From Xiphias gladius (Eukaryota > Chordata > Actinopteri > Istiophoriformes > Xiphiidae): DNA of 64,000 nucleotides. The stretch spans positions 24,059,206 through 24,123,205 of the forward strand of contig NC_053417.1 in NCBI RefSeq assembly GCF_016859285.1, given 5' to 3'. The position numbers were made by a program, and so were the translations under genes. Position 1 is the first letter of the stretch. The number at the start of each line of letters is the position of its first letter. Positions 1 to 64,000 of the stretch are shown here, piece after piece. The notes beneath the pieces are model-generated. The model saw only the letters and a program-made list of their open reading frames with translations. It made no database searches and was not told the origin of the DNA.

Positions 1-1263
1 CACAAAATGAGAACCCAAAGATTATAGTTTTATACATATTTAACACCAAAAAAAAAAAAAAACCTCTGTAAAAAGGGACACAATCAACCTGGAGGGGTGG
101 GGGGGTGGTCTACCACTACAAATTAGGAAATCCAATCAAGCAAGTGCTCATTTTGGAGTAGTTGATGTTTAAAGCGCTCTTCTGTGGGGACAAAGTAGCA
201 AACATACACTCAAATAAGACAGGACTTTAACAAAGTCCCCCATCCCACTTTTCATTCAAGCTTGCTCTTAAGGATTTACTACAGGCTGCCAATTACAACA
301 CCCTTTGCTCAGATCTTTAATATTACGGTTACTGTACATTATTCTTGATTCTCTAGCATTCAGAAGACCATTTGAGCAGAGACCCATTAAAAATAGGAAA
401 GCATGTTAATGAAAATAGACAAGACAGTTATTTTGATCATAGAGGTAAATGCAGGTCATCATTAAAAAGAAAAAAAAAAAACTACAAGTCGGAGAAAAAA
501 AAAAAGGGAGACCACAGATTTAAAGGGGCAGTATCTTTTAACTGATTTTCATGCTTTTGAATGTATATCTTGAACAGCCCGTTAATCTTAGAAGTGAGGA
601 CCTTTTTTTTTTTTCTAAACTGGAGTGTTCATAAACGGGAGTGAAACGCATTGATAGACTGGGTGGGATGACATCTGGGAACATTGCATAGAAGAAAAAG
701 TAAGCTGAGAGTCTTAATTGGGGAGAAAGGTCTTTCGCTGGGGGATGTCCTCTAAAACAAATCACTGCATTAGCCAGAAGCAGCAAAGGTTGAGTCAGGT
801 ATTAACTTTAGATCTTTGAACAGATACAAAGGAAGTGTAATTCACTCCCACAATTCCCTTTGAATGCCACTGCCTATTCATAGTTCAGACCCAGTGCTTA
901 ATGACAAACACGCAGGCACTGCAAAGGGGAAAATCTTAGCGATGCTAACAGACTTATTATAGTACATAGTTTGAGCCTACTATGGGTTACACGTATGTGT
1001 ATCTGAAGCTTTCACCTCACGTTCCAAATATGGAGACATGGTGGGAAGACTCAGCGGTTAACTAAACATACTTAAACACTAATGGTGTGATGATTTAAAA
1101 GGCCCTTCTTTTGTGAAATGACATTAAAAGCGTACTGTCTCTTTGAATCCCATTGAATCCCTGGGGTTGGAAATGACAGGGGGGGTCAACTTATGTCTGC
1201 CTTTTGATATTTCCACCTCCTCCCACCCTTCACACTAACCCCCTGCTCCTTTCCGGTGGTTCT
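1..1263 (-). other. cs 3' UTR and downstream sequence
   Basis: AT-rich sequence downstream of the cs stop codon, with several A/T runs. It should contain the 3' untranslated region. No canonical AATAAA was found on the minus strand; an ATTAAA at 316-321 is a weak candidate poly(A) signal. The small reading frame at 538-786 has no recognisable features and is taken as chance. No other gene was seen. Confidence 0.5.
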
Positions 1264-4200
1264 TCAGCCTGACTTAGCTCCCACCAGTGTCATCAGTCCA
1301 TCTGTGCTCATGGACTTGGGGCGCTCCAAGGGGAAGCCCAAGGCTCTACTCCACACCAGCTGGGCCAGCACGCCGAGGGCTCGGGACACACCGAAGAGCA
1401 CAGTGTAGTAATTCATCTCAGTCATTCCATAATACTGCAGACAGAAAAAAAAAAAAAAAGGAGGCACATCAGGATCTGTACTTGCTACCATGACTGATGA
1501 ATGACTAAAAGCCACCACATTTGTCTTACCTGCAGCAGCACTCCACTGTGAGCGTCCACGTTGGGCCAGGGGTTCTTGGCCTTACCCTGCTCCAGGAGCA
1601 CATTGGGCACAATCTTGTAAAGCTGGGCAACCAACTTGAACATGGGGTCGTTGGGCAGATGCTTCAGGGCAAATTCACGCTGGCAGGTGTAACGTGGGTC
1701 AGTCTTCCTCAGGACAGCATGGCCATAGCCTGGCACCACCTACAGCCAAGTGAGAGGGCAAATTTTCCTCAACTTTTGAACCGGGCCAAGATCCTACTAC
1801 TCCTTCTACTACTTGTAACTCTTTGCTTAGCATTTTTACAATAGTTGTTATTTTGTTACTATTATAATGACATACGACTTGCACTTACTTTTTTTGTATT
1901 TATTTTATTTATTCATTTTTTTTTTAATGTTATCGTGTAAACTGTAGCACTGAAAAAACAGAATTTTATTCCCTGTAGTGAATATTGTATATGAAGAGAA
2001 TGAAAATTCTACCTTGTTTATTACAAAAGAAAAGACAAGCTACATCAAGTAAGTAGGACAAAATAGTCAATAAAAATATGGGTTTTAAGGTGTGCAATCT
2101 CAAATTGTCAAAGGGCAAAGAGCCCTTGTGGCTAAAGCCCAGTCACCCTTGATTTTCTTATAATGCTATCTGAATTGAGGAATAATTCCTAATTCATGTC
2201 ATATCAGAGTTACTGTAATTATGAGTTTCTGACTTGTAAATAACATATATCTGACTTGGCATTTAATAATATGGAAGTGCCTGAAAATCAAACTAATAAG
2301 GAAGCTTCACATCAGACAAATGCCATGACTCAATCTAATTAGACCGAAGCTTAATGGATATAGTGTTATAATGTCAATGCACAGTAATTTTAATCCTCAC
2401 ATAACCCATTTTGTAATCATACAACCGTCTCGATGACGTTAATGCGGATGAGGCCATCCTAAAAAAAAAAAAAAAAAAACCATGGCAGTGTGGCATATGA
2501 CCCCTGAGTTTACAAACCATAAACCCGGTATGGTTTATCCAGAAAATGCAAAAAATGAATTCTTACTAATAACGACAACTGGTCATGGAAGTGCTGTGTC
2601 TTTACCCTTCCAGACTTGAGTGTGTTCCAGATGTAATCCCTCATCCTCTCGTCGGACACCTCTCCCCCCAACTCCTTCTGCAGGGCAGTCAGCCACACCA
2701 GAACCTCCTGTGAGAGGCAGAGGACAATGCACATTGATGAGTGGAAACTCAAAATGCTTTATAGTCATTATACATACTTATCATTCATTCAAATTTAACA
2801 CCAAATAAGCACATGACACTTTTCCTTGATATTATCTGAGCTTGTGTGGCTGTCCAGTAAAAATACTGCAGCAGAAGAGCGTAGCAGAAACTAGTAAAGC
2901 CCATTTCACACAGGCACTTTCCTCTGTATGCGTTTGTGGAATTTTAAATGTTGACATCATGTCTGAAAAAAGCCCAGGGTCATTTTAATATAAAACTCTT
3001 GCAATACGTCAAAATCATCAATATGTGAGCAAATTAAGAATTAAATGAGAACCAAAGCTGTCATCTTGAACACTTGTTAACAGCAGTGTCTCGGGGGCTG
3101 TCAGTCAGTGTAAAATAGGCAGCTGAATACCACTGCAACTAATTAGCTAATAATAAAACTGATGGCAAAAATTTATTGAAGGTAAGGGAACTTTGACAGC
3201 TTTTGAGTTTACTGCAGCAGTTGTGAGCTTCCCCCAGGCAATGACTAAGAAGCCGTAAAGATTAACATTCAACTCCAAAATTAGTTTTACAGTCCAACAC
3301 TGAGGCAGCCTGTGTGACAGAGCCTTTGTGTCGTTGTTTTTGTTCTCAGTGTTGTTCATGTGACACCATAATGTGAGAAAAAAAAAAAAATTCTACCCTG
3401 AACTGTCATATAACATGTGACAAGAGCTAACATATTTACAGCAGACATTTTAACTCATAGTAGGAAAAGCACAGGTTTTACTAACAACATTAACACTGGC
3501 TCAGTTCCGTTCAAATGTCTCAGTAAGTCATGACATTGTGACTGTAAGCCAGCATGCACAATAACAGGACCCTGAAACCGAAGAAGCTGAGTGGACATCA
3601 GCTATTATATTATATTTATTAGTAGCATCTGTGCTTTTCCTACAGTGACGTGTCAAGAAGTCTCCCAGATGCCAGAAATCACTGCTTTGCAGCAACCTCT
3701 CAAGCCAGATAAACTGCATTTTCTATATGTGAAAACAGAGTGAGAACGGTGATGTGCTTTGTACAAACCTGATTGGCCAGGCCATGCAGAGGACCAGCCA
3801 GACCATTCATGGCAGCACTGAAGGACAGGTAGGGGTCAGACAGGGCACTGCCCACCAAGTGGCTGGTGTGGGCACTGACATTGCCTCCTTCATGATCACT
3901 GTAACATTACAAAAAAATTTTACAAAATCAAACATGTTGACTCAGCAAAACTGCCGGAGATTAAAATTTTGCCGGGGATTATACTGGCATCCATTCCACG
4001 ACAAAACGCAGTTTTCGTTGGACACTGCCATCCAGTCACTGACTGAAATGTGAAGGGTAGCCATTTATCTACCCTCTACTGACCGAACAGTATATTTGTG
4101 CAGTCCTCCGTGTGTAGTCTGAATGTTAAATAAATTCACCAGTGGGGACTGCAACACTAGTGCCTTTAGTCTGATAATGTGACATTACCCTTACACATCT

Positions 4201-7200
4201 CCTGCGAGGTTCACGTGTTTAATGACTACACAAACTACAGGTTCTGTATAATAATATCATCCACTATTTATTGTGGGTAGCAGCAAATTCAGAATAGCAA
4301 AACTGCTGTATTTGTAGAACATCATAAGTTTCAACACTCAAATGACTGCATTAGGGAGGATGCTACTTAAAACTATCTGACAGGCTCAGACTTGGCATGG
4401 CTAAACCAGTGTCCACTCATGTAAGGTGCCTCGAGTTAATAATATACAGCGAACAATCTCATTAAAAGTCAAGTTGTCTAATCCATATTATTTTTTACAT
4501 TACATTTTGACATTACCCTTATTGTTTTAGTATTCACTGTTACATCACCCTGATATTGGGCTATTATTTCAGTAAAATTGTTCAGACAGAATATTTTCGT
4601 ACACTTTTGTTCTTTTTCCTGAGGAAAATCTGGATACTATATGATTTGTAAATCTTGTGTTTTTTAACATCTTACAACCATGTTGGAAATAAGTGTTCTC
4701 ACTTCAACATGTTATCCTTAGGATTCTTTTTGGCATGAAAATCCCTGGGTAATACTCAATATCATCTTAGCCGATGGGCACAGAAAACCGATCAATCTGT
4801 TTTCAGTGTGTCCAGTTTTTCAAACATTTGCTTCAAAGCTCGACATTTAATCTACATTGAAAACACATGACTTGATCAAAGTGTGACTAGAAACAGAAAT
4901 GGAGCATAAATCCTCAGAAAATGCTAAGGCACTCATTTCAAAATCAAAGCTAGTTTATAATCTATTAGGAAGTTTTTCAAGTTTCACCTGTGGATAGTGA
5001 GGTAGAGCCTCATTAGCTCTGTGAACTGGGGTTCAGAGTACCCCAGCATGTTGGTGAAGTTGTGGGACCAGTCCAGGTTGGAGTCAATGGCTCCGATACT
5101 GCTGCCTTCGCGGTACAAGTTGCGATAGATCTTGGCAGCAATGCAGGGCAGCTTGGCAATCAAGTCCATTGAGTCTTCATAGATAAACTATGAGAGGCAA
5201 CGTAAAATGATTAGGAAAGAGTCCATGACACCAGACCAAAAGTCTACTGCCATGCTAGGAGTTCTGAGAGACTGTAATGCTCTTTATACAACAATAAAAA
5301 AAATTGTTAGATTGATGTAAAATGGAAACGTTATCTGAGGACACTGCCTATACTAAATATAATGGTAATCCATCTAATAGACAAGATATTTCACTCTGAA
5401 CCAACAGTCCAACATTTCCATCCATGGTCCCAGGTTAGGAGTATGATTTAAGAGGAGATGAAATAAGATGTAAACTCACCTCCCAGTACTTGGACTTGTG
5501 GACACCCTCAGAGTAAGCCCGTGCAAAGCTGCTCTCACTGTTCAGAGCTGTAATGGCGGCACTGAACTGAGACATGGGGTGCAGGTTTGTAGGGAAATTA
5601 TCCAACATGGTGACAACGTGAGAGGGAAGTGCTGCTCTCTTCGCCCACTCTTTGGACACCCAGTTCACCTGGAGGCAGAGAAGCACACAATATAAGTGAA
5701 TGATCTGAAAGACTTTCTTTTCTGCTCTTTCTGTATGAATTTTACAAGCTGTGGACAAGGTGTGCCACAGACACACGAAACACAGAGTGCAGTAACATTA
5801 CTTTCCCACCAAATGCTATGTACAATCACTATGGCAAAGAAAGGGCAGACGCTGTACATTATACAAGTAGAGCAGAAACTTTTTGTTAACTTATCCTCCT
5901 TAGCGGACTTCTCTGAGTCAATGGCAGATGCGTTAATATGCTTAATATTAGATAAAAAGGAAAAAGATGTGAAAAGTTGCAGTCAGCCAGAGAGATGAAG
6001 GCTTATAAGTAAGTTTATCCTTATATGACTTCACCTTGTTTCACAGTCATAAAACAATCTTTAGTTTATGCAAGATGGTTTTCCAGAGTCATAAATGATT
6101 GAAAGAGCCAAACATCTTGTGATCCACATTCCCACGGTTATATCAAGGGGACAGAAATCTTGTTATGCCTCACATATCAAGGAGTCCTTGAACAAATCTG
6201 TGGCAAAAGTCACCTTCATCTGACATTTGTTATACAGCAGGAATATTCAACTTTGATAATGCTGAAACAGTATGGGGAGATTCTGTAAAAATCTGACAGA
6301 AAGTGTCTGAGATACCAGCACTGACAGATGGAAGGAAAAGATGAACGGCTGCCCAGTCCTGCCTCATTATAGATCTTAAGTACAATAAACTTAGCAGGTC
6401 CAGCGCTCCTCTCCCACTCACCTGCTCCTCAGTGGGAACCTGCCCTGTGACCAGCAGCCAGAATAGGCCTTCAGGCAGCGGCTCCTCGCCTCCTGGAGCT
6501 TTAGGCAACAACTCCTGACACTCTGGAATGCTGTAGCCCCGAAAACGGATGCCCTGTTTATCAATGGAGAGAGAGGAAAAGATAGAAAACGAAGCGTTGG
6601 TTGTGATAAACAAATGCACAGCCCAAGTCTCCTGAAATGCACCATCAAGTGAGTGTTAGCAAGCTGCCATCATGAGCTCCAGTTCTACCAATGAATTTGG
6701 ATGATTCAGTATCACACTCCATGTTGTTGCCTGATGACAAGATATATGAATACAAAGCTATACAGAAAGCTCTCAGCTTCAGTAAGAAAGCGATCACGAT
6801 AAGGGCCTATGAGGCAGGGACCAAGAGAGTTCGAATTATAGCCACTGTTGACAAATCTACTTTTCAGAGCTCACTGGTAGACACTTTATGTAATGGTGAC
6901 ACTGTTTCTATATTACCTCAAACCTGGTTTGGCATTTTTGTACTGCAATTTTTTGTTACTGATCTGTCAACATATACACCCATATCATTATATCTGCAAT
7001 ATCCTAACATCTGGTGATGTATCAGTGGTGGATTTACTGGTCTAGCTCTAATACTGACCTCCTCAGGATCCAAAACAGAGGTCTCATACACCAGACCCTT
7101 CATCCCCCTCATACCTCCGTAGACCTGTGGATGAAAACATACAAAAACACAAGCGATATAAACATTACATGCTGAAAACTGGCTTGTTAACAATACGACT

Positions 7201-10200
7201 ACAGCAATACAACACTGGATTTTTAAAGCAAAAGTCTACTGACCGCTCAGCTCAGCAGTTATCAAGAGCTGGCAAGAGAGTTTAACATTACGTCTGTAAT
7301 ACTATGCGCTGGAATAAGAGAATACTAATAAATACATTTCCATGAAAAGGACAGGCCACAGCTACATGATTACTTGTTGTCTGAAAGTAAAACAGACCCA
7401 GCGACCCAAGAAATTCTTCTAAAATCCCCTTGGCTACCAGCCAGAGGTTAGAGGCGAAGTGAGATAAACGAAAGAGGATGACGAATGTGTACATGTGTAC
7501 GTGTGTGTGTGTGTGTGTGTGTATATGTGCATGCAAGCATGTGTAGTAGTTTTGCGAATCTGTAACTGGCAGTGTCCAGTTTGAAGGGCAGGTTTGAGTG
7601 ACTCAGCTAAAATGTTTCTGTTGAGAGGAAGCAGTTTGCATAGTGACCTCTGAGGGAGATGACCGAACAGTGATACCTGACAGTAAATACTGCTAGGCAG
7701 GCCTAGACGGATTAGGTGAGGCCATCATGCCATGTCTAATCTGCATCATGGCTGATGGCCCACATGCTCATTTCTAAATGTAATATAATGGATCAAAAGA
7801 ATCTTGCTTGGTTTTTAAATGGTTTGTAGTTCTCGTTTTATTCTGATCCCTTAACACGTTAACCATCCTGTTTATTTTATCCAGCATCTCAACAGTTACT
7901 CACCATGTCAACAGTAATCTGTCCTATATTGGTTTTTCCATACTGTTGTTTAAAGTTCTTGATCCTGGTCTGTTCTTTAGGGATAAGGTCTGCCAGAACA
8001 TCCTTCAGATTCTGTTAAAAAAAAACAAAAAAACAAAAACACAACATTTAAGATGAAGTGGGTTAGAGAACACAGTGCCTTTTCTAATTACCACACACAA
8101 ATGACCCACTTACACTTCAAAATAAAAACCTGGGAAAAATTGGATGCAGACAGACAATCCTGGAGGGAACTGAGCATACTTACTGTTGATGATGCGCTGG
8201 CATTTCTGGCAGCCACAAGGAAGTAGGTGGCATTCTGCGGAGTAGACACAGAAATAATAAAATTTTGAGTAATAGTACCACGACAGACCCTAATATAAAT
8301 TTAAAGGTCACAGCAGCATTTTAAAGCCACCAAAGCTACTTATGTATGAACTAAGACAACCTTGCAGCAGCTCAAAATATTTTGGACAACAACATAGAAG
8401 GGTCATTCCATAACAACTCATATAGGACCTCCCTGTTCGTGTCATGGACTTTCTTGAAAAAAATTTATTCAAAAAATTCTATTAAACTCATGGGACCTTG
8501 CAACATCCTATAGCTCAACTCCAAATATTTTTTAGTTATGAATTTTTGAAGTTTGGTTCCCAGAGCTATAGGTCTTCGTTTTTTGAGATTCTTTGTATGT
8601 GTATTGTAAGCCTCACCAATTGCTTATTTTTCACTGGATTGGGTTGAAATTTGTACTGAACGTTCAATTTTCAAAAATCTGCATCTCTAGTTTTCCCTTT
8701 CTTGCAACCAAATTTGGATTATGCATCGTATTAATATAGTACTATCACATCTAAAAGTTATGTAAGTGCCCCAGATCTTGTTAAATATAGTTCGGAGCTG
8801 AAAAAAAAAAAAAACACCTTTTAAGATGTTTTGATTGTATATATAATTTATTTTAGTTATATTTCATCTTTTAACAGTTTTTGGAAAACATAATTTCTAG
8901 CTGTAACAATCTTTGGTTTTATTTATTAATTCATCAGAATTTGAGTTTTTATCTGATATATATATTTTTTTTTTGAGAAAATCCATGACATGAACTGGAA
9001 AAAGTTCTGAATACTGGGTCAGTTGGCATAGAATGACCCAACACTGTTGTGAATTTCTATTAGTTTGCAAGTGCAATGACCTTCCAACCTGGTTAACGTG
9101 GAGGACTACAGTCCTTTTTTCTTAAATGGTTCTCCAGTTCAGATCATTTATGAACTGAGTAAACCAACACATAATTAAAATCAATCATCCTTATTAGTTT
9201 CTGAATAGTAAGAAACTCAATATTTTAAAACTCTTTACGTTATAATAACAGGTTCTTTGTGACTATTTTAGATTGAGCTGAGACTGACCATTTCAATACA
9301 TGATTGCCATTAATGGAAGCAATTTATCAAGGATGTTAAATGTGAAGGAATCCTTCCTTTTAATGCCAAGCACTTTATTTCTCCCATCTCAATTCCTCCA
9401 TCATCTCAAAACAATTTTCAACTTGTCTCGTCTCAATTTTTATCCCTTTTGTAATGAGTTGGCTGGTGGTTAATTTCTACTCAATTCATCCAAAATTTAG
9501 ACTGAGATAAACTGTTATGAAGTGGTTGGGCAGATCACTTCATACAGCTACAAGAAGTAACTACTAGCGAGCACCATTCCTGGACATTCCTCACCTGACG
9601 TGTGGTGATTACCCCACCAAAATTCACCCATTAATTCACAAACCGAGCTTGTAACTGACTGCCAATGATGTGAACATGTTCTGTGTCATACAAATATTGC
9701 TCCACTTCTATCAAACAGCACAGCGTGTACCATTTAAAAAAAAAAAAAAACACACACACGCAACACAATCACACCACCACTTTACAATGTCAATTTCCCC
9801 ATAATTCTGACGCAGGCCCTGATTCTTTTAGTTACACTATAAACATTTACTATTTTAAGACACAGATATAAATAAACTTATAAGCCTAATTGTTTCATTT
9901 CTTTTTAGATTTAACTCTTGGTAAAACATAAGACTACCATCACAGGCATCCTAGGTTCAAATCCAGAGTGAGTCAGGTTAACTAGTCACAACTTGTGAAT
10001 TTCATGCTAATTGATGAAATATGTGATACTCAAAGGTTTTCTGTTGCTAAACTCCTTCATGTCTTGACATGAAGGATTTAAGGAAGACGAAGGAAAGGGA
10101 AAGATAGTTTTTAAAGTCAATGTTTATTCTGATTGCAGAGGCCTTAAATGGAATTAAACACCTTGTATTAACGTGGATTTTTAAGTGCATTACTATAAGT

Positions 10201-12780
10201 TCATTTCTGCATGACTGAAATAAATCCCAAACCGTCTGAAAGGTAGAGCAACGATTAGTCAATTAGACGGTCAAAAGAAAATTAATGAGTGCCTATTTTG
10301 ATCATTATTCTAATCTTTAAAACACTTTTTCAAGCAAAGGGGCCAAACATTTGACAATTCTACCCTTTCAAATACGAGGATTTACTGCTTTTCCTTGTCG
10401 TATATTATAGTAAACTAAATATATTTTGGTTTTCAACTGTTGGTTGGACAAAAACAAGATATGTGATGAAGTTACCTTAAGCTTCAGAATGGTGTGACAG
10501 GCATTTTTCAGTCTTTTGATCTTTTACGGACCAAACGTTTAATCGACAAAATACTCATCAAATTTATGCATAATGAAAATTATAATTTGTTGTATCCTCA
10601 TTGGAAATATACAGGTGATTTACAGTTATTTACAATGCTTCCTTTTTAACTTGATAATCATGAAAGGTTGGCAGGTATTTCACTAAATGAACTATGTGAT
10701 TGAAAAAACAAAACCAAAACAACAACAAAAAACAAAAAACCAAAACAAAACATTACACTGAGTAACCAAAAATGTCTATATAGTTAAGGATGCACAGGCT
10801 TATAAGCCTTATATTGTTGCTGGAAGTGGAACAAGACTACAGGATGTAAGACAGATTAAAAGCGACTGGCCGTGGTTATGAAAGTGTTTGGAGGATAGTA
10901 ATCTTGTTGGAAGCTCAGTGACAGTACTGAGAAGTTGAGCCTACTGCTGCTCACGACTGTAACAGGACTCCTCTGCCAGCTTATTAAAATTATCAATGGG
11001 TAAGGGAGGAGTCTGGGGGATAGGTGACAGCTGGCTCTGCTCCCAGTGGGATCACCTCCCAACAACCACAACTAGTTGGAGTTGATCAAAGGCTGACAAG
11101 GCTAACTGAAACAAAGACTAGGCTCTTGCGTCACCACACACACACACTCTACACAGCTGACGGAGACATTATGTAACAGCTCAGGTTCTTAAATATAGAG
11201 CGCCAGTTTCGCTCAGTCACTCCCAACTTCCAGTGGCCTGGGAGAAAGGTTAAAGCAACTACACTGCACAAGAGGGTAAAGGAGCCAAACCAGAGGCTGT
11301 GTTTTTCCCACTGACCTAACATTCTCTTAGGTCAACAGAACTAAACATACAACCTGACAGGAAGAAGAAAACATTGTTGAAAACATGTTTTTTGTCCCTT
11401 AATGACATTAGACAGAAATATGGAAAAACCTCTCCAAGTCTCGTATTGAGCATTTGTTGAATCCACATTTACACTCCCTTTTTTCCCCACTGTATTTTTG
11501 AAAATATAGTTTCGACATTAAAACATTTGAACACAGTGAAATCTAGATATATATTAAAATCAATTTTCTTTCCTAAAAAACCTGAAATTATCTGAACATC
11601 ATGGGACATCCACATCTACAAAGTCCTTGCTCTAGACATGAGAGTCACAGGATATTCAGAAATAGCTCGGAAACAAAACAAACAGAAAAAAAAACAGCTT
11701 ACTAATGAATCTTGCGAACAAAGATTACAACTGATAAGAGAGAAAGGGTGAGTGTGACAGGTTAGCTGCACAGAGTCCTAATTACAAGACTGATAACAGG
11801 GACACTACGCAATAACCCTTGGTTTTCACAGAGTTCAATGAAAGAAACCATTTAGTCACTGATAACTTGCTATAGGAGAGTAACATCTAGTAATAAATAC
11901 TTAGGTAGTGGGTGAAAAGCTGATATGAGGGTCATTGCGTGTAAATTGTCTAGGCTGAGAGGTCAGTGGAGTAAGACAGTAGGTTACAGTCACTGGAAGG
12001 TTACTTACTTTATTACTGATTGGCAGCCAACGCATAGCAAGTCATACCAACCAGTCAACTATTCAAGCAATTCCCATGTTCTACTCACCACCAAACAGAT
12101 ATCTGAAACTGATGTTAGATGCCTGGACCCACACTACAGCACTTTAACCTACAGCGTGAAATCCAACTGTAAAATTAACTTTTGACATTTTGGTTAACAT
12201 GAAGTAAGTTTTGAGGACCCCATTAAATTATGTGACTTTGGATAAATGTCTGGAGCCGTAACGTGAAGGTCAACGGGGGTTGGCGAGAACAGACAAAGTT
12301 TAAGCTGAGTTTAAAAGCACACAGTGTCTGTAACCGGGCGGGACACGTACTCTTGACTAATAAGAAAGAAACGGGGAAATTAACACGGTCTGGTCATAAC
12401 TGGCTAAAGAAACATGCCCAGGCTGTGACAATACCAGGCCAGCATAAAGAGCAACGGTACTTAAGCTAACGATAGCTACCAAGACACAAATTAGAAATCG
12501 AACATTATAGACAATAACAGGGTGTAAAGACTACTCTTAAAAAGCTTTACCACTGTTTTGTCGGTTATTAACCGCGCTCTTGTCCAACAGCATTTCACAA
12601 TGTGGTTGACAAGGCTAAGCGGGCTAACGTTAACTAGCCCGCCTATACGTCGTTAGCCGTTAGCTCCCGAGTTAACGGCGACAGCTTTGACTGAGAAAGT
12701 GTCATCGAAGACGTTTCTCGTCCTCTTACCTTCGAATTGAGGAGTTTAGGCGCTAGCCTGCTGACAGTGAGGAAGGACAT
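1264..12780 (-). CDS. cs: citrate synthase, mitochondrial (complete, 11 coding exons)
   Basis: Condenses acetyl-CoA and oxaloacetate to citrate in the mitochondrial matrix, the first step of the TCA cycle. Coding exons in transcription order: 12730-12780, 8184-8234, 7904-8011, 7059-7124, 6422-6553, 5480-5668, 4988-5187, 3769-3898, 2606-2707, 1530-1739, 1264-1434. They join in frame with GT-AG borders to 1410 bp (469 aa). The first two exons give a basic, Ser/Ala-rich mitochondrial presequence starting [12 protein letters not shown]. The three catalytic residues are present: His304 in GPLHGLANQ, His350 in [11 protein letters not shown] and Asp405 in PNVDAHSG; the substrate-binding SDHEGGN motif is near 266-272. 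The C terminus is [12 protein letters not shown] chose the ATG at 12778-12780 because it opens the presequence and the upstream DNA is promoter-like. Intron 1 (4.5 kb) carries a terminal-inverted-repeat element. Nothing suggests damage; it should be a functional enzyme. Confidence 0.97.
7499..7522. repeat. (GT)n microsatellite
   Basis: About 12 GT units in the cs intron between coding exons 4 and 3, seen directly. Confidence 0.9.
8400..9039. mobile_element. non-autonomous DNA transposon with about 20-bp terminal inverted repeats
   Basis: The left end starts GGGTCATTCCATAACAACT and the reverse complement of the right end reads GGGTCATTCTATGCCAACT, so the 640-bp AT-rich block is bounded by matching inverted termini. 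It contains no open reading frame of note. A target-site duplication is not clear. It lies inside cs intron 1. The superfamily was not identified. Confidence 0.65.
10420..10610. repeat. degenerate copy of a common teleost dispersed repeat (ATCGATTAATC family)
   Basis: Contains the family signature of a run about interest in an 'aagatatg' segment, 'cttaagcttcagaatggtgtgacag', then 'accaaacgtttaatcgac'. It matches other copies in this window near 38760, 44985, 51840, 60745 and 63315. Located in cs intron 1. Confidence 0.5.
12619..12642. repeat. perfect 8-bp-arm palindrome in cs intron 1
   Basis: GCGGGCTA and TAGCCCGC flank the 8-base core ACGTTAAC, about 90 bases after the exon 1 splice donor of cs. 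The same core region contains a 12-mer (12623-12634) that also occurs just after exon 1 of racgap1. Confidence 0.7.
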
Positions 12781-13005
12781 TGTTTCTGTGTAAAGGTGTT
12801 ATTTCCAATTGTTCGTTACAACTAAGGAAGCCGCTGCCACTGCACCACAGAGCTGATTGAAGGTGCCCCTACAAAAAGCAGAAGGTTGAAGAGGGATTGG
12901 GGCCCGCATGTATTGGCATTGTTGATTGGACGACGCACCGGATCGCTACGATGGCGTAGAGGGATCTGATTGGCTAGTGTGCTACTGGGAGCACGCCGAT
13001 TGGAT
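12781..13005 (-). promoter_or_regulatory. cs promoter with five CCAAT boxes
   Basis: Immediately upstream of the cs start codon, ATTGG (CCAAT on the cs strand) occurs at 12896-12900, 12912-12916, 12925-12929, 12969-12973 and 12999-13003. The fourth reads GCCAATCAG on the minus strand, a textbook NF-Y site. No TATA box is obvious, as expected for a housekeeping gene. The transcription start is inferred to lie between about 12790 and 12890. Confidence 0.6.
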
Positions 13006-14907
13006 GGAGGTCCTCCCTCTGTATGTGACGATGGCTGATGATCAGGGTCTGTTCAAGAGCAAGCTCTACTAGGCCTCTGCACTATTCCATTGAGCTGAAT
13101 CAAAACCACTGTACAAGCTGTACAGGGTCCAGTTCGTGAAGTGCCCGCTCCAAAGGACTCTCCTTTATTAATCTTTATCAAGTTTAAGAGCAAGTACTCA
13201 CTCTGCACGGGTGTAGTTAAAGAGCATCTTGCATGTGGCTCCAATTCGATGAGCCATGCCCCTGAAAAATGACAGTCTCACCAATATCAAAATGTGGTAT
13301 GAAGATCGATGAAGAACATGGTGTATGCATTAGAATATTAGTTTTATCTCGGTGTTCCAAATAAACTAAGTGTATATATAATATTTATATTTGTAGTGGC
13401 ATGCTTATGGCATTCATTAACAGCATATATTGCTCACTTTTAATCAGTGTTATCAGATACTATTAAATGATCTCTTTCAGACCTGATTTAGAAAATCTAT
13501 TGTCAGACCTGATAGCTGCAAAGACCCTGATCTTTGTAGCCATTTAGAGCAATAATAGCAGATAATATTTGCTGTCAATGCCACAGTGGTACTTTTGCAG
13601 AGATCAAAGTCAGTATTTACCAAGAGCTAGCACATGATGCGTTTCATAATTATCCCTCCAAATGGCTCTGTTGGACTGCAGCCATACTGATTAGTGAAGG
13701 AACCAAAATAAATCTTGCTATAAAACAAGATGTTCAAACTTTATTGTCAAGGACTGTTGGAAAAAAGGAGTAGCTGGTTGTCTAGAGTCAAGGGCATTCA
13801 TTTTCAAATCAACTGCATGCAGTTTACCAGTATTTTTTGGTTGATAGTTTGATGGTCAAACCCACTTCCTTTGTGGACTGTAACATAATGGTTCAATAGT
13901 TTGTCTAGATAATTAATTCCTTTTGCGATACACAAGAAATGATTCAAATGCGAAGATGTGTAGAAACAGAAACATACTGTACTTCCTAATACAGTACACA
14001 GATAGACCTACATAGAAGTTGCAATATTTCTTGAATTGGAGCTTGTGGTGTAAATAGTTTCAGTTGCATACTCATTCTTATAATAATGCCAAAAAAAAAA
14101 AACACAGTGGATAAAATCCACAAAATGTATTTGGCACATTTAGAATGATCCATATGCTTCATCTGACTTTATTGAAGCTGGGAACACACTGTACAAATTA
14201 ACTCAGATTTTACAAAGACATCTTAAAGATTGGGGAGAGTCTGCCCAGGCCAGAGACCAGTAGGACCAGTTTGCATGTTAATCTTTTAGTTTAGGATTCA
14301 AATCTCTTGTATCAGAGTTGACCCAATTGTTGGATTTTGTATGGCTGAAATCGGCATAAATCTGAATGTGATCCTTTAGTCTTACCTGGTTTATTCAGAA
14401 ATCTATAGTATGGAAAAGCTTGGGTATTTTATTAAGTCATTAAATGTGTAAGGTTGAGTCCTCTCATAGCATCAGTAAGGATTTTTAAGTCTTCTCGTGT
14501 GTTCCCAGCTCTCGGCAGATTTTGCACTTTGAACCCTGATGGGTGATATTTAAAACCTGCAAAAAACAGAAAATGCAGTGTAAACTAATCCACATCATGC
14601 AGTCATTACGACATGCATGTTTCAAAATCTTTGTAAACGTTTAGCAGAGTCAGTAGCTTTCTATACCACATCATCTCAAGTGTATTTTGTAAACAAACAG
14701 GGTTTCAAACATATAGAAGAACAGAAATAATTGTGTGCAACAAAGTATACAGTACATCAATTTTTCCAGACGTCGTAGGAGGTGATCTGATGTGTTTGGT
14801 CCCCACTCCTGTGCTCTTGTGCCTGGTAATCTAACCCAAGGTAATGCATAAGATGGCATACAGTCCTAAGAGAGTCCTTCCAGAAGGAGGAAAGGGAAAC
14901 TCTGGGC
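13006..14907. other. spacer between cs promoter and the DPP-family gene; includes 3' UTR of the latter
   Basis: AT-rich sequence with no convincing gene. On the minus strand, AATAAA-type poly(A) signals for the DPP-family gene occur at 14428-14433, 14390-14395 and 14168-14173 (seen as TTTATT on the plus strand), so its 3' UTR is probably 0.5-0.75 kb. The remainder shows no structure that I could interpret. Confidence 0.5.
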
Positions 14908-17246
14908 TCAGTCATCTTCCTCTTCTTCGTCCTCTATGGGATCTAGGAGAATGCTGTGCTTCAAGCAGGTTTGCAGGAAGTTCACCACTGTCCGCTGGAA
15001 GTGCTGGATGCTGCGGGGCTCTCTCAGGATGTGACCCTCGTCTGGGTACAGCTGCAGTGAGTAGTTGGCTTCCACCTTCACCAGTCGGCTCAGGAGCTCA
15101 GCACTGTGCTGGAAGTGCACCCTCGCTTTGGCCAAAAGCACATAACATACATTGAAAATAGGGCTGTGAAAAATAAACCTAAGAGTGAACTCCAAAAGTC
15201 AGCAGAAAATTTGACAAAATCTCACCATCTGCAGTTCCATGTACAATAAGGAAATTCTCATCTTTCAGCTTGTTAACCTCCTCCAGCAAAGAGGCAGTCT
15301 GAAAAGATACACGATTACAATATGAGTGCTTTATTAGGTTATCCTCTCTAGCTAAAAATAGTGCAGTCCAACAGAACAGCCCTACAATAAATCCTACCTT
15401 CATAAAAGTTTTAATGTTCTTTTTTTTTTTAACTGTCTTAGAGATGTGCTAATGAAACTTTATGGTCATCTTGGTGGCTGTATGTTGTGGTGCGGTTGAA
15501 CTGTATTGCATTATACTGAGCGGTTTTTCTATTGATCAGTCTGCCCCCGTTGACATAAACGGAGTGGACGAACGATTAGAAACATCTCTAAGTATAACAC
15601 AATACAATTCAACTGCACCACAAACTAAAACTGCTAAAACGACTATAAAGTTGAATTGAGACCCCTCTGAAACGGTTTTAACAGAAACCGAACATTATAA
15701 CCATCATGAAGACAGGATTTATTGGTGGACTGCTGTATTAAACCGCGTTAGTTCTGGGTAGTAAACTTGCAACTGGGTGTAAATCCACAACCATTATTAT
15801 TAAATGACTGAAACGATTTACACCTGAACAAATGAGTTCAGAGCATTAGCTCTAGAGCCTCACCGAGTAAGCGTGCTCCTCCTTTGCTGGAAGGCCTAGA
15901 TATCTCTCTGAGAATGCAGCACCTGAAAACAGTGGAATAACCTTTACTCCAATCCATCAACCTTGTCTCTGTTTCACCACAATTTCCATGGCCTCACTGT
16001 ATGTATATTTGAAGACATGAATGCAACTCACTATAAAGCCTGAAGTCAGTGATTGGGGCCACAGCTGCTGTGCACTGAAAGAGCTTATCTGTTGCAGCTA
16101 ACATCTTCAGAGTTAAATATCCACCGAATGCCTGTAATGGGAAACAGAAAAGTGCTAAAACAAACAAAGCCTGCGATAGCTTTGACGGCTTCAATAGAAT
16201 GTAACTCAGTTTAAAAATGAAACAAATGCTGTAACCTTGCCATAGAGGGCCATCCGATGATCATCAATGTACGGCAGTTGCATCAACAGCCTGTGTAAAC
16301 ATCATAAAACACATTATCAACTCATAGGCTTTATTCTCACATGTCAATCAAAAAGCCTTCTGTTGTTGCATAACTGCACTGACTCCACAACTTCCAGATA
16401 ATCTTTGACTCTAAGTGAGCCAAGCTTGCGTGGATCCACAGCAGCGGTCTTCTGTCCACGGCCAACCCCGCTCCTGCCGTCCACCCAGGCCAAGGCCACG
16501 TTTTGTGTGCTGGAGAGGACCTGAGGCCAGTCGAGGGCAAATTCCTCCGTCACTGACTGACTGCCGGGTAAGCCGTCTCTGAGCAACAAGATGAACAGGA
16601 TCAGCTTGTGTGGCGACAGTTGTTAGAAAAAGGCTATGGATCATAGGTGACATTAAACAGCCCTGTCGTCTAGCGTGCTTGTTCAGTTTTACTTACACAA
16701 TGATGAGGAGAGGGTGCAGGTTGGCCTCGTAACCCTGAGGTAGAGATAGTTTCAGGTGGAGATCTAAGGAAAGCAAACAGGGGTTGAATAAGGTCAACTG
16801 TTGGTAGACATGTTAGGATTACTCCTAGATGTAAGAGCCTCTGCCTGAAATACTTCAGAACCTCTGAAGGACAGAAAAAAAGACCATCAAAAAGTTCATC
16901 CTTAATTTGAACAACAACAACAACAACAACAAAACATGAAAAAACATTCACAACCACACTGACACATGACTCACGCTAATGATCTAATCACCAAATATAA
17001 GAAATGATTGCTCTGGTTACTACTTAACTATCTTTGTGCCTTCCAGCCTGAGATACCTACAGCGAACGCTCCGTTGCCGCTGAATATAGTCTGACTGCTT
17101 GAGAAAGGCGCTGAAGGTGATCTGTGAATGCTTTGTGACTGTATTTGTGTGGCCAGTATCCTACATGTAACCATAACCATGTCATTTAGCTACTTAAAAA
17201 AGTGAGAGCAAATTCGGAAGAAAAAAAAAATTATATTATATTATAT

Positions 17247-17277
<31 letters not shown>

Positions 17278-20200
17278 GCAAGTGGTTTCTTTGTTGTACC
17301 ATGGTTGTCTGCTGGGAGTGTCCTGAACAGAGTCTCGGGGAGCCTCTTGTCCTCCAGGGCTTTAGACAGAGGGCTATTATCCTCCAAGACGAAGTATCCT
17401 ACGGGAGATAAAACAGCACTCTGCTTTATTTTTCATCCCAAACGTCAAGACAGACACTGTCTGCCCATCAGGTTGTGGAGCAAATCCATCATCTCCATGT
17501 AAACGGCTCTAACTGAGAGCCACAGACAGAGGGCAGTGTTCACAAGCAGGAAATGAATGAATCCACAGTCTATTTGAATATATCGCACTCTGCAGGCTGT
17601 CATAGGACACTGCAGACGGCCTATGTGTGTGCATGTGTGCATCTGTGCGTGTGTGTGTGTGTGTGTGTGTGTCAGTACATCATTAGAGTTACAAGAAGAT
17701 GTAACACTCACTGGAGGGGTCCTTTGTACTGTGAACTGTCACCTTAGGGATTCCAGGGCCTGGAGGATGTTTTCAAAAGACAACATTATGAAACCAACTG
17801 TCCAAGCAGCGTAATGCTTTCGTATTTATTGCAATTATGTATGTGTGTGCGTGCGTGCGTGTGTGTGTGTGTGTGCGTGCATGTGCGTGCGTCTCGTTTA
17901 CCTAAGCAGTAGAGGGTGAAGTGGGTTTGACTGGGGCTGAATTCAGATTTAAAGAAGCGACATCCATCTATAAGGTCGCAGGAGATGCAGCGGCGCTGAA
18001 AATCTCCATCCAGGTCCACACTTGGAAATAAAAGAATCGGGTTACCGACCACGCTTGAGAAGACCAGGACAGTCCAACGTGGTTTGATTTGCGCCAGGGG
18101 AGGGTCAACTTGCCAAGATATAAGGAAAAAGTGTCCGTGTCTAGAGACAAACTACTCAGGCAGCTGACTCTTCGGAAACAAATGGGGTTCAGTAAGGTTA
18201 GACATAAAACCCATTATATAGATTGCTCTGTTAGGCGATGTCAAGTCTCTGAAAGTCTCTCTCCACTCCACTGCTTACGAATATCATACAGGATTAATCA
18301 CAGACCGGGCTCAAACAAGCAATCTTCCGAAGCCCGAAGCTTTGTCAGATAATAAAAAGATACAAACCCTAGGAGGTAGATGAGGGAACAGGCAAGTGTG
18401 TTTATCACAGGTGGGACTATAAGTCTTAACAGCACAGAAGCTCCTTGTCCTCCGAGTTGTTTTTTTATTCTTTTTTTTTTTGTTTTGTTATAAATGAATG
18501 AGCATGAGCAGCGCACAACAATAAAGATGCACACATCAACACATTAGTGTGCAGTTACTCTTCCGATTGCTTTGGGGATGGCGACACCCGCCCTCCACTT
18601 CGGTCCACACTGAATTATCAAATCACCTATTGGATGGATTGCCACGAAATTTTGTACAGACATTCACATTATCCAAAGGAGGAAGTCTACTGATTTTGTT
18701 GATCCCCTGACTTTTCCTCCAGCGCCACCATGAGGTTGAAATTTTTGTTTCTTTAGCGAAATATCCCAACAACCATTGGGCGGATTGCCACGCAATTGGG
18801 TACAGATATCCATGGTGTCCATAGGGTGAATGCTAATGACTTTGGTGATTCTCTAGAGTTTTCACCTAGTGCCTAGAGCAGGTGAAAGTTACCGATAATG
18901 CAGACACGATAAAGGATTAAAGTCTGACTGAATGAAAAGTGAGCAGCTCTCAAAAAAGGAATCAAGAGATTGTTTTAAGATTTAAAACACAGCAAATAAG
19001 AAAACCGAAAACTCCACAGCCCACAAGACATCGTATCTTAGTGAGGGTGTAAATATCTGTTTATAGCATTGTATAAGAATGTGTGTTCATCGGAGTATTC
19101 GTCCGTTTTTTTGCTGGGAAACATGCTTACCTGTAAAGGTGTCTGCTCTGTCTGGATTCCTCTGTGCTCAGGAAATAGCTGATGAGGAGTCAAAACGAAC
19201 CACAGACACAGCAAAGTTACTCAACACTGTCAAAGAACCGCAAATCACCTCTGGGTATCTAAACTTCATCTTCATTATTCCGGATATCAATTATTCATGA
19301 CAAGAACCTATTTACACATATTTACATAATTCAGCGTGTTTCGAAAATCAGCTTTGTATCTTGTTTAATTTGTAAGTAAGCATTAGTGATGCTGATTTCA
19401 AACATTTGAGCAGTACATCACAGTATTGGTTTGTTGCCTATCCACGTCTATGCAAATTTAAGTAGAGTATTGTGAGACAGAATAACTTGTCTGGAGGCAA
19501 AGAGCAGTGTCAACCTGTGGGCTTTGGGACTGAAAACAACTGTCTGGTTCTACAATTGACTCTTATTGATTGTCTGTGATCCTCACACCTCAGTTCGTGA
19601 GGGGTTCCATCCCCCAGCAGGATAAAGAGAGATTTAAGCAATAATCTGCTTCTGTCGAGTGTAAGCAGTCCTTTGTCTTCTTCCGTGGCAATATATTACC
19701 ACAAGAAAAAGTTAGAGTCAAAGCCATTTCCTTGGGCATTTTCAAACTGAGATCAAGGCTACATGTTAAAATGGCATTTTTAGTTATTTTTAATAGACAA
19801 TCTTATGTGTACCATCCACCCAGAGTCTGACCTAAGGAAGGGATTTGTTCTCCAGCAGGCGACGTGTCTAGAATTTGCTCTCTGCTTACAGCAAGAGATG
19901 ATCCTTTTAATGATGGGCACTGTTCTACTCAACTTGTATATTCATAGTGAGGAGCTGAAGGGTGATTCAACCCTGCTGCGCACACTGTGGCTCTCACATA
20001 CATTTTTCCAGCCTTCTCGTCTAGGGCGCAGAGCAAGGTGACGTCCCAGCTCCCCGATGTCAAGAAGCGAGGAGGGACAGACGGGATGGCAGGCTGCGTT
20101 ACACAGAGGAACAGAGATGGAGAGGAATGTAGAAGCAGGCAAATATACAGAATACAAATAGGTACAGCAAGTGTGTGTCAGAGGATGAAGATAGGTTCAT

Positions 20201-23200
20201 AAAGTTAAATTAAATGAGGGTGGCTACGGGGAGGGTTCAGAAAAAGCACTTTTTAATGATTTTTTTCATTTTGATGTTGGGACTGAAGTCAGAAAGACAC
20301 AGGAGAGAAAACTCTGGATTTAATCCAGAGCCACTAATGGTTTGCGTGAGCCCAAAGGTGTGGGACTTCACAACCAAACAACTATAAACCACATGCTCTT
20401 TCATGCCAAATATATTTTATTCTTTAATGAGAGGTTGTTAAACAAGTTGTTAAACTGAGATAGACTGAATTCCTTCCGAATTGTAAAGGGCAAAGGACCA
20501 CGAAGATATTAATCAGTGAAATGACTGCTTCGATAAAAATGGTGTTTCTGTTAATTATATAATTAAGGGAAAAAATAAAATAACTTAAATTGCTTTGCTG
20601 ATGAGAGAGATGGAGGAGATTGTGAAAAAAAAACAGATTCGTAATCACACACGGTTTTATGTGACCCTTGTTGAAATGTTAACAATTGCTTTTGTCATCA
20701 ATTATTCAAGGATGACACGAAGGAGTAAAAGTTAACAGCCCCGCAACTGACCTGGGCTGAAATACCGGCGATGTGGTGGAACTCTCCACGAGCGCCCTGC
20801 TTCGCTGGCAGGATTGTATAAAACACAGAGCCATCCGCTGAAAACAATGGCACGTCCTGTTGAAGGAAAGTATCAAGTCAGAAAAAAGGACTGTAGTGGC
20901 AAAGAGGTGTAGACAGACTTTGTGAAACATGAGCAAGACTTACCTGTCGTTGGTTTTGCATTATGTCCATGGCCATTTTGTATTTCTATGGATATAAAAT
21001 CATAAAATATAGAGAAATGTACTAGTCAAACCATTTAAAATGTACTTACATCAACAATCTAAAGCTAATTTAAATAGCATTGTATACATAAAACTTGTAA
21101 AGGTTATTATTTATTAAATATAGCATTAATAAATAACTGGCAATTGGTAAACTGGAATCTGTGAGGACCTACAAGAGGGGAACAAGCAATAAAATACTGC
21201 AATAAATCATTTAAAATTCTCCTAATGCCGCAAATGACCTTAAATATTAATCCAGCCAGTAGAGATTTGAGAGCTTAAGGAAATCAATCCTAGCTCCCAA
21301 CACTGTGTAAAAGAAGCAAAAATTCTATTAAAGCTGTGTATTGCGCCGAGGGCCGTTTGGATTACTAATGTGGAACGACTGATGACTGCTCACCTCTGAG
21401 CACGCCCCTGTGGTGGCCTCGCACACGCAGAGCACTGATTGGTTCTGGGCACGATTCAGCCAACGCACTGCTAGCCGGGTGCTGCTGATCCAAGTCACCA
21501 TGGAGATGTAGCTGTCTCTGAAGAGGCAATGCAGAAAAGTGGTCAAGAAGGAACGGGGGGAGAGAAGTAGTGAAGGGGAGAGGAATTGCGACGCGTAATA
21601 ATTTCTGACAGGCGGTGTCTAAAGTCTTAAAGCTTTATTCTGCTTTTACATTCACAAAGATATACTACCTGGCCCTGAGGGAGTCAGGAGGCATCATTTC
21701 CAGAGTGTGAGCAGGGCCATAAAGATTCACGACAAACAGACTGACGGATGGGATGCTCGAGCCAGCCTTTGATCGGAAAGAGAAAAAGATATCAGACCAA
21801 CTCATAAAAACACGTGTAAATTTTAGCAAATCTTTTTAGCCACACTAGCGGCAATGGCAATGTCGGTCTGTCGGTCCACCACTTTGGTCCAGACTGAAAT
21901 ATATATTGGCACCAGATTTTGTACAGACACTCATTGTTAACAGACGGTGCATCTTAAAGACTTTGGTGATCCCTTGACTTTTCCTGTATCGTCACCACGA
22001 GGTTGACAGTTTGTTGGTTTGTTTGTTTGTTGGTGAAATGTCTCGACACCTATTCGATGGATTGCCATGAAGTTTGGTGGAGACGTTCATGTCCGCCTCC
22101 CGATGAACCGTAATCACTTCGGTGATCCCCTGAGCCATCGTCAAGTCAAAATGTTAATTTGTCCAAATTATGACCAAATACCTTCATAAAGAATGACCAG
22201 CTTTAGAAAATGCTAGCATGCTAAACCAAGATGGTGAACATGGTAAACATTACGCCTACTAAACTTAAGCGTGTTAGCATTGTCAACTGTGAGCACGTTT
22301 GCATGCGGATATGAGGATTCAGATCAAAGCACCACTGTGCAGCCTCATTACAGAGCCCCTAGTGTTGCTGTAGACTCTTAGTCCTCTTTTAACCAGTTTT
22401 CACCTTGGGGTAGGGGAAGAGCACATTGGAGGGATAGAGACCACCTAAGAAGTGAGGTATTTCCATCACAGGTGTGGCAGAGTTGTTGACGCTGAGGTAT
22501 GCCAGCCTGGCCCCGTCCATGGACCACCAGTGGGCAACATACGTCAAGAGTACCTCCTCTGTTTTAAAAGACAGTGACAGTCTTTAATGCCAAACACAAA
22601 CCATAATTTCCGCTTTTATATTGGTTATAGCTGTCAACTTGGTTTTGCAGATTTGCATGAGAAGCTGGAAGACATCCTACCCTCATAAGTCCAGTCAGAG
22701 AGCCCATTCACCACATTCTGCTCCTGGTCAGTGGTTGTGAGACGCAGGGGTTCGCTGGTCACACTCGGTTTGTAGTAGATATCGCCGTCAAACACAAAGG
22801 CCTGGCATGAGCAGCAAGGAGAGACAGTGCCAATCCATTATCAAAGACAGTATGGTTGCAGGCCCCATCGCTGGCTGCCTGAATTGAGCGCCGGACGCCG
22901 TTCAAGAGCGAATGAATCTTCGCAGCCAGCACGCACATGGGTAAGAGCCAATAAATCTTTACTTGCCAGTTAATGTGCTACAGATGAGCACTGACATAGC
23001 GGCAAAGGCAAATTACATTACAGGGGAGGTAGATGAATTATATACTGAGTGTAAAGCAAACCCATTGTAGCAGCACAGTCACTGCAATAAACTCTACGCT
23101 GGAGGTCTTTTCATAATGACCCAGAGATGGTATCATTGATGTTATCTTTATGAAAATTATGTCGAATGAAGGCCATTCATAAACAGCCAGTGTTATTATA

Positions 23201-26200
23201 GACTGAAAAGGTTGAGAAAATCTTCTTATTATACTGACAGGCACAGTTGATGCAAATGACAGCACATCGATCAGGTAAATGAGAAAGTGGCTTACCAGCT
23301 GGTTGCCCTGAGGCCCCCAGGAAGCATACTGTAGCACTGCCCTCTCCCTCTCCGGAGGGTTAAGCTCCAGCAGATCCCTGGGACACACACAAAAACTCAC
23401 AACATAAGCCCTCCATTAGGGACGACTGTCCTGTTTACAGCCCCTCTGATGTCCAATCCATGCCCCGGCCTTGAGAGAGATACTGTACTGTGAGGACGAA
23501 ATGAGCAAGATGCAGTAGAGGGAAAACAAAACAGATAATGGGGCTGGCTCATGCAAGAGTGCAACTTTTCTTTTTCCATATTTTAAGCCGCACTTTTTGC
23601 TTCCTCTGGATAGGCAGACCTTTTTTCTCCAAGGCACATTCAGGCAACGGTTAATATCGCGTGTCCTCCTGAAATCCTTTCCAGAACCACTCGTCAGAAG
23701 TTCCAGGGATCATCCACAGCTACAGCAGAGTTTTTCCACGGATATAATGCGGAATATGAATCTCAGGCAGTGAAATCTGAAGTACAGTACAAACCTTACG
23801 TTGGGATGTGGAACCAGGAAAGAACACTGACGAATGAATGCATGTCTGACAGAAATATGAGGTTCTGATTCGATGAGACACGCTTTGGGGGACGTTTTTC
23901 AATCTGCGGGTCTGCTTGCATTGGTAACACTCATGCCCAGTGCAGCCCATGCATTAGCATTCACGATTCCACCTACCCATTAGCCACACTGTAGATAGCA
24001 TAGGAGGCTGTGAAGGACTGTGAGAACACCTGAAAAAGGTAGAGGATATCATGCACACAAGTGTGCCACACTTAGATGACACCGCATATATTTTACTGCT
24101 CACACATGCTCATACACATGTATAAATAAAGTTAAAGGCAAATGAAACACAGGTTATGAAGGACACTGCTGTGGCCGATCTTACAGTTGAGCAATAAGCA
24201 ACAGGAGGCTGTGTTTGCATTCTCTGACATCTTATTACTGCATCAAATGGTTTATTGTTTCAAAAAAGGGGCAGCAACACACAGTTATGCTACAAAATTA
24301 GAAAGGCGAATATTCATCAAAATCAATTTATTGACAGATGGTAAAAAAACAATTCAATGTAATTTTTTCAGCTAAAAAGCAGTTGTAACAATGTGTCTCA
24401 TACTTTAAGTATCTGTATGTGTGGTCATTTTCAGTAGACCCAGTATTTTATTAATGCTTTGATTGTCACTGAGCCAATCACAGCTTAGTACTATGGACTT
24501 AATTTATATGGATCATTAAACCGCTGGCAGCAATTTAATCCATATTACATTATTATTGAGATCACATCTGAACAGCAGACATTTGGATCACAGGGATCTT
24601 AACTTAAGACTGAGTGAAAGAGACAACGTCAGCGACATGACAATGGGAAGAAAAACACAGAAACCGAGACAGACGATCCTATTAAATAGCATCATTACAG
24701 CTAATATTCTTCCCACTGAGATCTATTGTGGTTGGCAACTCTGTCGCAACCCTGACACGAGCATCAGCAGTTTGGTGAATAATTAAATTAACACGCTGAA
24801 GATGACCAAGGGAGTAGGATCAATGAATGTGTGCGTTTGTGCGTCTGTGTATTAACCGCAAATCGATCGCAGCATTACCTGATAAGCTCTACGAATTATA
24901 TTGATTTCTAGCTTCTTCTTTTTTTCTTTTTTCTTTTTGTTTCAAGCAAAGGGTTGGAAGCGGGGCCATTTGCCCAGAGGCCTCTGAAAGCCTCAGCCTC
25001 CTAGAAACCAGTACCTAGAGAAATTAAATGTCACATCCTCTATACAGAACCCATAGCAGTGAAATTGGTTTCCTCTTCTGTGTTGTTTATCGGTTTTTAG
25101 AAAATGCATGGATGGAGTGACACAGGGTTAAAGCTGCAGGGGTAGAGGAGGGGAAATAAATTCTAAGGCTATCTAAATGAATCTGAAATCTGATTGCGGT
25201 GTAAAGCCTGAGCATGAGGTGATACAGGGTCTACAGGAAAAGAGCTTTGTTTCGACAGAAAATAACTGTAAGAACAGGAAGAGGAAGGAATGAATTGGTC
25301 AAACGCTAGAGGAAAACGTGAGGGAGGGAGATAGGGAGAAAGAAACAAAGACAGGAAGTGAGTAGAGGATGCAGAGAGGGCATAGTCACTTGCTGACAGG
25401 CCAGAGTTGACAGGTAATCGTCACACAACGGGGGCTGATCTTGAGTTACAGGGAGTATTACTCTCCGAGACCAAAGGGGGCAGCATTGCCATGACCACCA
25501 TGTTCAATCAGCCATTGATGATTTGTTAAGGAACCCAGAGATTCTGCTCATGATTTAACATCATGAAAACGGTGGCGGGGGCTGTACGTTATTGTGTGCT
25601 TTTGTGCGTCTGTGTGATAAACAGAGAGAGTGAGCGCATCTGTCTTAGGGCGGCAGAGTGAACGCTACTGTGGCTGCCAGCGCCATGTCATAAATCCTCC
25701 AGATTGCTCCGCTCATCATCCCCCTTTACAGGCTGCCCTCCTCCTCAGCCCATGCTGCCAACACGTTTTTATTTTGGGGGGGGGCACAACACACAGAAGA
25801 ACACAGAAGAACACGAAAGGGATAGCGTGGGATAACATGAAAAAAAATATATACAGATTACAACACCCTTTTGCATGAGCAGAGGTATTTGGATCTTTTC
25901 GACACAATAGACATAATAGCATCCTTCCTTCTCAGCATTGTTCCTGCCTCACAAGCATGTCTTAGCAGCCCCACAATGCACTGCCTTTGATACCGACATC
26001 CATCCGCGTTTGGTGCAGAGTGCACGCACAATCCCCTCGGCATTTCATTTGTCCCTAAACTGGACTGCCTTGGCAGGCACCTCCACTTGACTCTGCTCAT
26101 CAACCCAAAAAAACCTCCATCTCCTCTAACCTATCTCGCCATTACTCTTTTAAAAATAAATAGGTTTTCTCTGTCTGCTTTTCTCCTCTCGCAAACACAA

Positions 26201-29200
26201 ACACGAGCCCGGCGTAATTCAAACGGGCTCTGAAGAGAAACGTTTTCCTGTAGGAAATCTGCTTTATCTTGTTCCTATGTGGCCGAATCCCTAACTCACA
26301 TCTGTGTATACCCTCTAATCAAAACCCATTTATTTTTCACCCACCAGGCACAGAACCTTCCCTAAAGCCTCCAGAGCTAATACAAAATCTGACTGATTTC
26401 GACTGGGGAGTGTATCTAAGGGAAAATGGTGCATATTCCATTGTCTTCTCCCGTCCATCACTATTGGCTTTCCCCACTGCTCTCTCTGTTTTTCTCTCTC
26501 ATTCTCTGCCACTCTCAGCGGCGTGCCGCTCCTCTTCCGAACAGCGAAGCGGGGCGCATGTCGCAAACTGCTTCAGTCAGCACAAACCCCCCCCCCCAGA
26601 GATAGACAGACAAAAGTGAGAGTGAAGAAGATGAAGCGGGAGAGAGAAAGAGGGACCTAGAAAGAAGGGGAGAATGGAGGAAAAGCTCTCATGCACAAAT
26701 AATGCCAACCATGTTCGCACAACCATATCACATTTCTAAATATACAAAAGATTCCAGGTGGCATGCCCACTGCCTCTGATTTCCTCGAGTGTGCAGACAC
26801 ACTGAGCGTACAGATGAGAAGAGACGATTCCTGATATCAAAGGCAGTATGCTAATGACATGGCACAAATCAACCAAAGCAATCCACAAACTGGGCAAATA
26901 TCTGAGCCCTTTCTCTACAGAGATATCTGAAAACCGATTGACTGCATGTTAACCGCTTAATAATTCAGTTAGGATGCACTGTGACGAACGCTGTAACACA
27001 GCAACAGGCTCATTCGTTCCCCCCCACACACAGAAAACATGATACACCGTGATTAGAGCAAAAGCAGGTCTCTCTAAAGAAAACCCAGAGGGATAGAACA
27101 GACAGAACGAGCGACAGTGCGACGGAGCGGCCAAATCTGTCCTCAAATTTTAAATAGAAATGCAAAGGAAATGTGCTGAGGCCTTTCATTTCCTCCTAAT
27201 TCTGTTTTCTTCCTTCGCCGATTATTTGCACATTACACATCTTGCCTGCCCTTTGAGGAAAGACCTAACAATTTATTAATGGTACGGGTATTTGCAGAGT
27301 GAGACGGCTGGTGGGGGATGGAGGAAACCAGCTATGTGGTGCTAAAGTAAAGGGAGCAAGAGATCTGTGTTTTGTAAACCCCAACGCTTATCTGAAACCC
27401 CCCCGCCGTCGTGGTTCTCGTCAGCTCATTAGAATTCCCCGCCGAACCAGCAGGGCGATCTCAATACCGCAGCTCCAACCTCACCTCTTCCTCCCCCTTG
27501 ATCCCCCCTGCCCCTTGCCAACCACTTCGCACTGATCACTCACTCTAAGCTTCCCTCAACCCGCTGCACCTTCCGCCATCAGCCAGTTTAAATATTCAAC
27601 CCCCCATATGTTACCCCAGTCACTTGGCAGGCGGTGCTATAGAGCTACAGACTGCTGCAGTAGCAGAAATCAGCACACCCACACGCGTCGGTCTTTCTAT
27701 AGCTGTGAGGACACTCATTGACATAACGCATTTCCTAGCCCCCTTTCCCCCGACGTTAATCACAAATGGTCAAAATGTCCTTTCAATGATGCTGGCAAAC
27801 CAAAATATGTCCACACAACCACAGAAAGACACGTATGCACGAGTGCGCGCGCGCACACACGTACGTTCTCCTTCATGTTTCACTCCTTCTCTCTTTTGCT
27901 TCTTCGGAGCTCTGATCAAAATGCATGTCACTGTTGTTTCGCAGCCCCTAGTGGCCTGCCAGACATGTGTAGGTTTGTGAGCAGTAACGGCTTGTCTTTG
28001 ATTTTAGTGCATAATTTATAGCCCCGGATATCTTTTTTTGACGGTGCTTTCCGTGCTCAATCTGTGTCAACTTAGCATTCAAAGAAAACTCACCGGTTGA
28101 ATGTTGTATGCCAAGAGGACAAACGTCTTGTCTGCGGACACTTGGAATTTAGTGCTGGTCAGATCCTGTGGAAAAAAACAAAGCAAAATTACACAACACC
28201 TCATCAGCAACATCCAGTTGGTCTCCCCTTTGGAGAAAGTGGAATGGGATATCAGTGGTTTCCTGCCTATTTATCCAACTGTAGGTGTTTTGGATCCATT
28301 GCTGACAAAGTGTCTGATTGTTCTCTTCTGCCCTGTGCAGCTCCTCAAGGGTCATTTCTGGGACGTGTCCCTTTACACGCTCCCTTTATGGCACGTAATC
28401 TGCCAGTTTGGCTCTCTCTCTTATGACTGCTATGCTAATGATGCCCTGTTTTATTTGTGAAACCTGGGGAACTTTCAAACTCTGGCCGTTTTACATAACT
28501 GTCTCAAAGTCACAGTGAAACAGAAGTTAGCGCATCCTAATCTTCTGTAATGTGACGTGTTTCTGGGTGAAACTCGTTCGTGGACCCTGGCATTAGTAAT
28601 TACAGAGATTTAAATCAGACCCTTTAGAATTTATTGGATTGTGTGACTTAGTGAATACAGAGTGTTTTAATAGAAAGAGAAAAGAGAGGCACAGTCATAA
28701 CCCTGGTCACCTTTGAAAAGTGATTATGCCGTTGAGGCTCAATAACTTTTACAACCATAAAGTCAGTGTCTGTAAGAGATGCTGAACCAAAGTTAAAGAG
28801 GCTCAAACGTGGTAGAAATGTAAGTTGGTCTTGTTTTGCCATAAAAAAGGAAATATAGGGCGTATAGTAGCACTTTTTGTACGGAAAACACTTCGGAGCC
28901 GTAGCCACAAGGCTGAACTAATTCTGTGTCAACAGCTGTTGCGGTGATTTGGGGATCTTGAAATGCTTTGCATAGATAGAGTGTGGAGGCTTAGAGCTCT
29001 CAAAAAATGTATAATGTGTCAAGGTTGTGTGATGGCTGAGTGTAGTACAGACCAAAACGGTGCTACAAAGGCCAAAGCGTCCCACAGAGGGGACAGTGTA
29101 TTTTATAAGGTTGAAAAAGAAAACTGCTCCCCTTCTCACCTTTCCAACAGCTCAAAGAAGTCATCCATTGTGCTGTGTCCTGACATCTTGACTATTGTAA

Positions 29201-32200
29201 TGTACTATATTCTTGTTTAAAGCCAAAAAGCTGTAGCACAATGACATTTGGTTCAAAATTCTGCTGTACATCACTAACCAAGGTCCAAAACGTTTCCTCA
29301 TTTCACTGGTGCCGGCTTTACCACAACTTACTTTGCCCTTCATGTCAAATTTATGAGTTTTGATTTATGGATTCAAAACCCTTCTTTTAAGGTGTTACAC
29401 GCTTTGGCTCCAGGATTTGCTGTAGCAGCGGTTTTCCTGGTACCATCCATGTCCATTAGGCCTCCCAAGTCATCAGATTGTTCCTGGCGATCCAGCTTTT
29501 GCCGTCCTGACTCCCACATTATGAAACGTTATCCCTCTTGGTGTTGTATCAGCTATATTTAAAGCAATATTAATGCCCCATTTTACACTGTTGTCGGTCA
29601 CTAAGCTGAACTGCGATCGCCTACCGAACAACGCATTCAAATGACAACATTTGCCCTGGTATCTGCAGCTGTGTCGCTTTTTCCAGTGGCATATAACCAA
29701 AACATTCCAGTTTGTAAATCACAGTGGGACACAAGGGACACCTTAGACCTTATGATCCCTAGTTCAGGTTATGAGAAGCTACAGGGTATGTGTTGCTAAA
29801 TTCCCATAGTGGAACGAGCTCTGTTGGGTGTTAATCTCAACTCAAAACCTGTTTATTCTCAAGAGGCATTTTGTTAAAGCTTCCTTGCTTTGATTTGTTC
29901 GTACTATTTGACCATTTTGGCTTGACTTTGAATTAAATATTGATTCAGATGCCTTTTATCTTTTTTTTTGCTGTAACTGTGAAGCACTTTATAACCCAGG
30001 TTTTGAAAAGTGATATACTGATGAAGTTTTTTTTGTTACGCACTGTGACTCTTAATTTCAAAGTTTGACGCTATTTTCTACTAAAATTATCTCAGGAATT
30101 CTTTATTCAGGGAGAACCCAGGTACTTCTTGGTGTGCACACGAGACGGTATCTTTTTCTGGGATTATCGACAGCAGCAGGGACGACAAACCCTCACAACA
30201 GCGGAGAGAGACTTCTTCTCAACCTGACAACACATCCCTGCTTTAAGCTCCTCGGCGATGACCCACATAAATCCGTCAGTGTCGTGCAGAGGCGGTGTTC
30301 AAAATGATGCCCTTGCTTGGAAAATTCTCTTTGAAGGCACATGTTGAGGGCTCACAGAGCAGCCAGATTGGAGGGAAAATGAGCTGATGCTGTCACTCTG
30401 CCTCTTTTTTTTTTTGTGTCTCGGCTGCGGGATGTGGAACAGTGGGAGTCCACAGCCTGTCTTTCTCTCAGTCTAGAAGCACCTCCCTTTATGCTGAACC
30501 AACCAGTCCGGCTGTCCCTGGATACGAGCCAATCAAGGCTGAAACCTGTCCTCTGTCCTCATAAGCTGTGTTGTAACTCACCAGGGAGCTGTTGTCCAGC
30601 AGAGTCGTGGTGAGGTTGCCGTCGAGGCTGAACGACAGGACGCGACCCTCTCTGGTGCGGAGAGCCACCTCGTTTTCTGACAGGGTTGAGACAGTTCAGT
30701 GATAGAGGGTCCTGTGTTATTAGAGTGATGACTTAAATCCGCAGAGCCAGAGATGGTTGCTATGTCTGCAAACCAGTGGCCCAGTTTCAGGTGAGATCAT
30801 TAGAGGAGTAATTTGTGAGTCAGAACAGGGATCCTTACCATTCAGCCATGCTACGCTGGGGTCGTGAACTTTGAACTCCTCCCTTTCCAGATCCTCCATG
30901 GTGAGATGCGAACGGAGTAACAAGTGAGATTCATCTTTAAGGGCAGAGAGACCGAGTGGGTTAGTTCATCAGAAACTCTTTTCTGTGTATAGACAAGCAA
31001 AGCCCCAGCATTTTTGCAGCCTGGCCTATTTTTCTGTTTCAGTCTTCAGATTTTGAAAAAAATACTCATATTCGCTTTATGGATGATAGTTAAATGTTCA
31101 TTGAATGTAGCTTGGTATTAAAACTGGAGGCAGTGGGAAGTAGCTAGCCTGGCTCTGCCTAATGACAACAAAATCCACCTGCCAGCAGCTCTAAAGCTCA
31201 CTAATAAATTCATTCTGTCTTGTTTGTTTAATCCATACACACACCGAAGTGGAAAAATATCAAATTGCTGTTTGCGGGGAGGGGTTATAATCTCTCCAAG
31301 ACTATTTCGTGGTTGCCTGGCAACTGCCCAGAGCCAGGAAATAAAATGGCGAATTGTCGTTTTTTTATCAACAAGGTATAAAGTGTTAATTTGCTATCTT
31401 TAGTGGCGCTAATAGCATATTTTACTTCCTTTGGAGCCAGACTAGCTGTATCCAGTCTTTGTGCTAAGCTAAGCTAACCGATCTTCTCTTCTTACCTTCC
31501 ACCAGAAAGTAAATAGACCCAAATCCCAGAGTTTCAAACTATTCCTCCAATTCCCCACATTACAGCTCCTCTCTGCTTTGCTGCTTTTACCCTGCTCCGG
31601 CTCCTCACCCCCTTTTTCTTTTTCTCTTTTTCCACATTCTTACCAGGCGTGAGGAGGATGACAGAGAGAATGACCAGAGACATAACAGCCAGGATCACCA
31701 CCATGGCAATTCCTATGCCCTTCCAGTTCCGCGGGGGACCGTCTGTGCTCCCCAGGTCCTGATATTGAAGGGAACACACACACAAACACAGTGACGAATG
31801 TGCGCACAGCCGGAGAAGAGGACATTAGTGCTACTTCATTTCCATAGTCTCACAGAAATTCTTCCCTGAGAGGCAAATCAGCACAGTGAGCCTCAGGGGG
31901 GATTGAGACCAGTATTCAGTATCAAGGAGACCTCGCTGAATTACACTATTTTCCCATATGAGAACTGCATGAAATTGTTCGATTTAAGAGATGAGACGTT
32001 AATTGCGGCAGCAATTTTTCGCCGCACCATCATTTTTCTACACCCCTGCCTCATTTGACCTGCGACTGATGGGCCATGTGATATTGCTAAAACAAAGGGG
32101 GTTGGGTGAAGTTATCAAGAGATGTGAGGTGTCTGAATGTACAGTGTGCTTTTATAGAAAAAGCTGTCAGCTACTTAATCTGCAGAGAGATGCTTCGGTG

Positions 32201-32766
32201 GATCGGGATTTATTCTACGGCTCTGGATGAAGTTGTTAACGAGGCAATAAAAAAAGGACAAGAAGATAGCACTATATAACTATGCGGTGCTTTATAGACA
32301 AAGCTGCAGTTGCCAACAGAGCAGAACTTCACGTTTAGGCTCAGGTCCTTGTATACCCTCTGCATGCGATCAGGGGGAACTGATGGAATAAGCCGGCACC
32401 AGTATCAGTCACAATTAAACACAATTGCGTGCTTTTCCCAGGCTTTGTTCCACTCCCTCATAATGAGTGTCTGGCACTGCTGGAGCCACATGCCCGCTGG
32501 AGTCTGAGAGTTCAATCACGGAGCAACCATAAAACTCAGCCTTCATTAGGGCTCCTCAGCCCTTTGGCGTAACCCGTCACAGCCTCGCTGGCCCCCGATC
32601 ACCTTCCTCAAGGCCTTGGGGAGGCAGACAGCGGAAAGAGGGCGTCTTTGTGGTTCACTGGTCAAAAGATTGCTGCTCCTCCGTGCTGCCTGGGTGACAC
32701 CAGCTGTCCCTGAGTCTGTGCTAGTGGCCGCACTCGCATTGAAACCACCACCTGCCACTTCCTCTG

Positions 32767-32797
<31 letters not shown>

Positions 32798-35700
32798 ACA
32801 TCGAAAAACACACACATATACCAACACACAAACATACAATTTTGTACCCCCCTAGACTGTCATTCCACTGACTAACTCAAAGCTCCTGGCACTTGGCATA
32901 TTGCAGTGCTGAAAAACTGACCGTGTACTAACATAACTAGAGTCTGAATGTATTAAAAACCAATTTCAGAAAATTGAAACAGTGAATTCTGCAGAAACGG
33001 AAGATTAAAGGCCATTGCAGTTGCACCAGAAACAGTGGGGTTTCTTAAGATATTTTATGGCTACTAGTGTCATTTATGTAAGCATTAATCCTTGATACAC
33101 ATTTTTATCACTTTTGACGATTCATTTCAGAGGTTTTCACCTCCTATTAAAAGGAAGCGGGTTTACTTTTAAACTCGAGATGGGTGGAAAACATACAAGG
33201 TCCGCTTTATCTCGACTGGTTTCCAGCGCAGGAGTCCTGCCAAGGTCTCATCTTTAATAGATACCTTTGGCTGCAGTATTATAACATGTTCAAATTAAAA
33301 CCACAACCAGTCGCACTTGCAGGGACAACTTTTAAGTGATGTTACAACTCTGAGTGCAGGCCAGAGCTGGGTGATTGAATGCCAAGGCTGTGTATGTACT
33401 GGCCTTTCTGACACTGCGGTCTTATCTCATTCTCCTGCCCTCTCAGCACTCCAATCTCTCAGTGAACCACTATAATCCTTCCATCAGATAAAGAAACCTA
33501 CAGTAGTCTATGAAGGCTTTGGTAGAACACAGTCAATACTGCCTCATACTGCACCTTCAGCACTTTCTGTTTGACCGAAGAGGTACAATTTTGAAAGAAA
33601 GTTTGAATTGAATCTCATCATACACACAACCCGGTTACATGTTGTGTAAGACTAGGATCCATGAATAGCAATGGCCATGTATCACGGTTACATATAAAAC
33701 ATATTATAAAGAATTAAATTGTGATTCCAGGATCTCACAGTAGAAAGACACATTTCAAATTAAATTCCTCCACTTGACTGATTCCACCACACAGTATTTT
33801 CATTTCCAAGTCCCCCTCTAATTACTGTGCGCATCATGAGAGCTGAACATCCTCCTAATGGGATGCACAGCTCCTGTCATTCCCCTGGGCCAAGACATTA
33901 GACAATACTTCCAATTAATGTCGCGTCATTGTTAAGACGGAGAGGGAGAATCCCACATTTGTGTGGACGAGGAGTTTTGTCACACTTGCAAATGAGGTAG
34001 AGATGCGCTGAGCAGAATCCCCAGAGCGAACACCGGCGAAGCCGCTGGTGCCGACTGGCCGCTGCTCACGATGCACGAGGGACTCTAGTGCAGCCCTATC
34101 TGCCGGCACAGGTGAACAGGTGACGAGCTGGGCTGTGTGACGCACCTGACGTAACTCACTCGGCACCCCGATGGACAAGCATACCTCAATTTATCAATCT
34201 CAGAATATCTCGGTTTTCTGCTGGGCCAGATCAAAAATGAATCGCACATAGACCTTCCTCTGCGAGCCTTCAATTTTATTCAGCCTGCCTGATCCCATAG
34301 GAGCTGGAGTAGAAGCCTAGATGAGGTGTCAGTCAAACACCAAAGGGTGGGAGAACGCGAATCAACGTTCTCTATGTTTATGGATAACCCTCTGCTATCC
34401 CCCCCGAGAGGATTTTTTTTAGCAGACCATGCAGCACTGCTTAAGAGAAAAGAGAGCTCTCACATTTGCCGACAGAGCTCGGGGAATTTACACTCAACCA
34501 AAAGAGAGAATCAATAAGGTGTACAGTTGTACAAGGTCCAGAGGGAAACAATTAATAGCGGGAATACAGCTGTAAAGGAGACTTGTAGATAGACGCCCCG
34601 TGTTGAACACTGGTTCTCTCAAAGTATGACACCTCCAAGTGGAATACCAAGACCTGTTCTGGCCTTTTTTACTATTTCAGTTTAAAAAAAATCATACTCA
34701 TCAGACTGGAACCATTTATTAAACTGTACAAAAACAGATTCCAACTAACTGGCTCCTTTTTTTCCTCAGAGCACTGCACACAAAATCAAACGATTCCAAG
34801 TGTATTGATTGAAACTGCACACTAAAAATGCAAGCCACACAAAACACAATTACTCAAACTGCACAGCATGCACCGTAGCTAGATTGTATAGAATCCAGGT
34901 GGTGCTACGAATTCATAAATTAGGCTCAGGAGACCTCCTTAACTCCATCTTCTGTGTCTTTGAGGCGCGGAGAATCCAACATTAAATCATATGCAAGGAA
35001 TGAGGGAACCAGTGCAGGCTGTTGCAAGGGATTCTGGTTCTGGATTCGCACACCTCCATACCCACCTTTAACATTAGGAAATGATGTTTATTACACACAT
35101 GACATTGGCAGAGGCATCAACGAAATAACCACCGCCATTAGAAGGGTGAGAACTATTGGCAGACACATACAGCCCTCAATATAACCTATATGCCCCTTTT
35201 TTTAATGATTCACTCTAATTGCTCACAAGGGAAAGCTGTAGATTAGCAGTAACCCACGTACGTATTACCTTGTCAATATCTCGCAGTGCCTCATTTGAAA
35301 TGAAGGTCGTCATTAGAGCAGGCTGTAACTTTGGCATGGTCGGAATAAATGGTAACCAAGCAGCTGTGGTAATGAGATACTACAGCTCAATATTGATTCA
35401 TATCTCGGCTATCTTTCATCAGATCCACAGGAATTCATGTGCTCCTACTCACTGCAGCACCATTGCTCCCTTTGTGTTTCTTATGTTTAAAAAGCAGTAG
35501 GTGGTATATACACCATATGGAACTAACTGGGCAGATTTTTTTTGCCCTCGAGGCTATTGCCAGAAAAATGCAGTCCAAGGCTCAGTGGGAAAAAAAAAAA
35601 AAGACCTGCCGCTTTAGCCTCTGCTGCTGCAAGGCTGCCCCACTGTCTTATTCTTTTCATGCTCCCCATCATGCATAAGAAAATTACAGTACAAAAGGGT

Positions 35701-37899
35701 TCTGCATGAGATATTTTTTTCCTCAGCATGTCCAGCGGCTCACAGTGACCGAGTTTCTGCCTTGAGAAAAGAAGCAACATCCCTAAGACACATGGGGGAG
35801 ATCTGTGGGTAACATGATATATAGAGTTACAGTAAAATATGAGAAATAATACGTTACTGCTCCCTAGGCTGAGACTCCACGGAAATACTGTATCGGCAAA
35901 TAGGATGCGTATAATACTCTCACGGTATACACTATATGAATTCACTGTGTCAGATGTGTCACATTGTCACATACTCAGTGTTGAGAATGAAAATTAAAAC
36001 AATAATGCATTTGACAAAACTAATTAAATCTCTTTTATTTTCTTCCTTAATGCCGGGGATTAACTGAACCAGAACATAAGTATTGTGTTTTGTGGCCTGG
36101 AACTGTGATATTGCTTTTGTAGTTTGATGTGACAGCGAGAGGTGTAGACATTTATATTGACTCTGCAATTCACTTTGCAGAGTCCGAAGTATGGCATGTT
36201 TAAAATGATGACAGACAAACATATGAAACAAGTAGCAAACCACAATATTCCCTACACCGCTGCATCTGCTCACCAACAGGGACACACATGGCAATCTGCG
36301 ACCCAGTGAAGCAGCGAAAAAAAATAAACCTTATTGACAAAGAGCAAAATGTGATTTGCATCGTCAATGGTTTTTCTGTGTAAAGCATGTTGCTCGGAGA
36401 CAGTGACATGAGATGTTGCGACATTTGCGGGAAATGGATCGTCTGTACGCCCCGCAGCACTGTGTGGCCCTTTCAAGGAGACTATAACGCTGCAGGATTA
36501 TTACACAGACGCCTTCGGACAAGTTTCACTAAGATTCCATCACATTAGCATGTGAGTGAAAGAACTGAAGGTTAGTGGGTCAATTAATGTCAGACATCAC
36601 TGTACTCAAATGACATACCAATTAGGCATAATTTATCTAATAACAACCGCTCTATTCAGTCTCTCGAAGACTCTCACCACCGGGGCAGCTGTTTACTAAT
36701 GATACCATGCCTGAGACTCTTTCCCAGGAAGGGTGACGGTCTGATAACATCTGTTAATTAGTTGACATGGCAGGATTTTAAAAACTCGTTCTCGGTCCCG
36801 TAGACCAACAGAGGAACTACGCTAACACTTCTGGACAATGTCAGATGGTGCATGAGAAAGTTTTATTCGCAGGAGGAAACACTGTATGTTAGTAATGCAT
36901 AGATACTAGTCATGAAAAAGTGTCTATTAGCGGTACGTCTAGCAGTAATATTACTGTATATTAAATCATTGGTAATTATCTCAAAATTCTATACACATTA
37001 AGCCATTAGTGGCCTCAATAATCTTGTGTAAAATCCGCCTACTTTACCATAACTGCTCTTGATGTAATATCTGAAATTGTGTTCTCACAAGTTAGTTCTG
37101 GCATAAAAAAAGAGGTGAAATGCCTTTTAAATAAACCAGAAAAAAAAAAACACACTGGAACTTACATGTGTGTTACAATTCAATAGGAGAGGTGCGTTAA
37201 ATGATCATTTAGAGAGGGTGACAGATATTTGACTAGATGCATGTGTCATTAAGGACTGGTAATAGTGTGAGCAATAAGCAGAAGATTATGGTTCATAGTC
37301 GTTCATAGCCAATACACCTACACAGGAGAGGGATAATCAATCACACAGTGCAGGTTGTGGGTCTGAGCCCCTTTATCACTGTGCAGGTCCAGGCTGGTGG
37401 GGACAGTCTGCTGGGACAAATTCGTATATCTGAATATTAGAAAACCCGAGAATTGTTGCCGATGCAGATATTATGCCGTAAAAGTCTGGATGGGACGGAC
37501 GAGGCGATAAGAGTGAGACGCTCTGGACGTCGAGTTACTACACCAGCCTGCACCGCAGTGCACGGAAGTCCGGGTGTCCAGAAGATTGATTTGGACGAGA
37601 AACTCTGAATGGACGAAAGGGCTAAAACATTAATCGATAGTCATCGTATTGTGGGCATGCATGAGGAATTCCCCCGGTGCACAACAGAGCACTCAACACC
37701 CCCCCCCACCACCACCACCACCCACAGGACAGACCAGACACACATGCACATGCACGCACGCACACTCACATTGGCTCTGAATCTTACGAAAACTAAGTAG
37801 CGATAAAACAATGGGGAGAAAAAATAATAAAAAAAATAAAAAACAAACACGCACACATACCAGCTCCGTGGTCATGTTCTGTTGAGTTGTGGCAATCAT
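14908..37899 (-). CDS. DPP6/DPP10-family inactive dipeptidyl-peptidase-like protein, probable third paralogue (complete, 25 exons)
   Basis: DPP6 and DPP10 are single-pass type II membrane proteins that tune Kv4 A-type channels. Exons: 37861-37899, 31644-31758, 30839-30934, 30582-30676, 28094-28165, 23977-24029, 23296-23377, 22681-22801, 22404-22558, 21669-21766, 21394-21517, 20944-20985, 20752-20856, 20002-20093, 19131-19178, 17902-18020, 17712-17759, 17300-17398, 16697-16763, 16384-16578, 16236-16290, 16032-16131, 15864-15922, 15226-15298, 14908-15125. All phases join: 2370 bp, 789 aa (human DPP10 is about 796). A short cytoplasmic tail leads to [14 protein letters not shown] and one membrane helix, then a beta-propeller (DWTYEEEVL, WLNRAQN, CISCDL) and an alpha/beta-hydrolase domain. 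The nucleophile motif is GKAFGG (Ala641); Asp717 (HGTAD) and His749 (YPDEGH) remain. [10 protein letters not shown] resembles DPP6, [14 protein letters not shown] resembles DPP10. The tail is acidic. I take it as a third paralogue; orthology to DPP10 is the alternative. Confidence 0.9.
15455..15653. mobile_element. foldback MITE-like element
   Basis: A roughly 200-bp near-palindrome in the intron between exons 24 and 23 of the DPP-family gene. The left arm (ACTTTATGGTCAT, then TTGTGGTGCGGTTGAACTG) is matched by the reverse complement of the right arm (ACTTTATAGTCGT, then TTGTGGTGCAGTTGAATTG). Pairing continues, with mismatches, almost to the centre. No coding capacity. Confidence 0.75.
16909..16931. 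repeat. (CAA)n microsatellite
   Basis: About seven to eight CAA units in an intron of the DPP-family gene, seen directly. Confidence 0.85.
17231..17277. repeat. (TA)n/(TTATA)n microsatellite behind exon 18 donor
   Basis: TATAT-type repeat grading into pure TA, starting about 20 bases downstream of the splice donor of exon 18 (17300-17398) of the DPP-family gene, as read on the minus strand. Confidence 0.9.
17648..17672. repeat. (TG)n microsatellite, (CA)n on the transcribed strand
   Basis: Pure TG run; in the transcript it is a CA repeat beginning about 40 bases after the donor of exon 17 (17712-17759) of the DPP-family gene. Confidence 0.9.
17838..17890. repeat. (GT)n/(GC) microsatellite, CA-rich on the transcribed strand
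   Basis: Mixed GTGC/GT repeat; in the transcript it is a CA-rich tract starting about 10 bases after the donor of exon 16 (17902-18020) of the DPP-family gene. Confidence 0.9.
18575..18900. repeat. teleost dispersed repeat, partial copy with internal duplication
   Basis: Carries the widespread fish motif 'ggatggattgccacgaaat ... gtacagacattca ... ggtgatcccctga' twice, about 146 bases apart (around 18636 and 18782). A longer copy lies at 21840-22380. In an intron of the DPP-family gene. Confidence 0.7.
21840..22380. repeat. teleost dispersed repeat, long copy
   Basis: Same family as 18575-18900 (cactttggtccagactgaaat, gtacagacactca, ggattgccatgaagtttgg). It continues into the 3' part, 'gctagcatgctaaaccaag' to 'gcctcattacagagcccc', which the first copy lacks. 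It sits between exons 10 and 9 of the DPP-family gene, ending about 25 bases from exon 9. Confidence 0.7.
24030..28093. other. large intron of the DPP-family gene between exons 6 and 5
   Basis: Four kilobases with many short chance reading frames, a C-run near 26588 and CA/GC-rich simple sequence near 27845. No exon, RNA gene or clear transposon was recognised. Confidence 0.5.
28200..30030 (+). mobile_element. decayed LINE (L2/CR1-like non-LTR retrotransposon), reverse-transcriptase remnant
   Basis: On the plus strand, opposite to the host gene, shifted frames retain non-LTR reverse-transcriptase landmarks. These are an APQG motif near 28340, a [12 protein letters not shown] (Y-A-D-D block) near 28425, an LDYCNVLYS block near 29195 and an [10 protein letters not shown] block near 29390. 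The 3' end (gtgaagcactttataaccc, then ttttgaaaagtg) near 29980 resembles tails of fish L2-type LINEs. Stops and frameshifts make it non-functional. It lies in the intron between exons 5 and 4 of the DPP-family gene. Confidence 0.75.
31125..31480. repeat. teleost dispersed repeat (tagcctggctctgcc ... tgctaagctaagctaacc)
   Basis: The block opens 'tagctagcctggctctgcc', continues through 'ctctaaagctcactaa' and 'gccaggaaataaaatggcg', and closes 'tatccagtctttgtgctaag' plus repeated 'ctaag'. I know this combination as a repeat common in fish introns. It sits about 160 bases from exon 2 of the DPP-family gene. Confidence 0.55.
31759..37860. other. first intron of the DPP-family gene (6.1 kb)
   Basis: Holds a (CA)n microsatellite at about 32767-32806 and scattered A/T runs. 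Several chance frames of 60-140 codons show no domain features. An alternative first exon, as known for DPP6 and DPP10, could be here, but I could not identify one. Confidence 0.5.
32767..32806. repeat. (CA)n microsatellite
   Basis: Pure then interrupted CA repeat in intron 1 of the DPP-family gene, seen directly. Confidence 0.9.
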
Positions 37900-38022
37900 T
37901 GTAATCCGCAACCAGCTCTGCTGCCTCTGTAGCCTCAAAACCCGCCGAGCAGCTGCACTGTTGTCTTGCGGAGCTTTTTCTGCATGCCCTGCTTCTTTCA
38001 AGTTTGTCCTCGCTGGGCTGGT

Positions 38023-38024
<2 letters not shown>

Positions 38025-38071
<47 letters not shown>
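38025..38071. repeat. (TC)n/(AC)n tract upstream of the DPP-family start codon
   Basis: About 20 TC units followed by a short AC run, 125-170 bases upstream of the start ATG (37897-37899). On the transcribed strand this is a GA repeat lying in the 5' UTR or core promoter. In one frame it reads as an Arg-Glu repeat continuous with the start codon. Confidence 0.9.
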
Positions 38072-38127
38072 CTCTCCCCCTGCCTCTCCGCTTGAATCAC
38101 CCGTTCACTCATTTGCCTTTTTACCAA

Positions 38128-39570
38128 CCTGCTTATAGGCTATTGATTGCCTCAGAAATTAATCATGACAGGGTGTCGGGTGTATGGACATATACTGGGC
38201 GACTTCAGCTGCCTCAGCATTCCTACAGACGGTCAAAATGGAGTGATTCCAAATAAATACAAATATTTAGTGAAAGATTAACTCATTTATATTTTGGTGC
38301 TATGATTGAATTGAGATATAAATTATCCTAATTCCATTAATATATTTATTTATAAACTCATTAACGAGTAGTGTATGTTATACAATAATATGTTTGAGTA
38401 TATATTTCAGGAATAATGCTGCTGTGTCTTATTTCTAAAGAGTGTGAGGACATGCTGTCAGAACTTACCCCCCCCCAAAAAAAAAATTGTTACAAGGTTT
38501 TTGGTGCTTCTTCCGAGCTACAGATGCAGAGCACCTCCACTCCCGCCCATTGCCAGCTGAACCTCCTGAGGGGCACTGGGGCAAAAATTTAGTTGTTGGG
38601 CCCCTATGGAGCCCCACTATGGCAGTTTCATTATTTTCCCAGGCACCGAGGTGTCACTCACTTAAATCATTTTTTTAAGCAACAATGCCACTAGTCACTA
38701 GTTCCAGCTTCTCAAATGTGAATATTTGTTAGTTTCCCTTGTTTTCTATGATAGTACTCAACTTTTTGGGGTTTTTGACTGTTGGTTATACAAAAAAACA
38801 AAAAAACAAACCCAATTTGAACATGTTAACTTGGGCTTCAGGGAATAATGACAGACCCTTTTCACTATTTTCTGACACTGTATACCCTTAACAATCAATT
38901 TTGCTTCTTTAATCAATTGATTGATTAAAGTAAATAATTATCAGATGTATTGATACTGAAAATGATTACAGCATTACAGTATTACTATGATAGAATTTTA
39001 CTACCTTTGCCTGAGGTTTTCTGTTAATTAATTGACACGCAGAAAAAAACAGAAGCTGTTTGATGAAACACAACTTTACAAGAAATGAGCAAAAATAAAC
39101 TCAAATAATTACGGTCATAATGTAAAATAGATTTTGACGGAATTTCTCTACAAGACCGGGGGCCGCAAGATGGAAGATGGAAGACTTGTTATAGTTGATA
39201 CTGTACTTTAGTGGTGCAAAGTTATAACAAATGTGTGACCTACATGCTCTCGTAGTCGTTATTTTTCCAACTACATAGTCCAAAACAAAAATACGTTCAT
39301 TCGCGAGTGTTGACTTTATATTTGAAATTTGTGACCGGAAGTGCAACGTTTTTCTTGATACCTACATTTTGATTCTCTGTTCGTTCGTTGATTTGATTCT
39401 CAGCTGATTTATAATATCATATTTATTTAAAGCTGACATTTAACATTCCTTTTTTGTTCTCTCCTGTCTGTTGCGCTAGCGCTGATACCAAGGATGAGCG
39501 TTACACTGGATTTATTTTGAAAGTACGCAGTGGGAAGCCATTTTATCTTCCTACTTGACGCCGGCTCAGT
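38128..39570. other. spacer between the head-to-head DPP-family gene and racgap1
   Basis: AT-rich. It contains a degenerate copy of the ATCGATTAATC teleost repeat at about 38760-38975 and a short low-similarity G/C repeat piece at about 38560-38650 (ggggcaaaaattta type, also seen inverted near 59975). No gene recognised. Confidence 0.5.
38760..38975. repeat. copy of the ATCGATTAATC teleost repeat family
   Basis: Shows the shared run 'gactgttggttatacaaa', then 'cttgggcttcaggg', 'ttttcactattttctgacac' and 'atcaattgattgatta', as in the other copies in this window. Confidence 0.6.
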
Positions 39571-39574
39571 GCTC

Positions 39575-39768
39575 GTCACTCATTGGCTAAAGGCGAAATT
39601 TGAAATACAACGCGCTTAATGAAACGGTGGCTGCGGAAGGATGAGGACACAGATGCAACAAGCTAGTCGCCTTAAAAAAAAATAAGAGAGAGAGAGAAAG
39701 GAAAAAAAGTACTCCGCTAAACATTGCTGATAGAGATTTGCTATATCTCTTTCTCCAGAGCAGAAACG
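39575..39768 (+). promoter_or_regulatory. racgap1 promoter and non-coding exon 1
   Basis: Contains an inverted CCAAT box (ATTGG, 39582-39586), then GGCGAAA (39592-39598, E2F-like) directly abutting TTTGAA (39599-39604), the consensus cell-cycle homology region. About 165 bases downstream a splice donor follows AGAAACG at 39768 (gtaggt), closing the inferred non-coding first exon. CCAAT plus CHR is the usual layout of G2/M genes, which fits a cytokinesis factor. The exact transcription start is not visible. Confidence 0.55.
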
Positions 39769-40129
39769 GTAGGTAACGGTTGTCAACTAATGTTTGCTAA
39801 CACGGGCGATCAAACAAAAGTTAACGTTAGCGGCCAACGTCCGTCCTAACGGAACCGCCGCGTCATTTTTCAATGGTACAGTTTAGTTAAGTGCGTGTAA
39901 TGTTATTTATTGGAGATGTAGAACAGAACCGAAAGGAACCGATTTTAAGAGGTGAGCTGCCGTGGCAAAATGAGCAATAGATATCAGATATTTAACCTAT
40001 TGGTATAACGGAGCTATTGGGTATTTTGAGGCATCGATTTCGATGCACTTGCGTTTGAGGAAAAGGTCTTAACATTTGTCTGTCTTAATTTAGCTACTTA
40101 ATCTGAAAACCAACCATACACCAGCTCAT

Positions 40130-40635
40130 TATACAGTACTGTGCAAACGTTTTAGGCAGTATAATGCCATGAATAGTTTTTATTTATCCACTAACGTCTT
40201 ACAAAGTGCAGTAAACGAATAGAAAACTAAATCAAATCAGTACTAGGCTTGATCACCCTTTGCCCTTAAAACAGCACCAGTTCTCCTAATACAGATTTTC
40301 CACCCACCTGGCTTGTAGGTTGTTCCAATTTACCACACTTCTTCTGTGGATTTAGGCTGTCTCAGCGTCTTCTGTCTCTTTTTCTAATCCCAGACTGACT
40401 TCATGATGTTGAGATCAGGGTTGTGTGTGGGGGGGCAGACCATCTGTTGCAGGGCTCCTTGATCTTCTTGTCACTGAGGATAGTTCTTTATGACTCTGGC
40501 TGTATGTTTGGGGTCATTCTCTCATGCTGCAGAATGAATTTGGGGTGCGATCAGATGCCTTCCCGATGGAGTTGCGTTATGGATCAGAATCTAAACCTCT
40601 GAAGTGCCTAAAATTTTTGCACAGCACTGTATTTT
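40130..40635 (-). mobile_element. internally deleted Tc1-like DNA transposon
   Basis: The left end (TA)CAGTACTGTGCAAACGTTTTAGGCA is mirrored at the right end by TGCCTAAAATTTTTGCACAGCACTG(TA), giving about 25-bp inverted termini flanked by TA, the Tc1/mariner target. On the minus strand a transposase C-terminal relic is legible (PDLNIMKSVWD, near 40395-40430, then a stop). At 0.5 kb against about 1.6 kb for full-length fish elements, most of the transposase is missing. It lies in racgap1 intron 1. Confidence 0.75.
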
Positions 40636-40719
40636 GAGCCATAATCCTCGTTATCCTATGAGTTCAGTGTATTTAACTTGTAATGCATCTCTTTCAAGGG
40701 TCCTAGGTTAGAGAACATC

Positions 40720-43700
40720 ATGGAGACTGCTGTGCTGAGCCTCCAGAGTTTATATGATAAGATGCGGACACAAGTTGACCTCCTTAACGAGAATGTTGAA
40801 CCCAGTGAGTAGTTTATGGTTATTGGATTTATCTTTACAATGTATCTTTTGACATAGATGCCAAAGGTCCTTATACACACACCTGGCACATGTGCATCTT
40901 TTTTTTTTTATTTATTTATTTTTTTTTATACCAGGCTTCATCCAGATGGCACAAAACTTTGATGACTGCCGACGCAAATGGCTGAGTGCAGAGCAGGAAC
41001 TGGGGTCTTTCAAAGAGGTTCTCACCAAAACAGAGACAGAGAGGGGAGCCTTGGAGGTCAAACTGAAGCATGCCCGCAACCAAGTAGACGTGGAGATCCG
41101 GCGCAGACAAAAGGCTGAGGCTGACTGCGAGAAGTTGGTACGTAGGATCAAACGGTGACCCTTGTTTGCTGATATGTTCGTTAAGTCCACTGTTATTTCA
41201 CCTGGTTCAAGTAGTTTCTCATATGTGCGCTGCTTGCGTTTCTATTATACAGGACCGTCAAATTCAGTTGATTCGTGACCTGCTGACCAGCGAGGGATCC
41301 ACCAACAGCATCCAGCTGAGTGCAGAGCAGCGCTCAGCTCTGGCCTTCCTGAACAAAAACTGTCAGGCAGCAGCCAACCTGAATACCAGCCGAAGGTAGG
41401 ACATTTAAGAAACTCACAAATACAGGACCTTTATAGTGCACACAGTATTTAGTTCCTGTGTCTAGCCATAAAGAGCTTCTATGCTATTTTTTTTTAAACC
41501 TCCTGTAGCAGCGGCGTGTCTTCTAGTTTAGCTGTTGTTTGAGCCATATGGTAAAATACGGGGGGGTTCATTTGCATGTGGGAACATCTGACACTTGAGA
41601 CTCAGATGCAAGACAACATTGTATTCATAAGTTAACTTTAACCTGGGGAAGTCATTTTCCCCATCTATTATCATCTCCATCTATTTATCACATGAATGCA
41701 CTATGTTGACGCACTTTCAAATCACTCTGAACTTTCAACTGCATTTCTATTTAGATTTTTTTTTTTTAAAGGATGGAAATACAAATAAAACAATCTGGAA
41801 AAATGTTTTGTGGGGAAGCAAATGCATTGGCGTTGACAACCCAAATGCTAAATGTGGGAAACACTGCTGACTTTCTCAACACATTTTCTGTTCCTTCCGA
41901 TAGACTGATGACGATAGATGAGTCCGCCTCTATCTTGTCAGATATCAGCTATGACAAAACGGATGACTCTGTTGTGAGTACTTTACTTTGCAGCATTATC
42001 TAGAGTTAAAGTAACTTTAATGTACTATAAAATGAAGTCCTTTAATTCTGAAATCTGATTCCGATGTGCTTGATCTGTGCCAGGATTGGGACTCCTCCAC
42101 TGTGAGGACGGTGCGACTTAAGAAACGAGAAAAAAGGGTAAGTCGAGTGAATGTGGACTTTGTCTCTTTTAAACTTTGGTTTAGAATGGCTTCATGTTCA
42201 CTGGAGGTATAGATGTCATGTCTGCTATTTTGATTTCAGCGCTCCTCGAGAAATCATGTGGATGGTCCTCCAGTTGCCTCCAAAAGGTCTCGATCAACAG
42301 GCAGAACTTCAGAGATGGTAGGGGTTTTTCCTCCAGTCTGGATGATATCATCACTTTTTTTTTATCACTGAAATATGTGATGTTATTAGACATGACCACA
42401 GTCACTCAAATAAATGAATATATAAATAAATATAAATGTAAATACATATTTATTTGAGTGACTTTGGTCATGCGTAATGCATGCTCACCAAATAAATAAA
42501 TGGAGTTAAAATATGGTAACTATTCTATCAGCTTTGGCAACAAAAAGCTAATGGTTTGTTGCAACCCTTTAACCAGCCCTTAAAATGCACATTTGGGCTC
42601 TAACATAGTTTTGTGGTATTTGGTTATTCTTTTTTCTTTTTTTTTTAATTTTAATAATTTGTGACAGGGAAATGAGACCCTTGTGACAAAGACCACAGTG
42701 ATTGTCCCTGCAAATGGAGGACCTGTTGAAGCAGTTTCTACCATTGAGACGATTCCTTATTTCACTCGCAGCAGGAGAAAGACTGGTAAGATATCTATTA
42801 TGATGCAAAATGTCTCCTTCTTCATACATGGTTAAACTAATGTTGGTCAGCTCAATTGATCATTTTAATTCTAATCCATCTAACTTGGTTCTTGAGACAA
42901 AAGTGAAAAATAGATTTAGGGCCGAGAGATCTGATTTCTTTCAGCCTGCTGGGGACAATTATGTACTTTTTGCAGTTAAAAATCACAGTCTAAAAACCAT
43001 GTCATCTTTCTGCCCCAAATTATTTTGTCAATATTAGATTATATCCATTGAAAAGCATGCTTTTATTTTGAATTAAAGGCAACCTGATACATTGTAAGCT
43101 ATTTTGAAATGATCAACCTAGGCTCATGTCAAATAATCATCCACCAAGTCAATGTAGTGTAACTCTGTTTTCAAGATGTAGGCAAAATAAAATCCAAACA
43201 CAGTTTTTTTTTGTTTTTTTTTAATGGAGACTGTGCTCATTTGCAAATTATTTACCAAAATGGTCTCATTATTTTTATGGATGTCTTAAGTCTGAATATG
43301 CAGTAGTAGTGATTCGGCAGTATATTTTCTCGGCGGGGTGGTTCCGGTAACACACTGCTATTTATTTGCTATCTCTCCTGTTCAGCTGCCATGGAGCTGG
43401 ACTCTGAATCTGTCAGGTCTGAGGATGTCTTCAAGCAGCCTGGCAACCCCGAGGGAGAGATGAAAATCCAGCCCAGCACTCCGCAGAGCAACGGAGGTGT
43501 CCGTCTTCACGAGTTTGTCTCCAAAACTGTAAGAATGCCACTTGTGTGAGAGAATTTCAGAGTGAATGAATCTGACTAGAAAAAACACTTTTTCTTTTAG
43601 GCATAACAAGAATTCTTCCAATAAGTTTGATCAAACCAGGCACTGAAGTTTAACTCATTTGTCGATCATCTTCTTCCAGATATTCAAATCATATTTTTTT

Positions 43701-46700
43701 TAACCAAAGTACATTTATGTCTGTACCGAAACATATTGGTACTGGACAATTTCAAGCTGCTGCTGGTCCTTATGCATGCAGCTCTATTTATGCAGTGCAT
43801 TTACTTGAGTTTATTTATAAAAAAAAAAAAAAGAAGTGTAATTTGCGGGTTTACCTGACGTATACATAGCCGTTGACCAGCCTGTTAAGTCCTGTCTGAT
43901 GTCTTTTATAGGTCATTAAGCCTGAATCCTGCGTGCCCTGTGGAAAGAGGATCAAGTTTGGCAAGATTTCACTCAAGTGCCGCGACTGCAGGGTAGTCTC
44001 GCACCCCGAGTGTCGCGAGCGTTGCCCTCTGCCGTGTATCCCCAATCTGGGTTGCACGCCGGTCAAAATCGGGGAGGTGTGTGAGAACATTTCTCCTGAC
44101 TGATATCTCTCTTGATGTGCAGGAACATGCACAAGTTTTTTTTGTTTTCTCTGAACTTTTATCACAGTGCTTATAGTTTTCCCCATTTCTCATTCATTGC
44201 CAGGGCGTGCTTGCAGACTACGTCTCCGACACGTCACCCATGATTCCCCCTCTCGTGGTCCACTGTATCAGTGAGATTGAACAAAGAGGTCTGCATGAGG
44301 TGAGTGGTGTTTTCCTTTCCTAATACTATGCAGAAATGTGAAGGACAGTAAAGCCTCACATCCCAGTAGTTATTTTTAAAGTCTTCCCCCTAAACTGAGA
44401 GAGAGCTGTAACTAAGATTATACAAATCTGTTCCTGGGAGACTAAATTCATAACTGGGCTGTGGAAGGCTTCCGAATCTTTTGATGGCTGTGTGCTGCTT
44501 TCTCTTCTCTCCGTTGTTTTATGTTTTGCTCCTGTCTTACTTTCTCACTTTCATTCTGTGGCATTGTCGGCTTTTTTTTCTTTTTCTTTATTCTCATCTG
44601 AAACAAATTTGTCCCTTCTGCTGCTTTTGAAAGATATGCTTTTTCTTAACCATACAAGTTGTTTTGAAAGAAATAATTTGTCTGCTTACATATGTGTTGA
44701 CAGAAACTATTTTGTCATAGTAAAATGTGAGGATTTCATGCTTTTTTAAATCAATATTGTTTCCGGGGCATGTTATGCCTCTATAAGAGGACGATACTAA
44801 AGGGAATGAGGGAGACAGATGCAACAAAGGTTCCCAGTTTATTAGAACCGGGGACGCTGGGTTCATGGTCGACGTCCTAACCCCTAAACCACAGGCATGC
44901 AACTTCTGTCATATATGGTAGTGAACTGAATATTTGTGGCTTCTGGACTATTGATACAATACAACAATCCTTTTGTATAAATCACCTTGGACCGTCGGAA
45001 GGTGTAACTGGTATTTTTTCACTATTTTCTAACATTTTGATAATAAGTGGCAAATTAATTGATCATGAAAATAATCGTTAGTTGTAGCCTTAGTTGGGGG
45101 TAAGTGGTAAATTCACTCAAGATAATTAAACAATAATTAGTGAATAACTGTACTGTAACTTCTTCCCTCTCAGGCTGGACTATACCGTCTGTCCGGTGCA
45201 GATCGCACAGTGAAGGAGCTGAAGGAGAAGTTTCTCCGCAGTAAAACCGTTCCCGTGCTGAGTAAGGTGGACGATATCCATGCCATCACTGGCCTCCTCA
45301 AGGACTTCCTGAGGAACCTCAAGGAGCCTCTTCTCACCTTCCGCCTTAACCGCCCCTTCATGGAGGCAGCCGGTATGTGTGTGTGTGTGTGTGTGACTGG
45401 TGTTTAGAAAAGATGCTAGTGCTGGTAATAGCTGTTTCTGATCGGAGGGCTCCATAGCAAAAACCAGTGGCACACTAAATAAAAGCAATTTATAGTAGAG
45501 CTCAAAAAAACTACAGCTCTGTGTAACTTCTTAGTGGACGGCAGAAATGTACCCAACAGACCCATTAAATGCAGGTCTCATAAGTGTTTCTACTTTGTTT
45601 TTGCAGTTTGAGCTGAACACTGATGGAAACCTCAGGCAAGGAGTTGCCTGGAAAAAAAAAGATTGATCTTTCAGTTTGTTAGCCTTTTCAGTAATTGTTT
45701 GTTACTAGAGTGAGATACATTTTCTTTCAAGCTGTTAATAAATCAACACAACCGCTCATTTCTCGGTCTCTGCTCACAGAATTGTGAATTCTTTTGTTCT
45801 CCCTCAGAGGTTTCGGACGATGACAACAGCATAGCTCTGATGTACCAGACCATTGGTGACCTGCCACAGCCCAACAGAGACACGCTAGCTTTCTTAGTCC
45901 TTCACCTTCAGAGGTTGGCAGCTACTCTTCTCTAAATAACATACACACATAACATATGTCCCAGTTCAGCTGATTAAAAAGCATTCATTCTGCTTTGATG
46001 CCTTGCATGTTCCTGCTATAAATTAAATAATGGGATTTACTGATATTCATAAAATTCTTAAGTCTCTGTGTAACCATCCTTTTTTAATTTTGTTCTATCC
46101 TCTAAATTTAATTGGGTTAAATCGCTTCAGGCAAAAATGTGCTCAGAATTTTATTAATGGCTCAGCTCTCCCTTCTTTTTTTTTTTTTTTTTTTTAAATT
46201 TCAGAGCAACGTTGTTTTCGTATTTATTCAGTTATCTGCTTTTAATGTAAAATAGACTGCAGATTGTGGCTATTTGATTTCATATACATCAAGCAGACAT
46301 AATTGAATCTAATAAAATCTTTCAGAGTCGCTGACAGTCTGGATACTAAGATGGACATCAGTAACCTGGCTCGAGTTTTTGGTCCGACTATTGTGGGTCA
46401 TGCACTTTCCAACCCAGACCCCATGACAATCCTACAGGATACAAAACGGCAGCCTAAGGTAGGCCTGAACAATATTTTAATTAATACCACAGGCCCCAGA
46501 ATCCTGTGGGCAGCAAACACTCCTTGAGCAGCTTGATAGTCAGAAATAAAACAGAGAAGCACATGGTCTATATGTTTGCAATTCAGCCAAAAAAACCTGG
46601 CCTTTTCCATTATGCCATGAGCAACCGCGATCCAAATTTGACGCCGGGCACGATGAACAGTAAAAGGAGTTAGTTACCACCCTGAGGAGTTGGAGTTTTG

Positions 46701-48198
46701 CTGTGGCTGCTCCTTCTTGTTCCACTACTGCCTGCCATATTTTAAGATGGTCCACTGTGAAAAAACTCAGAAAATGACGAATGTCTTGTTTTGTAGATCC
46801 CTTGTTAATAAACGATCGCTGTTAGCAGTCACCTGTTACAGATATATTGCATTTCCTTTGACTGCTTCACCTATAAAAACTACCCATTGTTTTGCCAGTG
46901 GTCGCTTTTATTTTTAAACTAACTAATGCAAACAGTGAGGCTGATGTCTGAGATAAAATTTTGAACAGTAATGCTGGATAGCATACACTCTTTGTTTCCT
47001 GTGGTGCTTGTGCAGGCGATCTGAATCCAGAACAGGAGTGTTGGACTCCACCAATTATGAATTATGAAAACTAATAAATAAAGAGGAAATTTATAAAATT
47101 TGAATGTATTGAATGGCTACAGCTGAAAAAATGCAGACTGTGAAATGAAAGTCTTAAAAATTCTAAATGAAATTTTCTTTTATTTGGAAGGTTTAGCACT
47201 AGGCAAAACTCAGTCAAGATGAGTTTTCAATGTTTTAAAAGTATTGATCGCATAAATTAGGAGAAAAAATTTGTCCTTTTTAAATTTCGTAAACAAGCTT
47301 AATGCGAGAGACTGAGCTCCCACAGTTAGAGACCACCAAAAATCTCAGCTAAATACTATCACACTCCAGAAAATACCCTCGACACCATAAGCTTGTTCTT
47401 TTAATAATTCCTCTGTCCTGCTCAAGGCCGCTTCGTAACCAGTGTGGCACTATTGGAAGAGGATGAGGCAACACACTGAAATGACCCTAATCTTTTGCGT
47501 TTGTACTTCAGGTGGTGGAGCGTCTGTTGGCTCTGCCGTTGGATTACTGGGGCCAGTTTGTGATGGCGGAACACGAGCAGCCAAACCTGGACCATCTGAT
47601 TATCGAGAACGCAAACTGCTATGCGACCCCTGAGAGAGGTACGGGCTCACTAAACTGTGCGCGTTGTTCTGCAGTGTTTGTTTGCGTGAGCCCAGTTGTT
47701 CACCGGTTGACAATTCATCGTTATGTTTGTACTGTTGCAGTTAGCATGCTGGGACCTCTGACCACTCCAGAGCACCAGTTCAATAAAACCCCCTCCTCCA
47801 GCTCCTTGTCTCAGCGCATGAAGTCCTCTCTGACACCCAGGTAAACACACAAGCACAGTCTCCTCCCACCATTCTTTACCAGTGTTTTTACAATCAATGA
47901 TCTCATGATTAATTAGCTTTAGAATGACTGTTGTTTGCTACTTATTCAAATATTTAGTAAAGCTATGAAGTACTTTTTTTTAATTTAGAGAAACACAGAC
48001 CTCTTTGAACATCTTTCATATGAGTTCATCTATTGTATAATATCTCCTTATCTTTCAATGACTCTGTTTTATTGACGATGACTCCCAAATTCATTAAATG
48101 TCATGTGCACTCCTTTCTGCAGATTTGGGAGCAAGAGCAAATCAGCAGTCGGATTCTCTCGCCAAGGAAAATTCTTTTCATCTCCGCTCCTCAAATAA
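40720..48198 (+). CDS. racgap1: Rac GTPase-activating protein 1 (MgcRacGAP/CYK-4), complete, 16 coding exons
   Basis: Centralspindlin subunit that pairs with the kinesin MKLP1 (KIF23) at the central spindle and controls Rho GTPases in cytokinesis. Exons: 40720-40804 (ATG at 40720, acceptor 40706), 40935-41137, 41253-41395, 41904-41973, 42084-42137, 42240-42317, 42668-42785, 43386-43528, 43912-44076, 44204-44299, 45174-45372, 45808-45913, 46326-46458, 47512-47638, 47741-47840, 48123-48198. They total 1896 bp, 631 aa (human 632). Domain order: N-terminal coiled coil with [13 protein letters not shown] at about 76-88; a conserved [18 protein letters not shown] segment; a basic stretch KKREKR; a C1 zinc finger at about 291-345 ([23 protein letters not shown]); and a RhoGAP domain at about 355-545 with the arginine finger Arg390 in GLYRLSG. 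The tail ends [13 protein letters not shown]. Every domain is intact. A non-coding exon 1 lies upstream near 39768. Confidence 0.97.
42391..42472. repeat. 82-bp near-perfect hairpin
   Basis: CATGACCACAGTCACTCAAA on the left is the reverse complement (one mismatch over about 25 bases) of the right end TTTGAGTGACTTTGGTCATG. The loop is AT-rich with AATAAATA repeats. It lies in the racgap1 intron between exons 42240-42317 and 42668-42785. Probably a tiny MITE relic. Confidence 0.75.
44765..44910 (-). mobile_element. tRNA-derived SINE
   Basis: On the minus strand it reads 'gtggtttaggggttaggac', 'gaccatgaacccagcgtccc' and 'ggttctaata' (a B-box-like GGTTC), followed by 'aacctttgttgcatctgtct'. This is typical of percomorph tRNA-derived SINEs. 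It lies in a racgap1 intron. Without a foldable complete cloverleaf it is not called as a tRNA gene. Confidence 0.6.
44985..45095. repeat. partial copy of the ATCGATTAATC teleost repeat family
   Basis: Contains 'ttttcactattttctaacat' and 'aattgatcatgaaaataatc' followed by 'gttagttgtagcc', matching the family end seen elsewhere in the window. In a racgap1 intron. Confidence 0.6.
45375..45393. repeat. (TG)n at the racgap1 exon 11 splice donor
   Basis: The intron after coding exon 45174-45372 starts gtatgtgtgtgtg, so the donor runs straight into a TG repeat. Confidence 0.9.
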
Positions 48199-50139
48199 TC
48201 CAAAGCAGCTACACGTAACCTTTATTCATACAGCAATAATTCATCATGCATAACACATAACAAGGTACTGCTTTCATAACAGCTGTAAACACCTCCATCT
48301 TAGTCTTCTTCGGTGTACTCAATCGTTTTCACATTTCAAACTGGTAAGAGTTGTATTTTGATGATTTTTCGTGTTAGGATTTTTTTTTTCTTCTTTTTTT
48401 AACCAAATAGTAGGTTTTCGTATCTATGCACACTTGTGTCCTTAGAGGATGCTTTCGCTAAATGTTTAACATGTCATTCTCATGTCCCATCTTAACACAT
48501 GAGAATGAACTGTATATTTACTCCTTTTGATAAGAGTGCTAATAGATGAAAAACATGTACTGTATATACAGTTTTATTGTGGCATGTTTCTAACTAATCA
48601 TTTCTTTTGACAGCTTTTCAACTCATGTGTCACTCAGAAGTTGAAGAGCTCATTCTTAGGCATTTCATTCTAGGTTGTGATTGAATGTGTGACTGTTTTT
48701 ATAAGATTATCTTCTAGTTTTAATGTTTGTATTTCATTCCTATTTCTATTCAGTTTTGATTGTCTTCATTCCCCAGTGAAATGTTCTATAATTGTTTTAT
48801 AATCACTCGTGCCCTATCCTTGTCATATTTTAACTACAAGCAGTAGTTACAAGACCTCAGTGGGAAGACCTTCTTGGTCATCATCTGCAAGCTCGACTGG
48901 GTGTGATATTAAGGGTGATTTGTCATTGATCTCGAGAATGTGGACAAATTTTTGAAATCCTGCTGCCATTCTGTTTCACGGTGCATGTTGCACCGCCAGT
49001 GATCACCAGGAACGCTGTTGACTGGTTTACGTCACATGCTGTAATCTCTCAGATCATTGTGCCCCTTCAATGTTTAAAGCTCTGTGTATGTTTGTACCAT
49101 GGCAGGTTGCTTATGAGCTAAAGGCAATTACTCTGTAAGATTGGCCAGTTCAGTTAATGTGGCATTATTTGATTAACTATTACCACAAATTTTGTACACA
49201 AATACGCTCTTTGAAATTCATGTCAGTTATAAAATACATTTCTAACATTTACATAAATGTCTCCTGTCCCTTGTGTTAAATTCTCAGTGCTGTTTCTTAA
49301 CCTTGTGAGTCAGAACACCCTGACTTAGAGGGAGACTGTCAGGGTGGTTAATACAAACTTAAATGTCCTGTTGTTTGTGGTTCTACTTTGACCTTGGCAT
49401 GGCATCTATTTTTAATATGTAAACTTGAAAAAAAAATAACTCAATTGTAGCTCTAGAGGTACAACATCAAAGGAAACTAGACTTCCTTTGCATTATTGAA
49501 AAGGTTTAAGGTCTCATAATACAGGCTTTCTCGGTTCTGCCTGACTGTTTTTTCAGAAAACTTTGGGTTTCCCCAGTCTTAAATGTGACTTGGGATGTCA
49601 ACACTATTTACAAACCGGAAACTCATAATTACGATATGACATGAATGCAGCATTAAGCTCTGGATTCATTCACACATTGAGTGTTTGAAGTCACCTTGGG
49701 GGTTGTCCACCTGGGTCTCATGTTGATGAATACACGAGTGAAGGGGGGCGGACGCTGCCTGGGAGGGGAAGGGATGTCAGGACGGCAATTTAATTGGCGT
49801 TCATGTCGAGTGTCGGTTGATGGCAATTTTGACAAAGGCGTCTTCCTTTACTCTTTCAAACCACCTGTTTAAGGCCCATTCGCTCCCAATCGTTCAAGTA
49901 TGATTCTAACAACTTCCAGATCATTAAAAATCTTAACAGACACCTTTATAGTGGTACAGTAAAGACTAGTTTACGGCAAACAAATTTATTTTACAGCATA
50001 GCTACAAAGTGACAGCGAAAGTTTACTTCCAATAATACATTCAATTCAAAACATTCTTAGTTCTCTTCAGAAAATGTAATGACTCGACTGTGTGCACCTT
50101 AGTGTGAGGAAACTATTGTTGAGAAAATGTTCATCAACG
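48199..50139. other. convergent 3' UTRs of racgap1 (+) and the DUF1295 gene (-)
   Basis: AT-rich, tail-to-tail spacer. The minus-strand gene has a poly(A) signal at 49985-49990. No canonical AATAAA was found for racgap1 before about 49.9 kb, so its 3' end is not fixed. A 63-codon frame at 49681-49872 has no features and is taken as chance. Confidence 0.5.
49985..49990 (-). terminator. poly(A) signal of the DUF1295 gene
   Basis: TTTATT on the plus strand, AATAAA on the minus strand, 150 bases after the stop codon at 50140-50142. Confidence 0.6.
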
Positions 50140-52845
50140 TCAAAATTTAGGCCATGGCCAGAGAAGAGGAGTGGTCTGGACGTAGTTCTGGAAGGCCGGG
50201 TCCGAGCCCCACTTCTTCATGGCCTGCTTCTCCAGGATGGGAATACCGCTGACGAACCGTAGCAGGAACCAAACAAAGAGAGGTGACGCCACACTCAGGT
50301 ACTGGGCACCCTGCATCACTGATGACGCCGAGAGCCACAGGCCCGACCACTGCAGGATCTCTCCGAAATAGTTAGGATGTCTGCTGTAGGCCCAGAGTCC
50401 GCTCTGGATGAACTTCCCCTGGAGGCACAAGAGTAGATTGGCCCGTGCAGCTGTTACACTCAGTGAACGAGGGATTAATGCAGTTTGGGATCGCGCATCG
50501 TGAGGTCTGTTAACTTACAGCATTATCCGGGTCACGCTTGAAAAGCCATTTCTGCTGGTCAGCAATAGCCTCGGCAGCGAAGCCAATGCCCCAAACAGTC
50601 CAACCAATATAGTCCCTCGTTCCCAAAGGCACGTCCCGCCTCTCGCTGTTCAGCATGAGGGTCGGGAGGAGGGTCATAAATACCCACACAGCTGAGAGAA
50701 ACAGGAAAAAAAAAAAAAAGATCATCTTCAACCAGGCTTGCTTTAACATTTACATGAACTACATCCATTTAATTTACTGTAACCAACAGCTCCTATGTAT
50801 AATAAATGCATAAAGGGACTACTGTGATTTATACAAGGAAAGCCTCCCTTCATCCGGGTGCTGAGTTGGTCAAGGACCATGATAATGAGAGGAAGGTCTT
50901 TACTTCACTTCCAAGTACCTTGAATGGTCCAATATACTAAGAAAGTCCCTGGGCTGTCTCTGACATTGTTGAATCTGCGATCATGACCGTCCTTCAAGAT
51001 CCGCATGAAGAGGAATGTCCCCAGCCTGCAGAGAGAACGTGGTTAACGTCCGTTCACATTAACCAAGGCATTATTCATTAACCTGACTTTAAAAAATTTC
51101 TACTCTGACCTTGCCAAGGACCCTCTGTGACTGAACTTACACAAAAACTCTGTGGGTTTTAACGCAGGTGGATACGATCGCAGCACGCCTCTGTTGCCGT
51201 TTTACCGAACAGCACAGGGGCGTCACTACGTGCGACACCGGGGGGTCAAATGCAGCCTTGCCTACCTGAGTCCCCATGCTGTCACCAGGCCAGTCTGCAC
51301 CTTCTGACGGACGTGACCGGCTCCTCCCCAGATACGACTCAGGTGGGCCAGTAGTATAAATGTGCCCGATCCTGCAGGAAAAAAAAAAAAAAAGGGGACA
51401 GAGAGATAAGCTGCAGACTCAGGGCAGTTGGGACATGGCACACAGCTCTTCTTGTTGCAAAGTAAGGCGTGTTCAATAAATCTTTTACCCAGGACACTGC
51501 AAACAATTGGTTCCAAAGTTCAAGGGTAAGAACAACCAGGAGCGCAGAGCAGAGTGGGGGACCAGAAGAGGACGAGTAGAAGAAGTGTCAAGTGACTCAT
51601 TTGGGAAAATATAGAGAAATCAGTCACTGGTGCCGACAGGTAAGCTACGCGGTTCTACATGTAACAAACGATTTGATGATTGAATGCGACTAAGCCCACT
51701 GGCAATTTTGTCCTGACAGATGGAGTTTATTTGCAAATCTGTAACTTCCTCGTTGGTTGTGTCCAAGTCGTCACACCTAGCTGTCTTTCACCTAATTAAA
51801 ACTGACAGCCCAAAGGGGTCCAAAGTGAGGACACCAGGGCTGCACCTAATAATCATTTTTATCATCGGCCAGTGTGCCAATTATTTTTTTTGATTAACTG
51901 ATCAGTCGTTTGGTCTGTCAGATGTGCGCGAATGGTGACGTTCAGTTCGCCATATTCGGGTTTTTGTCCGACCAAAATTCCAAAACCCAAAGTGATTCAG
52001 TTTACAATCAGGTAGGACCAAAAAAAAAAACCAAAAAAAACAAAAAACAAAAAGGAGAACATCCTGACAGTCGAGAAGTCGGAACTATGGAAAATCAAGA
52101 ACTGAATAAGAACATCCTGTTATCCAACTATTAACGCCCTACTGCTGTCGCAAATGCTGTTCAGGCAGTTTGTGCCGAGTGTGAGACGAAATCCCAGTGC
52201 AGGTTTTTCTCGGCTATGTCCGGTATGTTCACCAGCGGAGAGACCATTGCGCCGACCGGGGCCCGGGAAACAGCGACCCCTCTTTTCGATTCCAAACGAG
52301 GGGCCCCAGGATCGCTCTCTACGCCCCTGCTGACACCAGGGCCCGCCCGAGTTAAGCCGGCTCTCCAGGCCGAAGGAGGAGCTCCGGGGCCGTTTCACAA
52401 CAAAGCTGTCTTAGATAACAGCGGTTTTGTAACGACGACCATCCAACGTCTGAGTGCGATGTAATGCAAAGCGCAGCTTTTTGTTTTCTTAAACTTGTAT
52501 GCCACAACCCCACGGATGAATTATGGTCAACTGACCGACCCATAGGCTGCAGACGCGCTTAAATGGGATTCGCTTCTCTGCAGAGTCGAGTTTCCACCAA
52601 TTATCTCTGCTGAGCAACAAAATGAACGCTGCAAAAACATCGAAAAAGACAAATGCTCGTCCTCTTCTTCTTTTTTTTTCTACATTACCTGCTAAATCAT
52701 AAAACTTCTCGGTTTTGAATGCTGCGGCCACGGCCCAGCCGGCCCACTGGATGCCCAGGTCAGTCACGGCACACTTGACCAGAGTGCTCCCCATGATCGC
52801 GTCCTGCAGCCCGGCGAGCAGCGCAGGAATCCGGCGGTCCGTCAT
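50140..52845 (-). CDS. DUF1295 / steroid-reductase-like multi-pass membrane protein (complete, 5 exons)
   Basis: Exons in transcription order: 52689-52845, 51266-51371, 50919-51025, 50519-50691, 50140-50418. They join in frame to 822 bp (273 aa). The protein has several hydrophobic segments (about residues 15-40, 50-70, 115-130, 145-165, 195-235). Near the C terminus is GLWAYSRHPNYFGEI, the conserved RHPNYFGE signature shared by DUF1295 proteins and related to steroid 5-alpha-reductases, isoprenylcysteine methyltransferases and similar membrane enzymes that bind NADPH or S-adenosylmethionine in this region. The protein ends PLLWPWPKF. The ATG at 52843-52845 starts MTDRRIPALL and lies at the edge of a GC-rich block. 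Substrate and reaction cannot be told from sequence; a lipid or sterol modification in the ER membrane is an inference. I recall no close human counterpart between RACGAP1 and BIN2. It is divergent from bin2. Confidence 0.85.
51840..52140. repeat. copy of the ATCGATTAATC teleost repeat family
   Basis: Begins 'gctgcacctaataatcattt', then 'gattaactgatcagtcgttt', 'ggtctgtcagatg' and 'ccaaaacccaaagtgattca', matching the family order. In intron 1 of the DUF1295 gene. Confidence 0.65.
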
Positions 52846-53925
52846 CTGGGCGCTCCTCCCTCACCCCCCCAAAAAAAAAAACGGACTCGGTGCGACTAAA
52901 GTTCACCGCTGCCGTGCCCCTACGGGGAGTGGCTCGGCCGCAGGGAACTCTGGGCTTTGTAGTTATCAGAGGATCGGCCCGGTGGGCTGCGAACTGGAGG
53001 AGCGGGGGCGTCTCAGAGTACAGTCTTGTGCGACTTGTACTTCACCTCCGTGCTGCAACTTTTCTACGTTTACACTGTGAAAAACTGAGCTGCAAAACGT
53101 TGGTCACTGAGGTGAACACGGAGGGGTTATTCGGATTCGCTTAGTATTTGAACGCATCATTACATTTAAATACTATCGTGACAGAGAGAGAGAGTCACGT
53201 GTGACAGCAGCACAGAGACAGAGCTAAATGATAAGAAAACAGAAATAACTTTGAAAAAAATTAATAAAATAAAAAATTAAGGAAATTAACGAAACGAGGA
53301 AAAAAAAAACACTATACTAATATACAGTACCTTGGACTATATCAAAATAATTAGGCAGATATTCGTTTGAAAGAAATCCAGAAATCCTGTCCTAACACAA
53401 TAAATATATATATATATAATCTACTAAAATATACAGTGTTATATGTAGTATATGTGGAGTTTATGTAATCAACACACACTATACGATCATGATTCAATAC
53501 TATGAAACATCTGTGATGAAAACTGAAAAGGACACCATGATGCAGCAAAGTACAGCAATAAGAAATGTAAGTGCTAATATAGTATCATTAGCGATATGAG
53601 TAATATACTGCAATGTAATGTAGTGTTAGATATACATGTTACTACGGCTTATACTAGTACTCCCACAACAGTAATAATTATAGTAATATATAGTCAAGGA
53701 CAAGGTGCAGGTGTGTTGCTGTAAATGCCAAATACTGGGTGGTCTAAAGGTATTTCATCTTAGTTTTGTTACGACATTGACAGTCCTTTCAGTGAAAATT
53801 GCATGTGGTCTGTAGCCTCTTCCCACTACACCTGACAACCGTGGTGTTACAGGCCAGTGTTGTGCCGTATCCTCCCTTCTCTGTTTCCCCTTCGCCGTCA
53901 GGGATAAACCCGAACGAGACAAAAC
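52846..53925. promoter_or_regulatory. divergent promoter region between the DUF1295 gene and bin2
   Basis: About 1.1 kb between two oppositely oriented start codons. The left 300 bases are GC-rich (CpG-island-like, including repeated CGG/GCC words). The right part is AT-rich with a (TA)n at about 53401-53418. No TATA box was assigned with confidence. No gene was seen in between. Confidence 0.45.
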
Positions 53926-56900
53926 ATGGCAGAGAGCACGAGTCCAAAAGGCAACTCTGGAGACTTTGCCAAAAAAGTCCAACGACAGCTGAGCAGAAGC
54001 AAAGAAAAGGTACCGGTCTGCAAGATCTCGTTTCCCATAGTGCAAGAGGAGAGAAGATATTGCTTCTTCATTGCTGTTTCTCTGAGATATGTGCTTTTCC
54101 TGCAGGTACTGCAAAGGCTGGGAAAGACTGTGGAGACCAGAGACAACCAATTTGAACTTTGTCACCACCAGTTTAATGACCAGCAGGTAATCATCCTCCT
54201 GCTTAATGAAAAAAAAAAAAATTAAAAGTATGGACTCACTTTTGTGTGTTTGTTTGGACAAATTTGGACAGATTTAAAGGTCTGAGCAAATTCTTTGATT
54301 TTTCAGTTCGAAACAAACAGCTCTCCACTGCTGTCTCCACATGTTTGTGTATGTTCTCGCGGACTAAAAGTCGATGACTTATCGACCTTTAGTCAGCGAG
54401 CCCGGCATCATAAAAGTCATAAATCTAAAGACCGGCAATCATGCACACCTCTCGCCCATTTGCAGGTTGATGGGAACCGGATCTACAAGGACCTGAGGAA
54501 CTACATCAATGCGGTCAGAGGTGAAGCCTGCTTTTTGCCTTTGGATCCTGCAGATGTGTGTCGGGCTCCGCTCCTCACGTTTAACAGTTCTGCTTCTTAC
54601 AGACATGCGCGAAGCATCCAGGCGCCTCTCCCAGTCTCTGTTCGATGTTTATGAAAACGACTGGGCTGGAGAGGAAGACTTGGGAGCTATTGTGGAGGTT
54701 AGAGCCCAGTGTGATCATTAGCGATAATGTAAACTCTCTCACTGCACCAGCGCACAGTTTTGTTTTACAAGTACAAAAGCAGCGAGATTCATGCATCGCC
54801 AGGGGACCGAAAACCTCCCTCTTTCCCTCTCTTCATACATAATTAATGCAATATTTATGCTGCGCCTTTTAATAAGGGGGAGGATCTCCTGTGGAATGAC
54901 TACGAGGTGAAGCTATTAGACCAGGCCGTGCGCACCATGGAGTCCTATGTGAGCCAATTCCCAGATGTCAGGGTAAGGCGAGGGGAACCAGGCACGCAAG
55001 CACACGTAGCTGAACGCGCAGACAGGCCAAAGTCCTGAGAGCACACGCGCCGTAAAAACCAACACCGACAGCACGAGCGGTTCACACATCTGCATCGCCT
55101 TTCTGTTTCAACCCGCAGGAGAAAGTGGCCAAGAGGGGAAGAAAACTGGTGGACTACGACTCTTCCCGCCACCACCTGGAGGCACTGCAGACTGCGAAGA
55201 GGAGGGACGATGTCAAGATAAACAAGGTCAGAAAACGTGACATGCCTGTGACCCCGACCTTCGTTTGTTCAGAGGTAAACGCTCAAGTCAGTTTTGTTTT
55301 CGTTCTGCAGGCAGAGGAGGAGATGAATTATGCCAAAAGCGTCTATGAAGGCATCAACAATGAGCTAAAAGAAGAGCTGCCTGTGCTCCATGACAGGTCT
55401 GAAGAATACTTTGATTCCCATGTGATTTGTGTGGATTTACAGGTTCTTTATATAAAACCTCAACGGTTGTCCCCCCCCCCCCCTTTAGCCGCATCGGATG
55501 CTACGTGGCTGTCTTCTCAGCCTTGTCAAATCTACGAGACATCTTCTACAAGGAAATGCGCACCGTATGTTCTGATCCGTGTTGCTTGAGCAGCTACATT
55601 CAGCTGGCACACAATCCTCTTCCTCTATAAAACTGTTTGGTTTTTTTTTGACCGTCTGCCTCCTCTTCTAGCTCAATCTTGATCTACAGAATGTGACAAA
55701 GGAGCTGCAGGCTCAGCATCCAGACAAAGTCTTTGCTGTGAAGGGGATCCAGCGGTAAGTTTTTTTTTTTGAGCTTTGAATTTTGAAGTCATTTTTTGGC
55801 AAATCAATAGGAACTGCTCGCCACAAAATACCATCATCTGCTGCTCATGACAGTTGAAGCTCGAATGTACTTCACAGATCACAAAACACTGTCAAATGTC
55901 CCTGGAAGTCTTTGCGTAGCCTTTTCCAAAAAGAATTTGGTGTCAGTAATCTAGATGTCTTGTGGCCAAACAGGTGTCTGTGGACTGAAGGCTCCAACAT
56001 TTAGAGGATTTTCTTCCTGTATTTTTCTCGTTGACAGTGCCTTGGTTGCTATAGAACCCGCACCGCTGAGTCCTCTCTGACAGACTGATGAACTTTTATT
56101 TTGGGACGAATCGTTTTAATGAGTTGATGCATCGATTTCGGGATAGAAATCTAAATATTCAAACTATGTCCTTGTATTATTTCTGATATTATCTCGCTAA
56201 ATTTTGCAGATATGGCTCCCTGAGGAGACGAACTCTGATGTCCCACAAGGCCTGGAAAGCCAGCTTTTCTGAGTTTCACAAGAGCTACAGTCCCAAAACT
56301 GGCCAGAGGTTTAGTTTCAGGTCCCCAGACAAACCTTCCCGCAGCACCCTGTCCAGAGACAGCAGCTACCTCTCAGTCTCCCCGCAATCGCCAACGCTGG
56401 AGAGCCCCACCTGCGAGTCCAGAGACCTGGACACTGAACTGAGCGACGGTGAGGCCTACAGCTCGCCTGCCCAGGAAGACGGTGCATCGGAGATGGGCGG
56501 AAATGAGCTGAAGTCTGGAGAAGACAGTAATCAGGTGGAAGAGGAGAAGGGTGGGAAAGAAGAGGAGACTACACCAAAGCCTCCTGCGGAATCTGATGAT
56601 AAGGGGGACGCTGAGAAAGCTCCAGAAAGTGAGAGCAGCTCTGAACTGAATAACTCCTGTGATTCAGAGAGCCTGGAGCTCCAGCTGTCTGCTGCAGACA
56701 ATGGGCCGCTGCACATTGAAGAAAGAGAAGACAGCCCAGTAACCCTCGACACTCCTAAATCAAATGGACTGGAGAACGGTGAAGTCTCGGAGGTTGACAC
56801 AAAGGACCTGGGCGTTCCTCACAAGGTCTGTACAGCTTAGATTAGCACACAGCTTAGGCATGGTGCTATGTCCCATTCACCGTTGTTTTGGGTCACGACT

Positions 56901-57220
56901 CTCCTGCTCTTTCCTTTGTCGCCTGTCTAGGATGCTCCTGCAGAGAAACAAACATCCCTGGACTCCAAAAGCACAATGGTGTGAAGTTTTCACACTTTGA
57001 TGCAAGGTTTGTGTGTTTTTCATGCATACAGTCTGTCTCATATTATCATCTCTCTCTGTCTGTTGTTGCCATGTTTGACCGAGGTTTTTTTTCTTTCTGT
57101 GCTGGCCAGAATATAATAGCGCAGAAGACATTGACGCCAACAGCTGCACAAGAGAAAAAATGTGGAGACAGTCGCACTGACATGTCCAACAATTGTCATG
57201 AATCATGTTCTGAGCATTGA
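53926..57220 (+). CDS. bin2: bridging integrator 2, BAR-domain protein (complete, 12 exons)
   Basis: Amphiphysin-family N-BAR protein; in mammals BIN2 is expressed in blood cells and acts in podosomes, phagocytosis and platelet calcium entry. Exons: 53926-54009, 54106-54186, 54466-54520, 54603-54697, 54877-54972, 55119-55226, 55311-55396, 55489-55564, 55672-55754, 56210-56825, 56931-56978, 57110-57220. All phases join: 1539 bp, 512 aa (human 565). Residues 10-40 form the amphipathic N helix ([20 protein letters not shown]). The BAR domain spans about 20-250, with [20 protein letters not shown] and [10 protein letters not shown] blocks matching BIN2. The tail is long, acidic and Ser/Glu/Pro-rich, encoded mostly by the 616-bp exon 10. 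No SH3 domain is present, as in mammalian BIN2 and unlike BIN1. The last two small exons are the least certain part; see the finding on 3' ends. Teleosts may carry two copies. Confidence 0.93.
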
Positions 57221-57275
57221 CTTGTTGCTGTTAGTTTTATTATTTATCTTTTATTGAAATCAATTGTAAATATAT

Positions 57276-57281
57276 ATTAAA
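57276..57281 (+). terminator. bin2 poly(A) signal (ATTAAA)
   Basis: ATTAAA 56 bases after the bin2 stop codon (57218-57220). It is the nearest recognisable hexamer; further AATAAA-like words occur near 57903. Confidence 0.5.
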
Positions 57282-59390
57282 GTAGTAAAGTATATAGTCT
57301 CTTTGGGTTAAACTTTTCATACTTTTGGAAACCCCTGGTTTCATCTTAATTATCCTTTCAAAAGTATTGCATCATATCCTGTACCAAACAAGTACATTTC
57401 TTTTAATTTCATGTGTGTAGTGTTGCAGACATAAATGCACTATTAGGTTTACATTGTTAGAAAACTGTCCAACTGACTACAACATGGTCAATGTACAAAG
57501 ATGTACCGTGCTGTGGTCTCAGTTTCATGAGGAACGGAGCTAAACTCCGTGCTCATGTTGCCTTTGACCTAAAGACTGGAACTAAATAGAAGTTTCAGTG
57601 ATTTTCTTGTATTTACTTTTTACTTTTTTGAATTTCATTTTATTTTTTATCCAGTTTTCATGGCAGGGATTCATTTTTTTTATTCAAAATTTTATTGCGG
57701 AATTAAATGTTTGATCCTTTCTGCTCACAAAATGGGAATCTATTAATTAGGTGTACACTTTGAAGATAAATCACCATCAATTATCATTTTTTGTAATCCC
57801 ATTTATTTCTCAGTTGTTTATTTAATTTTAATTAGACGATGAATATGCACATCTAAAGCTATGGTCTACAGTAGAGGAATTACTGTGAAATATGTACGCA
57901 AAAAATAATAAAAAATGCATTCAATTAAAACTTTGTCTAAGTAGCTGTGGGTGTTTCTGTGCAAGTGGAGGTTTAAAGCGATTAGGACAAAATGTGCAAA
58001 GTCTCGCTCAGCCCAGATTTCGATGCTCTACAAGCACCAGCAACATAACTTGCATTGATGGAAAAGTTGAGCGACAGGGCCTTCTGCTGCAGATATCCTG
58101 AATTTAAAAGGGTTTAGGGCTTATTTGGCTTAAACTGCAAAAAAAGTGCACAATGTGTGTTTCCGCTGATGCTTCGGTCATTGTAAGAGTCAGACACTAG
58201 GCGCTAGCCTCCAAAAAACGCGTTGTGGTCAACTGACCACGTCTCAATTCTTGAACTGTAACGAGGATTTTTGCCATGGCAGTCAGACACAGAGACCGCT
58301 GCTTCCTGACGGTCCTGATTTCATAGGTGACGGTGGAAGACGGGAACAGTTTTCTCTGGCGTATGAACTCGAACGTGGTGGGACGACACCAGACCGCAGA
58401 CACTTTTAACGGTAGCATTCGAGGTCATCTCAGTTTGTATCGTAGTTTTAGGCAAATCCGAACGCGCGGACCCTTTTAAATCTGTTAACTGCCGAGAAAT
58501 TTGGATGATTATTCCTCTGTGACAAGAACGCTGTACTAGTCAACATATTTGTGTAAGAATGCGGGGTATGGGTGGACTGGGAAAATGTGTTTTTGTTTAA
58601 AAACAGAAAAGGAAGGAGAGCGGCCTTCGATTATGATGACAAGCAGGCTTCTGCATACTTTCCTCCAGAATGATGAGAGAATATGAGACGTCCAGCTCAA
58701 CGTGACTAACGTTTGTTTTTTTTACTTCTTTTAATAGAGACAGGCTACTTCACTGACTCTGCACACACAGATCGGTCACCTCCTCCCGAGGAGTAACAAC
58801 TCAGCCCTGGCTCTGAGGGAAACTTTTGTCAGCTCTGAGAAAGGAGCCCATATAATGTATCTGGGTTACCTTGGCTTGGGTCCGCGTTACGAACTGGGGG
58901 TGTGGAGCTTGAAATGCACGGACACATATCCGGCAGGAAGGAATTTGTGAGGTGTGCTCCAAACCTGACCCACTCCGTGCTGGTTTTTCTGCTGGCTGGG
59001 CATGTTTTCCACTCCATTTTAATTTGGCACAAAAAGACAGCACATGCTGCTTGCGCCCAGCAGTATGAAAGGCTTTGTGTGGCAAGTAAACAAAATACCA
59101 CTTGTTCCGACAGTATATATTCAGTACGCCAGGTCTGGATCTCTAATCGTATCGAGTACTACGAGAACTGTTTTTACTTAACTTACAGTGATAATCATGT
59201 TGATGCTACACGTGTATTTTTTAATTTATGTTTTTTAAAGGTATTAAACAAAAATCTACCGACTCAAATGTATGTTGCATCACTAAAGCAGCAGAATTGA
59301 GAAATAACCTGTGGCAGTAAAAGTACTTAAGTTAAAAATGCAAAAACCATTATTAACACTGACAGGCACAAAAAGTTGTTTAACTTAACC
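57282..59390. other. spacer downstream of bin2
   Basis: AT-rich in its first half. A 73-codon minus-strand frame at 58197-58418 and a 132-codon plus-strand frame at 58902-59300 show no recognisable domain or splice context. No gene is called. Confidence 0.45.
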
Positions 59391-59399
59391 AGACCGCAG

Positions 59400-60431
59400 C
59401 AGCGAGTCTCTCAAGAAATCAGGAGTAATATCCACAGGTTTGACAAGCACCGAGTCTGCTGTGACCGCGGTAACGAATCCGGCGAGCCCCAGAGCCCCGA
59501 GCGGTCCCGTCGGCGGTGTCTGGCGCACGGCCTCCGGTTCGGCATGTATGGAAAGCGCCGAGCGCAGTGAGTCTGTACAAGAGCTGCTATCAGCGAGCAG
59601 ACGAGTCGAGCCGAGTCACGTCCGCGGGGCCGAGCGCCGCTGGACGCGCTCGCTGTCGAGGTTTCGTGATTCAGTCACCTGCTGCCCCTGTGATGCGAGC
59701 CACACTCTGCCACACGGCACTCAAGCGGGTCTTTAACACTGCTCAGGGTGGTAGAGCTTTCATTTGTTCGGCTGGCGGTCAGGCCGATAACACATAAAAG
59801 CCGAGCGGGCGGGAGAGGACGAAAGCCTTTTGTTTTCTTCTCGGTGTCTGACTTTTGCTGGTCTGGTCATACGGCTGTTTCCTGTACCCTACGAGCAAAT
59901 GTACCAGTAGAAACAATTCGTTTTTTTTCATTTTTGGCCAACACCAGTGGGGGGGTCCGTAGGGGCCCCCCCTCGACGTCAAAATTTTTGCCCAGGGGCC
60001 CCTTAACAGGCTAATCCGTTCATGGAAACAAGCTCAAGCTCCGTCCTACCCTGCTCCACCTTTTTATTTCCCCCTCCTTTTTTTCCCCCGGTAAACTCAG
60101 CAGTGATATATCTTGTTCATAGAAGATCTTCGACGTGGAGGGCGAGAGGAAAGGGAGGGGTCGGAAATCGAGAGCATGTGCTGCATGACTCACGAGTGCG
60201 GCTGGAAACGAGTCGGACTACTCACTGTACCTCGCAGGATCAAGTTTTGGACGCCCCGGACAGAGTCACACGGAGTTTCAGTTTTAAGACCTGGGCTAGC
60301 GGCGTGCGTTAGTTTCCTCCGCCCAGGAAAGTTGCGCTAGTAGGGTGAGGGGAGGCGGGGGCGGGGTAAAAAAGTTGGATTGCGTGGGTTGTTTTTTTTT
60401 TTTTTTGGTGATTAAACTCCGCTGCGCCCAG
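59400..60431 (+). promoter_or_regulatory. CpG-rich promoter and probable non-coding exon 1 of the right-edge gene
   Basis: A GC- and CpG-rich kilobase ends in CTGCGCCCAG followed by gtaagcc at 60432, a strong splice donor. The next acceptor (61231-61232) leads into a short exon with the ATG at 61254. It is therefore read as the promoter and 5' UTR exon of the gene below. Short frames inside it are unlikely to be coding. Confidence 0.45.
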
Positions 60432-60744
60432 GTAAGCCCGGACAACAGCTGCTACGAACAGCGCCCGGTTGACGGCTCGGTGTTCGAGAGCCGCGGGGGG
60501 GTTTCAGTGCGACCCTGGCCACTTTGTCCAGCGAGCTCCGGCTGATGAGACCACGAGAGAGAGAGAGGGGGGGTGGGTTAGTTTTTGGCTCTTTTAAAAG
60601 GTCGAGCTGACCGGTTTATACTGAGAAAGAGGACAAAGAGAGTCAGCTGAGAAAATGAAGTGTGTCGGTTGCAGCGGATGGAAAAAACCGTGTTTCCATG
60701 TCGAAATAAAACGTGGTTTCATGTGACGTGGTTAGAAAACTTTG

Positions 60745-60857
60745 GGGCAGCAGCTAACGACTGCTTTCATTATCGATTAATCCATTATTTTCTTGCTTAT
60801 CGATTGTTCTGCCGATTGTGTTTTATCGATTAATCAATGATTTAAAGAATCGTTTTG

Positions 60858-60893
<36 letters not shown>

Positions 60894-61170
60894 AGTCACA
60901 AAAGAGCGAAAAATGTCTCTTTAAATTTCCCAAAGACCAAAATAATCTGTTTCGAAGACTTGTTTTATTCGACAAAATGTCCAAACTCGTATATGTTCAT
61001 TTTACTTTCATACGTGACAAATTAGGGCATCAAATCGTAAGATTTTGAGAAGCTAGAATCTGTGACTGTTTGGCACTTTTGCTTTAAAAACTAAAATGAT
61101 CAACCGGTTATCAAATAGTTCTCGATTATTTTTTTTGATGATCGATTTGATTGAATAATTGTCGCAGCCA
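60745..61170. repeat. long copy of the ATCGATTAATC teleost repeat family with a 27-A run
   Basis: Runs from 'gcagctaacgactgctttca' and 'attatcgattaatccat' through a poly(A) tract at 60863-60889 and 'aattttgagaagctagaatc'-like sequence to 'gatgatcgatttgattg' and 'gtcgcagcc'. This is the most complete copy in the window. Confidence 0.7.
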
Positions 61171-61253
61171 AAGAAAACGTTATGGCAGAAATGCAAGTGA
61201 TATATGTTCACAATTTTTGGTGTTTCTTACAGGTTGGCAGTTAAGAAGTAACC

Positions 61254-64000
61254 ATGAATAGTAAGTGCACATTTAATCAGTCTTATATTTTATTTATTTA
61301 TTTATTTTTTGTATGTTTATTTCTTATGTTTTTCTGTGGCACCGCTGTACTGTGCAACACATTTGATATCCAAATCAAACAGTTGGGCCCAAGCCCCCCA
61401 GGGGCCGCGAAAGCCCCAGGTTCGTTCCTTCATCAACCGGTTGTGCTGTCAATGAATTAAAGCTTGGTATCAGCTAAGATTGGTAATTGTTTTTGTAGTT
61501 TTAACACGGTTATTATTTTAGTTTGTAGTGTGCTCGTGTGTATATATTTCTAAATACAGTTGTTTTTTTAAATTTTTTTTAAATCTTTTTTTTAGTATTA
61601 ATATTCCAGCACAAGAGTGTAAAATAAGAGAAGATTTACTTACTAATTTATATCGTTTCAGCAGCAGCAGGATATAGATGAGGGTAGGTATATAGCGTAT
61701 TTAAGGGAGAAAAAATATCTACATCAGTGTATTTACTGTACATGAGGTGTAATATTGCACGGCGTTTACATAGAATGATATTGTACGTTGTTTACATGAG
61801 GTGTAGTAGTGCAATGGTGACAAAAAAAAAACAAAAAACAACTTGTGTTACGACGTGATATTGCACATTGCACATGAGGAGTTGCCTGGTGGGTTGTCGG
61901 GAACAGTGCTGGTTGTACAGTCTGACAGCAGCAGGAAGAGAAGACCTGCGGTATCGCCCCTTTGAACACGGCGGGCGGAGCGGCCGGCCGCCGAAGCAGC
62001 TGCCCAGCGCTGTCAGAGTCTCATGCAGGGGGGTGGGAGGGGGTTGGTTCTCCCTTTTTAAGGCTGAAGGATTGGCCAACATCCTTCTCCCTCCCACCAC
62101 CTCTACTGTGTCCAGGGGGCATCGTGGGAAGGAGCCTTCCCTCTTGATCAGTTTATTCAGTCTCTTCCTGTCTGCTGTAGAGATACTGCGGGCCCAACAG
62201 CCAACTCCAAAAAAAATGGCTGACGCTTCCACAGAGTCCATAAAAGGTCTTAAGGAGTGCCCCCTAGACCCCTAAAGACCAGAGTCTCTTCAGCAGATGA
62301 AGTCTGCTCTGGCCTTTCTTGTATAATGTATTAGTATTGTCCATCCAGTCTAGTTTATTGTTTAAGTGCACACGCAGGTATTTGTATGATTTTTGCAATC
62401 GCAGCATCCCCCCCCTAATGTTCGCTGTTGTGGGTGCGCTGGCGTTTGGTCCTGCGGAAAATCTTTCACCAGCTCTTTGGTTTTTCCGGTGTTTATTTGG
62501 AGGCAGTTCCACTGACACCGGCCCGCAGAGTCCTGGGTTAGTCTCCCTCTAACTATCATCAGCCTCTCATCAGTCATGAAGCCAACAATAGCGGAGTCGT
62601 CGGGAGAACTGCTGTTTGTTGAGTTATGGGTAAAGTCCGCGCTCTGGAGGATAAATAGGAAAGGGGCCAGGACTGTCCCTTGCGGAGCCCCGTTGCTGCA
62701 GAGCACTGTGTCAGACAAACATGGCTCTAGACTCACGTACCGTGGTCTTAATTGTTATTGTTTATGAGGTAGTCCAGGATCTAGTTGGTGATACAGCCCC
62801 CACATGATCCAGCTTCTGCCTCACTAGTCAGGGGTTGTAGGGTGTTCAATGCACTGGAGAAGCCTTTTCCCAGGTGGGGGAGGGATCAGTGGAGAAGGGG
62901 GATGACAGCATCGTCCACACCAGTGATTCGGGATGGGGTTGGGGTGGGTCAGATGCGTGGTCAAATCTGTTAAAGAAAGTGTTGAGGTCATTTGCCCACT
63001 GTCGGTCGCCTACAGGCGGTCCACTGGATTCCCTGTACCCAGACATGGTTTTGAGGCCTCTCCAGACTCCGCTCAGGTTGTTCAGCTGCAGCTGAGCCTG
63101 CTTGTACGGCGGCAACTAACAATTATTTTCATCATCTATTCATCGACAACTACTGAAAATAGTATTTAAAAAAACAAAACAAAAAACCCATAACAATTAC
63201 AAACAACTACAAAATTTGGCATCCAGACCTCCCTGTTTTCCAATGGCGGAAAGTAATCCATACATTCACTAGAGTACTGTACTTAAGTAAAATTTTGAGG
63301 AAGTTGTACTTCAGCGGATTAATCAATAATGAAAATGATCATTAGTTGCAGCCCTATTACTCATTTGGACTGTAAAACATCAGAAAACAGTAAAAAAAAT
63401 GCCTACTATAATTTCCTGGAGCCGAAGGTGATGTCTTCAAACGTCTTTTTAATCCAACCAACAGTCGAAAACCTGAAAATATTCAGTTTGAACCAAAGAA
63501 TATGTGGCATTTTTGCATTTTTTTTTTTTCTTAACTGCTGATTAATTTTTTATCAGTCAGCTAACGGATTGTTACAGATCTGATAAGACTTGGGTACTTC
63601 TGCTCTAGTAGAAATTTAACTATGACACTTAATTGTTATGGGAGTGTTTATAGTGTGTTGTTATGATTTTTACTAAAATAAAAGATCTCAGTACTACTTC
63701 TACCACTGGTGTGTTCTCTGATTAAGTTATTGCATCACAGAGGATTTGGACATAAATAAGCGATTGACAGTTTTGTTTTGTTTTTTTGTTTTTTTTAATT
63801 CCAGCCCTTAATAATCAGATTACTGTGTCATAACACTTAATATTCCCTCCTCCGCCAACCGCTATGCAGTTATGCAAGTTTGCTGAAGAAAGAGCCCTGT
63901 GACATGTAGAACATGCTCTTTTTTTTTATCTGTCAGGTTCAGACATGGTGCCTTTAACAACAGACCCAACATATACGACCGCAACTGTGGCAGAGAGTAA
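61254..64000 (+). CDS. 5' end of a gene running off the right edge; possible small cell adhesion glycoprotein (smagp-like)
   Basis: The short exon 61233-61260 contains ATG AAT A and a gtaagt donor. The acceptor at 63935-63936 (tctgtcag) opens the next exon, 63937 to the window end. Joined, they read MNSSDMVPLTTDPTYTTATV and then AES, a Ser/Thr-rich, membrane-exterior-like N terminus with no signal peptide. Mammalian SMAGP is a roughly 97-residue single-pass glycoprotein with a similarly Thr-rich N terminus and lies next to BIN2 on human 12q13, which is the main argument. The transmembrane segment that would settle it is beyond the window. DAZAP2, another neighbour in mammals, begins MNS but then differs. 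Confidence 0.45.
61690..63115 (-). mobile_element. decayed non-LTR retrotransposon (jockey-superfamily LINE) with internal deletion
   Basis: On the minus strand, shifted frames show in order: a pre-RT segment (GVWRGLKTMSGY, NDLNTFFNRFD) at 62846-63115; an ILDYL block directly followed by SDTVLCSNGAPQGTVLAPFL and a degenerate DD block (SPDDSAIVGF) at 62500-62736; YKYLRVHLNNKLDW and LYKKGQSRLHLLKRL at 62264-62400; and a C-terminal part (ASAIFFGVGCW, TVEVVGGRRM, RSSLPAAVRLYNQ) at 61880-62241. Repeated 'attgcac' words near 61750-61870 look like its 3' UTR. The reverse-transcriptase fingers are missing and frames are broken, so it is dead. It lies in an intron of the right-edge gene. Confidence 0.8.
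63315..63570. repeat. copy of the ATCGATTAATC teleost repeat family
   Basis: Contains 'gcggattaatcaataatgaa', 'gttgcagccc', 'aaacatcagaaaacag' and 'ggtgatgtcttcaaacgtct', in the family order, next to the LINE relic. Confidence 0.65.

Follow-up and report, generated by a model that had tools for sequence, protein, structure and literature searches.

The window, a stretch of 64,000 nt from the Xiphias gladius genome, carries on its minus strand (positions 37899–14908) a gene that codes for an inactive S9B peptidase and is referred to here as X. X is located between cs and racgap1, with a DUF1295 gene and bin2 beyond (Table 1); the extent of cs was taken from open frames. We take the human counterparts CS, RACGAP1 and BIN2 to map to 12q13. 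A POU-type homeobox gene lies 17 kb past the end of the window.

Table 1. Exons of X and neighbouring genes, in positions of the window.
Feature	Position	Strand	Remarks
X exon 1	37861..37899	-	13 residues: start codon and short cytoplasmic tail; assigned by splice donor, not homology
X exon 2	31644..31758	-	juxtamembrane region and transmembrane helix, 19/28 residues identical to DPP6; hand model and aligner
X exon 3	30839..30934	-	hand model and spliced aligner
X exon 4	30582..30676	-	hand model and spliced aligner
X exon 5	28094..28165	-	hand model and spliced aligner
X exon 6	23977..24029	-	hand model and spliced aligner
X exon 7	23296..23377	-	hand model and spliced aligner
X exon 8	22681..22801	-	hand model and spliced aligner
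X exon 9	22404..22558	-	propeller dimer loop, Y274; hand model and spliced aligner
X exon 10	21669..21766	-	hand model and spliced aligner
X exon 11	21394..21517	-	contains C341 and C348; DPP4/FAP lack the second Cys of this pair
X exon 12	20944..20985	-	hand model and spliced aligner
X exon 13	20752..20856	-	hand model and spliced aligner
X exon 14	20002..20093	-	hand model and spliced aligner
X exon 15	19131..19178	-	hand model and spliced aligner
X exon 16	17902..18020	-	hand model and spliced aligner
X exon 17	17712..17759	-	hand model and spliced aligner
X exon 18	17300..17398	-	hand model and spliced aligner
X exon 19	16697..16763	-	hand model and spliced aligner
X exon 20	16384..16578	-	195 nt, same in 6/7 fish paralogue models; altered DGRSGVGRG loop
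X exon 21	16236..16290	-	YGK at end; hand model and spliced aligner
X exon 22	16032..16131	-	AFGGY at start; Ala641 in place of catalytic Ser
X exon 23	15864..15922	-	hand model and spliced aligner
X exon 24	15226..15298	-	hand model and spliced aligner
X exon 25	14908..15125	-	218 nt including the stop; last exons fused
citrate synthase (cs)	1264..7235, approximate	-	67-residue piece: Pfam Citrate_synt; mitochondrial citrate synthase best in PDB
racgap1	40853..47633, approximate	+	Rac GTPase-activating protein 1 is the best PDB match of the joined pieces, 279 bits vs 70 for the next protein
DUF1295 (PF06966) membrane protein gene	50140..52860, approximate	-	92-residue piece, E 4e-29
bin2	53926..56840, approximate	+	Bridging integrator 2 is the best PDB match of the joined pieces, 198 bits vs 179 for BIN1

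Rebuilt from the raw sequence, the 25 exons of X join to 2370 nt (789 codons and a stop) without internal stops or frameshifts, and all 24 introns are GT-AG. The 25 exons and the intact 789-residue protein had been read in a first-pass annotation, the coordinates of which proved exact. A spliced aligner written for this analysis recovered exons 2–25 with human DPP6 (PDB 7ukg) as the query; all starts and lengths are identical, except that the last exon ends 9 nt early. With human DPP10 as the query, exons 3–25 were obtained, the first and last of them trimmed where the query match ends. Both aligner-derived proteins are contained in the hand-made one. A weaker intron penalty gave spurious micro-exons and no agreement. 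Exon 1 (39 nt), for which no supporting homologue was found, is assigned by its splice donor, which narrowly has the top score (7.5 vs 7.4) among 168 phase-0 candidates that start with ATG and lie between exon 2 and position 41000 of the window. The GC content at third codon positions is 64%, compared with 42.5% in the introns. Pfam identifies a DPPIV_N propeller (residues 125–490, 7e-93) and a Peptidase_S9 hydrolase domain (residues 573–774, 3e-41).

Among the sequences of solved structures, human DPP10 matches X best (E 3e-245) and DPP6 is second, with DPP4 and FAP far behind. In the ectodomain, X shares 48.7% identity with human DPP10 over 713 columns (48.6% in the later comparison with the fish genes), which together with the E value excludes a likeness by chance. 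The corresponding values are 43.6% for X and human DPP6, 32.3% for X and DPP4, and 52.4% (52.6% in the later comparison) for DPP6 and DPP10. In a family-level tree rooted on a bacterial homologue rather than on DPP8/9, X, DPP6 and DPP10 form a clade apart from DPP4 and FAP with a support of 99.9/100. A search of viral and prokaryotic contigs for fish relatives returned only the bacterial homologue L001.

The genome of the same fish (691 Mb in 1298 contigs) contains 28 DPPIV_N matches among 37 candidates, all of them scored, on contigs C5, C6, C13, C14, C16 and C18, the last of which carries the window and X. Seven further genes were typed and modelled: dpp6A on C5, dpp6B on C14, dpp10A and dpp10B as an inverted pair on C16, dpp10C on C13, and two dpp4/fap-like genes; the matches at 10.9 Mb on C6 and 11.0 Mb on C14 lie outside this set. 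The identity to the human orthologue is 65.8% for dpp10A, 64.0% for dpp6A and 62.1% for dpp6B, and dpp10B and dpp10C are both 56% identical to human DPP10. X shares 48.0% identity with dpp10A, 42.1% with dpp6A and 43.0% with dpp6B, and 42–48% with the five fish genes together. X is thus not the dpp6 or dpp10 of this fish, as its identity to all of these proteins is 42–49%, compared with 62–66% for the best orthologues. Separate dpp6 and dpp10 genes were what the first-pass annotation had proposed to look for, and since two dpp6 and three dpp10-like genes are present besides X, it is not the sole dpp10 or dpp6 of the genome.

The hallmark sites of the family were chosen as given in the available part of PMC4350108. 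In X, Lys replaces Trp before the catalytic position (K640), Ala641 replaces the catalytic Ser, and D558 occupies the Tyr547 site; among nine family proteins compared, the Lys is kept in seven and the Asp in eight. All eight Cys of the four disulfides are aligned, including the C349–C356 pair, and C356 is missing from the five DPP4/FAP proteins compared. Sequon 748 is present, the dimer anchors Y274 and H759 are both kept, and of the six glycosylation sites of DPP10, five are retained. X is a type II protein with a conserved transmembrane helix, in which 19 of 28 residues are identical to DPP6, compared with 44% in the ectodomain; the tail encoded by exon 1 has no homology support. The DPP6/DPP10 architecture that had been read from the letters is confirmed in the lost catalytic Ser, the extra disulfide and the type II membrane helix. 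The residue at the catalytic position varies across the family, with Ala in X, dpp10B and dpp6B, Gly in human DPP10 and dpp10A, Asp in dpp10C and mammalian DPP6, and Val in dpp6A. Ala was considered as a mark of X only and was rejected, as two of the fish paralogues also carry it. The S9B loop DGRGSG is changed to DGRSGV in X; in none of the 13 further proteins compared does it depart so far from the common form.

Compared with its known relatives, X resembles DPP10 (DPPY, inactive dipeptidyl peptidase 10; human PDB 4wjl) in architecture, overall identity, disulfide Cys, N-glycosylation sites and dimer anchors, but differs in the Ala at the catalytic position, the altered loop, the loss of the last intron and its chromosome. 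With DPP6 (DPPX, A-type potassium channel modulatory protein; PDB 1xfd, 7ukg), it shares the architecture, the transmembrane helix and a VDGxPGSQSV block, whereas sequon 119, kept in X, is absent from both mammalian DPP6 sequences. The active S9B peptidases DPP4 and FAP belong to the same fold family by sequence and have a closely similar exon pattern; in contrast to X, they have an unchanged GWSYGG motif and neither C356 nor sequon 748, and the mammalian proteins are only 31–33% identical to X. The resemblance of individual motifs to DPP6 and to DPP10 pointed out in the first-pass annotation is real, but the mosaic pattern that it saw in them is not. The 106 sites at which X agrees with DPP10 and the 70 at which it agrees with DPP6 are randomly intermixed (in a runs test, 12681 of 20000 permutations gave a value no higher than that observed), so that the mosaic argument carries no weight, and the idea that X arose as a mosaic of DPP6 and DPP10 or through gene conversion was rejected.

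The fish dpp6, dpp10 and dpp4/fap-like models have most exon lengths in common (for example 53, 121, 155, 98, 195 and 55 nt). At the 3´ end, six of the seven paralogue models have exons of 73 and 74 nt followed by a final one; the model of dpp10C does not extend to its 3´ end. The 74-nt exon is followed by 141 nt in dpp6A and dpp6B and by a last exon in dpp10A and dpp10B, whereas X ends with 73 and 218 nt, which indicates that the last intron has been lost in X. An intron loss inside exon 20 was also considered and rejected, because the same 195-nt exon is found in six of the seven models. According to the available text of PMC3973911, DPP6 and DPP10 have 25 core exons after the first exon. 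X has 24, owing to the missing last intron; this is a structural variation and no ground for excluding X from the DPLP family.

The main tree was calculated from 699 columns of 14 proteins, with two models trimmed and one partly masked. In it, X branches off close to the base of the DPP6/DPP10 clade, and its terminal branch is the longest (0.71). Its placement as sister of DPP6, as sister of DPP10 or outside both differs by no more than 2.3 lnL, and none of the three is rejected; with X outside both, the difference from the best topology is at most 0.75 lnL (AU 0.58). Grouping X with the fish dpp6s is rejected (AU ≤ 4.3e-5 in four models with the full set; 0.0002 with a reduced set, in which the two fast dpp10 copies are left out). 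For X grouped with the fish dpp10s, the AU test leads to rejection with LG+I+G4 (0.0085), WAG (0.0003) and JTT (0.003) and not with LG+C20 (0.128); in the SH test, the grouping is rejected with none of the models (0.23–0.54). X with dpp10B is likewise AU-rejected in three of four models, with 0.055 in LG+C20. As sister of human DPP10 alone, X is not rejected at 5% (AU 0.123 under LG, 0.123 under WAG, 0.075 under JTT and 0.293 under LG+C20); in the reduced set, X with dpp10A is rejected (0.0105) and X with human DPP10 is not (0.108). The tree check proposed in the first-pass annotation thus places X near the base of the DPP6/DPP10 clade, outside DPP6 and, by the AU test in three of four models, outside the fish dpp10s. 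Early genome duplications would be expected to leave such a nearly three-way split between X, DPP6 and DPP10, although the tree by itself does not prove them. Dating X from branch lengths without the fish sequences was superseded. The simulation used for this excludes DPP10 tips of up to 0.20 (0/120 each) and gave 5/120 at 0.24, and is only marginal because the human DPP10 branch since the split from fish is about 0.23.

Hedgehog, engrailed and HOX genes are known to belong to one paralogon, and its members were located in this genome. All 11 hedgehog matches are on C5, C14, C13, C16 and C18, which are the five contigs with dpp6A, dpp6B, dpp10A/B, dpp10C and X. The four engrailed genes (en1 and en2 taken together) are on C5, C14, C13 and C16, the four dpp6/dpp10 contigs; they are 85–88% identical to the query, compared with 57% or less for the others among the matches listed (150 of 237 candidates scored). 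Six homeobox clusters were found, on C18, C24, C3, C22, C9 and C16 (150 of 452 candidates scored); together with the doubled dpp6 and dpp4/fap genes, they point to a fish genome. The one on C18 consists of 11 matches at 15.52–15.63 Mb, all of which were read and which we assign, in order, to HOX groups 13, 12, 11, 10, 9, 8, 6, 5, 4, 3 and 1; groups 12 and 8 together with 6 and 5 fit only HOXC, so that the contig of X bears a HOXC-type cluster. On C16, three of six matches were read, as groups 12, 10 and 4. Group 12 restricts this cluster to HOXC or HOXD, and it is likely HOXD. Two further clusters, on C24 (four of ten matches read) and C22 (one of five), appear HOXA-like, which suggests that hoxa is not with dpp6 in this genome; among the matches listed from the 150 scored candidates, no hox cluster is on the dpp6 contigs C5 and C14.

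The hedgehogs on C5 and C14 are closest to human SHH (94%), and those on C13 and C16 are by identity not clearly SHH or IHH. Attempts to type the C18 hedgehog from its sequence did not identify it as dhh (0/21 support in the tree; SHH as the best match in PDB). In human, we take LMBR1 to adjoin SHH and LMBR1L to adjoin DHH. The C5 hedgehog has an LMBR1-family match at a distance of about 90 kb, and the C18 hedgehog has a weak one at about 11 kb (29.4 bits, 45.8 with frame neighbours, for a cut-off of 31.9); stronger LMBR1-family matches are on C19 and C20. X shares its contig with the HOX, hedgehog and LMBR1 families at a distance of about 8.5–9 Mb from the hox and hedgehog genes, so that the linkage is chromosomal and not tight. 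The first-pass annotation had argued for such a linkage from human map positions. In this genome it is borne out by engrailed on the four dpp6/dpp10 contigs, hedgehog on these and C18, and the HOXC-type cluster, and X fits the paralogon. We infer that dpp6, dpp10 and X are on three sister chromosome groups corresponding to SHH/EN2, IHH/EN1/HOXD and DHH/HOXC.

The separate dpp6 and dpp10 genes, the trees and the linkage all support the earlier proposal of a third DPP6/DPP10-family gene that is a duplication sister of the other two. X is very probably a third inactive member, distinct from dpp6 and dpp10, on the hoxc/hedgehog chromosome, and an ohnologue about as old as the DPP6–DPP10 split; the most likely date of its duplication is an early-vertebrate genome duplication. 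X could instead be a fast-evolving duplicate of dpp10, of teleost or local origin, that moved to the racgap1 region and owes its depth in the tree to a long-branch effect, which we consider improbable. Accelerated dpp10 copies do exist here (dpp10B and dpp10C), X is slightly closer to DPP10 than to DPP6, and the bacterial-rooted tree pairs it with human DPP10 (80.9/77). However, dpp10A/B and dpp10C already fill two engrailed- and hedgehog-bearing contigs, and the contig of X is the one expected for the hoxc/hedgehog sister. The tests of topology divide: AU rejects X with the fish dpp10s under LG, WAG and JTT and in the reduced set, and X with dpp10B in three of four models, whereas LG+C20, the SH test, human DPP10 as the only sister and the simulation, which excludes only tips shorter than the human branch, are compatible with a dpp10 origin. 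Less probable still is an older paralogue that separated before DPP6 and DPP10 did (pre-2R) and is on the hoxc chromosome by chance. The topology with X outside both agrees with it, but the short internal branches speak against it, and a coincidence would then be needed to place five hedgehog loci on the five contigs that bear family members.

With X as a third ohnologue, the jawed-vertebrate ancestor probably had at least three DPP6/DPP10-type Kv4 subunits, linked to SHH/EN2, IHH/EN1/HOXD and DHH/HOXC. The third would have been kept in ray-finned fishes and lost towards mammals, from which the lineage of X appears to be missing, and would have provided an A-type modulation of its own, with no N-type ball and a different dead active site.

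DPP6 and DPP10 adjust the fast potassium channels of neurons. According to the available text of PMC8566240, the single membrane helix of DPP6S binds S1 and S2 of the Kv4.2 voltage sensor and may speed the movement of S4. The glycosylation sites matter for the surface delivery of DPP10 (PMC4350108, in the part available), and DPP6a and DPP10a add a pore-blocking MNQTA start; the MNQT(A) first exon marks only these variants (PMC3366920, in the part available). Because the helix is retained together with both dimer anchors and all but one of the six glycosylation sites, a Kv4 auxiliary role is the simplest expectation for X, which is predicted from its sequence to be a type II membrane glycoprotein and Kv4 subunit. 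Its single helix would pack against S1–S2 of Kv4, with a dimerising, catalytically dead propeller/hydrolase ectodomain outside the cell, and the protein would speed the activation, inactivation and recovery of the A-type current. Unlike the DPP6a and DPP10a variants, X would supply no N-type block, since the 64-kb window has no exact match to ATGAAYCARAC, that is, no MNQT-type start. It is unlikely, though less so than either of the other origins weighed above, that X is a real third member that is no longer a Kv4 subunit and has another role (adhesion or another channel) or is decaying. The changed loop, the longest terminal branch and the missing MNQT-type start could be read in this way, but the gene has an intact reading frame, conservation is higher in the transmembrane helix than in the ectodomain, and all disulfide Cys and both dimer anchors are retained.

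In the available text of PMC3973911 and PMC3366920, the DPLP family consists of two genes. Judged by title among the matches listed, no report on a third DPP6/DPP10-type gene or on the duplication history of DPP6 and DPP10 was found, and X is apparently unreported as a third relative. A third ancient DPLP member, if true, changes the inventory of Kv4 auxiliary subunits; differences in A-type currents may be explained by its loss in mammals, should this be confirmed. As the dead catalytic centre varies among Ala, Gly, Asp and Val while X keeps the disulfides, the dimer anchors and the helix, the family offers a natural test of which parts are relevant for gating. Automatic database annotation may carry such genes under dpp10-like names.

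The genes dpp10A and dpp10B, two dpp10-like copies on contig C16 of the same genome (L014 and L016), are arranged tail to tail. Exon-by-exon comparison revealed 97.4% identity between them in a 195-nt hydrolase exon, versus 47–76% in the 17 other exons compared, which are of equal length. Either gene conversion in the recent past or an artefact of the assembly may account for this disparity. The tree pairs dpp10A with a further copy, dpp10C, with support of 97.2/98. The dead active site of dpp10C reads GEDYGG, and exon 7 and the 3′ exons resisted modelling, which suggests that the gene is either fast-evolving or decaying. The two other loci that match the Pfam propeller domain DPPIV_N, on C14 and C6, gave no tblastn matches to DPP4, FAP, DPP6, DPP10 or X, the DPP6/DPP10-type gene of the window (E up to 1e-3), and are presumably dpp8/dpp9.

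Within X, a second candidate first exon has a good phase-0 donor and may be a chance occurrence. A POU-type homeodomain that resembles pou6f1 lies past the edge of the window.

Locations of the dpp10-like, DPPIV_N and neighbouring features
Feature	Location	Strand	Remark
195-nt hydrolase exon, dpp10A/dpp10B pair	C16:3602367-3602561 and C16:3624162-3624356		
dpp10C (L032-L034)	C13:3.30-3.33M		
DPPIV_N locus (L009)	C14:11.00M		
DPPIV_N locus (L008)	C6:10.9M		
Second candidate first exon of X (23 residues)	window 35269-35337	minus	inside intron 1
DUF1295 (PF06966) membrane protein gene	window 50140-52860 (approximate extent)	minus	between racgap1 and bin2
POU-type homeodomain (L047)	C18:24140604-24140891		17 kb past window
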